From a virus: 39,407 nucleotides of DNA. Location: positions 1-39,407 of IMG/VR virus record IMGVR_UViG_3300009507_003338; one strand, given 5' to 3'. Every line of letters starts with the position of its first letter. Positions within the stretch are counted from its first letter, which is position 1. Shown piece by piece: positions 1 to 39,407 of this stretch. Both the position numbers and the translations under genes were made by a program. The notes beneath the pieces are model-generated. The model worked only from the letters and a program-made list of their open reading frames with translations, had not been told where the DNA came from and did no database searches.

Positions 1-2
1 AA

Positions 3-626
3 CCTGCAACTGAACTACCTGCCTCAATTATCAAAAGACTGCCGGTTAGGTTTACATACAATAACAACTATTTTAACGACAAATACCAAGGTATTCCTAT
101 TGGCGGATATACTCAAATATTTGACAAGTTGTTAGATGGTATCAAAGTATATACTAATTGTGATTATCTTGAAAATAAAGAGTATTGGGATGATTTGACT
201 GATAAAGTAATTTACACGGGCCCTATTGACAAATACTTTAATTATGAATTTGGTGATTTAGAGTACAAGTCAGTTAGATGGGATACTATGAAAATTAATG
301 CAGATAATTACCAAGGTTGTGCAGTTATGAATTACACCGATGACTCTTCATTTACTCGTATTATTGAACACAAGTATTTTGATGACCAAAATCAAAAGTC
401 TACTTGGGTGAGTATGGAGTTTCCACAAGAGTATCAGAGGGGAGTAGAACCATTCTATCCTGTGAATGATGAAGAAAACAGTGAAAAATATCGTAAGTAT
501 AAAGAGTTAGCTGACAAAGACAAGGTAATCTTTGGTGGTAGACTTGCAGAGTACAAATACTACGATATGCACCAAGTGGTTGCTTCCGCATTAAGTAAGG
601 TTAAAAAGATTTTGAATAATCAATAA
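3..626 (+). CDS. glf: UDP-galactopyranose mutase, C-terminal part (5' cut by window edge)
   Basis: The reading frame is open from the left edge (first full codon at base 3), so the N-terminal FAD-binding part lies outside the window. The visible 207 residues match the C-terminal half of Glf, which interconverts UDP-galactopyranose and UDP-galactofuranose. Family signatures seen are RLPVRF, IPIGGYTQIF, YTGPIDKYF, AVMNYTDDSSFTRIIEHK, EPFYPVND and FGGRLAEYKYYDM. The internal ATG at 129 is not the start, because the family match continues upstream of it. Galactofuranose supply fits the glycosyltransferase genes downstream. The family call is secure; whether the full gene is intact cannot be seen. 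Confidence 0.93.
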   Translation, partial: PATELPASIIKRLPVRFTYNNNYFNDKYQGIPIGGYTQIFDKLLDGIKVYTNCDYLENKEYWDDLTDKVIYTGPIDKYFNYEFGDLEYKSVRWDTMKINADNYQGCAVMNYTDDSSFTRIIEHKYFDDQNQKSTWVSMEFPQEYQRGVEPFYPVNDEENSEKYRKYKELADKDKVIFGGRLAEYKYYDMHQVVASALSKVKKILNNQ

Positions 627-641
627 TTTTTTGTATATTAG
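611..641 (+). promoter_or_regulatory. Bacteroidota-type promoter, near-leaderless
   Basis: TTTG at 611-614 and TATATTAG at 634-641 are 19 bases apart, resembling the Bacteroidota -33/-7 consensus (TTTG / TAnnTTTG). The ATG of the next gene is at 647, so a start site at the usual distance would leave almost no leader. The -33 box lies inside the end of glf. Confidence 0.6.
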
Positions 642-646
642 TAGTT

Positions 647-1066
647 ATGAAAAAACAATTACAACAACTTTGGGACTTCCAAAGAGTATACGACCAGCCT
701 CGTAATACAAAACCAACCCTATTAGACCCATCTCAATCTATGTTAAGATACGAATTGGGTAAAGAAGAGTTGGTTGAGTATTTAGAGGCATGTAATAACG
801 ATGACCTTGTAGAGGTTACCGACTCACTTGCAGACCAACTATACATCCTTTTGGGTACTATGGTTGCTCACGGAATGCAGGACATTATTGAGGATGTTTT
901 TGATGAGGTACATCGTTCAAATATGTCAAAATTGGGCATAGATGGGAAACCTATCTATCGTGAAGATGGTAAGGTGTTGAAGGGGCCAAACTTTACTCCA
1001 CCTAACATTCAACAATTCTTGGCCGATGATGGTCAACTTGAGATTCCTTTTGATGAGGAAGTTTAA
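647..1066 (+). CDS. MazG-like / PRA-PH-like all-alpha NTP pyrophosphatase
   Basis: A 139-residue protein of the all-alpha NTP pyrophosphatase superfamily, whose members hydrolyse nucleoside triphosphates or related compounds to monophosphates plus pyrophosphate. Seen: an acidic helix pair (KEELVEYLEACNNDD, then EVTDSLADQLYILLG) giving the metal-binding E/D pattern, then the phage-typical tail DEVHRSNMSKL with DGKPIYREDGKVLKGPNF. Phage MazG-like enzymes are usually thought to adjust nucleotide pools or alarmones; the substrate here is unknown. It is first in its transcript, right behind a promoter, and its end is followed within two bases by the next start. Confidence 0.75.
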   Translation: MKKQLQQLWDFQRVYDQPRNTKPTLLDPSQSMLRYELGKEELVEYLEACNNDDLVEVTDSLADQLYILLGTMVAHGMQDIIEDVFDEVHRSNMSKLGIDGKPIYREDGKVLKGPNFTPPNIQQFLADDGQLEIPFDEEV

Positions 1067-1067
1067 G

Positions 1068-1271
1068 ATGGCTTTACGAGGAGAATCACACCCGCAACAC
1101 AAACTTACGGAAGACCAAGTAAAGTCCATTCGTAAGTTGTGGGCTATTGGTCATCGTAATATCAGAGTATTGGCCCGAAACAATGGTGTATCACCCGCCA
1201 ACATTCGTAAGATTGTAAAAGGTGAAACTTGGACTCACATCATTTTTGGTGAATTTAACGATTATCAATGA
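1068..1271 (+). CDS. Small helix-turn-helix DNA-binding protein
   Basis: A 67-residue protein with a psq/recombinase-like HTH: HKLTEDQVKSIRKLWAIG, then RVLARNNGVSPANIRKIVKG, ending ETWTHI. This arrangement is common in phage HNH-associated or stand-alone HTH proteins. The frame is open further upstream, but the ATG at 1068 is preferred: it follows the previous stop by one base and has a purine-rich GAGGA stretch about ten bases upstream. It overlaps the next gene by four bases. It may be a small regulator or a remnant of a homing-endonuclease DNA-binding domain; no nuclease part is present. Confidence 0.65.
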   Translation: MALRGESHPQHKLTEDQVKSIRKLWAIGHRNIRVLARNNGVSPANIRKIVKGETWTHIIFGEFNDYQ

Positions 1272-2029
1272 AAGTAGAAGGTAAGGTATACTTTGACCCA
1301 TCCAAATTTTCAGTAAGACCTATTGCTAAATCAGTAGCAAAGGACATTGTGGTAAATCACCATTATGCTGGAATTTGGACAAAGGTATCTTACGCTCTTG
1401 GTTTGTTTTATGAGTCCGAAGAAGAACACCAATTCTTTAGTGGTGTTAATGAGAAGTTAGTTGGAGTCGCTACTTATGGAGACCCCATAGGTAGACACTC
1501 TGGCGCTTCCATCTCCGAACTTATTGACCGAACTGAAGTTCTTGAACTTACCCGACTATTCGTTTTTGATGGATATGGGTGTAATGTGGAGAGTTGGTTT
1601 GTAGGTCAGACCTTTAAATGGTTAAAAGAGAATGCTCCCCACATTAGGGCTTTGATTTCATATTCAGACCCAAAGGTAGGTCACAAAGGGACTGTTTATA
1701 TGTCCACAAACTGGCTCTACCAAGGCAACCGAATCCGACCTAACGACTCTTGGTTGTTCAAATGGGAAGAAGATGGAGAATGGACACATAGTCGTACCTC
1801 GTTCGTAAAATTTGGGACTAACAACCCAAAGAAAATCCAAGAAATGACATCAACTCCGTTTTGGATTAAAAAGGAGTTACGCAAACATCGTTATGTGTAT
1901 ATTTTGGATAAGTCAAAAAAAAGTCGTATATTGAAGTCATTGAAATACCCCATATTACCCTACCCAACGGAAAATGAGGAGTTCAAAGAAGAGATACATA
2001 AATTAGACCCAATTGAAAGAGGAAAATAA
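1268..2029 (+). CDS. Mom-like DNA-modification protein, copy 1
   Basis: A 253-residue protein resembling the Mom family, GNAT-fold enzymes that in phage Mu convert adenine to a carbamoylmethyl derivative and so protect DNA from restriction. Seen: VVNHHYAG near residue 30, a KLVGVATYGDPIGR strand, the core LELTRLFVFDGYG, then QTFKWLKENAPHIRALISYSD and NWLYQG. It overlaps the previous gene (ATGA-type) and is followed by a diverged tandem copy. A DNA-modification role is known for Mom itself and is inferred here; it could act on another base or be a different acyltransferase-like enzyme. Confidence 0.65.
   Translation: MKVEGKVYFDPSKFSVRPIAKSVAKDIVVNHHYAGIWTKVSYALGLFYESEEEHQFFSGVNEKLVGVATYGDPIGRHSGASISELIDRTEVLELTRLFVFDGYGCNVESWFVGQTFKWLKENAPHIRALISYSDPKVGHKGTVYMSTNWLYQGNRIRPNDSWLFKWEEDGEWTHSRTSFVKFGTNNPKKIQEMTSTPFWIKKELRKHRYVYILDKSKKSRILKSLKYPILPYPTENEEFKEEIHKLDPIERGK
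1903..1934 (+). promoter_or_regulatory. Candidate intragenic promoter ahead of Mom-like copy 2
   Basis: TTTG at 1903-1906 and TATATTGA at 1927-1934 are separated by 20 bases, with TCG directly before the -7 box, as in the intergenic promoters of this window. It lies inside the 3' part of Mom-like copy 1, about 80 bases before the copy 2 start. The -7 box ends GA rather than TG, so it may be weak or fortuitous. Confidence 0.4.
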
Positions 2030-2807
2030 GACATATGTAGACACCTCACGAGTATCCATTCGTGAAATCAACAAAGCCATTGCAAAGGATATGATTGTGA
2101 AGTATCACTATTCCCACGCATGGACTATGTGTAGGTATGCATTGGGTATCTTCTATAAAACCGATGAGAAGGACATTCTTGGGAATGATGAACAACTGAT
2201 TGGTGTCGCTGTATATGGATTTCCCGTTGGTAGGTCGGCTGTGACCTCTATCATTGATGGATTGGGTAACGACCAATGTTTGGAGCTAACACGATTGTTC
2301 ATCCACGATGGGTATGGGTCAAATATTGAATCATACGCTTTGGGTCAAACATTTAAGTGGATGAGGGAGAACGCTCCCAACATCAAAATGTTATTGTCGT
2401 ATTCAGACCCATTCCAAGGTCATTTGGGTGGTATCTATCGTGCTACAAATTGGTTATTCCAAGACACCAACAAAATCCAACTGATGCCGAACTATGGTAT
2501 TTCATTAGAAGGTGAAGATGGGACTTATATACACTCACGAACTGTATTTTCAAAGTGGGGTAGTCACAACTTGGAACACCTCAAAACTGAAATTGGTAAG
2601 GATGGGTATAAAGAGTTCTGGCGTAGAAAAGAGATGTCTAAACTACGATACATTCAGATTCTACCAACAAATAAGGGTGAGAAGAAGAAACTGATGAACT
2701 CACTTAAACATCCGATTTCAACTCCACCCAAGGATATCAGCGACATCTTACCAAAGGCGGAACGACACGACACGATACCTCCCGAGAATCAAGTAAGTTT
2801 TTGGTAA
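2013..2807 (+). CDS. Mom-like DNA-modification protein, copy 2
   Basis: A 264-residue paralogue of the preceding gene, with the same order of motifs: IVKYHYSHAW, QLIGVAVYGFPVGR, LELTRLFIHDGYGSN, QTFKWMRENAPNIKMLLSYSD, ATNWLFQD. The start is the TTG at 2013. No in-frame ATG exists before residue 27, and from this TTG the first 16 residues (MKEENKTYVDTSRVSI) align without a gap to those of copy 1 (MKVEGKVYFDPSKFSV). It overlaps copy 1 by 17 bases. The two copies are clearly diverged, so they probably have different specificities or act as a heteromer. The function is inferred from the Mom family. Confidence 0.65.
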   Translation: MKEENKTYVDTSRVSIREINKAIAKDMIVKYHYSHAWTMCRYALGIFYKTDEKDILGNDEQLIGVAVYGFPVGRSAVTSIIDGLGNDQCLELTRLFIHDGYGSNIESYALGQTFKWMRENAPNIKMLLSYSDPFQGHLGGIYRATNWLFQDTNKIQLMPNYGISLEGEDGTYIHSRTVFSKWGSHNLEHLKTEIGKDGYKEFWRRKEMSKLRYIQILPTNKGEKKKLMNSLKHPISTPPKDISDILPKAERHDTIPPENQVSFW

Positions 2808-2808
2808 A

Positions 2809-2826
2809 TTTAACAATTTCTTAACA
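2809..2826 (+). promoter_or_regulatory. Pho-box-like direct repeat upstream of promoter
   Basis: TTTAACA-ATTT-CTTAACA: two 7-base half sites with a 4-base AT spacer (11-base period), the layout known for PhoB-type boxes. It ends seven bases before the -33 element. The 17-base core recurs exactly at 12601-12617 with the same 46-base distance to the -7 box. Regulator identity is inference. Confidence 0.5.
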
Positions 2827-2833
2827 TTGGGAG

Positions 2834-2864
2834 TTTGGCAATTCAAAAATATTTCGTATATTTG
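2834..2864 (+). promoter_or_regulatory. Bacteroidota-type promoter
   Basis: TTTG at 2834-2837, a 19-base spacer ending TTTCG, and TATATTTG at 2857-2864. It is a perfect TAnnTTTG -7 box in a true intergenic gap. The following gene starts at 2907, leaving a leader of roughly 35 bases. It probably serves the run of overlapping genes through DNA polymerase. Confidence 0.75.
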
Positions 2865-2906
2865 TATAGTAATGAGGTCGGAGAACCTCGCAAAGTAATA
2901 ACTAAA

Positions 2907-4187
2907 ATGAAAAGTATGTTAAACACTTCAAACACCCCCACTTCAATTAAAGAGGTTCACATTGGGGAAGAACCCACAATCTACGAAGGATATCTTTATC
3001 GCTACACAAATTTGAATAACAACAAACTTTATGTTGGTATTCATAAGGGCTATGTGGGTGATGGGTATTGGCATTCATCTACCAACAATGAGTTCGATAC
3101 GGAGTTTAATAGCTCAGATGGGAATTTTAAATTTGAGATTTTAGAGTATGGTAGTTATGATGAGATGACGGTATCAGAACGAAAAATTCTAAAGGATAAT
3201 GATGCTAAGAATAATCCTATGTTCTACAACAAATCAAATGGCTCAGCTAAATTCACTCAACCTGATGTTGATATGATGAAAGAGTTGGCTGATAAGATTT
3301 TGAATGGTGAGTTTCCTATCACCAAAGAATCGGTTGATGATGTTTACCAACTACCTCGTTTACAGGTTCGTTCTGAAGAAGACAGAGACCATAAGATTGA
3401 AATTCAACAACGAATTGAGGATGCTGGCGGTAATACCGATAAGTGTTCTCCAATTGTAATTTACGAGAATAGAAACGGAAAAGATGTAGTGGGTGATGGT
3501 AACCATACATTGAACGCTGCAAAAGATGCTAAACATTGTAGTGAGGTTCCTGTAATCCGAATCCCATTTGAAGTTCACGAAAAATACACTAACCAAGAAC
3601 TTAAAGGAGTTAGTAACCTACTCAATAAAAAGCCAGAAATTATTAAAAAGGCGATGAGTGCTGATGATGGTGTTAAATACATTGTTGGAACTTATAGTGA
3701 AGGAACTCCACACGATTCAAATGGTAACAAAGAATATTTAGAGGCTTGTGGATTCACAAAGAAGCAAGTGGGTAGTATCCTTAAAAAAGCAAAGGTTGAA
3801 ATTGATAAGAACAACCTCGCTTTGGCTAACAAACTTTGGATTGACTATAAGAGTAAAACTCACAAACAAACCTTGGATGCCACCGTTGAGGGATTTAGGG
3901 ACTCAAACACAATTTCTCTGGTCTACTCATCAGCAATGTTTAAGTGGGATAATATCTTCAATAGTATCTTCGCTCACACCAAATACAATGATAAAACCAA
4001 ATCATACGAATCGACTAAAACCGATGTAATTATTACGGTTTATCACCCAAATCCGATTGCAGAAGAGAATTGGAAGATGGTTCACCAACCAGACGCACTT
4101 CGTAAACTAAAGTATTTTATGTCACCTCTTGGTTATACTTTTAAAATTCACGAGATGGTATCCACTATGTACAATGGGTTGGTATAA
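2907..4187 (+). CDS. GIY-YIG nuclease domain fused to a ParB-like domain
   Basis: A 426-residue protein. Residues about 26-110 form a GIY-YIG-type nuclease domain: YLYRY stands for the GIY part, LYVGIHKG for the YIG part, followed by GYWHSS and EYGSYDEM with a downstream acidic residue. Residues about 150-260 resemble a ParB/Srx-like fold (PIVIYENRNGK, VVGDGNHTLNAAKDA, EVPVIRIPF). The C-terminal part is unrecognised. The start is the ATG at 2907, because the upstream in-frame TTG at 2835 lies inside the promoter. Possible roles are a site-specific nuclease acting on host or rival phage DNA, or a homing-type element; no intron or intein is seen nearby. Confidence 0.65.
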   Translation: MKSMLNTSNTPTSIKEVHIGEEPTIYEGYLYRYTNLNNNKLYVGIHKGYVGDGYWHSSTNNEFDTEFNSSDGNFKFEILEYGSYDEMTVSERKILKDNDAKNNPMFYNKSNGSAKFTQPDVDMMKELADKILNGEFPITKESVDDVYQLPRLQVRSEEDRDHKIEIQQRIEDAGGNTDKCSPIVIYENRNGKDVVGDGNHTLNAAKDAKHCSEVPVIRIPFEVHEKYTNQELKGVSNLLNKKPEIIKKAMSADDGVKYIVGTYSEGTPHDSNGNKEYLEACGFTKKQVGSILKKAKVEIDKNNLALANKLWIDYKSKTHKQTLDATVEGFRDSNTISLVYSSAMFKWDNIFNSIFAHTKYNDKTKSYESTKTDVIITVYHPNPIAEENWKMVHQPDALRKLKYFMSPLGYTFKIHEMVSTMYNGLV

Positions 4188-5320
4188 TGAGTTTTTGGGA
4201 ATCAGTAGATTACAAAAATGCCAGAAAGGTATTGGTAATCCCGAACATTACAAACTCATCTAACATTGAAAAAGATTCTTTCATTGATGTAATCCACAAT
4301 CACATCAAAGCGTTAGAGAAGTATGGTGAATACTATTGGAATGTATTAGTTCCAAAGGGCAGTGTTACTAAAAAGTTAAACCTACCAAATGTAAAACAAG
4401 TTGAGATTCACATTCCAGGTGATATGATGAATCAGAGAGCATTTCCATCAAGTGACCTTATAAAGGTCCTGAAAGACATTGACTATGATGTAATCTATTC
4501 ACATTTGCCGGATTGGCCTCAAGTGGGTAGATACAAGAAATCAATGAACACAAAAATTGTGGGTTATTGTCATTGGTGGGAAATGAAATCGTGTAATGGG
4601 CCTGACAATAGAGAAGGTAAAGCAAAGTGGTTGTGGTTACCTATTGAGATTCTTGGAGTATCACAAATGGATGTGTGTTATCTTAATACTCAAGACCAAA
4701 AGAATCGTGTATTGGAAGAAGCACGAGAAACCTTTAATGATGAGTTCGTTCAGAAGTTAGATGGTATCCTTAAAGTGTGGAATTTAGGCGTACCTCAAGA
4801 TAAGATTGTCGATGGTATCAAAGAATCAAAAGATAATATCATCGTATTCAACCACCGACCAGCCGCATACAAGGGGTATCCAAAGTTTATTGAACTGATG
4901 GAAGAGTATCGTACTCAAAGACAAGATTTCACTGTGTGGATTCCACAATTAAGTGGTAAAGTACCATTCGGTTGGATTGATAATACAAAAGTACCAAAAC
5001 ACGAATACTACCAACGACTTCAGAATTGTAAGGTAGGGGTTCAGATGAGACAAACCAACTATGGGTGGTCGGTAAGTGGTACTGATTGTATGATGAACGG
5101 AACTCCAATGATTTGGCAAGAATCCGATTGTTATCACGAGATTGACCCGAATGGAATGTTCTTCAAGTATAAAAAAGAATTCTTTGAGTATTTGGATAAA
5201 ATATTAGATGATGACAAGTTCAGACAAGAACGAGACAATATGTCAGTTGTAAGGGCTGTGGAACTATCTTTGAATGAAGATAAAATGATTAAAGAACTAC
5301 ATAAAGAGTTGAGTAATTAA
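4187..5320 (+). CDS. GT-B fold glycosyltransferase (GT4-like)
   Basis: A 377-residue protein with the two-domain outline of retaining GT-B glycosyltransferases. The N-terminal half has the VLVIPNITNSS and DVIYSHLPDWPQ strands. The C-terminal half has IIVFNHRPAAYKGYPKFIEL, typical of the sugar-nucleotide domain, and a late acidic region (CMMNGTPMIWQESDCYHEI) where the EX7E-like donor site sits. Donor and acceptor are unknown. It is coupled to both neighbours by one-base overlaps, so it is co-translated with the DNA polymerase gene. That linkage makes DNA glucosylation as in T4 a possibility, beside glycan synthesis; no close match to T4 glucosyltransferases is evident. Confidence 0.7.
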   Translation: MSFWESVDYKNARKVLVIPNITNSSNIEKDSFIDVIHNHIKALEKYGEYYWNVLVPKGSVTKKLNLPNVKQVEIHIPGDMMNQRAFPSSDLIKVLKDIDYDVIYSHLPDWPQVGRYKKSMNTKIVGYCHWWEMKSCNGPDNREGKAKWLWLPIEILGVSQMDVCYLNTQDQKNRVLEEARETFNDEFVQKLDGILKVWNLGVPQDKIVDGIKESKDNIIVFNHRPAAYKGYPKFIELMEEYRTQRQDFTVWIPQLSGKVPFGWIDNTKVPKHEYYQRLQNCKVGVQMRQTNYGWSVSGTDCMMNGTPMIWQESDCYHEIDPNGMFFKYKKEFFEYLDKILDDDKFRQERDNMSVVRAVELSLNEDKMIKELHKELSN

Positions 5321-7836
5321 TGTATCAAAATGTATTTTACGAAAAAGAAACATCTACCATCCATTGTTGGGATGATGAAAAGGGTTATTTTACAAGTAAG
5401 TATCGTAGATATGCTTACGTTAGAGATGGGAATGGTGCTCATACTTCTATTCACGGAGAGAGGTTAAAGAAAATTAACTTTTGGAAGAGTGAAGACAATA
5501 TTGAATTGTACGAAAGTGATGTAAACGAAATCACTCGATTCTTAATTGACCAATATGGGGATTCAGATGAAGTCTCTAAAGGTCACACTATTCTTACCTT
5601 CGACATTGAGGTTGAGATGAATAGTGGTCTGCCTGATATTGACAAAGCTCAAAACGCTATGACTTCAGTCGCAGGTCACGATTCCGTTACAGGTGATTAC
5701 TTCGTATATGTTGTAAACAAAGGTGAGAAGATTGATAAGACCATCAAAGGTGCAAAGGTAATTTCGTTTGATACTGAAGAGGATATGGTGATGGCTTTCC
5801 TAAACAAATGGAGAGAAATCAACCCTACCATCGTTACAGGTTGGAACATTGACTACTTTGATGTCACCTACCTATACAATCGTATCAAGGTTCTATTTGG
5901 AGAACAAACTGCAAACAAACTATCTCCTATTGGTAAGGTGGGTTACAACAAATATCGTAATCGTTACATCATTGCAGGTGTATCGTGTTTAGACTACCTT
6001 GCTCTCTACAAGAACTTTACCTATCAAGAGTTTCCTAACTACCGATTGGACACCATTGCTAATATCGTGTTAGGTCGTGGTAAGATTGAGTACGAAGGTA
6101 ACCTTGACCAGTTGTTCCGAGATGACTTGGAAAAGTTTATTGAGTACAACTTGGTGGATGTGGAGTTGGTTGTTGATATGGATAAGAAACTTCAGTTCAT
6201 CGAATTGGCTCAAGCAATTTGTCACGCAGGACACGTTTTCTACGAAGACTTCTTATTCTCATCAAAGTGGTTGGAGGGTGCCATCTTAACATTTCTACGA
6301 AGAAGTGGTAGGGTTGCCCCAAACAAACCACGGAGAAAAGAAAAGAATGCCGATGGGTCTGATGGTGAAGGTAAGTTTACTGGAGCATATGTGAAAGAAC
6401 CAAAACCTGGTCTATACAAATGGGTATACGATTTGGATTTAACATCGCTATATCCATCGATTATTATGACCTTGAATACTTCACCTGAAACCAAAGTTGG
6501 TAAGTTGAAGAATTATGTCGCCGAAGACCATATGAAGGGTAAGATTGAAACTTACTCAATTATTGATGATGATGGTAACGAATATCCACCATTGGGTAAA
6601 GAGAAGTTTTTAGAATTTGTTCAGAGTAACAATTACTCAATTGCAGCTAATGGTGTTCTATATCGTAGAGATAAGGTTGGTGTTATTCCTGAAATCTTGA
6701 ATGTTTGGTTTGACAAACGCGTGGAATACAAAGACCTTATGAAGAAATATGGTAATGAGGGTAATGATGAACTCTACAAGTTCTATTCTCAACGCCAGTT
6801 GGTTCAAAAGATTATGTTGAACTCCTTGTATGGAGTATTGGGTCTACCATCATTCCGATTCTACGATGTGGATAACGCAGAAGCTACCACAATCACAGGT
6901 CAGACTGTTATTAAGACCACCGAATTGATTGCTAACCAATATTACACAAAGAACATTGGTAAAGAGGATGATTACAATGTGTATACCGATACCGACTCCG
7001 TATTCTATCAGGCAGCACCACTTGTAAAGTCTCGTAATCCTGAAATCGATGAGGATTCAGATGAACAAATGATTCCGGCCATTCTATCGGTAGCACGAGA
7101 GGTGGAACAACACATCAATAAGGTATATGATGTGATGGCATTCAAAATGTTTAACGTGGATACTCACCGATTTGATATCAAACAAGAGACTATCGCAAAG
7201 GGTGGTTTTTGGGTATCAAAGAAGAGATACGCTCAATGGATTATCAACGACAATACGGTAGATTGTGATAAGTTGGATGTGAAGGGGCTTGATGTCAAAC
7301 GAAGTTCATTCCCAACATACTTTAAGGAAGTGATGTCTACGGTATTGATGGATATCCTAAAGGATGAGGATAAGGACAAGTTAGATGAGAAAATTCTTAA
7401 ATATAAGGATGATATGTCAAGTCAACCTTTCGTGGATATTGCAAAGAACTCCGCAGTAAAGGATATGTCTAAATACTTGTTTAAGAACCAAGCATTGGGT
7501 GAGTTTGCTAAAGGAACACCAGCACACGTTAAGGCAGCAATCACTTACAATCAGTTGTTGAAGAAATTCAACGCTCCATTCAAATATGAACCTATGAAGG
7601 ATGGTGACAAGATTAAGTGGGTTTACTTGAAAAAGAATCCACTTGGATTGGAGACCACGGCATTTACAGGCCACTCTGACCCACCTGAAATCAACGCATT
7701 CATTCAACAATACATTGATTACGATTTGATTTGGGAGAAAGAGTTGAATAACAAGTTGGATGACTTCTACAACGCAATGAATTGGGATAAACCAAACCCA
7801 AACTTGGCATCCGCTGCAAAATTCTTCTCATTTTAA
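5320..7836 (+). CDS. 43: Family B DNA polymerase with 3'-5' exonuclease (T4 gp43-like)
   Basis: An 838-residue replicative polymerase, slightly shorter than T4 gp43. Exonuclease motifs: FDIEVEM (D95, E97), TGWNIDYFDVTYLYNRI, and YNLVDVELVVDMD. Polymerase motifs: A, DLDLTSLYPSII (from residue 371); B, KIMLNSLYGVLG; C, YTDTDS (555-560, both catalytic Asp present). A KKRYA motif (VSKKRYAQW) follows. The C-terminus ends SAAKFFSF, placed like the clamp-binding peptide of gp43. All catalytic residues are intact. It works with the clamp and clamp loader encoded just downstream. Confidence 0.97.
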   Translation: MYQNVFYEKETSTIHCWDDEKGYFTSKYRRYAYVRDGNGAHTSIHGERLKKINFWKSEDNIELYESDVNEITRFLIDQYGDSDEVSKGHTILTFDIEVEMNSGLPDIDKAQNAMTSVAGHDSVTGDYFVYVVNKGEKIDKTIKGAKVISFDTEEDMVMAFLNKWREINPTIVTGWNIDYFDVTYLYNRIKVLFGEQTANKLSPIGKVGYNKYRNRYIIAGVSCLDYLALYKNFTYQEFPNYRLDTIANIVLGRGKIEYEGNLDQLFRDDLEKFIEYNLVDVELVVDMDKKLQFIELAQAICHAGHVFYEDFLFSSKWLEGAILTFLRRSGRVAPNKPRRKEKNADGSDGEGKFTGAYVKEPKPGLYKWVYDLDLTSLYPSIIMTLNTSPETKVGKLKNYVAEDHMKGKIETYSIIDDDGNEYPPLGKEKFLEFVQSNNYSIAANGVLYRRDKVGVIPEILNVWFDKRVEYKDLMKKYGNEGNDELYKFYSQRQLVQKIMLNSLYGVLGLPSFRFYDVDNAEATTITGQTVIKTTELIANQYYTKNIGKEDDYNVYTDTDSVFYQAAPLVKSRNPEIDEDSDEQMIPAILSVAREVEQHINKVYDVMAFKMFNVDTHRFDIKQETIAKGGFWVSKKRYAQWIINDNTVDCDKLDVKGLDVKRSSFPTYFKEVMSTVLMDILKDEDKDKLDEKILKYKDDMSSQPFVDIAKNSAVKDMSKYLFKNQALGEFAKGTPAHVKAAITYNQLLKKFNAPFKYEPMKDGDKIKWVYLKKNPLGLETTAFTGHSDPPEINAFIQQYIDYDLIWEKELNNKLDDFYNAMNWDKPNPNLASAAKFFSF

Positions 7837-7868
7837 TTTGGAAGTATGGAATTTATTTCGTATATTTG
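7837..7868 (+). promoter_or_regulatory. Bacteroidota-type promoter for the clamp gene
   Basis: TTTG at 7837-7840, a 20-base spacer ending TTTCG, and TATATTTG at 7861-7868, directly after the polymerase stop codon. The clamp gene starts at 7893. A degenerate form of the Pho-box-like element (ATTCTTCTCAT) sits at the same register but overlaps the clamp-binding codons of gene 43, so it may be chance. Confidence 0.75.
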
Positions 7869-7892
7869 TAAAACAATTAAACAATAAAAAGT

Positions 7893-8588
7893 ATGAAAAA
7901 GAACTCTCTTGAAGGTTTTATCGCCCGTTATAACTTGGGTGGTGAGGTTGAGTCAGTAAAAATGACCTCAACTGATTCGGGAATGTCAGTTTCATTCATC
8001 TCTGATGATAAGACCTTGTTGGGTACTGTATCGAGTGAAGAAACCGAGTTCCCAAATGGTGAGTATGGTGTTTACACCACATCTCAACTAAAAGGTCTTC
8101 TTGGTGTATTAGGTAGCCAAGTTGATGTTAAAGAAGGTCAAGCCGCATTGGTCTTCGGTGATGGTAAAGTATCAGTAAACTATATGTTGGCTGACCTTTC
8201 CGTGATTCCTGTTGTGCCTGAATTGAAAGCACTTCCACCTTTCACATCTACCATCACTATGGATGATGACTTTGTATCTACCTTTACTAAAGCAAAGGGT
8301 GCAATGTCTGATTCAGACACGTTTACATTCACTTGTAAGGAAAACAAAGGTGAGGTAATTTTGGGTTACTCTAAAATCAACTCAAACAGAATCTCTATCA
8401 ATGTTGTTTGTACTTGTGATGGTGATGTTGAACCGATTTCATTCTCTGCTAAATACTTGAAAGAAATCCTCAACGCAAATCGTGGTGCTAAGTCATCTTC
8501 ATTGAAGATTTCACCACAAGGTCTTGCTCACGTTTCATTTGAGCACGATGCATTTAAGTCGGATTATTATCTTGTAGAGATTAAGTAA
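7893..8588 (+). CDS. 45: DNA polymerase sliding clamp (T4 gp45-like)
   Basis: A 231-residue protein, close to the length of T4 gp45, which forms a trimeric ring that tethers the polymerase and, in T4, also activates late transcription. Seen: alternating beta-strand pattern in two halves, GEYGVYTTSQLKGLLGVLG in the first domain, then PVVPELKALPPFTSTITMDD at the domain link, and a C-terminal SYLVEI-like end (SDYYLVEIK). The position between gp43 and the clamp-loader genes supports the call. It has its own promoter, as expected for a highly expressed clamp. No Shine-Dalgarno sequence is seen before the ATG. Confidence 0.88.
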   Translation: MKKNSLEGFIARYNLGGEVESVKMTSTDSGMSVSFISDDKTLLGTVSSEETEFPNGEYGVYTTSQLKGLLGVLGSQVDVKEGQAALVFGDGKVSVNYMLADLSVIPVVPELKALPPFTSTITMDDDFVSTFTKAKGAMSDSDTFTFTCKENKGEVILGYSKINSNRISINVVCTCDGDVEPISFSAKYLKEILNANRGAKSSSLKISPQGLAHVSFEHDAFKSDYYLVEIK

Positions 8589-8589
8589 T

Positions 8590-9780
8590 ATGCAGTTTTG
8601 GGACACAGAACCAGCGAAGCCGGAGTTTAACTACGATGTTGAGAAGAAGAAGTTCATTCAAAATATGGACTACCTATCTTCAATGTCGGTAGAAGAGCAA
8701 ACTCTTTATAAAAAGTGGGAAGAATGGAATTCGGACTTACCCACCACAATGAAGAGAAAAGCTGCTATGGCTCAATACATTGACCAATTATGGTCACCAA
8801 CCGACATTATGAATAAGGAGCAAACAATCAAAGAGATTGAAGAACTTGACCCTTATGTTGAGATTGTCGAAGACTCTAAAGAATCAACTCGATGGACTGA
8901 AATCCGTAAGTTGATTCATACGATGTCGTTTTCAGCTAATCCAGGTCGTAATGTAAAACTATACATCAAAGACCGAGTTAGTGGTAAATTGTTGGGATTG
9001 GTTTCGTTGGGTTCTGATGTTACCTCATTGGGAGTTCGTGATACCTACATTGGGTGGACAAAGGAGAACAAATTTCAAGATGGTCGTTTGAACCACACCA
9101 CTATCGCAAGTACCATTGTGTGTACTCAACCATTAGGTTACAATTTCTTGGGTGGTAAGTTAGTCGCATGCATGACTACATCTCCTGTGGTTCGTGAACA
9201 TTGGAAAGAAAAGTACGGACAAGAATTAATCGCAGTAGGCACCACTTCTTTGTATGGTATCCACTCCCAATATAATGGTATTCCTCACTTTAAGACTTTA
9301 GGTGAATCTGCCGGTAAGGTTTCCACCAAACCAGATGATTCAGTATATGAAGTTTGGCATCATTGGATTAAAGAAAATCAGACTGAAGAGTATGACCGAC
9401 AAACAACTCAAAAAGAAGGCATTGAAGGGCCAGTTTCCGGTGTGAAACAACGTATCCTCACAATGATTTTTAGAGAGTTGGGAATCAAACAAAGTCATTA
9501 TCAGCACGGATTTAAACGTGGTGTATATTTCGCTCAGATGTATGATAATGGTAATGAATTTCTTCGTAATGAGATTGATGAAAGTCAGTTGAAACTAAAG
9601 AAGAAGTTTGAGGATGGTGATGAGTACACTATGAATTGGTGGAAACCAAAAGCTATTCGTAGATACGAAAAACTCTTTGATGAGGGTCGTATCAAACCAG
9701 AACCACTATTTTACCTTGACATCATTGGTATGTCTTGGGAAGACGCAAAGAAAAAATACTTAAAAGAAGTTGGCCGATGA
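8590..9780 (+). CDS. DUF4338 / DruA-like protein inside the replisome operon
   Basis: A 396-residue protein. Its central part resembles DUF4338, the domain of DruA from the Druantia anti-phage system. Seen in order: VKLYIKDRVSGKLLGLVSLG, VRDTYIGWTKENK, LNHTTIASTIV, LGGKLVACMTTSPVVREHW, KYGQELIAVGTTSLYG, and YNGIPHFKTLGESAGKV. The N-terminal 100 residues are helical and charged; the C-terminal 150 are unrecognised. It is one base from the clamp gene and overlaps the clamp-loader gene (ATGA), so it is made with the replisome. The biochemical role of DUF4338 is not established; a replication or DNA-processing role here is inference from context. The domain call rests on motif order only. Confidence 0.55.
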   Translation: MQFWDTEPAKPEFNYDVEKKKFIQNMDYLSSMSVEEQTLYKKWEEWNSDLPTTMKRKAAMAQYIDQLWSPTDIMNKEQTIKEIEELDPYVEIVEDSKESTRWTEIRKLIHTMSFSANPGRNVKLYIKDRVSGKLLGLVSLGSDVTSLGVRDTYIGWTKENKFQDGRLNHTTIASTIVCTQPLGYNFLGGKLVACMTTSPVVREHWKEKYGQELIAVGTTSLYGIHSQYNGIPHFKTLGESAGKVSTKPDDSVYEVWHHWIKENQTEEYDRQTTQKEGIEGPVSGVKQRILTMIFRELGIKQSHYQHGFKRGVYFAQMYDNGNEFLRNEIDESQLKLKKKFEDGDEYTMNWWKPKAIRRYEKLFDEGRIKPEPLFYLDIIGMSWEDAKKKYLKEVGR

Positions 9781-10697
9781 GTAATTCATTATGGGTTGAA
9801 AAATACCGACCAGACACATTGGAAGGTTATGTTGGAAACGAACATATCCTTGAGAAAGTAAAGATTTACATTGAAAATGAGGATGTACCTCACTTGTTAC
9901 TCTACGGAGTGGCAGGTACAGGTAAGACTACCCTCGCTAAAATCATCACCAATCAAATTGATTGTGATGTAATGTACATCAACGCTTCGGATGAAAACTC
10001 CGTAGACGCAGTTCGTGATAAGATTCGTGGATTTGCATCATCTATGGGATTCCGTAAGTGGAAAGTTGTAATCTTGGATGAGGCTGACTACTTGACACCA
10101 AACGCTCAAGCAGCACTCCGTAATCTAATGGAGACTTTCAGTAAATCTACTCGTTTCATTTTGACTTGTAACTATGTAGAGAAGGTCATTGACCCCATCC
10201 AATCTCGTTGTCAGACATTCGCTATTTCACCTCCATCAAAGAAAGAGGTTGCTAAACGATTGTATGATATCCTAAATGAAGAGGGTGTTGATTTTCAAAA
10301 TGAAGACCTTGCTATTCTCGTGAATAGTGGATATCCTGACATTCGTAGAGTTCTAAACGCAGCTCAACGACAAGTGGTTGGTGGTAAGTTGAAGATTGAT
10401 ACTACATCTACAATTCAAGCAAACTACACCGATGATGTAATCAAAGTATTACAAAAGAGTGGTGATATTAAACAACAATTCACCGAAATCAGACAAATCA
10501 TCGCTGATTCAAAAGTTAAAGATTTTACACCATTGTATCGCTCACTTTATGATGAGGTAGATAACTACGCAAGTGGTAAAGTGGGTCAGACCATCCTAAA
10601 CATCGCAGATGGTCAATACAAAGACGCAATGGTGGTTGATAAAGAAATCAACGTAATGGCGATGATGTTAAATATATTAATTACATTAGGAAAGTAA
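9777..10697 (+). CDS. 44: Clamp loader large subunit, AAA+ ATPase (T4 gp44-like)
   Basis: A 306-residue AAA+ protein of the RFC-small-subunit type. It opens the sliding clamp with ATP and loads it at primer ends, working with gp62. Seen: SLWVEKYRPDTLEGYVG at the N-terminus, Walker A GVAGTGKTT (44-52), Walker B VVILDEAD ending at residue 104, sensor 1 FILTCNY, and the arginine-finger motif SRC (143-145). The frame continues upstream, but the ATG at 9777 is chosen because it overlaps the previous stop as ATGA and begins exactly at the family's N-terminus. Confidence 0.95.
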   Translation: MSNSLWVEKYRPDTLEGYVGNEHILEKVKIYIENEDVPHLLLYGVAGTGKTTLAKIITNQIDCDVMYINASDENSVDAVRDKIRGFASSMGFRKWKVVILDEADYLTPNAQAALRNLMETFSKSTRFILTCNYVEKVIDPIQSRCQTFAISPPSKKEVAKRLYDILNEEGVDFQNEDLAILVNSGYPDIRRVLNAAQRQVVGGKLKIDTTSTIQANYTDDVIKVLQKSGDIKQQFTEIRQIIADSKVKDFTPLYRSLYDEVDNYASGKVGQTILNIADGQYKDAMVVDKEINVMAMMLNILITLGK

Positions 10698-10700
10698 ATT

Positions 10701-10871
10701 ATGGCAAAATCACAAGAATTGTTTGAGCAGATGCAGGAGTTGTTTGCTCAATTTGAAACGGAACACAATGGTACAACCAAAGCATCTAAAACTCGTGCTC
10801 GTAAAGTAATCAACGAGTTGAAGAAGTTGGTAACCGACTATCGTAAGGCATCGGTAGAAGAAAGCAAGTAA
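10701..10871 (+). CDS. Small histone H1/Hc1-like protein
   Basis: A 56-residue protein: an N-terminal amphipathic helix (SQELFEQMQELFAQFETEH), then a basic helix with TKASKTRARKVINELKKLV. This matches the small Hc1/histone H1-like proteins common in Bacteroidota chromosomes, which share the F..L..L...FE.....K...TR.RK....LK pattern. These are thought to bind DNA and compact the nucleoid. It lies three bases after gene 44 and three before the next gene, within the replication operon. The phage copy could organise phage DNA or compete with the host protein; this is inference. Confidence 0.6.
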   Translation: MAKSQELFEQMQELFAQFETEHNGTTKASKTRARKVINELKKLVTDYRKASVEESK

Positions 10872-10874
10872 GTT

Positions 10875-11060
10875 ATGGCAAAGATGATTAGAGTTGAAAC
10901 GGATTATCGTTTCTACGCAGTTGACATGACCGATGAACAACTTGAACGATACAAGTCAGGTGATGATGGTGCTGATGAAGTAATGGAAGAGTTGTTAGAT
11001 GTCGAATGGGAATTCATTCGTGACAAAGATGGTGGAACTGATTATAGATTGGAAGAATAA
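10875..11060 (+). CDS. Small acidic protein of unknown function
   Basis: A 61-residue acidic protein (many Asp/Glu), predicted to form short beta strands followed by a helix: MIRVETDYRFYAVDM, TDEQLERYKSG, then VEWEFIRDKDGGTDY. No family is recognised. The start has the same AAGTTATG context, without a Shine-Dalgarno sequence, as the genes on both sides, and spacing is three bases on each side, which supports it being real. Its place between the clamp-loader genes suggests an early or middle gene product. Confidence 0.6.
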   Translation: MAKMIRVETDYRFYAVDMTDEQLERYKSGDDGADEVMEELLDVEWEFIRDKDGGTDYRLEE

Positions 11061-11063
11061 GTT

Positions 11064-11342
11064 ATGGCTAAAAAAGGTAAAATTGTACAAATGGGACAAC
11101 CCACACAGTCCCCAACTATGAACTTGGATGTTACAAAGTTAAAGAACGTAACGTGTCCACAATGTGAAGGTATCTTCTTCGATGAACTACAAATGTTCAA
11201 AGAAGTATCAGCAGTCCAATCACCAAATGGTCAGGCGTCTATGTTACCTATCCCTGTGGTAGTATGTAACAATTGTGGTACTGTTCACCCAAAATTCACT
11301 CCAAAGGAGTTGTTTGAAGATGGCGGAGACCAAGAAGGCTAA
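11064..11342 (+). CDS. Zinc-ribbon protein of unknown function
   Basis: A 92-residue protein with two Cys pairs, TCPQC (near residue 31) and CNNCG (near residue 69), framing about 35 residues, as in a zinc ribbon that would bind one zinc ion. The rest is polar. In T4 relatives small metal-binding proteins occur among transcription and replication factors, but no specific match is seen. Its 3' end overlaps the gp62 gene by 23 bases, which suggests coupled translation with the clamp loader. Confidence 0.65.
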   Translation: MAKKGKIVQMGQPTQSPTMNLDVTKLKNVTCPQCEGIFFDELQMFKEVSAVQSPNGQASMLPIPVVVCNNCGTVHPKFTPKELFEDGGDQEG

Positions 11343-11766
11343 GACCTTATTTGAACATCTTTCGGGAATAAAGGAGAAGAAAACTCCTTGGGAGTCCCTT
11401 TCAGTTATGGATAGAAAAAGTTTTGAACCATTTATGGTCAATCGATTCTTGTCTATGAATATGGAACTCCTTGAGTTGGTCAACGAGTTACAAATGTACA
11501 CCATTGGCCAACTCTCCCCCAAAGATGTTTATAAGTTGTATTTAGAGGTTCTACCCAAGAAAAGGTCGTTTGATAAATACATCAAAGCCAAAGGGAGTGA
11601 TAAATACAATGATAAAGTATTAGAGTATCTATCAAGATACTTCGAAGTATCCCACCGTGAGGTTAAAGACTACCTTGAGATATTAACAAAGCAAGATGTT
11701 GTTGAGATAATTCAAAAATATGGTGTGGAGAAAAAAGAGGCAGAAAAACTATTAAAATCAAAATAA
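11320..11766 (+). CDS. 62: Clamp loader small subunit (T4 gp62-like)
   Basis: A 148-residue protein resembling T4 gp62, the non-ATPase subunit that binds gp44 to form the clamp loader. The characteristic stretch is FEPFMVNRFLSMNMELLELV, followed by SPKDVYKLYLEVLPKKRSF and a basic, helical C-terminus (EYLSRYFEVSHREVKDYLEIL). The start is the ATG at 11320, which has AAAGGAG about ten bases upstream; a longer frame to 11275 would overlap the zinc-ribbon gene more and lacks family similarity. It is separated from gene 44 by three small genes, unlike T4, where genes 44 and 62 adjoin. Confidence 0.8.
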   Translation: MAETKKAKTLFEHLSGIKEKKTPWESLSVMDRKSFEPFMVNRFLSMNMELLELVNELQMYTIGQLSPKDVYKLYLEVLPKKRSFDKYIKAKGSDKYNDKVLEYLSRYFEVSHREVKDYLEILTKQDVVEIIQKYGVEKKEAEKLLKSK

Positions 11767-11767
11767 C

Positions 11768-12220
11768 ATGGCAGGTAAGAGTATAGATGATTCTACTATT
11801 TGGAATGTTTCTAAAAAACCAATCAAAGAGGCAAAAACTAAAGTAGAGTGGGTCAATGAAGAAGAACGACCAATTTATGGAGAACCAACCGCAGTACAAT
11901 ATTGTGAACAAATGTACCCTGAAATGATGGAAGAGTACAAACGAATTATGTGGGAACAATACGAGACCTTTTGTAAGAAGCAACGAAACTACGGACCTGG
12001 TAATATCTCTGTTGGAACTGAACTAAAAACTAACGATGATATCAAATTGTCACTTACAGGTTTGTGGTTTAGAATCAACGACAAGGTACAGCGATTGAAG
12101 CAAATGGTAGTATTGGGTCAACCTGATGAGGTGGGTGAGTCGGTTCAAGACACATTCCAAGACTTGTCGGTTTATGGTATTATCGCCCAAATCGTTCAGA
12201 ATGGTAAGTGGGCAAAATAA
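11768..12220 (+). CDS. DUF1599 (nucleotide-modification-associated) protein
   Basis: A 150-residue protein. Its C-terminal half carries the DUF1599/Nmad-type pattern LWFRINDKVQRLKQMVV followed by VGESVQDTFQDLSVYGIIAQ and a short GKW end. The family has been linked by genomic context to modified nucleotides in phages and is found in many T4-like genomes; its reaction is not established. The N-terminal part (residues 1-70) is charged, with an aromatic-rich helix QYCEQMYPEMMEEYKRIM. It starts two bases after gene 62 and overlaps the next gene by 20 bases. With the Mom-like proteins and the MazG-like enzyme it supports a theme of nucleotide or base modification. Confidence 0.7.
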   Translation: MAGKSIDDSTIWNVSKKPIKEAKTKVEWVNEEERPIYGEPTAVQYCEQMYPEMMEEYKRIMWEQYETFCKKQRNYGPGNISVGTELKTNDDIKLSLTGLWFRINDKVQRLKQMVVLGQPDEVGESVQDTFQDLSVYGIIAQIVQNGKWAK

Positions 12221-12614
12221 AAAACCCGACTATGTGGTGTATACCGAAGAGGATGGGTATAACGCTCATCTTCTTCCATACGCTACTTCGGTAGGTGCTC
12301 CGGCTATACACGTTGAAGATGTTGACCTGTGGAAACAACGTGGTGTAAACAAAGTCAATAAGCAGATTCAAACCAAGTTTAACGAACTCAAAGATGAGTA
12401 TCAAAGACTTGTAGAAGAATACAAGTGGAATGAGTTAGTATATACCGCTAAATTTTCATTTGAACCTGTCATTGGTGAAACATACCACCTTTATGTTGGT
12501 AAAGATGGTGGCGTCTTTTTATCGTTAATAGGGCCTAACGAATGGGGTAGGGAGCATATTGGTTCGTTTAGGTTAAATAGTCAACAAAAATGGATTAAAA
12601 TAACAATTTCTTAA
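12201..12614 (+). CDS. DUF2452 family protein
   Basis: A 137-residue protein matching DUF2452, a family common in Bacteroidota. Seen: KKPDYVVYTEEDGYNAHLLP, PYATSVGAPAI, WKQRGVNKVNKQ, EYKWNELVYTAKFSFEPVIG, and the C-terminal GPNEWGREHIGSFRLNS. Function is unknown. The ATG at 12201 is chosen because the family match begins about eight residues later, and the resulting 20-base overlap with the preceding gene is modest. Presence in a phage suggests capture from a Bacteroidota host or a role common to both. The last codons overlap the Pho-box-like element of the next promoter. Confidence 0.75.
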   Translation: MVSGQNKKPDYVVYTEEDGYNAHLLPYATSVGAPAIHVEDVDLWKQRGVNKVNKQIQTKFNELKDEYQRLVEEYKWNELVYTAKFSFEPVIGETYHLYVGKDGGVFLSLIGPNEWGREHIGSFRLNSQQKWIKITIS

Positions 12615-12616
12615 CA
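12599..12616 (+). promoter_or_regulatory. Pho-box-like direct repeat, second copy
   Basis: AATAACA-ATTT-CTTAACA, with 7-base half sites and a 4-base spacer. Bases 12601-12617 are identical to 2811-2827, and both copies lie 46 bases before their -7 boxes although the intervening sequence differs. The 5' part overlaps the DUF2452 stop codon. Confidence 0.5.
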
Positions 12617-12622
12617 TAAAGA

Positions 12623-12654
12623 TTTGGTGGTTTACGAATAATTTCGTATATTAG
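12623..12654 (+). promoter_or_regulatory. Bacteroidota-type promoter
   Basis: TTTG at 12623-12626, a 20-base spacer ending TTTCG, and TATATTAG at 12647-12654, in the gap before the nuclease gene at 12675. It probably drives the nuclease, transglycosylase and SLOG genes. Confidence 0.72.
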
Positions 12655-12674
12655 TATAAGAAAAGTAAGAGTAG

Positions 12675-13622
12675 ATGAAGAAGTCAGTAGTATCAAATAT
12701 ATTTAATTTTCCAGTTCACCAAGAAAAGCAGGGTGATGTTAAAATCTCCTATTCGCAATACACGATGTGGGCTAATTGTCCTAAACACTGGAAGTTAACG
12801 TATATGGATGGTATTAAGGAGTTTGACCCCTCAATACATCTCGTGTTTGGTACAGCGATGCACGAAACCATCCAAGGGTGGTTGAAGGTTGTATATGGTG
12901 AGAGTCCATCAAAAGCTGATGAGATGGATTTGAATCAAATCTTGTTAGAGGAAATGGCCAAAGAGTATAAAGTTATGATGGCCCAATATGGTAAGAAGTT
13001 TACCACTAAAGATGAGATGAATGAGTTCTATGCCGATGGTGTAGAAATCCTAAACTTCCTTCGTAAGAATAGAACTGACTACTTTTCCACCAAGAAACTA
13101 CGTTTAGTTGGTGTGGAACTTCCAATCTACTACCCAGCATCAGAGGTGAACGAACACGTTATGATGAAGGGATTCCTTGATTTGGTGTTTGAAGTTATTG
13201 AAGATGGAACGATTGAGATTTGGGACATCAAAACTTCAACTAAAGGTTGGAATGCGTACCAAAAGAAAGACAAAACCAAGACTGCTCAGTTGGTGTTGTA
13301 TAAGAAATTCTTCGCTGAACAATATGGATATCCTCTTGAGAAGATTCAAGTAAGATACTTTATCGTTAAGAGAAAACTTTGGGAAGAAGCTATGTTTGCT
13401 CAAAAACGTGTTCAAGAGTTCGTACCGGCTCATGGAACTCGTACAATGAGAAATATCGTAGACAACTTCAATACCTTCATCACCGAATCATTTAATGAAG
13501 ATGGTTCATATAATACTGATGGAAACTTCCCACCACTCGCTGGAAAGAACAATAAGAATTGTAAATATTGTCCTTTCAATAAGAGTGATTTGTGCCCGAG
13601 AAAGGAGCGCATCAAAGAGTAA
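12675..13622 (+). CDS. PD-(D/E)XK nuclease with Fe-S cluster cysteines (Cas4/RecB-like)
   Basis: A 315-residue RecB/Cas4-type nuclease. Seen: SYSQYTMWANCPKHWK with C35, FGTAMHETIQGWL, then the active-site motifs GFLDLVF (metal-binding Asp), IEIWDIKTS (D-x-K) and TAQLVLYKKF (QxxxY motif). Three further cysteines near the C-terminus (CKYCPFNKSDLCP) complete a likely 4Fe-4S cluster, as in AddB and Cas4. The family cuts or resects single-stranded or duplex DNA ends. In T4-like phages comparable enzymes belong to recombination and repair; that role is inferred. All catalytic residues are present. Confidence 0.85.
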   Translation: MKKSVVSNIFNFPVHQEKQGDVKISYSQYTMWANCPKHWKLTYMDGIKEFDPSIHLVFGTAMHETIQGWLKVVYGESPSKADEMDLNQILLEEMAKEYKVMMAQYGKKFTTKDEMNEFYADGVEILNFLRKNRTDYFSTKKLRLVGVELPIYYPASEVNEHVMMKGFLDLVFEVIEDGTIEIWDIKTSTKGWNAYQKKDKTKTAQLVLYKKFFAEQYGYPLEKIQVRYFIVKRKLWEEAMFAQKRVQEFVPAHGTRTMRNIVDNFNTFITESFNEDGSYNTDGNFPPLAGKNNKNCKYCPFNKSDLCPRKERIKE

Positions 13623-13637
13623 CCAATAGTTATTTAT

Positions 13638-14159
13638 ATGAAAAGATTGTTATTACTAACAATTGTTGGATTTATTTCGGCATCACCTGTTAGGTATGTT
13701 ATTCCTCAAGAAGCTATTGAGTTGGAAATCAAAGAACTCCAACTTGAAGTATCTGAACCTAATTTAAAGTTACAACCTGTTATTCATTCAAAATCCTATA
13801 CCGAGTTGGTGAATGCTATGATTTGGGTTGAAAGTAAGGGGAACGATTCTGCATATCATAGAGGTGAGAAGGCTGCTGGATGTTTACAAATCAGACCAAT
13901 TATGGTAAAAGAGGTAAACCGAATTCTATCTTTAAAAGGTTCAAGTTACATATATACATTAGAAGATAGATGGAGTCGTGAGAAATCTATCCAAATGTTT
14001 AACATAGTTACAAATTATTATCATCCTAATGGGACATATGAAGAAATCGCCCGCTGCTGGAATGGCGGCCCGAAGGGACTACAAAAGAAACAAACCCAAA
14101 AGTATTGGCACAAGGTTCAAAAAAGAATTAAACATAATGAGAGTCGCACTGATAGGTAG
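13638..14159 (+). CDS. Exported lytic transglycosylase / lysozyme-like (SLT) protein
   Basis: A 173-residue protein with an N-terminal hydrophobic export signal (MKRLLLLTIVGFISAS) and an SLT-type lysozyme domain. The catalytic Glu lies in IWVESKGND, followed by the Gly-rich AAGCLQIRPIM (in place of the usual AAGLMQLMP) and the C-terminal motif ARCWNGGPKG (usual form YNAGPG). It should cleave peptidoglycan glycan strands in the periplasm. It sits among early-type genes, behind a host-type promoter and far from the amidase, so a role in local wall opening or superinfection control is as likely as lysis. It overlaps the SLOG gene by 23 bases. Confidence 0.75.
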   Translation: MKRLLLLTIVGFISASPVRYVIPQEAIELEIKELQLEVSEPNLKLQPVIHSKSYTELVNAMIWVESKGNDSAYHRGEKAAGCLQIRPIMVKEVNRILSLKGSSYIYTLEDRWSREKSIQMFNIVTNYYHPNGTYEEIARCWNGGPKGLQKKQTQKYWHKVQKRIKHNESRTDR

Positions 14160-14532
14160 TACAGCTTATGAGAATCGTGGTGAAATCAAAGACCTTGTTT
14201 GGAATCTAAAACAAAAGTTTGGAGATGAACTAATTCTCATCACTCGTGGAAACAAAGATGGTATAGAAAAGTGGGTTCGTAAGTTTGCATTGGAAATGGG
14301 GATAAAATACATTGAGTATAACCCAGCACATACTCCAATGTCATTGTATAGTGGTATGGAAGAGGAATACTACGAAAAACCATATCATCCAACACAACCA
14401 CTTCACCAATACGATTGTGTGGTCAGAGGTGCTGACAAAATCGTGTATTTTGGTGATATCAAACGAAACGAATTTAATCACTTTAAAAGAGTATTAACTC
14501 GATTAGGAAAAACTGCTAAATTTGTAAATTAG
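14137..14532 (+). CDS. SLOG / DUF2493-like nucleotide-binding protein
   Basis: A 131-residue Rossmann-type protein: MRVALIGSTAYENRGEI at the N-terminus (Gly-rich nucleotide loop), then DELILITRGNKDGIEKWVRK, which matches the SLOG/YspA-like pattern of a second Gly motif followed by a helix, and GIKYIEYNPAH. SLOG proteins bind nucleotides or their derivatives; several act as sensors in defence systems. The start is the ATG at 14137, since the longer frame from 14029 overlaps the transglycosylase extensively and lacks family similarity. Function in the phage is unknown. Confidence 0.65.
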   Translation: MRVALIGSTAYENRGEIKDLVWNLKQKFGDELILITRGNKDGIEKWVRKFALEMGIKYIEYNPAHTPMSLYSGMEEEYYEKPYHPTQPLHQYDCVVRGADKIVYFGDIKRNEFNHFKRVLTRLGKTAKFVN

Positions 14533-14552
14533 TAAATTTTTTCGTATATTTA
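14521..14552 (+). promoter_or_regulatory. Bacteroidota-type promoter for the sugar gene cluster
   Basis: TTTG at 14521-14524, a 20-base spacer ending TTTCG, and TATATTTA at 14545-14552. It overlaps the SLOG gene end and lies before the first glycosyltransferase of the cluster (start 14580). Confidence 0.68.
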
Positions 14553-14579
14553 TATAATACAAAAAAAGAAAGTTACGAT

Positions 14580-15998
14580 ATGGAAGGACTAAAACTACCA
14601 ACACTTAAAAAGGTAGACCCAAATAAACCTAAAAAGAAGAAGATTCTACTTCTATCGGATGACCTCCGACTTCATAGTGGTATCGCCACACAATCTAAAG
14701 AAATAGTATTATCAACAATCCATAAATACGATTGGGTTCAGTTAGGTGCTGCATTAAAACATCCCGATGACCGTAAGGTATTTGATATATCATCAGATGC
14801 TGCAAAAGAATCCGGTGTAGAAGACGCATCTCTTAAAATTTACGCAAATAGTGGATATGGTAATCCAGATGTGTTAAGACAACTCATCAACATTGAAAAG
14901 CCAGATGCAATCCTACACTTTACCGACCCTCGTTTTTGGAAGTGGTTGTATGATATGGAAATGGAAGTACGGGAGTTTGTTCCTATTATGTATTATAACA
15001 TTTGGGACTCATTACCAGACCCAATGTGGAATGCACCCTTCTACGCATCGTGTGATTTGTTAATTTCTATCTCAAAACAAACATATGGTATTAACAAGAG
15101 AACTCTTGAGAAGTATGGTATGGCAAAAGAAGATTGGGCATATAAATACATTCCTCATGGAGTATCTAAACACTTTAGACCCTTACCATCAGATGACCAA
15201 AAGTTAGTTGAGTTCAAAGAAAAATATGGATTGAATCAGTATGACTTTGTGGTGATTTGGAATAACCGAAACATTCGTAGAAAAGTGCCAGGTGATGTAG
15301 TGATTGCATTTAATCAATTTGCAAAAGACCATCCTGATAGTAAGGTGTGTTTATTCTTACATACTCAACGAGTTGATGAAAATGGTACTGACTTGAATGA
15401 GGTAATCAAACACAATGGGCACTATGGTGACTATAAGTTTACCGACACCAAATTCTCAACGGAACAATTAAACTTATATTACAATTCAGGCGACATTATT
15501 TTAAATATTGCATCCAACGAAGGATTTGGTCTTGCATCTTGTGAAGCATTGAGAGCAGGTACACCAATCGTTGTAAATGTGACTGGTGGTCTCCAAGACC
15601 AATGTGGATTTGATTTGGAAGGTGAACCATTGACCGCAGAAGATTATGTGAAAATTGGGTCACTACATGATAAAAGAAAGTGGTCTAACAATGAACTACT
15701 TGGACATGGAAATTGGGCATATCCTACATGGCCATCTAATTTATCTCTCCAAGGGTCACCAATGACTCCATTTATTTTTGATGACCGAGTTGACTTTATG
15801 GAAGTTGCTGAGAAACTTGGATATGCTTTCAGAGCAGGTAGAGACCACTTGGAAAAAGTAGGTATGGAAGGTCACGAATGGGTGGTAAGTGAAAGTGGTA
15901 TGTCATCGGAAGAAATGGGTGTTTCGTTCATTGAAGCTATTGATGGGTGTTTTGAAAATTGGACACCTCGTAAAAGATTTGAAATATATTCAGCATGA
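14580..15998 (+). CDS. GT-B glycosyltransferase, GT4-like (1)
   Basis: A 472-residue glycosyltransferase. The N-terminal domain begins KILLLSDDLRLHSGIA, with the Gly motif of GT4 enzymes. The C-terminal domain has VVIWNNRNIRRKVPGDVVIA, the YYNSGDIILNIASNEGFGLA segment and SCEALRAGTPIVV, an EX7E-type donor-binding site (E in NEGFG, E in CEALRAG). Donor and acceptor are unknown. A basic N-terminal extension, LKLPTLKKVDPNKPKKKK, precedes the fold; nearly the same motif ends the next gene product. It is coupled by four bases to the next gene. Confidence 0.85.
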   Translation: MEGLKLPTLKKVDPNKPKKKKILLLSDDLRLHSGIATQSKEIVLSTIHKYDWVQLGAALKHPDDRKVFDISSDAAKESGVEDASLKIYANSGYGNPDVLRQLINIEKPDAILHFTDPRFWKWLYDMEMEVREFVPIMYYNIWDSLPDPMWNAPFYASCDLLISISKQTYGINKRTLEKYGMAKEDWAYKYIPHGVSKHFRPLPSDDQKLVEFKEKYGLNQYDFVVIWNNRNIRRKVPGDVVIAFNQFAKDHPDSKVCLFLHTQRVDENGTDLNEVIKHNGHYGDYKFTDTKFSTEQLNLYYNSGDIILNIASNEGFGLASCEALRAGTPIVVNVTGGLQDQCGFDLEGEPLTAEDYVKIGSLHDKRKWSNNELLGHGNWAYPTWPSNLSLQGSPMTPFIFDDRVDFMEVAEKLGYAFRAGRDHLEKVGMEGHEWVVSESGMSSEEMGVSFIEAIDGCFENWTPRKRFEIYSA

Positions 15999-17272
15999 AA
16001 AAGTTATGTGTAGTTAGTTGCCCAATCGCAACACGAAGTGGTTATGGTTCTCGTTCAAGAGATTTTGTTCGTTCTTTAATTGAGGTAAAGGGCGAGGAAT
16101 GGGATATTAAGATTTTACCTCAACGATGGGGTAATACGCCTCAAAACGCATTGACATCTGAAGATGGTGATTTAACATCACGATTCATCATAGGTCAGAT
16201 GCAACAAAAGCCGGATGTGTGGATTCAAATTACAATCCCAAACGAGTTTCAACCCATAGGTAACTATAATATTGGCGTATCTGCTGTTATAGAAACCACC
16301 GAGGCAAGTCCTCAATTTATTGAAGGGTGTAATCGAATGGATTTAACAATTGTATCATCACACCATTCTAAATCAACACTTGGCGCTACTTATGAAAAAT
16401 TAGATGAAAAGACCAAACAAAAAGTTGGTCAATTACGATTGGAAAAGCCAGTTGAGGTTTTGTTTGAAGGTTTTAACGATACCATCTATGATAACAAATT
16501 ACCAATACATCAATCGGTAAACGAAGTGATGGCTAGTGTAAACGAAGAGTTCGCTTTCTTGTTTGTAGGTCATTGGTTACAAGGTAATCTTGGAAATGAT
16601 AGAAAGAATGTAAGTGGATTGGTTCACACATTCCTAAATACATTTAAAAACAAGTTAAAACCACCGGCACTTATCCTAAAGACATCTATCACTTCACCTG
16701 GTATTACAAATGTTCACGAGTTGAGAAGCCGAATTGATATGATTAAAGGTATGATTGATTCTAAAAATCTACCTAACATCTACATTCTTGATGGTGACCT
16801 TTCAGATGAGGAGATGAACTCATTGTACAATCACCCAAAGGTGAAAGCACACGTTTCATTCACGCGTGGTGAGGGGTATGGTAGACCTTTGTTAGAGGCA
16901 TGTGTGAGTGGTAAACCTATCATTGCTTCTAATTGGAGTGGTCATTTGGACTTCTTGAACGCAGAATACAATTTCTTGGTAGGTGGTAAATTAGACCAAG
17001 TAGACTCATCTGCTGCAAATGATTGGATTCGTAAAGAATCTCAATGGTTTACTATAAATTATGGTGAAGCTGGTGGTATATTAAAATGGATTTACGATAA
17101 TTATAAGAAAGGACTTGAGAAGTCTCGTAAGAATCGTAAGTATGTAAAAGACAACTTCACACTTGATAAAATGTCAAGTAAATTGTCCGAAATACTTGAC
17201 ACTTACAAGGTTGGTGAGGGGCCTCAACAAGTTGAACTTAAATTACCAAAGTTAAAGAAAATAGATGCCTGA
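15995..17272 (+). CDS. GT-B glycosyltransferase, GT4-like (2)
   Basis: A 425-residue glycosyltransferase. N-terminal SCPIATRSGYGSRSRDFV carries the Gly-rich acceptor loop. The C-terminal half has EFAFLFVGHWLQGN, then VKAHVSFTRGEGYGRPLLEA with the EX7E-like pair (E in RGEGYG, E in LLEACVSG), and PIIASNWSGHLDFL. The last residues, LKLPKLKKIDA, echo the start of the preceding protein. It is coupled to both neighbours by 4- and 8-base overlaps. Together the two enzymes may add successive sugars; the substrate is not predictable. Confidence 0.85.
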   Translation: MKKLCVVSCPIATRSGYGSRSRDFVRSLIEVKGEEWDIKILPQRWGNTPQNALTSEDGDLTSRFIIGQMQQKPDVWIQITIPNEFQPIGNYNIGVSAVIETTEASPQFIEGCNRMDLTIVSSHHSKSTLGATYEKLDEKTKQKVGQLRLEKPVEVLFEGFNDTIYDNKLPIHQSVNEVMASVNEEFAFLFVGHWLQGNLGNDRKNVSGLVHTFLNTFKNKLKPPALILKTSITSPGITNVHELRSRIDMIKGMIDSKNLPNIYILDGDLSDEEMNSLYNHPKVKAHVSFTRGEGYGRPLLEACVSGKPIIASNWSGHLDFLNAEYNFLVGGKLDQVDSSAANDWIRKESQWFTINYGEAGGILKWIYDNYKKGLEKSRKNRKYVKDNFTLDKMSSKLSEILDTYKVGEGPQQVELKLPKLKKIDA

Positions 17273-17762
17273 TTATACAACAATGCATAGGAATCGTATG
17301 GCGGATGCAACTCGTATCTCTAAATCCAAATTGGAACGAGGTATGGTTGCAAAAATCCGTTATAAGAAAGTCGATGGTACGGCCGGAGACTACTATGTAT
17401 TTGTATTACAACCAAAGTTCAAAACATACTTTCATTGTTTAGACTTAAAGCATATCGCACCACCACAAATGGTAAAGTTAGCAGAAGATTTGAACGAGGT
17501 AATCAGTCAGACGCCAAAGGTAAAAAAGTTGGATTTAACAAAACTAAATTTAGATGTAAGTTCAAAACAATTTTACCTCAATGAGATTAGAAACAAAAAA
17601 TTAAAGACTGGATATCGTACTTTTATTGAAAAGAACATATCAACTGTTATGGTATATAATTACGACTATGGTGTTTTTGATAAAATTGCTACCGAAGCAG
17701 AACGTAGACAAAAAGCACAAGTAGAAAAAGATGATATGCCAGAATTCTTGAAAGACATATGA
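17265..17762 (+). CDS. Phage protein of unknown function
   Basis: A 165-residue basic protein without a recognised domain. A beta-rich middle (RYKKVDGTAGDYYVFVLQPK, then FKTYFHCLDLKHI) suggests a small barrel, followed by a KVKKLDLTKLNLDV segment and a helical C-terminus ending EKDDMPEFLKDI. It overlaps both adjacent glycosyltransferase-type genes by a few bases, so it is translated with them. It does not look like an enzyme of sugar metabolism; it could be a virion or morphogenesis protein lying within the cluster. Confidence 0.6.
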   Translation: MPDYTTMHRNRMADATRISKSKLERGMVAKIRYKKVDGTAGDYYVFVLQPKFKTYFHCLDLKHIAPPQMVKLAEDLNEVISQTPKVKKLDLTKLNLDVSSKQFYLNEIRNKKLKTGYRTFIEKNISTVMVYNYDYGVFDKIATEAERRQKAQVEKDDMPEFLKDI

Positions 17763-18610
17763 ACATTGATGTTGTTTTAAGGGGTGACACGCGAAATTAC
17801 TTGGCGAAAGTTCACAATAATTTTATAAAAATGGTAAAAGACCCATTGGTTGAGTTGGGTCATAATGTGCGTATATTTACTTATGTTTGGTATGAAAACA
17901 ACGATACCATATTACAAGATAAAATCAATAAAAAGTTACAAGTAACTGACACTCGTTTGTATAATAAAGATAGATATTACGACAAGCCGGGATACCGACA
18001 ATGGGATGTTTTTTGTCATATTATGGAAGACGCCCAAGAACGTGGTGATACTGATTTACTTTTTATTTGTAGGTTTGACACTATTTGGAAGCAGCCAGTT
18101 TCTAATTGGATGAGACTTGAAGATGATTCTTGGGATTTCATGTTGCCGTGGAAAGAATACGAGAGGTGGTGGAATCAACACAATCGAGTATCAGATACAT
18201 TCCATATCGTAAGAGTAAAAGAACACAATTTACAAAAGTCTATTGATGGGGTTCGTAGTAAAAGTGAATGGAACAACATTAGACAATTTCTAAATAGTGT
18301 AAATTCCGTAGAGAGACAGGGAATATCTCCAGTTACAGGAATTAGAGACCCATATAATGAAGAAGATTGGCATTTTAAGTGGTATATTGATTCCACGGTA
18401 GGCCACCATCTTTATAGACCTCTTCGTAGAGAGGGGTTGAATGTTGTATTTTCAGATGGTGGTTACTATGATTCCAATACTTATAATACAGGTGGTATGT
18501 TTGGTACAACTCCAACCATAAGAAAAAATCCAATATATTTATTGGTACACCCAAATGGTAACATTATATACCATTATGATGATGTTAATATTGAAGAATT
18601 AATAAAATGA
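17759..18610 (+). CDS. Putative glycosyltransferase-like protein
   Basis: A 283-residue protein, not clearly assigned. The N-terminus (IDVVLRGDTRNYL) and a TDLLFICRFDTIWKQPV strand resemble a nucleotide-sugar-binding fold with an aspartate motif (RFDT) where GT-A enzymes have DxD. The following WDFMLPWKEYERWW is aromatic-rich, as in sugar-binding loops, and the C-terminal NPIYLLVHPNGNIIYHYDD is hydrophobic. It is embedded with 4-base overlaps between other sugar genes. The glycosyltransferase role is inferred mainly from context. Confidence 0.5.
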   Translation: MNIDVVLRGDTRNYLAKVHNNFIKMVKDPLVELGHNVRIFTYVWYENNDTILQDKINKKLQVTDTRLYNKDRYYDKPGYRQWDVFCHIMEDAQERGDTDLLFICRFDTIWKQPVSNWMRLEDDSWDFMLPWKEYERWWNQHNRVSDTFHIVRVKEHNLQKSIDGVRSKSEWNNIRQFLNSVNSVERQGISPVTGIRDPYNEEDWHFKWYIDSTVGHHLYRPLRREGLNVVFSDGGYYDSNTYNTGGMFGTTPTIRKNPIYLLVHPNGNIIYHYDDVNIEELIK

Positions 18611-19224
18611 AAATAAGTTACGCAGTTACGGTATGTAATGAGTTTGTTGAAATCCAACGACTACTCACATTTCTAATTGACCGAAAACAACCTCAAGATG
18701 AAATTGTAGTATTCTATGATACAAACAATGGTACAAATGAAGTAGAACATTATCTAAATGTATTGGGTGATGCTATTCGTAGAATTGGATACCATTTTGA
18801 TGGTCATTTTGCAAATATGAAAAACGCATTGACCGAGGTTTGTAGTGGTGATTACATCTTTCAGATTGACGCAGATGAGATTCCCCATGAAGTTCTTATG
18901 GATAACTTACACGCAATTCTTGAAGAGAATAATGTTGATGTGGTGTTAGTACCAAGAGTAAACACCGTTGAAGGTTTGACATCAGACCACATCCAAAAAT
19001 GGGGATGGGGTGTAAATGACAAAGGTTGGGTAAACTTCCCAGACCCTCAATGGAGAGTCTACCGAAATTCAGAGTCAATTCGTTGGGAAAACAAGGTTCA
19101 CGAGAAACTCGTTGGATACGACACTATTTCAAATCTACCATGGGCAGAAGAGTTATCATTGTACCACCCAAAACATATAGAAAGACAAGAACGACAAAAC
19201 GAATATTACGAAACCCTATCGTGA
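18607..19224 (+). CDS. GT2-like (GT-A) glycosyltransferase
   Basis: A 205-residue family-2-type glycosyltransferase. The N-terminus ISYAVTVCNEFVEIQRLL is the typical first strand of a GT-A nucleotide-binding fold, followed by DEIVVFYDTNNGT. The metal-binding motif is DADEIP (in YIFQIDADEIPHEV). Later WRVYRNSESIRWENKVHEKL is a pattern common in short GT2 enzymes acting on LPS-like glycans. It is short for the family but looks complete. A 52-base gap without a gene follows, one of the few in this cluster. Confidence 0.8.
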   Translation: MKISYAVTVCNEFVEIQRLLTFLIDRKQPQDEIVVFYDTNNGTNEVEHYLNVLGDAIRRIGYHFDGHFANMKNALTEVCSGDYIFQIDADEIPHEVLMDNLHAILEENNVDVVLVPRVNTVEGLTSDHIQKWGWGVNDKGWVNFPDPQWRVYRNSESIRWENKVHEKLVGYDTISNLPWAEELSLYHPKHIERQERQNEYYETLS

Positions 19225-19276
19225 TGGGGGTTTTGGAAACGATTCGTGTGTCTCAAAGAAAATTTTACAATTTACT

Positions 19277-20107
19277 ATGTTTGATATAAAGCCATTTCGT
19301 GAACAAGTTATTGAGGTTTTAAAACAAACCGGCAATCATCATACCACAAAAGTAATCAACTTAAATAGGATGGGGATGGAATTCTCATACCATAGGTGGT
19401 TACACCCTTTTCAAGGAGATTGGGAAGTAGATTATTTGTTTACCGAAGAAATTTTAGGAAACCTATCCAAGATTATTTCACACAATTCCACTGTTATTGA
19501 TATTGGTGCTCAAGTTGGTAATATGTCAATTGCATATTCGTTGTTTGCAAACAAAGTTATTTCGTTTGAACCAAATCCTGCTACATTTGAGGTATTGGAG
19601 AAAAACTCCAAATTGAATCCAAACATTCATCCATTTAATTATGCTATTTCCGATGAAGAAGGTGAGTTAACTTTTCATTATTCGGATATGGGATTTTGTA
19701 ATGGTGGATTTGCTACTCGTACCCACCATGGTATTGGGGTAACTGGTCATCAAATTCCAATTGATGTATATGGTATTAACTTATCAAAGTTTGTTCAAGA
19801 AGAAAATATTGATTTGGGTAAGGTATCTCTTATAAAAATAGATGCCGAAGGCCACGATAAAGACATCTTGAAAACACTTAAACCTATTATTGAAACACAC
19901 AAACCTTATTTGATTACCGAAATCTATAATGGGTTAGATGTTCAAGAAACACAAGAGTTGTTAGATGTAGTACATTCTTATGGATACAAAATATACGATG
20001 AAGAGGTAAACAAGTGTAACATAGAAAACTTGGGTAAGGAAATAAAGTCCACTCAAGATATTCAACCGGGTTCCGGTCATAATCTATTTTGTGTTTATGA
20101 TTCCTAA
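19277..20107 (+). CDS. FkbM-family methyltransferase (1)
   Basis: A 276-residue SAM-dependent methyltransferase of the FkbM family, which O-methylates sugars or polyketides. Motif I is VIDIGAQVGNMSIAYS, followed by VISFEPNPATFEVLEKN (the acidic SAM ribose site) and the FkbM signature LIKIDAEGHDKDILKTL. About 60 residues precede the catalytic fold. In surface-glycan clusters such enzymes cap or decorate glycans. It overlaps the next gene by 11 bases. Confidence 0.85.
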   Translation: MFDIKPFREQVIEVLKQTGNHHTTKVINLNRMGMEFSYHRWLHPFQGDWEVDYLFTEEILGNLSKIISHNSTVIDIGAQVGNMSIAYSLFANKVISFEPNPATFEVLEKNSKLNPNIHPFNYAISDEEGELTFHYSDMGFCNGGFATRTHHGIGVTGHQIPIDVYGINLSKFVQEENIDLGKVSLIKIDAEGHDKDILKTLKPIIETHKPYLITEIYNGLDVQETQELLDVVHSYGYKIYDEEVNKCNIENLGKEIKSTQDIQPGSGHNLFCVYDS

Positions 20108-20849
20108 CAAACTACATTATGTTCACTTGAGTGGTGGGGGTAGACGGTGGAAACTACACCACTATCTATCCGTTAAATCCGCATACACACGAGGTGGGTT
20201 TAACTCCATTACAATTTGGATAGATACTGAACCCGATGGTGAGTGGTGGGATTTAACTAAACCAATGGTGAACATTCAGTTTGTAGAGCCGCCAAATGAA
20301 ATTTTTGGTAAACCAATTACGGAACAAGCACACAAATCTGATGTTATTCGACTTCAAGTTCTTTTAGAAGAGGGTGGGGTCTATGTGGACACGGATACTA
20401 TATTTGTCAAACCTTTTACCGAACTGTTAAATAACAAAGTAGTAATGGGTCAACAAGGAGTTGGTGGTTCGGAGGGGTTGTGTCCTGCTGTTATTTTATC
20501 AGAACCAAATTCAACTTTTCTTACACAATGGTTAATGGGATTTAGAGAGTCTTTTGGTGGTGGCCCACCGGGGTCTCCAACTTGGTGTACTCATTCGGTG
20601 GGATATCCGCTTTGGTTATCACGAAAAATTCCAAACGAAATCACTATTTTAAATCACGAAACTTTTTTTTGGCCGCTTTATCACCAAGACCATATTGAAA
20701 TGATGTTTGAGAATAATGTATCATTTCCCAATGCCTTCTCACACCACCTTTGGGAGAGTAGTGGTAAAAAGTATTTAGATGAAATGACACTTGACAAAAT
20801 AAAAGAGGATACGACCTCGTTTAATAAAATTGTAAAGGATTTAATATGA
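20097..20849 (+). CDS. DXD-motif glycosyltransferase (Gly_transf_sug / GT32-like)
   Basis: A 250-residue protein. It begins IPNKLHYVHLSGG, as in GT32-type enzymes, and has the conserved core AHKSDVIRLQVLLEEGGVYV followed by DTDTIFVKPF, where DTD is the metal-binding motif. Such enzymes transfer hexoses in LPS, capsule or O-glycans. The ATG at 20097 is preferred over an in-frame GTG two codons earlier because it gives the IPK/IPN start usual for the family. The 5' end overlaps the FkbM gene; the 3' end overlaps the next gene by four bases. Confidence 0.85.
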   Translation: MIPNKLHYVHLSGGGRRWKLHHYLSVKSAYTRGGFNSITIWIDTEPDGEWWDLTKPMVNIQFVEPPNEIFGKPITEQAHKSDVIRLQVLLEEGGVYVDTDTIFVKPFTELLNNKVVMGQQGVGGSEGLCPAVILSEPNSTFLTQWLMGFRESFGGGPPGSPTWCTHSVGYPLWLSRKIPNEITILNHETFFWPLYHQDHIEMMFENNVSFPNAFSHHLWESSGKKYLDEMTLDKIKEDTTSFNKIVKDLI

Positions 20850-22048
20850 ATATAGTTGTATATGCCGGTGATAACAAATACTATAAGGCACTTTTACCCA
20901 TAGTTTTAGAAATCAAAAAAAGAAATCACAATTTTTTATTTTTGTATAGTGAAGAAACACACTTAAAATACCCACACCAAAAAGAGTATTTTTCATATGA
21001 TGGTAGATTTCCACAAGAATTACAAGCAGTTGGTTCATCTACATTAGGGTTAAATTTACCATTTAAGCCGGATGTGTTGATATTGGCTAGAGAACGGTGG
21101 CAACCTGAACAATCAATTATTCGTGAATTTAAAGAGTCTTTTGGTGCAAAGATTTGTTTGGTAGAAGTAAGTAGTCATTTGTTAAATAACATTGAAAATA
21201 GGTTAGAAATGTTATCAAGAATGAACTATCCTCAAAATTTAGTTGACTATTTCTTTGAACATAGTGAATTTGCAAAAGAACGTAGACTTGATTGTATGGA
21301 GGAGTCATATCGTGACAAAATTGTGGTAGTGGGTAATCCAAGATTTTCAGATATCAAGTTACATAACAATCTTGAAAAATACAATATTAACCCTAATAAG
21401 AAAAAGATACTTTTTTGGGGAGTCATAAACACCACACGAAATATTGCATTTGATGCATTAAACGAATTGGCCAAAAAAACAAAAGACACTCATCAGATAT
21501 TTTACAAGTGCTATCCTGGAGAACCTTTAAACGAAAGATTTGCCCATCAATTCAACCCATTCGTAGTAGATGATGTTCAAGTTGTTTATGATGAAGATGA
21601 TATATTTGATATAGCATCCATTTGTGATACACATATTGGTCAAATCAGTAGTGTTTTTAACTTTGCCTTTTATTTTAATAAAAAAATTGTAAACTTGGAT
21701 AGTGTATGTAATGCATCCGAGCATATGAACAATATAAACACTTATATTTCAGAAACTGGAAATGGTGTGGAAGACTCCGCAAAATTTTGGATGAATATAT
21801 GGAAAATTCCCACGATTGAAGAGTTTATAAAATTTATCGATATTAGTAGATTATCTAAATTTAATGATACTAATTTGATAGTTATTAACAAAGTAATGGA
21901 AAATGCCATTCCATTTGATTGGGATATGAATTTCTTAAATGAGCCAAAAAAAGAATATGGTGATTTAATCACACTCTTTGATGAATATAAATTAGACGGT
22001 AAATCACCATCAAGAATACTAAACTTTTTAGAAGAAAAATATGATTAA
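20846..22048 (+). CDS. Putative GT-B glycosyl- or glycerophosphotransferase-like protein
   Basis: A 400-residue protein with a GT-B-like outline. The first half has MNIVVYAGDNKYYKALLPI and DVLILARERWQPEQ. The second half has KKILFWGVINTTRN, then HQIFYKCYPGEP and an IASICDTHIGQISSVFNFAF segment placed as the donor-binding region of CDP-glycerol transferase and UDP-GlcNAc-epimerase-like folds. No specific family is recognised. From about here to 26.9 kb the DNA looks more A+T-rich than the replication genes, which may mean separate acquisition. Confidence 0.55.
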   Translation: MNIVVYAGDNKYYKALLPIVLEIKKRNHNFLFLYSEETHLKYPHQKEYFSYDGRFPQELQAVGSSTLGLNLPFKPDVLILARERWQPEQSIIREFKESFGAKICLVEVSSHLLNNIENRLEMLSRMNYPQNLVDYFFEHSEFAKERRLDCMEESYRDKIVVVGNPRFSDIKLHNNLEKYNINPNKKKILFWGVINTTRNIAFDALNELAKKTKDTHQIFYKCYPGEPLNERFAHQFNPFVVDDVQVVYDEDDIFDIASICDTHIGQISSVFNFAFYFNKKIVNLDSVCNASEHMNNINTYISETGNGVEDSAKFWMNIWKIPTIEEFIKFIDISRLSKFNDTNLIVINKVMENAIPFDWDMNFLNEPKKEYGDLITLFDEYKLDGKSPSRILNFLEEKYD

Positions 22049-22712
22049 TACTTATAAATTCGGAAACGAGATTTTAACATTATCCTCTCAAGATACAGAA
22101 CATACTATTGGGCTGATTCAAAATGAATTATCAACTTATAACTCTATTTTTAATGTAGATTTTAAACCAGATGATGTGATATTAGATTTAGGTGCCAATT
22201 TGGGGATAATATCAATATTATTATCAAAAAAATTCCCATTCACTAAAATATATTCATTCGAGGCATCGCCAATCAATTATGATAACCTTGTTAAGAACAT
22301 TAATGATAATGGGTGCACAAACATAACTTCATTTAATCGTGCAGTATGGTCGAAAACGGGTGAAATATTAAAGATACCAACCTCACCAACAAATTCAGGT
22401 GGTTCATCTATATTTTACAAACCTGAATTTTATGAAAAATATCCAGTATCCGAGGTGGAGACCATATCTTTACCCGATATCTTTTTAGAAAATAATATCA
22501 AAAGTTGTAAGTTGATGAAAATTGATGTAGAGGGTTCTGAATATGAAATATTTAAAAATTTAACTTCCGAATATTATAGTAAAATAAATAATATTGCTAT
22601 TGAGTTTCACAGATGTGAGGCGGCCAAATCTTTTGATTTGCGGGGTAATCTTAAAATTAACAACATTCCTATTGTATGCGAATTCAACGCAGGAGGTGGT
22701 AAATTGGTGTAA
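22041..22712 (+). CDS. FkbM-family methyltransferase (2)
   Basis: A 223-residue SAM methyltransferase with FkbM motifs: DVILDLGANLGIISILLS (motif I), KIYSFEASPINYDNLVKN, a VETISLPDIF strand and LMKIDVEGSEYEIFKNL (FkbM signature). It is shorter than copy 1 and lacks the long N-terminal part. It overlaps the previous gene by eight bases and directly abuts the HAD phosphatase gene. The substrate is probably a sugar hydroxyl or carboxyl group; not determinable here. Confidence 0.85.
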   Translation: MINTYKFGNEILTLSSQDTEHTIGLIQNELSTYNSIFNVDFKPDDVILDLGANLGIISILLSKKFPFTKIYSFEASPINYDNLVKNINDNGCTNITSFNRAVWSKTGEILKIPTSPTNSGGSSIFYKPEFYEKYPVSEVETISLPDIFLENNIKSCKLMKIDVEGSEYEIFKNLTSEYYSKINNIAIEFHRCEAAKSFDLRGNLKINNIPIVCEFNAGGGKLV

Positions 22713-23006
22713 ATGAACATATATGTAGATATTGATGAAACAATATGTTTCTATGAGGGAGACCGTGATTATAATAAAGCAGTCCCAAATTTGGAAAATA
22801 TAAAAAAAATTCGTATATTGTACGAACAGGGACATACTATAACCTATTGGACTGCAAGAGGAAGTGTAACCGGACTTGATTGGTATGATGTAACAAAAAA
22901 ACAATTAGATGAGTGGGGATGTAAGTATCACCATTTAAGTGTTGGTGAGAAACCACCATACGATTTATTAATATGTGATAAAACAAAAAGAATAGAAGAG
23001 TTATGA
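22713..23006 (+). CDS. Short HAD-superfamily phosphatase
   Basis: A 97-residue capless HAD-like protein. Motif I is YVDIDETICFY (DxD nucleophile pair), motif II is ITYWTARGS, and the C-terminal YDLLICDKTK supplies the third/fourth acidic motif. Such mini-HADs occur in capsule and LPS gene clusters. Here it immediately precedes a NeuB-like synthase; it could remove a phosphate from the sugar before activation, as nonulosonate-9-phosphate phosphatases do, but that link is inferred from order only. It contains a promoter-like sequence at 22790-22821. Confidence 0.7.
   Translation: MNIYVDIDETICFYEGDRDYNKAVPNLENIKKIRILYEQGHTITYWTARGSVTGLDWYDVTKKQLDEWGCKYHHLSVGEKPPYDLLICDKTKRIEEL
22790..22821 (+). 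promoter_or_regulatory. Candidate intragenic promoter ahead of the NeuB-like gene
   Basis: TTTG at 22790-22793, a spacer of exactly 20 bases ending TTCG, and TATATTGT at 22814-22821, inside the HAD gene. Apart from the last two bases it matches the five intergenic promoters and could give the nonulosonate genes a separate transcript. Confidence 0.42.
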
Positions 23007-23854
23007 AAAAAACTTATATTATCGGCGAAATTGGTATCAACCACAATGGTGACCTTAACATCGCAAAAAAACTAATTGATATTGCAGCAGTTGCGGGTTG
23101 TGATGCAGTTAAATTTCAGAAACGAAATCCTGATGTATGTGTTCCGGAACATCAAAAAAATGTTATAAGAGACACCCCATGGGGACAAATGACATACTTG
23201 GATTACAAGTACAAAGTTGAGTTTGAAAAAGCTGAATATGATGAGATTGACCAATATTGTAAAGAGAAGGGAATCGCATGGTCAGCGTCGCCGTGGGATA
23301 TGGACTCTCTTGAATTCTTGAATGGTTATGATATTCCATTTATCAAACTACCATCAGCAATGTTGACAAATGATGAATTGCTTGAAGGTTGTGTTGCTAC
23401 CGGTAAACAAGTAATTTTCTCAACAGGTATGTCAACCGCAGAAGAAATTGACCACGCAGTTGATGTTCTTCGTAACGCCAAACTAAAATATAATAACCCT
23501 CATAAAATTGGATTGTTACATTGTAACTCAACGTATCCAGCTCCAATTGAAGAACTAAACTTGTCAGGCGTTCAAACATTAGCTGATATGTATCCTGATT
23601 TTGAGATTGGGTATTCGGGTCACGAGTTCCGATTGGGAACAACAGTAGCCGCAGTTTATTTGGGTGCTAGTATTATTGAACGACACATTACCCTTGATAG
23701 AACAATGTGGGGGTCAGACCATATGGCATCAGTTGAACCACAGGGTTTGATTAAATTAGTTAAAGGTATCCGTGAGTTAGAACTAGCGTATGGTGATGGT
23801 GTAATCAAAGTTACCGACTCTGAAGTTCCTGTTCGTAAAAAATTGAGAGGTTAA
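23003..23854 (+). CDS. NeuB-like nonulosonic acid synthase without SAF domain
   Basis: A 283-residue TIM-barrel enzyme of the NeuB/SpsE family, which condenses phosphoenolpyruvate with a hexosamine-derived aldose to give sialic-acid-type sugars. Seen: IIGEIGINHNGDL at the N-terminus, GCDAVKFQKRNPD, WSASPWDMDSLEFL, FIKLPSAMLTN, FSTGMSTAEEI, LLHCNSTYP, EIGYSGHE and ERHITLDRTMWGSDH. It stops at KVTDSEVPVRKKLRG, where usual NeuB proteins (about 340 residues) continue into a C-terminal antifreeze-like SAF domain; that domain is absent. It overlaps the HAD gene by four bases and the CMP-transferase gene by one. Confidence 0.9.
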   Translation: MKKTYIIGEIGINHNGDLNIAKKLIDIAAVAGCDAVKFQKRNPDVCVPEHQKNVIRDTPWGQMTYLDYKYKVEFEKAEYDEIDQYCKEKGIAWSASPWDMDSLEFLNGYDIPFIKLPSAMLTNDELLEGCVATGKQVIFSTGMSTAEEIDHAVDVLRNAKLKYNNPHKIGLLHCNSTYPAPIEELNLSGVQTLADMYPDFEIGYSGHEFRLGTTVAAVYLGASIIERHITLDRTMWGSDHMASVEPQGLIKLVKGIRELELAYGDGVIKVTDSEVPVRKKLRG

Positions 23855-24534
23855 TGAAATCAATCTCCGATGTTGTAGTAATTCTTCAGGCAAGGATGAA
23901 TTCACAAAGAGTCCCTCGTAAGATGTTAAGACCCTTTGCTGACTCAACCTTGTTTGAGATTGCTATAAATAAACTATTGGACTCAAAAATACTCCCTAAA
24001 GAAAACATATATGTTTCGGTCTACGAGGATGAGTTAAAAGAGATTGCAAACAAATACGGAGTTAACCTCTACCATCGAAGTGAGGAGTCCGCAAATAACG
24101 ACAACTCTCTCCAAAAAATATATGAATGGCATGACAAGCTCCCATTTAAATATGTCATAAAGATAAATGGGTGTTCTCCGTTGTTGAAAACGAAAACCAT
24201 TGATGGTTTTATAAATCAGTTTTTGGCGCAAGAAGAAGATAACTTGTTTGGAGTAATTCCCATGAAAGATTACTTTTGGAATAAAGAAGGTAAGTTGGTA
24301 ACTCCATGGCCAGAAGACCAAACAATTATGAACACTAAAGCAGTTGAAGTTACTTACAAAGCAGCCCACGTTTTATATGCATCTCGTATGGATTTAATAT
24401 CACAAAATATGTTTATGGGTGATTTCCAAAAAGAAGGTGGTATAAAATTATATCCAATGGATGAGTTGGAGTGTTTTGATATTGACTACGAATGGCAGTT
24501 TAAACTTGGCGAAACTTTATATGGAACTATTTAA
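23854..24534 (+). CDS. CMP-sugar (nonulosonate) cytidylyltransferase-like protein
   Basis: A 226-residue nucleotidyltransferase of the NeuA/SpsF/KdsB type. Signature: VVILQARMNSQRVPRKML, the CTP-binding start of the fold, then IKINGCSPLLKTKTIDGFI and, near the end, ECFDIDYEWQFKL, the DxD-containing metal-binding segment (FDIDYEWQF). It directly follows the NeuB-like synthase, so it should activate that product as a CMP-sugar. The overlap of 14 bases with the next gene suggests coupled translation. It lacks the extra hydrolase domain seen in some NeuA proteins. Confidence 0.85.
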   Translation: MKSISDVVVILQARMNSQRVPRKMLRPFADSTLFEIAINKLLDSKILPKENIYVSVYEDELKEIANKYGVNLYHRSEESANNDNSLQKIYEWHDKLPFKYVIKINGCSPLLKTKTIDGFINQFLAQEEDNLFGVIPMKDYFWNKEGKLVTPWPEDQTIMNTKAVEVTYKAAHVLYASRMDLISQNMFMGDFQKEGGIKLYPMDELECFDIDYEWQFKLGETLYGTI

Positions 24535-25189
24535 GTTCATACAAGGAAATACCCAATTACTCTCTGAAAACATATCCGACAAAAGGGTATTAGTATTAGG
24601 GTCAGGCCCATCTGCCAGAGAAGTAGATTGGGAATCTTATGATTGGGATGTTCTTGTAACTACAAGCTTTTTTTATTTAAATGATTTGGTCGTTTCTAAA
24701 AAACCAGTACACATAACCCTTTCAGACATTGTAGACTTGACCGACAATAGATTATTGAAATACTTGGATTCAAACCCAAGATGTACAATTGGATTTGAAC
24801 CAAAAGTACATCCATTTTACGAATCATCGGAGTTTAAAAATTTTGTGTCAAAATACAAATCAAGAATTATATTATATAATGTGACTGGTGGTAAAGAAGG
24901 AGTTGCTGGTAGAGTATGTTGGTTAGTTCTTGCCTGTGAACCTACACATCTAATGATTTGTGGAATTGATGGTGTTAGTAAAGATAGAACTTCAGACCCA
25001 CAAAACTATTTTAGAACACATATTGGAACGGTAGACCCATATCCATATGAAGATTATAAAAATTCTTTTGAAGAATTCGGAATGAATCTATATACAGCTG
25101 CTAATCAATTAAATGTGATTATTAAAAATCTTGGAATTGGCAAGTCGTATAATATGATTAGTAATATAAGTAAAAAGTTTGAAAAATGA
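24521..25189 (+). CDS. MptE/DUF115- or GT42-sialyltransferase-like protein
   Basis: A 222-residue protein. Near the N-terminus KRVLVLGSGPSAREVDWESY resembles the glycine loop and (E/D)ID pattern shared by DUF115/MptE-like proteins and GT42 sialyltransferases. A later VCWLVLACEPTHLMICGIDG matches their second conserved block. The start is the ATG at 24521; longer in-frame options fall inside the previous gene. Directly downstream of NeuB- and NeuA-like genes, a CMP-nonulosonate transferase is an attractive guess, but a pterin- or nucleotide-related activity is not excluded. Confidence 0.5.
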   Translation: MELFKFIQGNTQLLSENISDKRVLVLGSGPSAREVDWESYDWDVLVTTSFFYLNDLVVSKKPVHITLSDIVDLTDNRLLKYLDSNPRCTIGFEPKVHPFYESSEFKNFVSKYKSRIILYNVTGGKEGVAGRVCWLVLACEPTHLMICGIDGVSKDRTSDPQNYFRTHIGTVDPYPYEDYKNSFEEFGMNLYTAANQLNVIIKNLGIGKSYNMISNISKKFEK

Positions 25190-26247
25190 TTAGAATATTA
25201 CATATTGGAGCTTTAAACGGTAATCTTGGAGACAATATTGCTATAAAAAATGTACAAAAGTCATTTATGTCTCAACATAAAGATATTGAATTTGTTATGT
25301 TGAATGCACATGACCTTTGGAATATCCAAAACAATCCAGAGGTGGTTATTTCAACAATAAAACAAAACAATGTAGACGCGGTTCTAATAGGCGGTGGTGG
25401 GCTCGTTGAGTATCATTCATATCAGTCTCAACTTACAAAACAAAAGTTACCATTAAACGAACATATAATCAAAGAATGTGGTGTTCCTATATTTTTATAT
25501 GGTGTGGGTATAAACACTTTCAGAGGAAATTCCACTTGGCCAGATGATGTAAAATCCACAGTTAGGTCAATATTTTCTTCAGTAGCTGAATGTTCTTTGA
25601 GGAACGATGGTTCTATTGATAAGGCTAAGAAGTTAGATTTGTATTCTGATAAAATTATTGAGATACCAGACCCTGGATTATTACACCACCCATCTGCTGT
25701 AAATAAATCAATTATACGCACCGGAGTATTCCAACCGGCTGAAAATGGAAGTACGAAAATAAATAAAAATAGGTTTTTAGATTTTGAAGAATACATAAAA
25801 AATATTCCATCAAATTATAATTTACCTATATTTCCACATACAAAAAAGGATTTTGGGTTTAATGGAAAGTATTTGATAGGAACTAATACATTTTCACAAA
25901 TATCTCAATTTGAAAAAGTAGATGCTGTGTTACGAAGTTACTTTGATTATGATTATGTAGTAGCAATGAGAGGGCACGGTCAATTGGTATCAATAGGTAT
26001 GAATATTCCTGGTATATATTTATCAACACAAGACAAAGTAACACACTTTTCAGTAAACAATGGATTTTCTAATTATAACATTGATGTATTAGATTCCGAT
26101 TGGATTGCTAAATTTGAAGATATGATGTATCGCATTAAAAATGACCAATCATATATAACCGAGTGGTATCAGATACGAAACGAGAATATGAAAAAGTGGC
26201 AAACCCAAGATGCCGAATTTGTTCAAAAATGTTTATCCCATATTTAA
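25186..26247 (+). CDS. Polysaccharide pyruvyltransferase family protein
   Basis: A 353-residue protein of the polysaccharide pyruvyltransferase family, which adds pyruvate ketals from phosphoenolpyruvate to sugars; some members act as sialyltransferase-like enzymes. Seen: ILHIGALNGNLGDNIAI (NxGD motif), AVLIGGGGLVEY (GGGG loop), FLYGVGINTF, and YVVAMRGHGQLVSIGMNIP (RxHG motif). It overlaps the previous gene by four bases. It would add negative charge to the glycan, in keeping with the nonulosonate genes. Confidence 0.85.
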   Translation: MIRILHIGALNGNLGDNIAIKNVQKSFMSQHKDIEFVMLNAHDLWNIQNNPEVVISTIKQNNVDAVLIGGGGLVEYHSYQSQLTKQKLPLNEHIIKECGVPIFLYGVGINTFRGNSTWPDDVKSTVRSIFSSVAECSLRNDGSIDKAKKLDLYSDKIIEIPDPGLLHHPSAVNKSIIRTGVFQPAENGSTKINKNRFLDFEEYIKNIPSNYNLPIFPHTKKDFGFNGKYLIGTNTFSQISQFEKVDAVLRSYFDYDYVVAMRGHGQLVSIGMNIPGIYLSTQDKVTHFSVNNGFSNYNIDVLDSDWIAKFEDMMYRIKNDQSYITEWYQIRNENMKKWQTQDAEFVQKCLSHI

Positions 26248-26251
26248 TATT

Positions 26252-26950
26252 ATGAATTGTATTATTTGCAACAACGACTCCATACAAACACAAACTGATG
26301 TTTACAAGTGCCCTATGTGTTCTCACACATATGTTAACTTTTTAGGAGACCCCATCCAATATCATAAAGAATCATATCGAAAAAATAAGTTCGGAACTCG
26401 TGGTTCGGGTGAGATTGAAAATGATGTATTTACTGAAAATTTTCACAATTTTAGAAAGCCAATATGTGAAAAGAGGATACATAAAATAAAAGACCTGATT
26501 GATGATTCAACAAGTATGTTTGATATCGGCGCTGGCGGTGGTACTTTTTTGAATACTATTGGTGATATGATATCCCAAAAGGAATGCCAAGAGGTTAGTG
26601 ATATTTGTATTAAAAATCTTGAGTTGCAAGGATATACTACATATCGTGGTGATTTTTGTTCAATGGATATTCCAAATGAATATGACTTGGTGACCTGCTT
26701 CCATGTTTTAGAACACATTAAAAATTTAGATGCATTTGTAGACGCTGCATATAAAATAACAAAGAAGTATCTTGTTATAGAGGTTCCGGTTAATAGAAGT
26801 ATCCCACCACCAAATGAAAGATGGGATGGTCACTATCATTATTTTTCAAACCAATCTATGAGAGATTTGTTTTCTAATAAATTTGAAGTAATATCTATAC
26901 AAGAGGGAGTTCAGTCTCCAGCTATGTTGGTAACGCTAAAGAAGGTATGA
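26252..26950 (+). CDS. Class I SAM methyltransferase with N-terminal zinc ribbon
   Basis: A 232-residue protein. The first residues, MNCIICNN and YKCPMCSHTYV, give a four-Cys zinc ribbon. The methyltransferase fold follows: SMFDIGAGGGTFLNTI (motif I) and DLVTCFHVLEHIKNLD (the FHVLEH motif of the methyltransferase 23/type 12 group), then HYHYFSNQSMRDLF. Proteins of this layout are common in LPS and deoxysugar clusters (C-methyl- or O-methyltransferases). The start is the ATG at 26252, which places the first Cys pair at the N-terminus. Confidence 0.8.
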   Translation: MNCIICNNDSIQTQTDVYKCPMCSHTYVNFLGDPIQYHKESYRKNKFGTRGSGEIENDVFTENFHNFRKPICEKRIHKIKDLIDDSTSMFDIGAGGGTFLNTIGDMISQKECQEVSDICIKNLELQGYTTYRGDFCSMDIPNEYDLVTCFHVLEHIKNLDAFVDAAYKITKKYLVIEVPVNRSIPPPNERWDGHYHYFSNQSMRDLFSNKFEVISIQEGVQSPAMLVTLKKV

Positions 26951-28113
26951 AAAAAATAACATTTTGTATTCCAAGTAAATCAAACTTGAGATACTTAAAA
27001 ACAGCAATCCCATCTATTAGAGAAAATGCATATCGTAAAGACCACGACATTATTGTATTCGTGGATTCCGATGAAGATGGAACACTTGAGTGGTTAGAAG
27101 AAAATTCAGAATCACTTGGTGTAAAATACTATGTAAATCCTAACTTGGGAAACTCACTATATGGTATTGGAAAGGCATATGATTATTGCATCGATAAGTC
27201 GGAGACTCCAATCGTAATGATATTCCATGCTGATATGATTTTAGGTAAAGATGCAGACTATCACGCATTCAAACACCTAAAACCACTATCAGTCGTATGT
27301 TCAACTCGTATTGAACCACCACTTCACCCAAATGGTGGCGAAAAGATTTTAGAAGATTTTGGTTTGTATCCAGAAGAGTTTAAGGAAAGTGAGTTTGATT
27401 CATATGTAGATAATCTACTCACCCAAAATGATGGAACGACTACTGAAGGTATCTTTGCACCTTGGATGGTGTACAGGGAAGACATTCAGTCGATTGGTGG
27501 GCATGACCCTATTATGCATTCTTGTAGAGAGGATTCTGACCTATTCAATAGATTTGTACTAAATGGGTATTCATTAGTACAATCTTGGGATTCGTTGGTT
27601 TATCACTTTACAGGTCGTGGTGCTGGTTCATTTGATGGTGATGTTGAAAGACACGAACGATGGAAAGCTGATATGCATAACTCTACTAAAGAGTTTATTC
27701 GTAAGTGGGGGTCAAATGTAAAGCATGATAAAATGATGAATCCAATCATTCCCCACAAATACGATGTAGAGTTCAAGGTAACTAACGCAGATGCCAGAAT
27801 CATAAACATTTTAGAACCTTGGTGTAGTAGAATAACGGTAGATTGTTCTGAAGAAATTATCAATGACTATATTGAATTAGAACAACCAAACACTCAATTT
27901 GACTTGACTATGAGATTCAACACGAGTGGTGAGTCCGATATCATTGTAGAATTTGATGCTCGTTCACTCACTCAAAACTCATTTAACTTCATTCAACAAC
28001 TATCGGAAATCTTTGATTTTAATGAATTTGAGAGTGGTGAGTACGAATTCGACATATTTAAAATAAAGGTCAATAGAGTAAAACACTATGAAAACACCTT
28101 GATAAATCTATGA
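26947..28113 (+). CDS. GT2-family glycosyltransferase with C-terminal extension
   Basis: A 388-residue protein. The N-terminal 230 residues are GT2-like: KITFCIPSKSNLRYL, DIIVFVDSDEDGTLEWL, VMIFHADMILGKDADY (HAD in place of DxD), and a C-terminal GGHDPIMHSCREDSDLFNRF with the ED motif of GT2 catalytic bases. The last 130 residues, starting around RIINILEPW, form an unrelated alpha/beta part without recognised family. It is the last clear sugar gene; it is joined by four bases to a small phage gene, so the cluster runs into phage-type genes without a break. Confidence 0.75.
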   Translation: MKKITFCIPSKSNLRYLKTAIPSIRENAYRKDHDIIVFVDSDEDGTLEWLEENSESLGVKYYVNPNLGNSLYGIGKAYDYCIDKSETPIVMIFHADMILGKDADYHAFKHLKPLSVVCSTRIEPPLHPNGGEKILEDFGLYPEEFKESEFDSYVDNLLTQNDGTTTEGIFAPWMVYREDIQSIGGHDPIMHSCREDSDLFNRFVLNGYSLVQSWDSLVYHFTGRGAGSFDGDVERHERWKADMHNSTKEFIRKWGSNVKHDKMMNPIIPHKYDVEFKVTNADARIINILEPWCSRITVDCSEEIINDYIELEQPNTQFDLTMRFNTSGESDIIVEFDARSLTQNSFNFIQQLSEIFDFNEFESGEYEFDIFKIKVNRVKHYENTLINL

Positions 28114-28355
28114 GATACTTTATATTACTGCCAGGTGACACCGAAGAATCAGTAGACTTCTCAACCAACATTTTGGGTGAAGTTTCCTTCAAGAACTTTT
28201 GGGCTGACCAAGGGTTTGATATCCTCGTAAGATTGGTAGAAAAGTATCCCGACACCTTAAACGAGGTGGTGGTCAAAGATGAGAAAAATAAATCTTATTC
28301 CGTAGAACAATTCTTGGACAAAATTAATAATTTAAGGATAATCCGCAATGGGTAA
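28110..28355 (+). CDS. Small phage protein of unknown function
   Basis: An 81-residue protein (MRYFILLPGDTEES at the start, then GFDILVRLVEKYPDTLNEV and EQFLDKINNLRII). It is predicted to be alpha/beta, with no recognised family. It overlaps the glycosyltransferase gene upstream by four bases and the next gene by eight, which supports it as a genuine translated gene. Confidence 0.65.
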   Translation: MRYFILLPGDTEESVDFSTNILGEVSFKNFWADQGFDILVRLVEKYPDTLNEVVVKDEKNKSYSVEQFLDKINNLRIIRNG

Positions 28356-28533
28356 AATCAATGTGAATCAGCTAGATGAATATGCTGAAGATTATGAAGT
28401 ATATGAAAAATTTACAAAATCAAATAGGAAAAAGAGTCGCAATGAAGAAGACTTTCTCCAATCACAAGGGGAGTTTGGTAGAGGGAGAAAGGGTGACTCT
28501 TATATCTCTCAACGAACAAAAGCAAGAACTTAA
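28348..28533 (+). CDS. Small charged protein of unknown function
   Basis: A 61-residue protein: an acidic N-terminal half (INVNQLDEYAEDYEVYEKF) and a basic second half (KSNRKKSRNEED, GRGRKGDSY). No family is recognised. The start overlaps the previous stop by eight bases, favouring coupled translation. Its 3' half overlaps another plausible gene in a different frame by 92 bases, so one of the two could be a false call. Confidence 0.5.
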   Translation: MGKINVNQLDEYAEDYEVYEKFTKSNRKKSRNEEDFLQSQGEFGRGRKGDSYISQRTKART

Positions 28534-28594
28534 AGTTTCTGACCCTTTTGGAGTAGATTGGATAGTTCCTTTGGAATTTATCCATACTTATTAG
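28442..28594 (+). CDS. Small SH3-like barrel protein
   Basis: A 50-residue protein. GSLVEGERVTLISLNEQKQE, then VSDPFGVDWIVPLEFI, gives the strand pattern of small SH3-like barrels found in phage proteins (charged turn, then a hydrophobic strand ending in WxVPxEF). The ATG at 28442 is the latest start that keeps the barrel whole. It is read in a different frame from the neighbouring gene at 28348-28533 and overlaps it by 92 bases. The SH3-like call is a pattern impression. Confidence 0.5.
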   Translation: MKKTFSNHKGSLVEGERVTLISLNEQKQELKVSDPFGVDWIVPLEFIHTY

Positions 28595-28607
28595 TGGAGG
28601 AACTTTA

Positions 28608-28919
28608 ATGCCAGCTAAATCTAAAGCACAGCAAAAGTTTATGGGATTGGTTTACGCTCTGAAAAAGGGTGATGTAAAACCTTCGGATGTCTCTCAAGAT
28701 GTCAAAGATGCAGCCAAATCTATGAAGAAAAGTGATGTTAAAGATTTCGCAGGAACTAAACACAAGAACCTTCCAAACAAGTTAGAACAAGCTATGGAAC
28801 GACTCATCAAATCAGTTGATGAGAAGTGGTCTGAAAAGTATAAAAAGTCCATTGATTGTAACAATCCAAAAGGATTCAGTCAAAAAGCACATTGTGCCGG
28901 ACGCAAAAAAAGGAGTTAG
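28608..28919 (+). CDS. DUF3008-like protein with basic C-terminal motif
   Basis: A 103-residue protein. The first 55 residues match DUF3008: AKSKAQQKFMGLVYALKKG, then KSDVKDFAGTKHKNLP. The C-terminus, NPKGFSQKAHCAGRKKRS, is a motif often found at the end of phage virion-associated proteins. Function is not established. GTGGAGG lies seven to eight bases before the ATG, a real Shine-Dalgarno sequence, and from here on the genes generally have one. It precedes the amidase by three bases. Confidence 0.75.
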   Translation: MPAKSKAQQKFMGLVYALKKGDVKPSDVSQDVKDAAKSMKKSDVKDFAGTKHKNLPNKLEQAMERLIKSVDEKWSEKYKKSIDCNNPKGFSQKAHCAGRKKRS

Positions 28920-28922
28920 TAG

Positions 28923-29846
28923 ATGTTACTAAAAGTTGGTTCACGAGGAGACCTCGTAAAAGATGTACAAGAAGTAGTTGGTGTTGCAGCCGATGGTATC
29001 TTTGGAAAAGGAACTGCTGAAGCAGTTAAGAAATGGCAGGCAGCCAATGGTTTGGATGCTGATGGTTTAGTTGGTAAAGGAACTTTAGGTAAAATGGGAT
29101 TGTTGGATACCGATGGCGCTTCTTCAGAAGCAAATCCAGAATCTGCAAGTGGTCTATACACAAAGAAACCATATACAACTAAAAATGGTTTGGAAATTGT
29201 AGAATACTTTATGCCCGAAGATGAGTACAAAAAGGGCCCTATCAAAGCAGAGTGGTTGTTCTTACACCACACCGCTGGATGGCACAACCCTTACAACGTA
29301 ATCAAACAATGGGATGCTGATAAGAACGGCCCAATCTCAACCGAATTCGTATTGGGTGGCCCTTCTTGTAAAGGTAACGATGACAAGTATGATGGTGAGA
29401 TGGTTCAAGCATTCCCTGCTGGAAACTGGGGATACCACTTGGGTAAGAATGGTTCACAAAAGATGCACGTTAACTCGATTGGTGTTGAGGTTTGTAACTT
29501 TGGTTATGTGAAAGATGGTAAGACATATGCCGGTGCTGCTGTTGACCCATCACAAATCGTAACTTTGGCTAAACCATTTAGAGGTCACTCAACTTGGCAC
29601 AAATACTCTGATAAACAAATTCAGGCATTGAAGTTGTGGATGGAGTTTATCGCTGAAAGAGATGGTATTGATATCAGAGCCGGTCTTCCTGCATTGGTTA
29701 AAGAAAAAGGTGCTGACGCATTTGAATTTAACGAAGATGCATACTACGGAAAAGTTAAGGGTGTATGGACACACACTAACACTCGTAAAGATAAGTTTGA
29801 TATGTTCCCACAACAAGAGTTGTTGGATATGTTGGTAAGTTTATAA
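28923..29846 (+). CDS. Endolysin: N-acetylmuramoyl-L-alanine amidase with peptidoglycan-binding domain
   Basis: A 307-residue endolysin. Residues 1-60 form a PG_binding_1 domain (GDLVKDVQEVVGV, DGIFGKGTAEAVKKWQAANG). The rest is an Amidase_2 domain, which cuts the bond between muramic acid and L-Ala in peptidoglycan. Zinc ligands are suggested by WLFLHHTAGWHN and GHSTWHKYSDKQ, and INSIGVEVC-like HVNSIGVEVCNFG is the usual family strand. There is no signal peptide, so export should need the holin-like protein encoded next. AAGGAG precedes the start. Confidence 0.9.
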   Translation: MLLKVGSRGDLVKDVQEVVGVAADGIFGKGTAEAVKKWQAANGLDADGLVGKGTLGKMGLLDTDGASSEANPESASGLYTKKPYTTKNGLEIVEYFMPEDEYKKGPIKAEWLFLHHTAGWHNPYNVIKQWDADKNGPISTEFVLGGPSCKGNDDKYDGEMVQAFPAGNWGYHLGKNGSQKMHVNSIGVEVCNFGYVKDGKTYAGAAVDPSQIVTLAKPFRGHSTWHKYSDKQIQALKLWMEFIAERDGIDIRAGLPALVKEKGADAFEFNEDAYYGKVKGVWTHTNTRKDKFDMFPQQELLDMLVSL

Positions 29847-29873
29847 ACCAACTACTTATATTATAGAATATTA

Positions 29874-29881
29874 TATAAATT
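29874..29881 (+). promoter_or_regulatory. T4-late-promoter-like box
   Basis: TATAAATT differs in one base from the T4-family late box TATAAATA and lies in the very A+T-rich gap before the holin-like gene. The adjacent AATTAGTTACT (29878-29888) recurs at 30248-30258 before the envelope operon. In such A+T-rich DNA a chance match is easy. Confidence 0.3.
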
Positions 29882-29901
29882 AGTTACTAAACGGAGTTGT
29901 T

Positions 29902-30165
29902 ATGTTTTCATATATTAGGAGAAAATTTATGGCATTTAGTGACATTTTTAAAGACAACAATGACTACAACGAGAAAAACATCGTTGGTTTCTTGTCATTC
30001 GCAGTTATGGCAATCTTTGCTGGCGCTGATGTTGTTACGGGTATTTTGGGTCAAGATTTGGTAATTTCAGATACCATCTTTAACTCATTCGTTATCATCG
30101 TACTTGGTTCATTTGGTATTGATGGTGCTACTAAAATCTTTAGTAAGAATAAAGAAGAAGAATAA
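29902..30165 (+). CDS. Holin-like small membrane protein with two possible starts
   Basis: An 87-residue protein with two hydrophobic segments: IVGFLSFAVMAIFAGADVV and the stretch around IFNSFVIIVLGSFGI, with charged ends (C-terminus KNKEEE). Size, topology and position right after the amidase suit a holin. Two ATGs, at 29902 and 29929, each have a Shine-Dalgarno sequence (GGAG at 29893, AGGAG at 29917). The longer form adds a basic N-terminus, MFSYIRRKF. By analogy with lambda S, the long form could act as an inhibitor, but this is inference. A strong hairpin follows. Confidence 0.6.
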   Translation: MFSYIRRKFMAFSDIFKDNNDYNEKNIVGFLSFAVMAIFAGADVVTGILGQDLVISDTIFNSFVIIVLGSFGIDGATKIFSKNKEEE

Positions 30166-30170
30166 TCCAT

Positions 30171-30246
30171 AAGTAGGGTCGCCGTATATTTTAGAATTTA
30201 AGGTGATTGAGTATTGAATGTATTTTCAGGCGACCCTACTTTTTTT
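30171..30246 (+). terminator. Perfect 13-bp hairpin with 45-base loop and T-run
   Basis: AAGTAGGGTCGCC (30171-30183) pairs perfectly with GGCGACCCTACTT (30229-30241), followed by T to 30246. The G+C-rich stem stands out in A+T-rich DNA. It should terminate the lysis transcript. The loop is unusually long and could carry further structure. The adjacent span 30247-30307 has no gene. Confidence 0.75.
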
Positions 30247-30269
30247 CAATTAGTTACTTATTGGTTATC

Positions 30270-30295
30270 TAAAGTTAATTAAGTTACGAACTTTA
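30270..30295 (+). promoter_or_regulatory. Small inverted repeat before the envelope operon
   Basis: TAAAGTT (30270-30276) and AACTTTA (30289-30295) form a 7-bp inverted repeat with a 12-base centre, ending just before the AGGAG of the next gene. It could be an operator or a leader hairpin that controls access to the ribosome-binding site. It is too short for certainty. Confidence 0.3.
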
Positions 30296-30307
30296 AATAG
30301 GAGAAGT

Positions 30308-32236
30308 ATGAAAAAACTATCACTATTGTTCGTGACTTTGTTTGCGGCAATTAACACATTTGGCCAGAATGGGTCAAACGAAATCTTAACTCCACCAAAT
30401 ACTACGACGCCGTATATTTTGGTGGATACTTTGTTTACATTGGCAGACTATCCGAATGCTTATACTGATGTATACATTCACTTTGCCAATCCGACTGCTG
30501 ATGATATCAAAGCAGTTCAGTTCAGATTGTTTTACGACAATACAAACTTTACAACCCCAGAAATCTATTGGGGGCCAACGGCTACTTCGATAATCGACAA
30601 GTATGGTTCGTATTTTGCAAGTTCAGATTACATTAACGTAATCGCATCTTACACAGGTAACACTGCAAACTTCAATTGGGCCGATGGTGCTATGTTTAAA
30701 TTGAGATTATACCACACCACCACATATCAAGGTGTTGTTGACTCAATTGCAATCGCAGGTTCGACATCTTACAACAACCTTGCTACAAAAGACAATGGTG
30801 TGGATGTAACATTGGGTATGTACAACTATGGTGGTAATTTCCAAATGAACCCATTGACATTCCCAATCAAAGTTAGAAACGCAGATGGTTCAAACGCACA
30901 AGGTGTTTGGTTTACAACAAGTAAGAGATTGAAGAGTGACTCTCAAGGGTCTTGGACTGCTATTGTTTCTGACTCTACAAACTCAAATGGTTTGATGGAA
31001 GTTGTTCACCCAATTGATACAAACTTCTGGCATTTGAGAGTAGTTGCTCAAACTGATACAATGACCGATGGTTCTGCTCTATCAGTTGTCGATGCATACA
31101 AACTTGCTAACGCAGCTTCAATGCAAGACACCTTAACTGGTATTGAGTTGTACGAAGGTGATATCAACGAAAGTGATGACATCACTATTTCAGACGCATT
31201 TGCTATGTTTAATAGATTAGCATTGGGTTCTACAAACTGGAACTCTTTGTTTACTAACACATACAACGTATCAGTATTATGGCCAAGTGAATTCACTTCT
31301 GCTAATTCAGCAACTTCAGTTCCAACTTGGGCAAACACTCCGAGAGTATATACAATTGATACGATTGTGAATTCATTAGACTCATTGAAACCATACATCT
31401 ATGTAGTAGGTGATGCTACCACTACGGGTTATAACAACCCAGCAGTATTGATTGCTAAAATGGCCAACCCAGGTACAGGTACGGATTATATCCTTGACCC
31501 AGCAATCTATATGAACAACATTGATGATACAATCCAATTCCACATTCCAAAGTTGGTAATCACTTCAGATGAGACTATGGAAGTACCTGTTACAATGATG
31601 ACATTTGGTAATAACATTGGTGCTGCACAAATGGGTATTGAGTTTGATACATCTATCTTTAGATTTAACTCAATCAATATGGGTGATGCTGCTTCCAAGT
31701 GGACTTCTATGTTGAGTGTACAAGAGAATACAGTATTCTGGGCTGGACACGAAGACAAGATGAACCCAAGTGTGATTACTGATATGACTACAACATTTAC
31801 ATTTGTATTTGATGTAATCAACCCAATCGGATGGCAGACATCTCCGTTGAAAATCTTCAACAAAGCTGCTGGTGATGAGAACGCTTATGACTTAAACATC
31901 AAACCATCACCAAACGATGGTTCGGTAGTTAACAAACGTGACATTGATGCCGACTTGTTAGATTTGATGCAAGGTTTCAAGGTATATCCTAACCCAACTT
32001 CAGACGCATATGACAACTGGGTATTCATCGAACACCACAACGACCTTGAAGGTTCAACCCTTAACGCAATGGTATACGATATGTTTGGTAGAGAAGTGAT
32101 GAACTACTCTGACATTATCTACGAACGTGGTTTCCAATTCCACGGATTTAGAATGACTGACTTACCAGAAGGTATGTATTTAGTTAGATTGGTTACGCCG
32201 GATAGAGAGAAGTTTTATAGAATCGTAAAATATTAA
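30308..32236 (+). CDS. Secreted T9SS cargo with cohesin/dockerin-like regions
   Basis: A 642-residue protein. It has a signal peptide (MKKLSLLFVTLFAAINTFG) with Q20 at the predicted +1 site. Residues about 30-160 and 400-540 are beta-rich and look cohesin-like (AVQFRLFYDN; VPVTMMTFG, then QMGIEFDTSIFRF). Between them lies a dockerin-like half repeat, GDINESDDITISDAFAMFNR (from G284). The last 84 residues (559-642) form a T9SS type A sorting domain: VYPNPTSDAY, YDMFGREV, then LPEGMYLVRLVTP and a basic end. The domain is known to direct export by the host T9SS, often with cell-surface attachment. TAGGAG precedes the start. A virion adhesin is an alternative. Confidence 0.85.
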   Translation: MKKLSLLFVTLFAAINTFGQNGSNEILTPPNTTTPYILVDTLFTLADYPNAYTDVYIHFANPTADDIKAVQFRLFYDNTNFTTPEIYWGPTATSIIDKYGSYFASSDYINVIASYTGNTANFNWADGAMFKLRLYHTTTYQGVVDSIAIAGSTSYNNLATKDNGVDVTLGMYNYGGNFQMNPLTFPIKVRNADGSNAQGVWFTTSKRLKSDSQGSWTAIVSDSTNSNGLMEVVHPIDTNFWHLRVVAQTDTMTDGSALSVVDAYKLANAASMQDTLTGIELYEGDINESDDITISDAFAMFNRLALGSTNWNSLFTNTYNVSVLWPSEFTSANSATSVPTWANTPRVYTIDTIVNSLDSLKPYIYVVGDATTTGYNNPAVLIAKMANPGTGTDYILDPAIYMNNIDDTIQFHIPKLVITSDETMEVPVTMMTFGNNIGAAQMGIEFDTSIFRFNSINMGDAASKWTSMLSVQENTVFWAGHEDKMNPSVITDMTTTFTFVFDVINPIGWQTSPLKIFNKAAGDENAYDLNIKPSPNDGSVVNKRDIDADLLDLMQGFKVYPNPTSDAYDNWVFIEHHNDLEGSTLNAMVYDMFGREVMNYSDIIYERGFQFHGFRMTDLPEGMYLVRLVTPDREKFYRIVKY

Positions 32237-32245
32237 GAGGTTAAT

Positions 32246-32632
32246 ATGCAAGAAGAAATCAAAGAAGGAATGTCAAACCTTAAAAAAGGTATTATTGGGT
32301 TTGCCGGTACAGCAGTAGCTGGAGTAGGAACATTTCTAATGACTCAATTTAATTCTATGTTAGGAATCGAAGAAGAGTCATCAGCACCAACGGAAGTAGT
32401 TGCACCAGTTGAGAACAATAACTCACAAAGTGTTAATGTTACTGGTCCAGAGATTATTATCAATATCCCTGAACAAAAGGCAGCACCTGCTCCTACACGA
32501 ACTATCATCAGAGAGACTGTTAAGGAAGTTCCTGCAGCACCAGTTGAGGTAGTAGAAGAGAAGCCAGAAACTCCAATGGAAAGAATGGCAAGATTGAAGA
32601 AGGAACGTGCAGCACAAAACGAGGGTAAGTAA
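32246..32632 (+). CDS. Single-span membrane protein with Pro/Glu-rich tail
   Basis: A 128-residue protein. A hydrophobic segment (GIIGFAGTAVAGVGTFLMTQ, residues about 15-35) follows a short charged N-terminus. The rest is extended and rich in Pro, Glu and Val (PEIIINIPEQKAAPAP, VKEVPAAPVEVVEEKPE), ending in a basic helix MERMARLKKER. A tail of this kind could span the periplasm, as in TonB-like or tether proteins, but no family is recognised. It stands one base ahead of the CsgG-like gene, which suggests a shared task at the envelope. Confidence 0.6.
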   Translation: MQEEIKEGMSNLKKGIIGFAGTAVAGVGTFLMTQFNSMLGIEEESSAPTEVVAPVENNNSQSVNVTGPEIIINIPEQKAAPAPTRTIIRETVKEVPAAPVEVVEEKPETPMERMARLKKERAAQNEGK

Positions 32633-32633
32633 A

Positions 32634-33377
32634 ATGAGAACAAGAAGAGATGAAATTTTAGAGTTGATTTTTGCACCTCTTGGGTTACTATTTGTTGTAG
32701 TTGGATTGTTGTTCGTAGGTGGATTCGCCACCTCATGTTCATCTTCAGTTGGTGTAGTTCAATACCAAGCTGACTTTGAAAAAGCAGACCAACCCCTTAA
32801 TAGCATTGCACCTTATACTGGTGAAAAGCAAATCGTACAACTTGCTAAACTAAACGTAAACAAAGAACTTTGGGATATGTTCCCAGAGTTGAGAGATAAA
32901 AGAGTTGGTTTGGGTGTATCAAATCGTATCATTGAGAACTTTGAAGTTACTGGTAGATTTGCATACGCTGAAGAAAAAGAAGCCATTCAAAATCAAATGT
33001 TAGATGCTTGGGAAACCGAACTTAATGGTTTGGGTGATGGGCAAACACAATTGAAGATGGAAGGTATTGCTCTACCAAAATATGTTGTTTACGCAGAAAT
33101 CTACGACTTTGCAGTTTCTTATGGAGAAGATTATAACAAAGGTAAGGTTCAGAAGACCAATACCACGATTATGGGTATTCAGATTAGAATGACAAGTGTT
33201 GATAACGGACAATATATTGTGGCAAGTGGACAAGGTACTGCAACTCAAGTAGGTGAAGGTATGTTCAAAAACCCACAAATGGGATTTGATAACTCAACAG
33301 TCGGAATCGCTACCCAACGTGCATTGGAGGTCGCTACAATGAACCTCGTGAAACGTATGGAAGCATATGGATGGTAA
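32634..33377 (+). CDS. CsgG-like outer-membrane lipoprotein
   Basis: A 247-residue protein. The N-terminal hydrophobic segment ends in a lipobox-like FATSC, giving Cys35 as the lipidated residue, and no acidic surface-export signal follows it. Residues about 150-245 match the CsgG family: LPKYVVYAEIYDFAVSYG, TTIMGIQIRMTSVDNGQYIV, then FDNSTVGIATQRALEVATM and LVKRM. CsgG of curli systems forms a nonameric outer-membrane pore. Family length is about 270. The start at 32634 is taken because the longer frame runs into the preceding gene. No curlin (CsgA/B) repeats are seen nearby. From memory, csgG-like genes have been reported in other marine phages. Confidence 0.75.
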   Translation: MRTRRDEILELIFAPLGLLFVVVGLLFVGGFATSCSSSVGVVQYQADFEKADQPLNSIAPYTGEKQIVQLAKLNVNKELWDMFPELRDKRVGLGVSNRIIENFEVTGRFAYAEEKEAIQNQMLDAWETELNGLGDGQTQLKMEGIALPKYVVYAEIYDFAVSYGEDYNKGKVQKTNTTIMGIQIRMTSVDNGQYIVASGQGTATQVGEGMFKNPQMGFDNSTVGIATQRALEVATMNLVKRMEAYGW

Positions 33378-34893
33378 AAGGTGGTTAGTATTAGTTTTAC
33401 TACTTATAGGGTTTAAGTCATTTGGTCAGTCGTACCAATACACTTATACTGACCCTTGTACTGGTATTCCTAATACTGTAACTATCACTCAACCACTTGG
33501 TTCGGTAACACTTTTTTACGCCGGTCAATGGCAAACATTTACAGCGACCCAACTTCAGTCTGGTGGATATGAAGCTTGGGTCGCTTCTATTAATGCACAA
33601 TTCCCACCGGGTTCTAACCCTTGTGCTGGAGCTGGAGCACAAACATCTACATCATCAAATTCATCAACGGCATCTAATACAGCAATGAATGTATCAAGTA
33701 TCGTTGGTATTGCGGCTTCGTTGGGGTCTCAAACATCATCTACAACAATAACACCACCATCAGGTGGAACAAGTACAGGAGGTTCAAATGGTAATTCTAA
33801 CAACTCTGGTGGTAGTGGTTCTTCTACTGGCACTAATAACGGCGGGAATTCTTCAGGTTCTTCAACATCAGGAGGAACGAGTGGGTCGAGCTCTGGGTCA
33901 TCTTCTAATGGGGGTAACAGTGGTAATGGGGGCTCTTCCGGCAGTTCTTCTGGTTCTTCAAGTGGTGGGTCTTCTACCGGAGGAAGTGGTTCATCCGGCT
34001 CAAGTGGAGGTTCAAGTGGAAGCTCTGGCTCCGGAGGTGGAGGCACGGGTGGAAGTGGTGAACCATCTGGTGGAGTAAGTGGTACTGATGGGGGTGGTGT
34101 ATCCTCTGGTGGAACTGATAGTGGTAGTGGAACATCTGAAGGTGCAGTAGGTGGTACTGATAATACAACCACAGCAAGTGGTGGTGACTCTGAAGGTGGA
34201 GATGATGGTGGGGGTGGTGGCTCCGGTGGGTCTAAAAAGAAATCTAAACAAGAAAAGATTGGTAGAGGTGCATTGATTGGCGCGGGTGACTTTGTAGTAA
34301 TCAGAAATGGTAGTGACTACAAAGCACAGGGTAATGATAATTTTAAATTCAATATGTCCTTAACTCACGTTAATACCAAACAAACTTTCATCAAAGGTAT
34401 CAACTTCAACTACACCACAGGTGAGAATGTTCTTAACTCAACTCTATATGGTTCATATAAGAATAATGGATTTATGGGTGTATTCTCAAACTCCACAATG
34501 ACTAACTTTAAAACCGATGTTTTCAATACCACTACGGCAATGGTAACTCAAAAGTTGTGGATTGTAACTCCAATGTTAGGAACTAACCTTACATTTGGTA
34601 AGATTGGAACAAGTGACTTTCAGAACTGGTCAATTATTGCTGGTGGATTTACTAACTTTAATAACGATTGGTTTTTGAATGGTAATGTAATGTTACTTGG
34701 AATCTATTCTCCTTACATATTTTATTATGAGGGGCAGTGGTATAAGAGTGGATTGTTATTCGTACCATTGGCTAATTTGGATATAAAGTTGACTGACACA
34801 TTTAAGTGGAGTTTATCATTTGGTGGAGCATACCAATGGAAAGCAGATATTCTAAACTTTCAGATTTCAACAGGAACAAAGATATTGTTATGA
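33367..34893 (+). CDS. Secreted Gly/Ser-rich protein with barrel-like C-terminus
   Basis: A 508-residue protein. The signal peptide (MDGKRWLVLVLLLIGFKSFG) leaves Q21 at +1. Residues 21-85 form a small domain with two Cys. Residues about 88-289 are almost entirely Gly, Ser, Thr and Asn. Residues 290-508 show alternating strands typical of an outer-membrane barrel (TFIKGINFNYTTG, STLYGSYKNNGFMGVFSNS, WSLSFGGAYQW) and end ISTGTKILL. The low-complexity part could be a flexible surface-exposed linker. It overlaps the CsgG-like gene by 11 bases and the next gene by four. No family is recognised. Confidence 0.7.
   Translation: MDGKRWLVLVLLLIGFKSFGQSYQYTYTDPCTGIPNTVTITQPLGSVTLFYAGQWQTFTATQLQSGGYEAWVASINAQFPPGSNPCAGAGAQTSTSSNSSTASNTAMNVSSIVGIAASLGSQTSSTTITPPSGGTSTGGSNGNSNNSGGSGSSTGTNNGGNSSGSSTSGGTSGSSSGSSSNGGNSGNGGSSGSSSGSSSGGSSTGGSGSSGSSGGSSGSSGSGGGGTGGSGEPSGGVSGTDGGGVSSGGTDSGSGTSEGAVGGTDNTTTASGGDSEGGDDGGGGGSGGSKKKSKQEKIGRGALIGAGDFVVIRNGSDYKAQGNDNFKFNMSLTHVNTKQTFIKGINFNYTTGENVLNSTLYGSYKNNGFMGVFSNSTMTNFKTDVFNTTTAMVTQKLWIVTPMLGTNLTFGKIGTSDFQNWSIIAGGFTNFNNDWFLNGNVMLLGIYSPYIFYYEGQWYKSGLLFVPLANLDIKLTDTFKWSLSFGGAYQWKADILNFQISTGTKILL
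33628..34230 (+). repeat. Low-complexity Gly/Ser/Thr coding repeat
   Basis: About 600 bases made mostly of GGT/GGA/TCT/TCA/AGT/ACA-type codons encode the Gly/Ser-rich stretch. The repeats are irregular and vary at synonymous sites, with no fixed unit. The G+C content is locally higher than the surroundings. On the opposite strand the same composition creates a long Pro/Glu-rich frame that is not a gene. Confidence 0.75.
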
Positions 34894-36041
34894 GAAAGTT
34901 TATTTTAAATCTTATTTTTATACTGTGGGTATCAATTGGTGGATATTCTCAAACCATTACCCTTACTCCTATTGGTGATGCAAGTGTTAATAGTATTGAT
35001 ATTGAGGTAGAACATTTTGTTAATTATGTTCCTAACCATTCTATCTACTCTCAAAATTACTCACCATTATCAACGGCAGGTACTTCGGTTAATGTTGGTG
35101 ATGATAGTAATGTGGGCCCATTCAACATAGGATTTAACTTTGAATTCTACGGACAAACCTTTTCACAATTTAGAATATGTACTAACGGATTTATAACATT
35201 TGGTAATACCGCAGGAACATATTCTCCAACTTCATTTCCATCATCGGCAAATCCAAATGGAGTAGTTGCAGCATATTGGACTGACCTCTACCCATCATCG
35301 GGTTATTATATAAGATATCAGACTGTTGGAACTGCGCCAAATAGACAACTGATTGTAAGTGCCCACTTAACCTATTACTCAAATAGAAATGCTTGGGTGG
35401 ATTATCAAATCGTATTGTTTGAAGGAACAAATAAGATATGGACTACAATCACATCACAAGGTTGGACTCCAACTGCAACTCAAGGTGTGGAAAACCATAA
35501 TGGTACTTTAGCAGCAACTCCAACGGGTAGAAACTTGGCAGGATTTAACGGAGCAGGTTCAACATACGAATATGCACCTCAAGCAGCAATTACCCAATGG
35601 GAATCACAAGGAGTTAAAATAACAAATACAGCAGGTCAAGTAACATTCTCTAATAATTCAAATTGGGATTATAGAGTTACTTTTAGTGTGAGTAATGAAC
35701 CAAGTATTATGACTACTGCTGAAATGAATTACCTAATGTATAAAAAGGCTGGATTAAGTCTTTTAACTGATTGGGATTTTTACACTTGTGATATAGATGA
35801 TACTGGTGGATTTGATTGGGATGATATCAAATATGGATATGATTTACTAAATGGTGGACTATACTATAAGAGTTATATATTTACCCAATCACAAAAAACA
35901 ACCATAGAATCCAATCCAACTACTAATTATTATAGTACATATCCACCAACCCAAAGTGGAACATTTTCAAATCAAAATCAGTTTTATATAATGGCAACTG
36001 GAAAACATAAAACAATTATAAGTGGGGAGAAGATACAATGA
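34890..36041 (+). CDS. Secreted adhesin-like protein with dockerin-like motif
   Basis: A 383-residue protein. The signal peptide (MRKFILNLIFILWVSIGGYS) leaves Q21 at +1. Residues about 65-240 resemble the extracellular module common in Bacteroidota surface proteins: FNIGFNFEFYGQTFSQFRI, CTNGFITFGNT, GVVAAYWTDLYP, YQIVLFEGTNKIW, TQGVENHNGT. Near the C-terminus CDIDDTGGFDWDDIKYGYDL is a dockerin-like half repeat similar to that in the T9SS cargo upstream. There is no T9SS sorting domain. The ATG at 34890 is chosen because it gives the signal peptide and an ATGA overlap. Binding to glycan or host surface is inference. Confidence 0.7.
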   Translation: MRKFILNLIFILWVSIGGYSQTITLTPIGDASVNSIDIEVEHFVNYVPNHSIYSQNYSPLSTAGTSVNVGDDSNVGPFNIGFNFEFYGQTFSQFRICTNGFITFGNTAGTYSPTSFPSSANPNGVVAAYWTDLYPSSGYYIRYQTVGTAPNRQLIVSAHLTYYSNRNAWVDYQIVLFEGTNKIWTTITSQGWTPTATQGVENHNGTLAATPTGRNLAGFNGAGSTYEYAPQAAITQWESQGVKITNTAGQVTFSNNSNWDYRVTFSVSNEPSIMTTAEMNYLMYKKAGLSLLTDWDFYTCDIDDTGGFDWDDIKYGYDLLNGGLYYKSYIFTQSQKTTIESNPTTNYYSTYPPTQSGTFSNQNQFYIMATGKHKTIISGEKIQ

Positions 36042-36436
36042 ATCCAATCGCATGTTATTTCGTAGCTTCAGTATTATCTTTAGCATCAATCAAAGATATA
36101 CCTGAAGAAAAGTTTACTTTTGGTGTAAGACAAATCACCGAAGAAATCGTAGGTCAAGAAGCACCTCTTTGTCCTGGTGGTTCACCAATCTATGTGGTAG
36201 TAAATGAAATCAAAGCACCAACTCAAGGTATTCGTGTTGGCCCTTTTGAATTCAAACAAAAAAAGACATTTGTAACTGTGACCGTAACCAAAGATGGTAA
36301 AGAATCGGTTGGAGTGGGAACTGCTAAAATGAATGTAGCAGCAACTTTACTTCAATTGCAAGATGAAAATTTACCATTTGAACAAACAGAATTCTCAATT
36401 GCTGTAAAAAGAGCGATTGAAGATGCTCTTCACTAA
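36038..36436 (+). CDS. Small CsgG-fold-like protein
   Basis: A 132-residue protein with a weakly hydrophobic N-terminus (MNPIACYFVASVLSLAS). The C-terminal 80 residues follow the same order as the CsgG-like protein upstream: PIYVVVNEIKAP, then an FVTVTVTKDGKESVGVGTA strand pair, and PFEQTEFSIAVKRAIEDAL matching the helix FDNSTVGIATQRALEVA. It may be a half-size relative that caps or modulates the pore. The relation is by pattern only. It overlaps the previous gene by four bases. Whether it is exported is unclear. Confidence 0.5.
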   Translation: MNPIACYFVASVLSLASIKDIPEEKFTFGVRQITEEIVGQEAPLCPGGSPIYVVVNEIKAPTQGIRVGPFEFKQKKTFVTVTVTKDGKESVGVGTAKMNVAATLLQLQDENLPFEQTEFSIAVKRAIEDALH

Positions 36437-36461
36437 TACTTATATAATAGGAGTTATTAAT

Positions 36462-37538
36462 ATGAGAAGGTTATTGTTATTGGTCACGATGTTAGTTACG
36501 GTTACAACATCAGCGCAAATTAAAGATTTTTTTAAGTATTCAACGATATATGGAACGGCTATCATAAATCAGCCGGTACAAGACCCATATGGTGATTGGT
36601 TTATTCCACGGGATTGGACAATACAGCCCCAACCAATTCAAAATCAGAATGAATATAATTACAATTATTCATTGGGTATTCGTAAGATTGCTAGATTTAA
36701 ATATGAAAATAGACCATCCATTTTTTACGATGGTACTGAAAAAAACATTTCAACTTCAACTAACATAGGCGCAGTTAGTGGTTGGGAGTATTTGTTTCAT
36801 AGTGAGTTAGCACGACAAATTGGGCAAACATATGTAAACAACAATTACTTTTTAAGACATTTGGGTAAACACCATATTGTAAAGGTAGAACGCTTTGATA
36901 ACACATTTGTAAATTTGAACTATTCCGCTGCTGATGTAAGATATAGACAATCAATTGGTAGTAAGTTTAATTTATCATTTGGTGTAAACTTCCGTGACCA
37001 TATGTACTACGGAATTGCTCCAATTAAATTTTATTTAGATGATGGGGGTTCTTGGTTGGCACTTGCATACGAGGCAGGATACCAAGACTATTCAGTAGAT
37101 GTAGAATATAATGATGGTACTTCATACACAGAATACCATTGGATGAACGATGGTGGTGATACCATCGCTCTTTCTGACTGGGAGTTTAGAAGATTAAAGT
37201 GGGATGAGATTGCAGGTGACTTTAATAGTATGATGTTAGATTCTATTGGTATACTTGGAACATTTACGCCTGTAATTGGGCTGGACTTCTATCATAGAAC
37301 GGAAGAATTGTGGGTACACGTTTGGGGAAGTGTTCTTCCATATAATTTACATATTTATGGTAATCCAGACTACTTCTATGGAGTAGATAACGGATATTGG
37401 GTTGATTATCAAATAGGGTTAGTATCCGGAGTGTGGTTAACAAAGAAACTTGGAATCTATTTAGAAGTATCAAACCAAAGATTTTGGGATAGGGAACTTT
37501 ACAGTGTAAAAGCTGGACTTAATTATCAGTTTAAATAA
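36462..37538 (+). CDS. Secreted outer-membrane-type protein, probably beta-barrel
   Basis: A 358-residue protein. The signal peptide (MRRLLLLVTMLVTVTTSA) leaves Q19 at +1. The mature part has many alternating aromatic strands (VNLNYSAADVRYRQS, FNLSFGVNFRDHMYYG, LGIYLEVSNQRFW) and ends SVKAGLNYQFK, where a terminal aromatic strand resembles the closing strand of outer-membrane barrels. The ATG at 36462 has AGGAG eight bases upstream; an in-frame start at 36417 lacks this and lies within the previous gene. No family is recognised. It could be an added porin-like protein or a surface receptor mask. Confidence 0.65.
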   Translation: MRRLLLLVTMLVTVTTSAQIKDFFKYSTIYGTAIINQPVQDPYGDWFIPRDWTIQPQPIQNQNEYNYNYSLGIRKIARFKYENRPSIFYDGTEKNISTSTNIGAVSGWEYLFHSELARQIGQTYVNNNYFLRHLGKHHIVKVERFDNTFVNLNYSAADVRYRQSIGSKFNLSFGVNFRDHMYYGIAPIKFYLDDGGSWLALAYEAGYQDYSVDVEYNDGTSYTEYHWMNDGGDTIALSDWEFRRLKWDEIAGDFNSMMLDSIGILGTFTPVIGLDFYHRTEELWVHVWGSVLPYNLHIYGNPDYFYGVDNGYWVDYQIGLVSGVWLTKKLGIYLEVSNQRFWDRELYSVKAGLNYQFK

Positions 37539-37539
37539 A

Positions 37540-37815
37540 ATGGCAAAAGAATTAAACGAAGACACAGGATTTAATGTATCGATTAAAACATTAATTGGTA
37601 TTGGAGTAGGTATTGCTACTGTTGTAGGTATGTGGTATGCTCTTCAAGATGACATTCAAGAAGCAAAAGAACTTCCAGTACCAGTTATTAGTAGAACCGA
37701 ATACGAACTCAAGGATGAATTAGTACGCCAGACCATTATGGATACGCAAGATGATGTTGAAGATATTAAAGAACAATTAGATAAAATCGAAGACCGATTG
37801 TTTGAATCACGATGA
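37540..37815 (+). CDS. Single-span membrane protein with coiled coil
   Basis: A 91-residue protein. One transmembrane segment (LIGIGVGIATVVGMWYAL, residues about 18-36) is followed by an acidic region and a heptad-like coiled coil (MDTQDDVEDIKEQLDKIEDRL). The layout resembles small phage spanin- or holin-type proteins and phage membrane organisers, but no specific family fits. It starts one base after the barrel-like gene and overlaps the next gene by four. Confidence 0.6.
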   Translation: MAKELNEDTGFNVSIKTLIGIGVGIATVVGMWYALQDDIQEAKELPVPVISRTEYELKDELVRQTIMDTQDDVEDIKEQLDKIEDRLFESR

Positions 37816-38186
37816 AAAAGTTGTTAGTCATATTATCTTTACTTTGGGTTACCACATCATTTGGCCAATCTTTACCAAAAAGCTTATCACCCGAAACATT
37901 GAATCGAGCAATTAATACTGGTGTTGTGATTGTTGAGTTTGATGCAAAATTTGCTAAACCATTCGCAGATTGGGATGAGATTGAAGATTGTAAATATTAT
38001 AGAGTTGATATTGAAAAATATCCTGAACTAAAAGACAAATGGAAAATTAGAACAGTACCAACCATTATATTGTTTCATAATGGAAATAAACATAAAACTT
38101 GGAAAGCCAACATTATGTTGGAGTTGGATGTTACTGCAAAAGAAATCCAAGAAGAAATTGAAGAGTTACTATCATCACAATTTTAA
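37812..38186 (+). CDS. Exported thioredoxin-fold protein lacking the CxxC site
   Basis: A 124-residue protein. The signal peptide (MKKLLVILSLLWVTTSFG) leaves Q19 at +1. The fold follows thioredoxin: VVIVEFDAKFAKPFADW takes the place of VEFWAxWCGPC, so both active-site cysteines are missing. Next come YYRVDIEKYPELKDKWKIRT and VPTIILFHNGNKH, with the cis-proline motif VPT intact. A redox role is therefore unlikely; it may be a chaperone or structural subunit, as T7 uses thioredoxin without redox chemistry. It is the last gene of the envelope operon. Confidence 0.7.
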   Translation: MKKLLVILSLLWVTTSFGQSLPKSLSPETLNRAINTGVVIVEFDAKFAKPFADWDEIEDCKYYRVDIEKYPELKDKWKIRTVPTIILFHNGNKHKTWKANIMLELDVTAKEIQEEIEELLSSQF

Positions 38187-38198
38187 AGGAGATACGAA

Positions 38199-38333
38199 AT
38201 GGCAAAGTTATCAGGTGCTGGTGCAATCGAAACCAACAAAAAAACAAGACCCGGGGTTCATTCAAAGAACAACACATCTAATAGTAAGCGTTCAAAGAAT
38301 TACAAGAAGAAGTATAGAGGTCAGGGTAAGTAA
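38199..38333 (+). CDS. Small basic phage protein
   Basis: A 44-residue protein, very basic: TRPGVHSKNNTSNSKRSKNY, then KKKYRGQGK. The PGVHSKN...SKNYKK.Y.GQG pattern is familiar from small conserved phage proteins of unknown function, often next to structural genes. AAAGGAG at 38185-38191 gives a strong ribosome-binding site seven bases before the ATG. It may bind nucleic acid. Confidence 0.7.
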   Translation: MAKLSGAGAIETNKKTRPGVHSKNNTSNSKRSKNYKKKYRGQGK

Positions 38334-38344
38334 TAGGAAGTCAT

Positions 38345-39304
38345 ATGCCAATCATCAAAACAAAACGAGGAATTGAGAGACAGGCCATTAAAGCCATCCA
38401 TCACCCACCTACTGCAACTGAACCTGTAAAGGTATCAAAAGAGATGCAGGATGAGAAGAAGAAGATGGTTAGAGAGCTCGTTCCATTCTTGATGTACTTA
38501 TACAAAAAGTATATGGGTGCAAAAATCTCCGAGAATATGGCAGTCCTACAATTTGAGGACATCAACATTCCCATTTCAGTAGGTGATACAATTCTTGGTG
38601 GTAAGTTCAAGAACAAGAGAATTGTAGTGAAGTCAATCGGTAAAAACGAAAAGGGTGACATCACAATCAATGGTAAACCACTTCTAAAGTATAGAATATT
38701 GGATGAATCAACACTCAGCGAATTCGGTGGTGTTAGATTTGATGCGATTGGATATGATAAGAATGGTAAAGAGGTTGATATGTACCTTCCAAGAGCAAAC
38801 AATGGGTTTGAAAAAAACATCGTAAATGCCGCAGCTGATAAATTATTCAAAAGTGGTAAGGGTGTTGACTACATTGAGGTGTATTACGATAAACATCATT
38901 TAGGAACTATTAAGAAACCAAGAACTTTCACCAAAGGTAAAGATTGGAGTAAACTACCAATCAACGAAATCCCAATGGGAGACCTTCAGAAGATTGACCA
39001 ATTCGCAGACAAACAACTCAATCCGGTAGATATAGTCCTAACCGACAAACACTTCTTTGATAGATTGAACGACCCTCGTAATGGTAAGGAAATCTCAAAC
39101 GCTGAATTGATTGGGTTCTTCAAGAGATTAGCCAAACACAAGAAAGAGTTCGTTGAGTTCCTTGAGAAATACAATTCAGTAGTGGCAGTAGATGATAGAA
39201 CAAACATCAACATTCCATTTATGAAGCAGGCAAACAAAGCAATCGCAAAGACGGTGATGAGAAAAAAGGATTTTAAAACGCTTAATAAAAAATTGGATAT
39301 ATAA
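38345..39304 (+). CDS. Phage protein with conserved C-terminal NDPRN domain
   Basis: A 319-residue protein. The N-terminal part is helical and charged (KKKMVRELVPFLMYLYKKY); the middle is beta-rich (NIPISVGDTILGGKFKNKRI). The C-terminal 100 residues carry a pattern seen in many large phage proteins: HFFDRLNDPRNGKEIS, then NINIPFMKQANKAIAKTVMR and KKDFKT. Its layout is faintly like RelE/BECR-type RNases, but no activity is established. AGGAAG precedes the start, and the stop overlaps the next ATG by one base. It probably belongs to the virion or late gene set. Confidence 0.6.
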   Translation: MPIIKTKRGIERQAIKAIHHPPTATEPVKVSKEMQDEKKKMVRELVPFLMYLYKKYMGAKISENMAVLQFEDINIPISVGDTILGGKFKNKRIVVKSIGKNEKGDITINGKPLLKYRILDESTLSEFGGVRFDAIGYDKNGKEVDMYLPRANNGFEKNIVNAAADKLFKSGKGVDYIEVYYDKHHLGTIKKPRTFTKGKDWSKLPINEIPMGDLQKIDQFADKQLNPVDIVLTDKHFFDRLNDPRNGKEISNAELIGFFKRLAKHKKEFVEFLEKYNSVVAVDDRTNINIPFMKQANKAIAKTVMRKKDFKTLNKKLDI

Positions 39305-39407
39305 TGACAGAAGTAAACAAATCGGTAGGTAACGATAACGCCGGAGCATCAGCAGGAGCATCTGCTGGTACTGAAGTTACAAACACATCAGTAAGTGCTG
39401 GTGTAGA
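39304..39407 (+). CDS. Start of an Ala/Gly/Ser/Thr-rich protein (3' cut by window edge)
   Basis: The ATG overlaps the previous stop codon by one base (TAATG), and the frame stays open to the window end, giving 34 residues: MTEVNKSVGNDNAGASAGAS, then further Ala, Gly, Ser and Thr. Composition suggests a flexible N-terminus of a structural or assembly protein. The family cannot be told from this fragment. Confidence 0.5.
   Translation, partial: MTEVNKSVGNDNAGASAGASAGTEVTNTSVSAGV

Follow-up and report, generated by a model that had tools for sequence, protein, structure and literature searches.

CsgG is encoded together with CsgF in pelagimyophages (PMC7029224), podo- and myo-pelagiphages carry CsgG/CsgF with CsgA/B, FecR and an adenylate cyclase (PMC9599517), and a role in triggering lysis has been proposed for the CsgGF genes of methylophage Melnitz (PMC9004378); Cryophage encodes variable T9SS-tagged cargo (PMC7468147). 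Here we describe a locus in a viral sequence of 39,407 nucleotides (IMG/VR record IMGVR_UViG_3300009507_003338, analysed over its whole length and hereafter called the window), in which nine plus-strand open reading frames, g1 to g9, stand in a row at 30308-38186.

As in the pelagiphage and methylophage curli modules, g1-g6 place a gene for a CsgG-fold envelope protein in tailed phages, within a conserved block that is rare or absent in the host, but they lack CsgF, CsgA/B, FecR, histidine kinase and cyclase; in their place are g4 with its predicted barrel, g6 as a further CsgG-fold protein, the cohesin-T9SS scaffold g1 and the exchangeable lectins of g5. Like Cryophage, the module encodes T9SS cargo and has binding or enzyme domains that vary, PA14 among them, and in both the host T9SS is presumably hijacked; in Cryophage the sorting tail is on every variable protein, whereas here it is on one conserved scaffold, with a dockerin-like module on the variable protein in its stead. 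Cellulosome scaffoldins (CipA; PDB 2b59, 3kcp) likewise present cohesins on an anchored scaffold, their partner being an X domain (Ig/transthyretin-like) joined to a dockerin. Unlike cellulosomes, g1-g6 are phage-borne and T9SS-anchored, with one or two cohesins, weak dockerin similarity and no cellulases or carbohydrate-binding modules seen.

Thus, the view of an earlier note on this DNA, that no phage module with such a set of parts had been described, stood for the combination but not for the parts, since CsgG/T8SS modules and T9SS cargo, known separately, are published precedents. No description of cohesin or dockerin parts in phages was found in the open-access literature.

Layout and distribution of the locus

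The features are given by window coordinates, strand and description:

28923-29846, then 29902-30165, +: endolysin/amidase gene, then holin-like gene, upstream of the terminator and outside the module
30171-30247, +: intrinsic terminator (long stem and T run), upstream of the module
30308-32236, +: g1, 642 aa, signal peptide and N-terminal cohesin-like domain, scaffoldin-like
about 30893-31411, +: g1 X-dockerin-like module
about 31562-31850, +: g1 cohesin
31982-32209, +: g1 T9SS C-terminal sorting domain
32246-32632, +: g2, 128 aa, a single membrane span at the N-terminus followed by a tail rich in Pro, Ala and Glu; conserved in the module
32634-33377, +: g3, 247 aa, CsgG-fold envelope protein
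33367-34893, +: g4, 508 aa, signal peptide, then a small beta domain in which two Cys are invariant
about 33727-34266, +: g4 Ser/Gly-rich disordered linker
34270-34884, +: g4 C-terminal region, an outer-membrane barrel of 12 strands in the model
34890-36041, +: g5, 383 aa, signal peptide and exchangeable N-terminal binding domain
about 35556-36002, +: g5 C-terminal X-dockerin-like module
36038-36436, +: g6, 132 aa, small paralogue of g3, also of CsgG fold
36462-37538, +: g7, 358 aa, exported, with a barrel-like end; member of the triplet
37540-37815, +: g8, 91 aa, a single span at the N-terminus, then a charged tail that is probably a coiled coil; member of the triplet
37812-38186, +: g9, 124 aa, exported thioredoxin fold without a CXXC motif; member of the triplet

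The earlier note had described nine consecutive, closely spaced genes behind a strong terminator, five of them with Sec signal peptides and two with a single membrane span, and all of this was borne out. Gaps between the genes ranged from -11 to +25 nt, and the terminator segment (30165-30252) folded at -30 kcal/mol (z -6.3), with none of 200 shuffled sequences equally stable. Inspection of the N-termini by eye, for a basic start, a run of hydrophobic residues and a small residue preceding Q, identified Sec-type signals in g1, g4, g5, g7 and g9 and single spans in g2 and g8. Sigma-70-type promoter matches in the region were fewer than in shuffled sequence. The nine genes are followed by a short basic ORF and then by a gene matching an unnamed phage family, and the remaining window is clearly phage, with DNA polymerase, clamp, clamp loader, exonuclease, Mom-like proteins and glycosyltransferases. 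A search of PHROGs returned no usable function for any of g1-g6, and a DNA-level search with the whole operon against annotated phages gave no match.

Absence of the gene set from related phages, which the earlier note had named as a finding that would count against it, was looked for: scanning IMG/VR with g3 yielded 56 loci, and among the 45 non-redundant loci with enough flanking DNA, g1, g2, g3, g4 and g6 co-occurred in 40, mostly in the same order. A scan with the g3 alignment extended the group to at least 558 IMG/VR contigs with a g3 relative. The same set is present in an isolate, Flavobacterium phage immuto, as gp013-gp019, mostly annotated as hypothetical; upstream of it lies an exported DNA/RNA endonuclease-like gene (gp012; L057 9935-10513), and L048 has a similar gene at 5438-6055, also upstream. 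In one clade (L110-L115) g3-g4-g6 were present and the cohesin/T9SS protein, where fetched, was more divergent. Among 84,980 bacterial genomes, only five had a g3 relative, all on MAG contigs, in a scan that relies on fixed peptide patterns and will therefore miss distant cellular relatives. Judged by gene content, the g1-g6 block is a conserved unit of Bacteroidota viruses that is nearly missing from bacteria.

At least two of the five MAG relatives look cellular. In L061 (9974-16013), probably a cellular locus, a transglutaminase-like gene and a CHASE2 cyclase lie downstream of g3 and a g6-like gene; cyclases also occur in pelagiphage T8SS modules. L059 (787-3591), probably cellular as well, has g3 and a g6-like gene with an exported gene of g4 size between them. 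One of these pairs of CsgG-fold genes comes from an Ignavibacteriales MAG and one from a KSB1 MAG, and pairs of this type are a possible cellular source of the module core.

The remaining three genes behaved differently, and the claim that all nine form a single conserved unit was ruled out: g1-g6 stood as a module, but g7-g9 travel apart from it as a triplet of their own, so that the window joins two units. Of 32 loci found via g7 (L064-L095), 27 had g7, g8 and g9 together, and in eight of the 27 a recognised holin-like gene lay between the members; the triplet was missing from all other g1-g6 loci compared. g8 is spanin-like in layout alone. The triplet is perhaps a lysis-related unit.

The CsgG-fold, predicted barrel and membrane-span proteins

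g3 had no direct Pfam match to CsgG, and the profiles of g3 and g6 gave nothing meaningful against PDB sequences, so a comparison of folds was needed. AF2 modelled g3 with moderate confidence (pLDDT 63, pTM 0.52). All of the top 25 PDB matches of this model were CsgG (E 8.7e-8, probability 1.0), with PelC and lipoproteins like it next, and its best match among viral models was a phage protein named CsgG. The link is also sequence-based, since cellular homologues 37-43% identical to g3 exceed the Pfam CsgG cut-off of 20.8 bits, with 28.6 and 25.7. Predicted structure and homologue scores together thus place g3 in the CsgG superfamily, consistently with the CsgG-like fold pattern first noticed in the letters. 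In tblastn, g3 proved too divergent to reach any CsgG of annotated phages other than that of immuto.

The claim of a CsgG-like pore stood as regards the fold, and the pore itself is putative. The monomer model contains a long beta hairpin (residues 150-188) and a short loop (209-219), and these two hairpin segments look, by eye, shorter than those in the known sequence of CsgG. g3 resembles E. coli CsgG (PDB 4uv2, 4uv3) in fold and appears to differ from it in these segments and, in some clades, by the missing lipobox. The lipobox reported earlier corresponds to a lipobox-like Cys that closes a hydrophobic N-terminal stretch (GGFATSC); it is weak and, present in the window and many relatives, is absent in L048, L049, L050, L054 and immuto.

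g6 is related to g3 (hhalign E 8.8e-6), with an invariant Cys6 and a second Cys that is mostly conserved. In the clade of the window, g6 (36038-36120) starts just before the conserved Cys and has no clear signal peptide, which is present in g6 of other clades.

The C-terminal region of g4 was modelled with long strands and its Foldseek matches were outer-membrane barrels, so that g4 is predicted to end in such a barrel; confidence in the overall model is low because of the disordered linker, which varies in length and is short in several clades. The tail of g2 is probably periplasmic.

The scaffoldin-like g1 and the exchangeable g5

The most telling feature of the locus, overlooked in the earlier note, is a cohesin scaffold together with exchangeable lectin-type proteins on a dockerin-like module. 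In the window, g1 scored 27.0 bits for Cohesin, above the curated cut-off of 24.1, and 25.6 bits for the T9SS tail (Por_Secre_tail), slightly below the cut-off of 27; each family matched all 22 g1 relatives (for Cohesin, at E up to 0.1), and the g1 profile matched solved T9SS tails (best E 8.4e-6) and cohesins at the expected positions. Several relatives have a weaker second cohesin near the g1 N-terminus. With a Sec signal peptide and a C-terminal sorting domain, g1 is by its architecture T9SS cargo, in agreement with the earlier assignment.

Fifteen phage records of 100-228 kb were surveyed for the same parts. Cohesins above the cut-off were confined to a single ORF, g1, in 14 of them; the fifteenth had two sub-threshold matches in g1, and one record had an extra sub-threshold match elsewhere. 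As for T9SS tails above the cut-off, 13 records had one, one record had two and one had none.

g5, with a signal peptide and no T9SS tail, carries in its C-terminal half an X-dockerin-like module that is also present in the middle of g1. The profile of this module matched transthyretin-like domains and dockerins in the PDB, including the X-dockerin of CipA; 12 of the 21 matches were dockerins or scaffoldin X-dockerins, each of them weak (E 0.02-1). Dockerin_1 matched 13 of the 22 g1 proteins (best E 7.8e-5), the scores shown falling below the curated cut-off. The module contains the conserved segment D-x-N-x-x-x-x-[IV]-[ST]-x-[SA]-D and, in the 15 records, was found at 0-3 places per record, always within this block. 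In immuto, two ORFs take the place of g1, one with the X-dockerin part and the other with the cohesin and the T9SS tail, and four contigs have this two-ORF layout too. Both immuto halves start with a signal peptide, which is most easily explained if they meet outside the cytoplasm; split g1 is suggestive, and only suggestive, of assembly by cohesin-dockerin contact.

The N-terminal part of g5 is exchangeable. Across relatives it was a C-type lectin, PA14, laminin-G/ConA-like or Ig-like domain, mutually unrelated folds, and in the window a beta-rich domain without an assigned family. Between L041 and L124, identity was 93% in g3, 91% in the g4 barrel and 82% in g1 and fell to 21% in the g5 binding region, and between L030 and L107 it was 96% in g3 and 22% in that region; alignments of such close phages thus indicate that g5 binding domains are replaced wholesale and the rest is kept. 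A diversity-generating retroelement behind this diversity was considered and rejected, as RVT_1 was found in none of 20 records (possibly incomplete), in a search that recovered the reverse transcriptase in three well-known genomes.

Possible roles of the module and its surroundings

We give slightly better than even chances to a reading in which g1-g6 form a phage-encoded surface-display system for Bacteroidota hosts, infected cells showing interchangeable adhesins. The export route and the benefit, like localisation, binding and time of expression, are what we infer. Host T9SS would carry g1 to the outer face during infection, g5 would leave the periplasm through or together with a g3/g4/g6 complex that g2 might steady from the inner membrane, and the X-dockerin-like module of g5 would snap onto the cohesin of g1, leaving the infected cell with a lectin or adhesin of the phage's choosing. 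The most likely benefit would be altered binding of the infected cell and its debris, either as sticking to neighbouring hosts or particles or as masking of receptors against rival phages, and the data favour neither. The fuller version of this reading, in which a CsgG-fold/barrel machine exports swappable adhesins and mounts them on a T9SS-anchored cohesin scaffold as a phage-specific surface organelle that reprograms the binding of Bacteroidota cells, is held more tentatively, at a little under even. The dedicated outer-membrane or cell-surface structure proposed earlier for all nine genes is the best-supported reading, restricted to g1-g6.

Gene neighbourhood makes lysis a real rival, albeit an unlikely one, in which g3/g4/g6 would open, depolarise or weaken the outer membrane late in infection in place of spanins, with g1 and g5 as accessories. 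The endolysin/amidase and holin-like genes are recurrent neighbours of the module, an endolysin-like gene was found in the fetched flank, upstream or downstream, in 30 of 45 loci, and the triggering role proposed in Melnitz (PMC9004378) is in line with this; but a T9SS-anchored cohesin scaffold and exchangeable lectins would be left unexplained, the annotated endolysin of immuto is about 6 kb away from the block, and the more spanin-like layout is that of g8, in the other unit. 

A divergent curli-type (T8SS) system, exporting the Ser/Gly-rich g4 or another small protein through g3 as an extracellular amyloid fibre, we regard as improbable. The CsgG fold of g3, the CsgF/CsgG/CsgA-B modules of pelagiphages (PMC9599517) and a small g6 that might cap or gate g3 in the manner of CsgE are consistent with it, but at E up to 1 none of the nine proteins matched the CsgE or CsgF families or the curlin repeat of CsgA/B, and the Ser/Gly stretch is the length-variable disordered linker before the barrel.

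Least probable of all is decoration of virions, for example by adhesins that bind released particles after lysis and help them to attach to hosts or surfaces. Phage attachment proteins often contain C-type lectin or Ig-like folds, and g5 varies like a host-range gene, but Sec signals on g1, g4 and g5 and the T9SS tail of g1 are at odds with the cytoplasmic assembly of tailed virions, and the 15 records had no second above-cut-off cohesin and no X-dockerin-like module outside the block, therefore no apparent partner to which they could dock on a virion. The literature searched contained no virion proteome of immuto.

A surface organelle of this kind, if real, would to judge from the literature searched be the first description of cohesin-dockerin display in viruses. 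Bacteroidota phages of a large group, one of them cultured, invest 6-8 kb in something built in or on the envelope of cells that are soon to be lysed, a puzzle also posed by the curli genes of pelagiphages. Since the cargo on the conserved scaffold is a binding domain that can be recognised and exchanged, steering of adhesion, aggregation or rival exclusion by lytic phages is directly testable, and the cultured Flavobacterium phage immuto makes a laboratory test feasible.

Two further regions of the window were noted. At 1268-2807 two Mom-like genes for DNA modification lie side by side (phrog_1384, E 3.6e-51 and 3.4e-44) and seem to stem from a tandem duplication. Upstream of the module, at 14580-28110, two glycosyltransferases are followed by many genes, those searched having few PHROG matches (one methyltransferase), in what is possibly a glycan or surface-modification island.

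Follow-up and report, generated by a model that had tools for sequence, protein, structure and literature searches.

A possible cellulosome-like assembly in phages of Bacteroidota: a conserved cassette for a putative scaffold protein with a type IX secretion sorting domain, exchangeable dockerin-tailed heads and a CsgG-fold protein

Phage proteins with sorting signals of the bacterial type IX secretion system (T9SS) have been described: Cryophage carries three variable type A T9SS cargo genes and is thought to hijack the system of its host (PMC7468147), and crAss-BACON cluster 2 phages encode T9SS sorting-domain proteins (PMC6949934); use of T9SS by a phage, which a preliminary description of the DNA studied here had called unusual, is thus uncommon but has precedents. 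Pelagimyophages possess CsgG and CsgF in a gene cluster of unknown role, for which uptake or "sibling capture" has been proposed (PMC7029224).

The window, i.e. the whole stretch of 39,407 bases analyzed here, came from a viral record of IMG/VR. It contains an uninterrupted ORF of 642 aa with an ATG start (30308-32236, plus strand), designated P1, which is the first gene of a cassette, P1 to P6. The features of this region are as follows.

30171..30247, plus strand: probable intrinsic terminator between an 87-aa holin-like ORF and P1 (folding energy, T run)
30308..32236, plus strand: P1, putative scaffold protein of 642 aa (relatives in 108 IMG/VR contigs and phage immuto)
30308..30367, plus strand: Sec-type signal peptide of P1, residues 1-20 (heuristic, 42/42 relatives)
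30395..30850, plus strand: cohesin 1 of P1, residues 30-181 (modelled fold, 1aoh)
30851..31237, plus strand: Ig-like X module and putative dockerin of P1, residues 182-310 (EF-hand loops, relatives, 3kcp)
31514..31945, plus strand: cohesin 2 of P1, residues 403-546 (PF00963, 6kgd)
31982..32233, plus strand: T9SS type A C-terminal sorting domain of P1, residues 559-642 (TIGR04183; 8qb1, Z 10.4)
32246..32632, plus strand: P2, small membrane protein with one N-terminal hydrophobic helix and a proline-rich remainder (topology predicted from sequence)
32634..33377, plus strand: P3, CsgG-fold exported protein of 247 aa (Foldseek, modelled fold)
33367..34893, plus strand: P4, with a signal peptide, a Cys-containing N domain, a Gly/Ser linker and a probable outer-membrane beta-barrel (alignment)
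34890..36041, plus strand: P5, exported protein with a variable N-terminal head (about residues 21-234) and a conserved X-dockerin-like tail (residues 235-372) (homology, relatives)
36038..36436, plus strand: P6, small protein homologous to the C-terminal half of P3 (profile match)

The hairpin upstream of P1 had a folding energy of -30 kcal/mol (shuffle mean -13.2, z -5.75) and was followed by a T run, suggesting that P1 begins a transcription unit; together with the close spacing or overlap of the six genes, it also suggests that they form one operon. Scanning for sigma-70-type promoters was uninformative, the sites being rarer than in shuffles, and the T4 late promoter TATAAATA was rejected as a candidate, with four sites in the window, equal to chance expectation, and none near P1. 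A bacterial origin of the DNA was ruled out by the T4-type DNA polymerase, clamp and clamp loader encoded on the same window, by the IMG/VR virus record and by the presence of the cassette in cultured immuto phages (see below). Elsewhere in the window, two tandem genes (1268-2807) each had a match (175 and 152 bits) to phrog_1384, a Mom-like family of DNA modification, and represent a duplicated base-modification gene. Sugar genes form a long run at 14580-28113, with two matched glycosyltransferases; visual inspection added other transferases and methyltransferases, together with a NeuB/NeuA-like pair (23003-24534). These genes may allow the phage to produce or alter a sugar of its own surface or DNA.

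In PHROGs, no family was found for P1, P2, P4 and P5, and P3 had one weak match (E 0.03). In a viral structure library, the closest match to P1 was an uncultured phage protein named "Secretion system C-terminal sorting domain", and the next two agreed in length and identity with gp14 and gp15, the immuto pair. The preliminary description had proposed a type A T9SS domain at the C-terminus of P1 and a Sec signal peptide at its front, to be checked by profile search and structure prediction, and both proposals were borne out. TIGR04183 matched with 35.3 bits (E 8e-9, cut-off 23) over positions 1-71 of the 72 in the model, spanning residues 559-641 of 642, i.e. the very C-terminus, and Pfam PF18962 scored 25.6 bits, just below its gathering score of 27. 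Among 43 diverse relatives of P1, matches at E<=0.01 were obtained in 43/43 with PF18962 and in 42/43 with TIGR04183, and in a control set of 14 named genomes TIGR04183 matched in two, one of them above the cut-off. A chance match or frame artefact was ruled out by the TIGR04183 score and the matches across relatives. The domain was present on P1 in 94 of the 108 distinct IMG/VR contigs and in phage immuto, and was kept in relatives down to about 25% identity. An AlphaFold2 model of P1, built on an alignment of the 43 relatives from viral contigs, had a mean pLDDT of 83.6, with values of about 85-92 across the T9SS domain. Residues 555-642 of this model fitted the T9SS C-terminal domain of mirolase (8qb1) with Z 10.4 and an rmsd of 2.1 A over 78 residues; since the DUF3244 protein 4g5a scored the same, the fold by itself is not diagnostic. 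With our own heuristic, a signal peptide with the cleavage point MKKLSLLFVTLFAAINTFG|Q was predicted for P1, and this type was found in 42/42 relatives vs 68/400 unrelated phage ORFs. A sorting domain together with a signal peptide points most naturally to export by the T9SS of the host, and P1 is very probably a genuine T9SS cargo.

The preliminary description had missed two cohesins and a putative dockerin in P1 as well as the conserved cassette, which are more informative than the T9SS tag. Cohesin 2 matched PF00963 with 27.0 bits (gathering score 24.1), and its modelled fold agreed with 6kgd (Z 15.1); modelled cohesin 1 superimposed on the CipA cohesin 1aoh with Z 14.1 and an rmsd of 2.9 A over 142 residues. 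A cohesin Pfam match was obtained in 39/43 relatives of P1. The helical segment between the cohesins contains two dockerin-like calcium-type loops, D250-D262 (DTMTDGSALSVVD at 250) and D285-D296 (DINESDDITISD at 285), and an EF-hand loop was detected in 34/42 relatives vs 0.4 expected in shuffles. Dockerin_1 (Pfam) matched 9/43 relatives; the P1 of the window gave no match, with both loops visible. The Coh-X-Doc chain of 3kcp covered modelled residues 34-381 with Z 13.2 and an rmsd of 11 A over the whole chain, so that this arrangement is only suggested for P1. As modelled, P1 is scaffoldin-like, with the predicted order signal peptide, cohesin 1, Ig-like X module, dockerin, cohesin 2 and T9SS type A C-terminal domain.

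Relatives of the cassette were drawn from IMG/VR using P1, and using P3 (317 loci confirmed, 80 kept), which gave the 108 distinct contigs. P2 was present in 105 of these, P3 in 106, the N domain of P4 in 98 and P5 in 86; P6-type profile matches, which include P3, occurred in 106. The order P1-P2-P3-P4-P5-P6 recurred, with P2 between P1 and P3, and a holin-like gene often adjoined. For P3, the best Foldseek matches were all CsgG (E 1.5e-7, Z 13.0), with a moderate model (pLDDT 66.9), long strands at residues 150-168, 171-188 and 194-210, and an identity to CsgG of just 10-15% or so. Pfam CsgG was matched at E<=0.1 by 3/39 relatives of P3 (best 7.8e-4) and not by the P3 of the window, and searching solved structures by sequence with P3 and P6 gave nothing usable. 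The P6 profile matched P3 with 35.7 bits (E 7e-12). The signal peptide of P4 was predicted in 41/41 members by our heuristic, and its barrel is a prediction from sequence.

Scanning bacterial genomes with P3 yielded five MAG contigs, of which two (L149 and L150) carry most of the phage cassette and are therefore probably binned phage DNA. The seemingly chromosomal Ignavibacteriales MAG contig L147 has a tandem pair of P3-like genes (9974-11277) and no P1; it is possible that a pair of this kind was the cellular source of P3 and P6. Downstream of P6 in the window, a gene for a protein with a signal peptide and a probable outer-membrane barrel (36417-37538) was observed, as was one directly after the cassette for an exported thioredoxin-like protein (37812-38186; PF00085, 26.6 bits over 23.5), which could help disulphide formation in exported proteins. 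Neither was found among the fetched relatives.

The tail of P5 was homologous to residues 215-348 (X-dockerin) of P1, and all 61 members had a signal peptide by our heuristic. EF-hand loops like DVNGDGKITISD were found in 37/61 P5 proteins vs 0.2 expected; the loop in the P5 of the window, DIDDTGGFDWDD, was poor. Pfam assignment of heads in 51 members revealed 13 C-type lectin, 12 PA14, 5 GEVED, 4 GLEYA and 2 laminin-G domains, and the head in the window had no Pfam match. From such assignments, the heads look to be of carbohydrate-binding or adhesive type. Pairs of P1 that were 95-99% identical had P5 heads only 25-30% identical, whereas heads about 80% identical were found beside P1 proteins merely 30% identical. 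The P5 heads move independently of the scaffold.

A homologous cassette, gp13-gp19, was found in Flavobacterium phage vB_FspM_immuto, whose host is Flavobacterium sp. LMO8; in the phage collection searched, P1 or P3 was present only in immuto records. The products in these records are designated hypothetical proteins, C-type lectins or proteins with a cohesin domain, and no system is given a name. In immuto and two uncultured relatives (L126 and L132), the P1/P5 chain consists of three consecutive ORFs, each with a signal peptide, i.e. 1) gp13, head-X-dockerin, 2) gp14, cohesin-X-dockerin, and 3) gp15, cohesin-T9SS domain, and only the last has the export tag. If gp13 and gp14 are to share the fate of gp15, a non-covalent link is needed, and a cohesin-dockerin link would be the simplest way for the three ORFs to act together. 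This split is the strongest indirect support for P1 being a scaffold.

Seven contigs with a full-length P1, of the type seen in L128-L138, L142 and MAG contig L148, represent a sister clade in which P1 stops after the last cohesin and has no tag. The gene after it encodes a small lipoprotein whose C-terminal half is CTD-like; one of these lipoproteins scored 27.0 bits against PF18962. Lipoproteins with a lipid-anchored T9SS-type domain were observed beside the tag-less P1 in L131 (7431-7802), L136 (254-622) and L137 (7230-7598). It is possible that the tag-less P1 is anchored on the surface via another route. The earlier proposal that infection is tied to T9SS-positive hosts gained no support: no sign that P1 is essential was seen, and this clade has a scaffold without the tag, with a lipoprotein adjoining. 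The absence of PorU from the Flavobacterium MAG of L148 had prompted the idea that hosts of this clade are without T9SS, and this idea was ruled out by the SprA, GldM and 20 type A sorting-model matches of the same MAG. A Bacteroidetes MAG with the tagged cassette has SprA, GldM and PorU, an assignment that rests on binning. Additional type B-tagged cargo was present in 5/24 related records, some with a second type A tag. Proteins with type B (CHU_C) tags and SHLAGGDIQYRYIGDSTG-like starts were observed in L033 (3199-4800) and L153 (896-2950), and a second type A cargo of about 520 aa, with beta-helix-like repeats (RYVRIEYGG) and unlinked to the cassette, in L151 (2314-3870) and L152 (1241-2815).

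P1 would be exported by Sec, recognised through its C-terminal domain by the host T9SS and anchored outside the infected cell. There, proteins with dockerin tails would be held by its cohesins; P5 would be the main partner, and a second P1 might also be bound through its dockerin. The exchangeable carbohydrate-binding or adhesive head of P5 would thereby be displayed on the infected cell. P5, with a signal peptide and lacking a T9SS tag, may pass the outer membrane together with P1 or by way of P3/P4. P2, P3, P4 and P6 may be accessory envelope proteins, perhaps serving P5 as a channel in the outer membrane or as a platform for its assembly. The likely purpose would be altered binding by the surface of the infected cell, either with host glycans coated so as to hinder superinfection or the re-adsorption of progeny, or with neighbouring cells held near; superinfection exclusion, progeny protection and the holding of neighbouring cells all fit, and we make no choice among them.

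We consider it moderately probable that the host T9SS anchors a phage scaffold holding exchangeable adhesin heads during infection, because 1) the T9SS domain is significant and conserved across relatives, 2) two cohesins and the Coh-X-Doc arrangement appear in a confident model of P1, 3) the P5 tail is homologous to the X-dockerin of P1 and has EF-hand loops, 4) the heads are modular, the gene order is recurrent and signal peptides occur on all P1, P4 and P5 examined, and 5) the cultured host of immuto is a Flavobacterium and the MAG with the tagged cassette has T9SS components. Against this stand the lack of a Dockerin_1 match in the P1 of the window, the poor loop of its P5, the tag being the least conserved domain of P1 and the sister clade without a tag. 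Cohesin and dockerin modules are found outside cellulosomes as well, so binding between those of P1 and P5 is putative; a cohesin-dockerin assembly of the two proteins is, in our judgment, fairly probable. The complete picture, a cellulosome-like phage assembly of T9SS-anchored scaffoldin, dockerin-tailed lectins and a CsgG-type outer-membrane complex, widespread in phages of Bacteroidota, is put forward tentatively.

The CsgG fold of P3 and the export of P4 and P5 without a T9SS tag would also suit a type VIII-like (curli-like) system, in which P3 and P6 form the channel, P5 or P1 the fibres and the T9SS tag a secondary anchor, working like the CsgGF clusters that pelagimyophages carry (PMC7029224). 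However, family scans gave no match to CsgA, CsgB, CsgE or CsgF, the tag is on P1 in nearly all members, and at such low identity to CsgG the pore-forming hairpins of P3 are putative; we regard such a system as unlikely. P1 and P5 could instead be fibres or decorations of the virion, with heads binding the next host and the T9SS-like domain merely a structural beta-sandwich. Receptor-binding proteins typically have variable lectin-like heads, the fold of the domain is common to DUF3244 and other Ig-like domains, and in one clade a CTD-like domain is on a separate lipoprotein. However, proteins of virions assembled in the cytoplasm are normally without the Sec-type signal peptide found on every P1, P4 and P5 examined, the fold of P3 is that of an outer-membrane secretion protein, the cassette is not part of a tail module, its neighbours being lysis genes in the window and, in immuto, genes of nucleotide metabolism and for nucleases, and the P1 domain passes the sequence model TIGR04183, beyond fold alone, which makes a virion role quite unlikely. 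A reading of the domain as a relic without function, left over from the capture of a host gene, is very improbable: the domain is the most diverged in P1 (47-66% vs 65-81% for the cohesins and X-dockerin) and one clade has lost it from P1, but it is intact in 94 of the 108 contigs, even at about 25% identity, dN is below dS where measurable, and related records carry the extra tagged cargo described above.

Bacteroidota are a dominant aquatic and gut phylum, and their phages are poorly annotated. If display by the host T9SS is true, viruses use cohesin-dockerin chemistry together with the host type IX system to re-dress the host surface, and the outer surface of the host is remodelled by a set of genes not recognised before, which occurs in no fewer than 108 viral contigs as well as in a cultured phage whose host is known. 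Two matters would then become testable: the means by which phages whose hosts possess a T9SS block superinfection or hold on to cells nearby, and the reason that phages have CsgG-type proteins at all. A demonstrated cohesin-dockerin assembly would raise the finding beyond a variant of known phage T9SS cargo. In the open-access literature, searched incompletely, no earlier report of a phage cohesin-dockerin system was found; phage-encoded T9SS cargo is already known, and the conserved scaffold-and-head cassette is, as far as checked, the new part.

Compared with known systems, P1 resembles T9SS type A cargo (TIGR04183/PF18962) such as mirolase of Tannerella forsythia in its Sec signal peptide and in a C-terminal domain of about 80 residues with motifs and fold in common, but it is phage-encoded and its body is a predicted cohesin-dockerin scaffold instead of an enzyme. 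With Cryophage and crAss-BACON cluster 2, it shares phage-encoded sorting-domain proteins and variable cargo, PA14 included; in those phages the tag is on separate endoglucanase, GH39 and PA14 genes, whereas here it is on a conserved scaffold and the variable heads have dockerin tails and no tag. The pelagimyophage CsgG-CsgF cluster (PMC7029224) is similar in having a phage CsgG-fold protein within a conserved cluster of envelope proteins, but here no CsgF was seen, a T9SS scaffold and swappable heads are present, and the phages are those of Bacteroidota, not of SAR11. The gp13-gp19 cassette of immuto differs from that of the window in that P1 is split in two and the head gene is upstream. Clostridial scaffoldins (CipA, ScaA; Coh-X-Doc) have in common with P1 a cohesin, an X-like module, a second cohesin and, as predicted for P1, a dockerin, a surface anchor and dockerin-tailed partners, here P5 by predicted binding, whereas P1 is phage-borne and would be anchored by T9SS, and its partners would be lectin or adhesin heads rather than cellulases.
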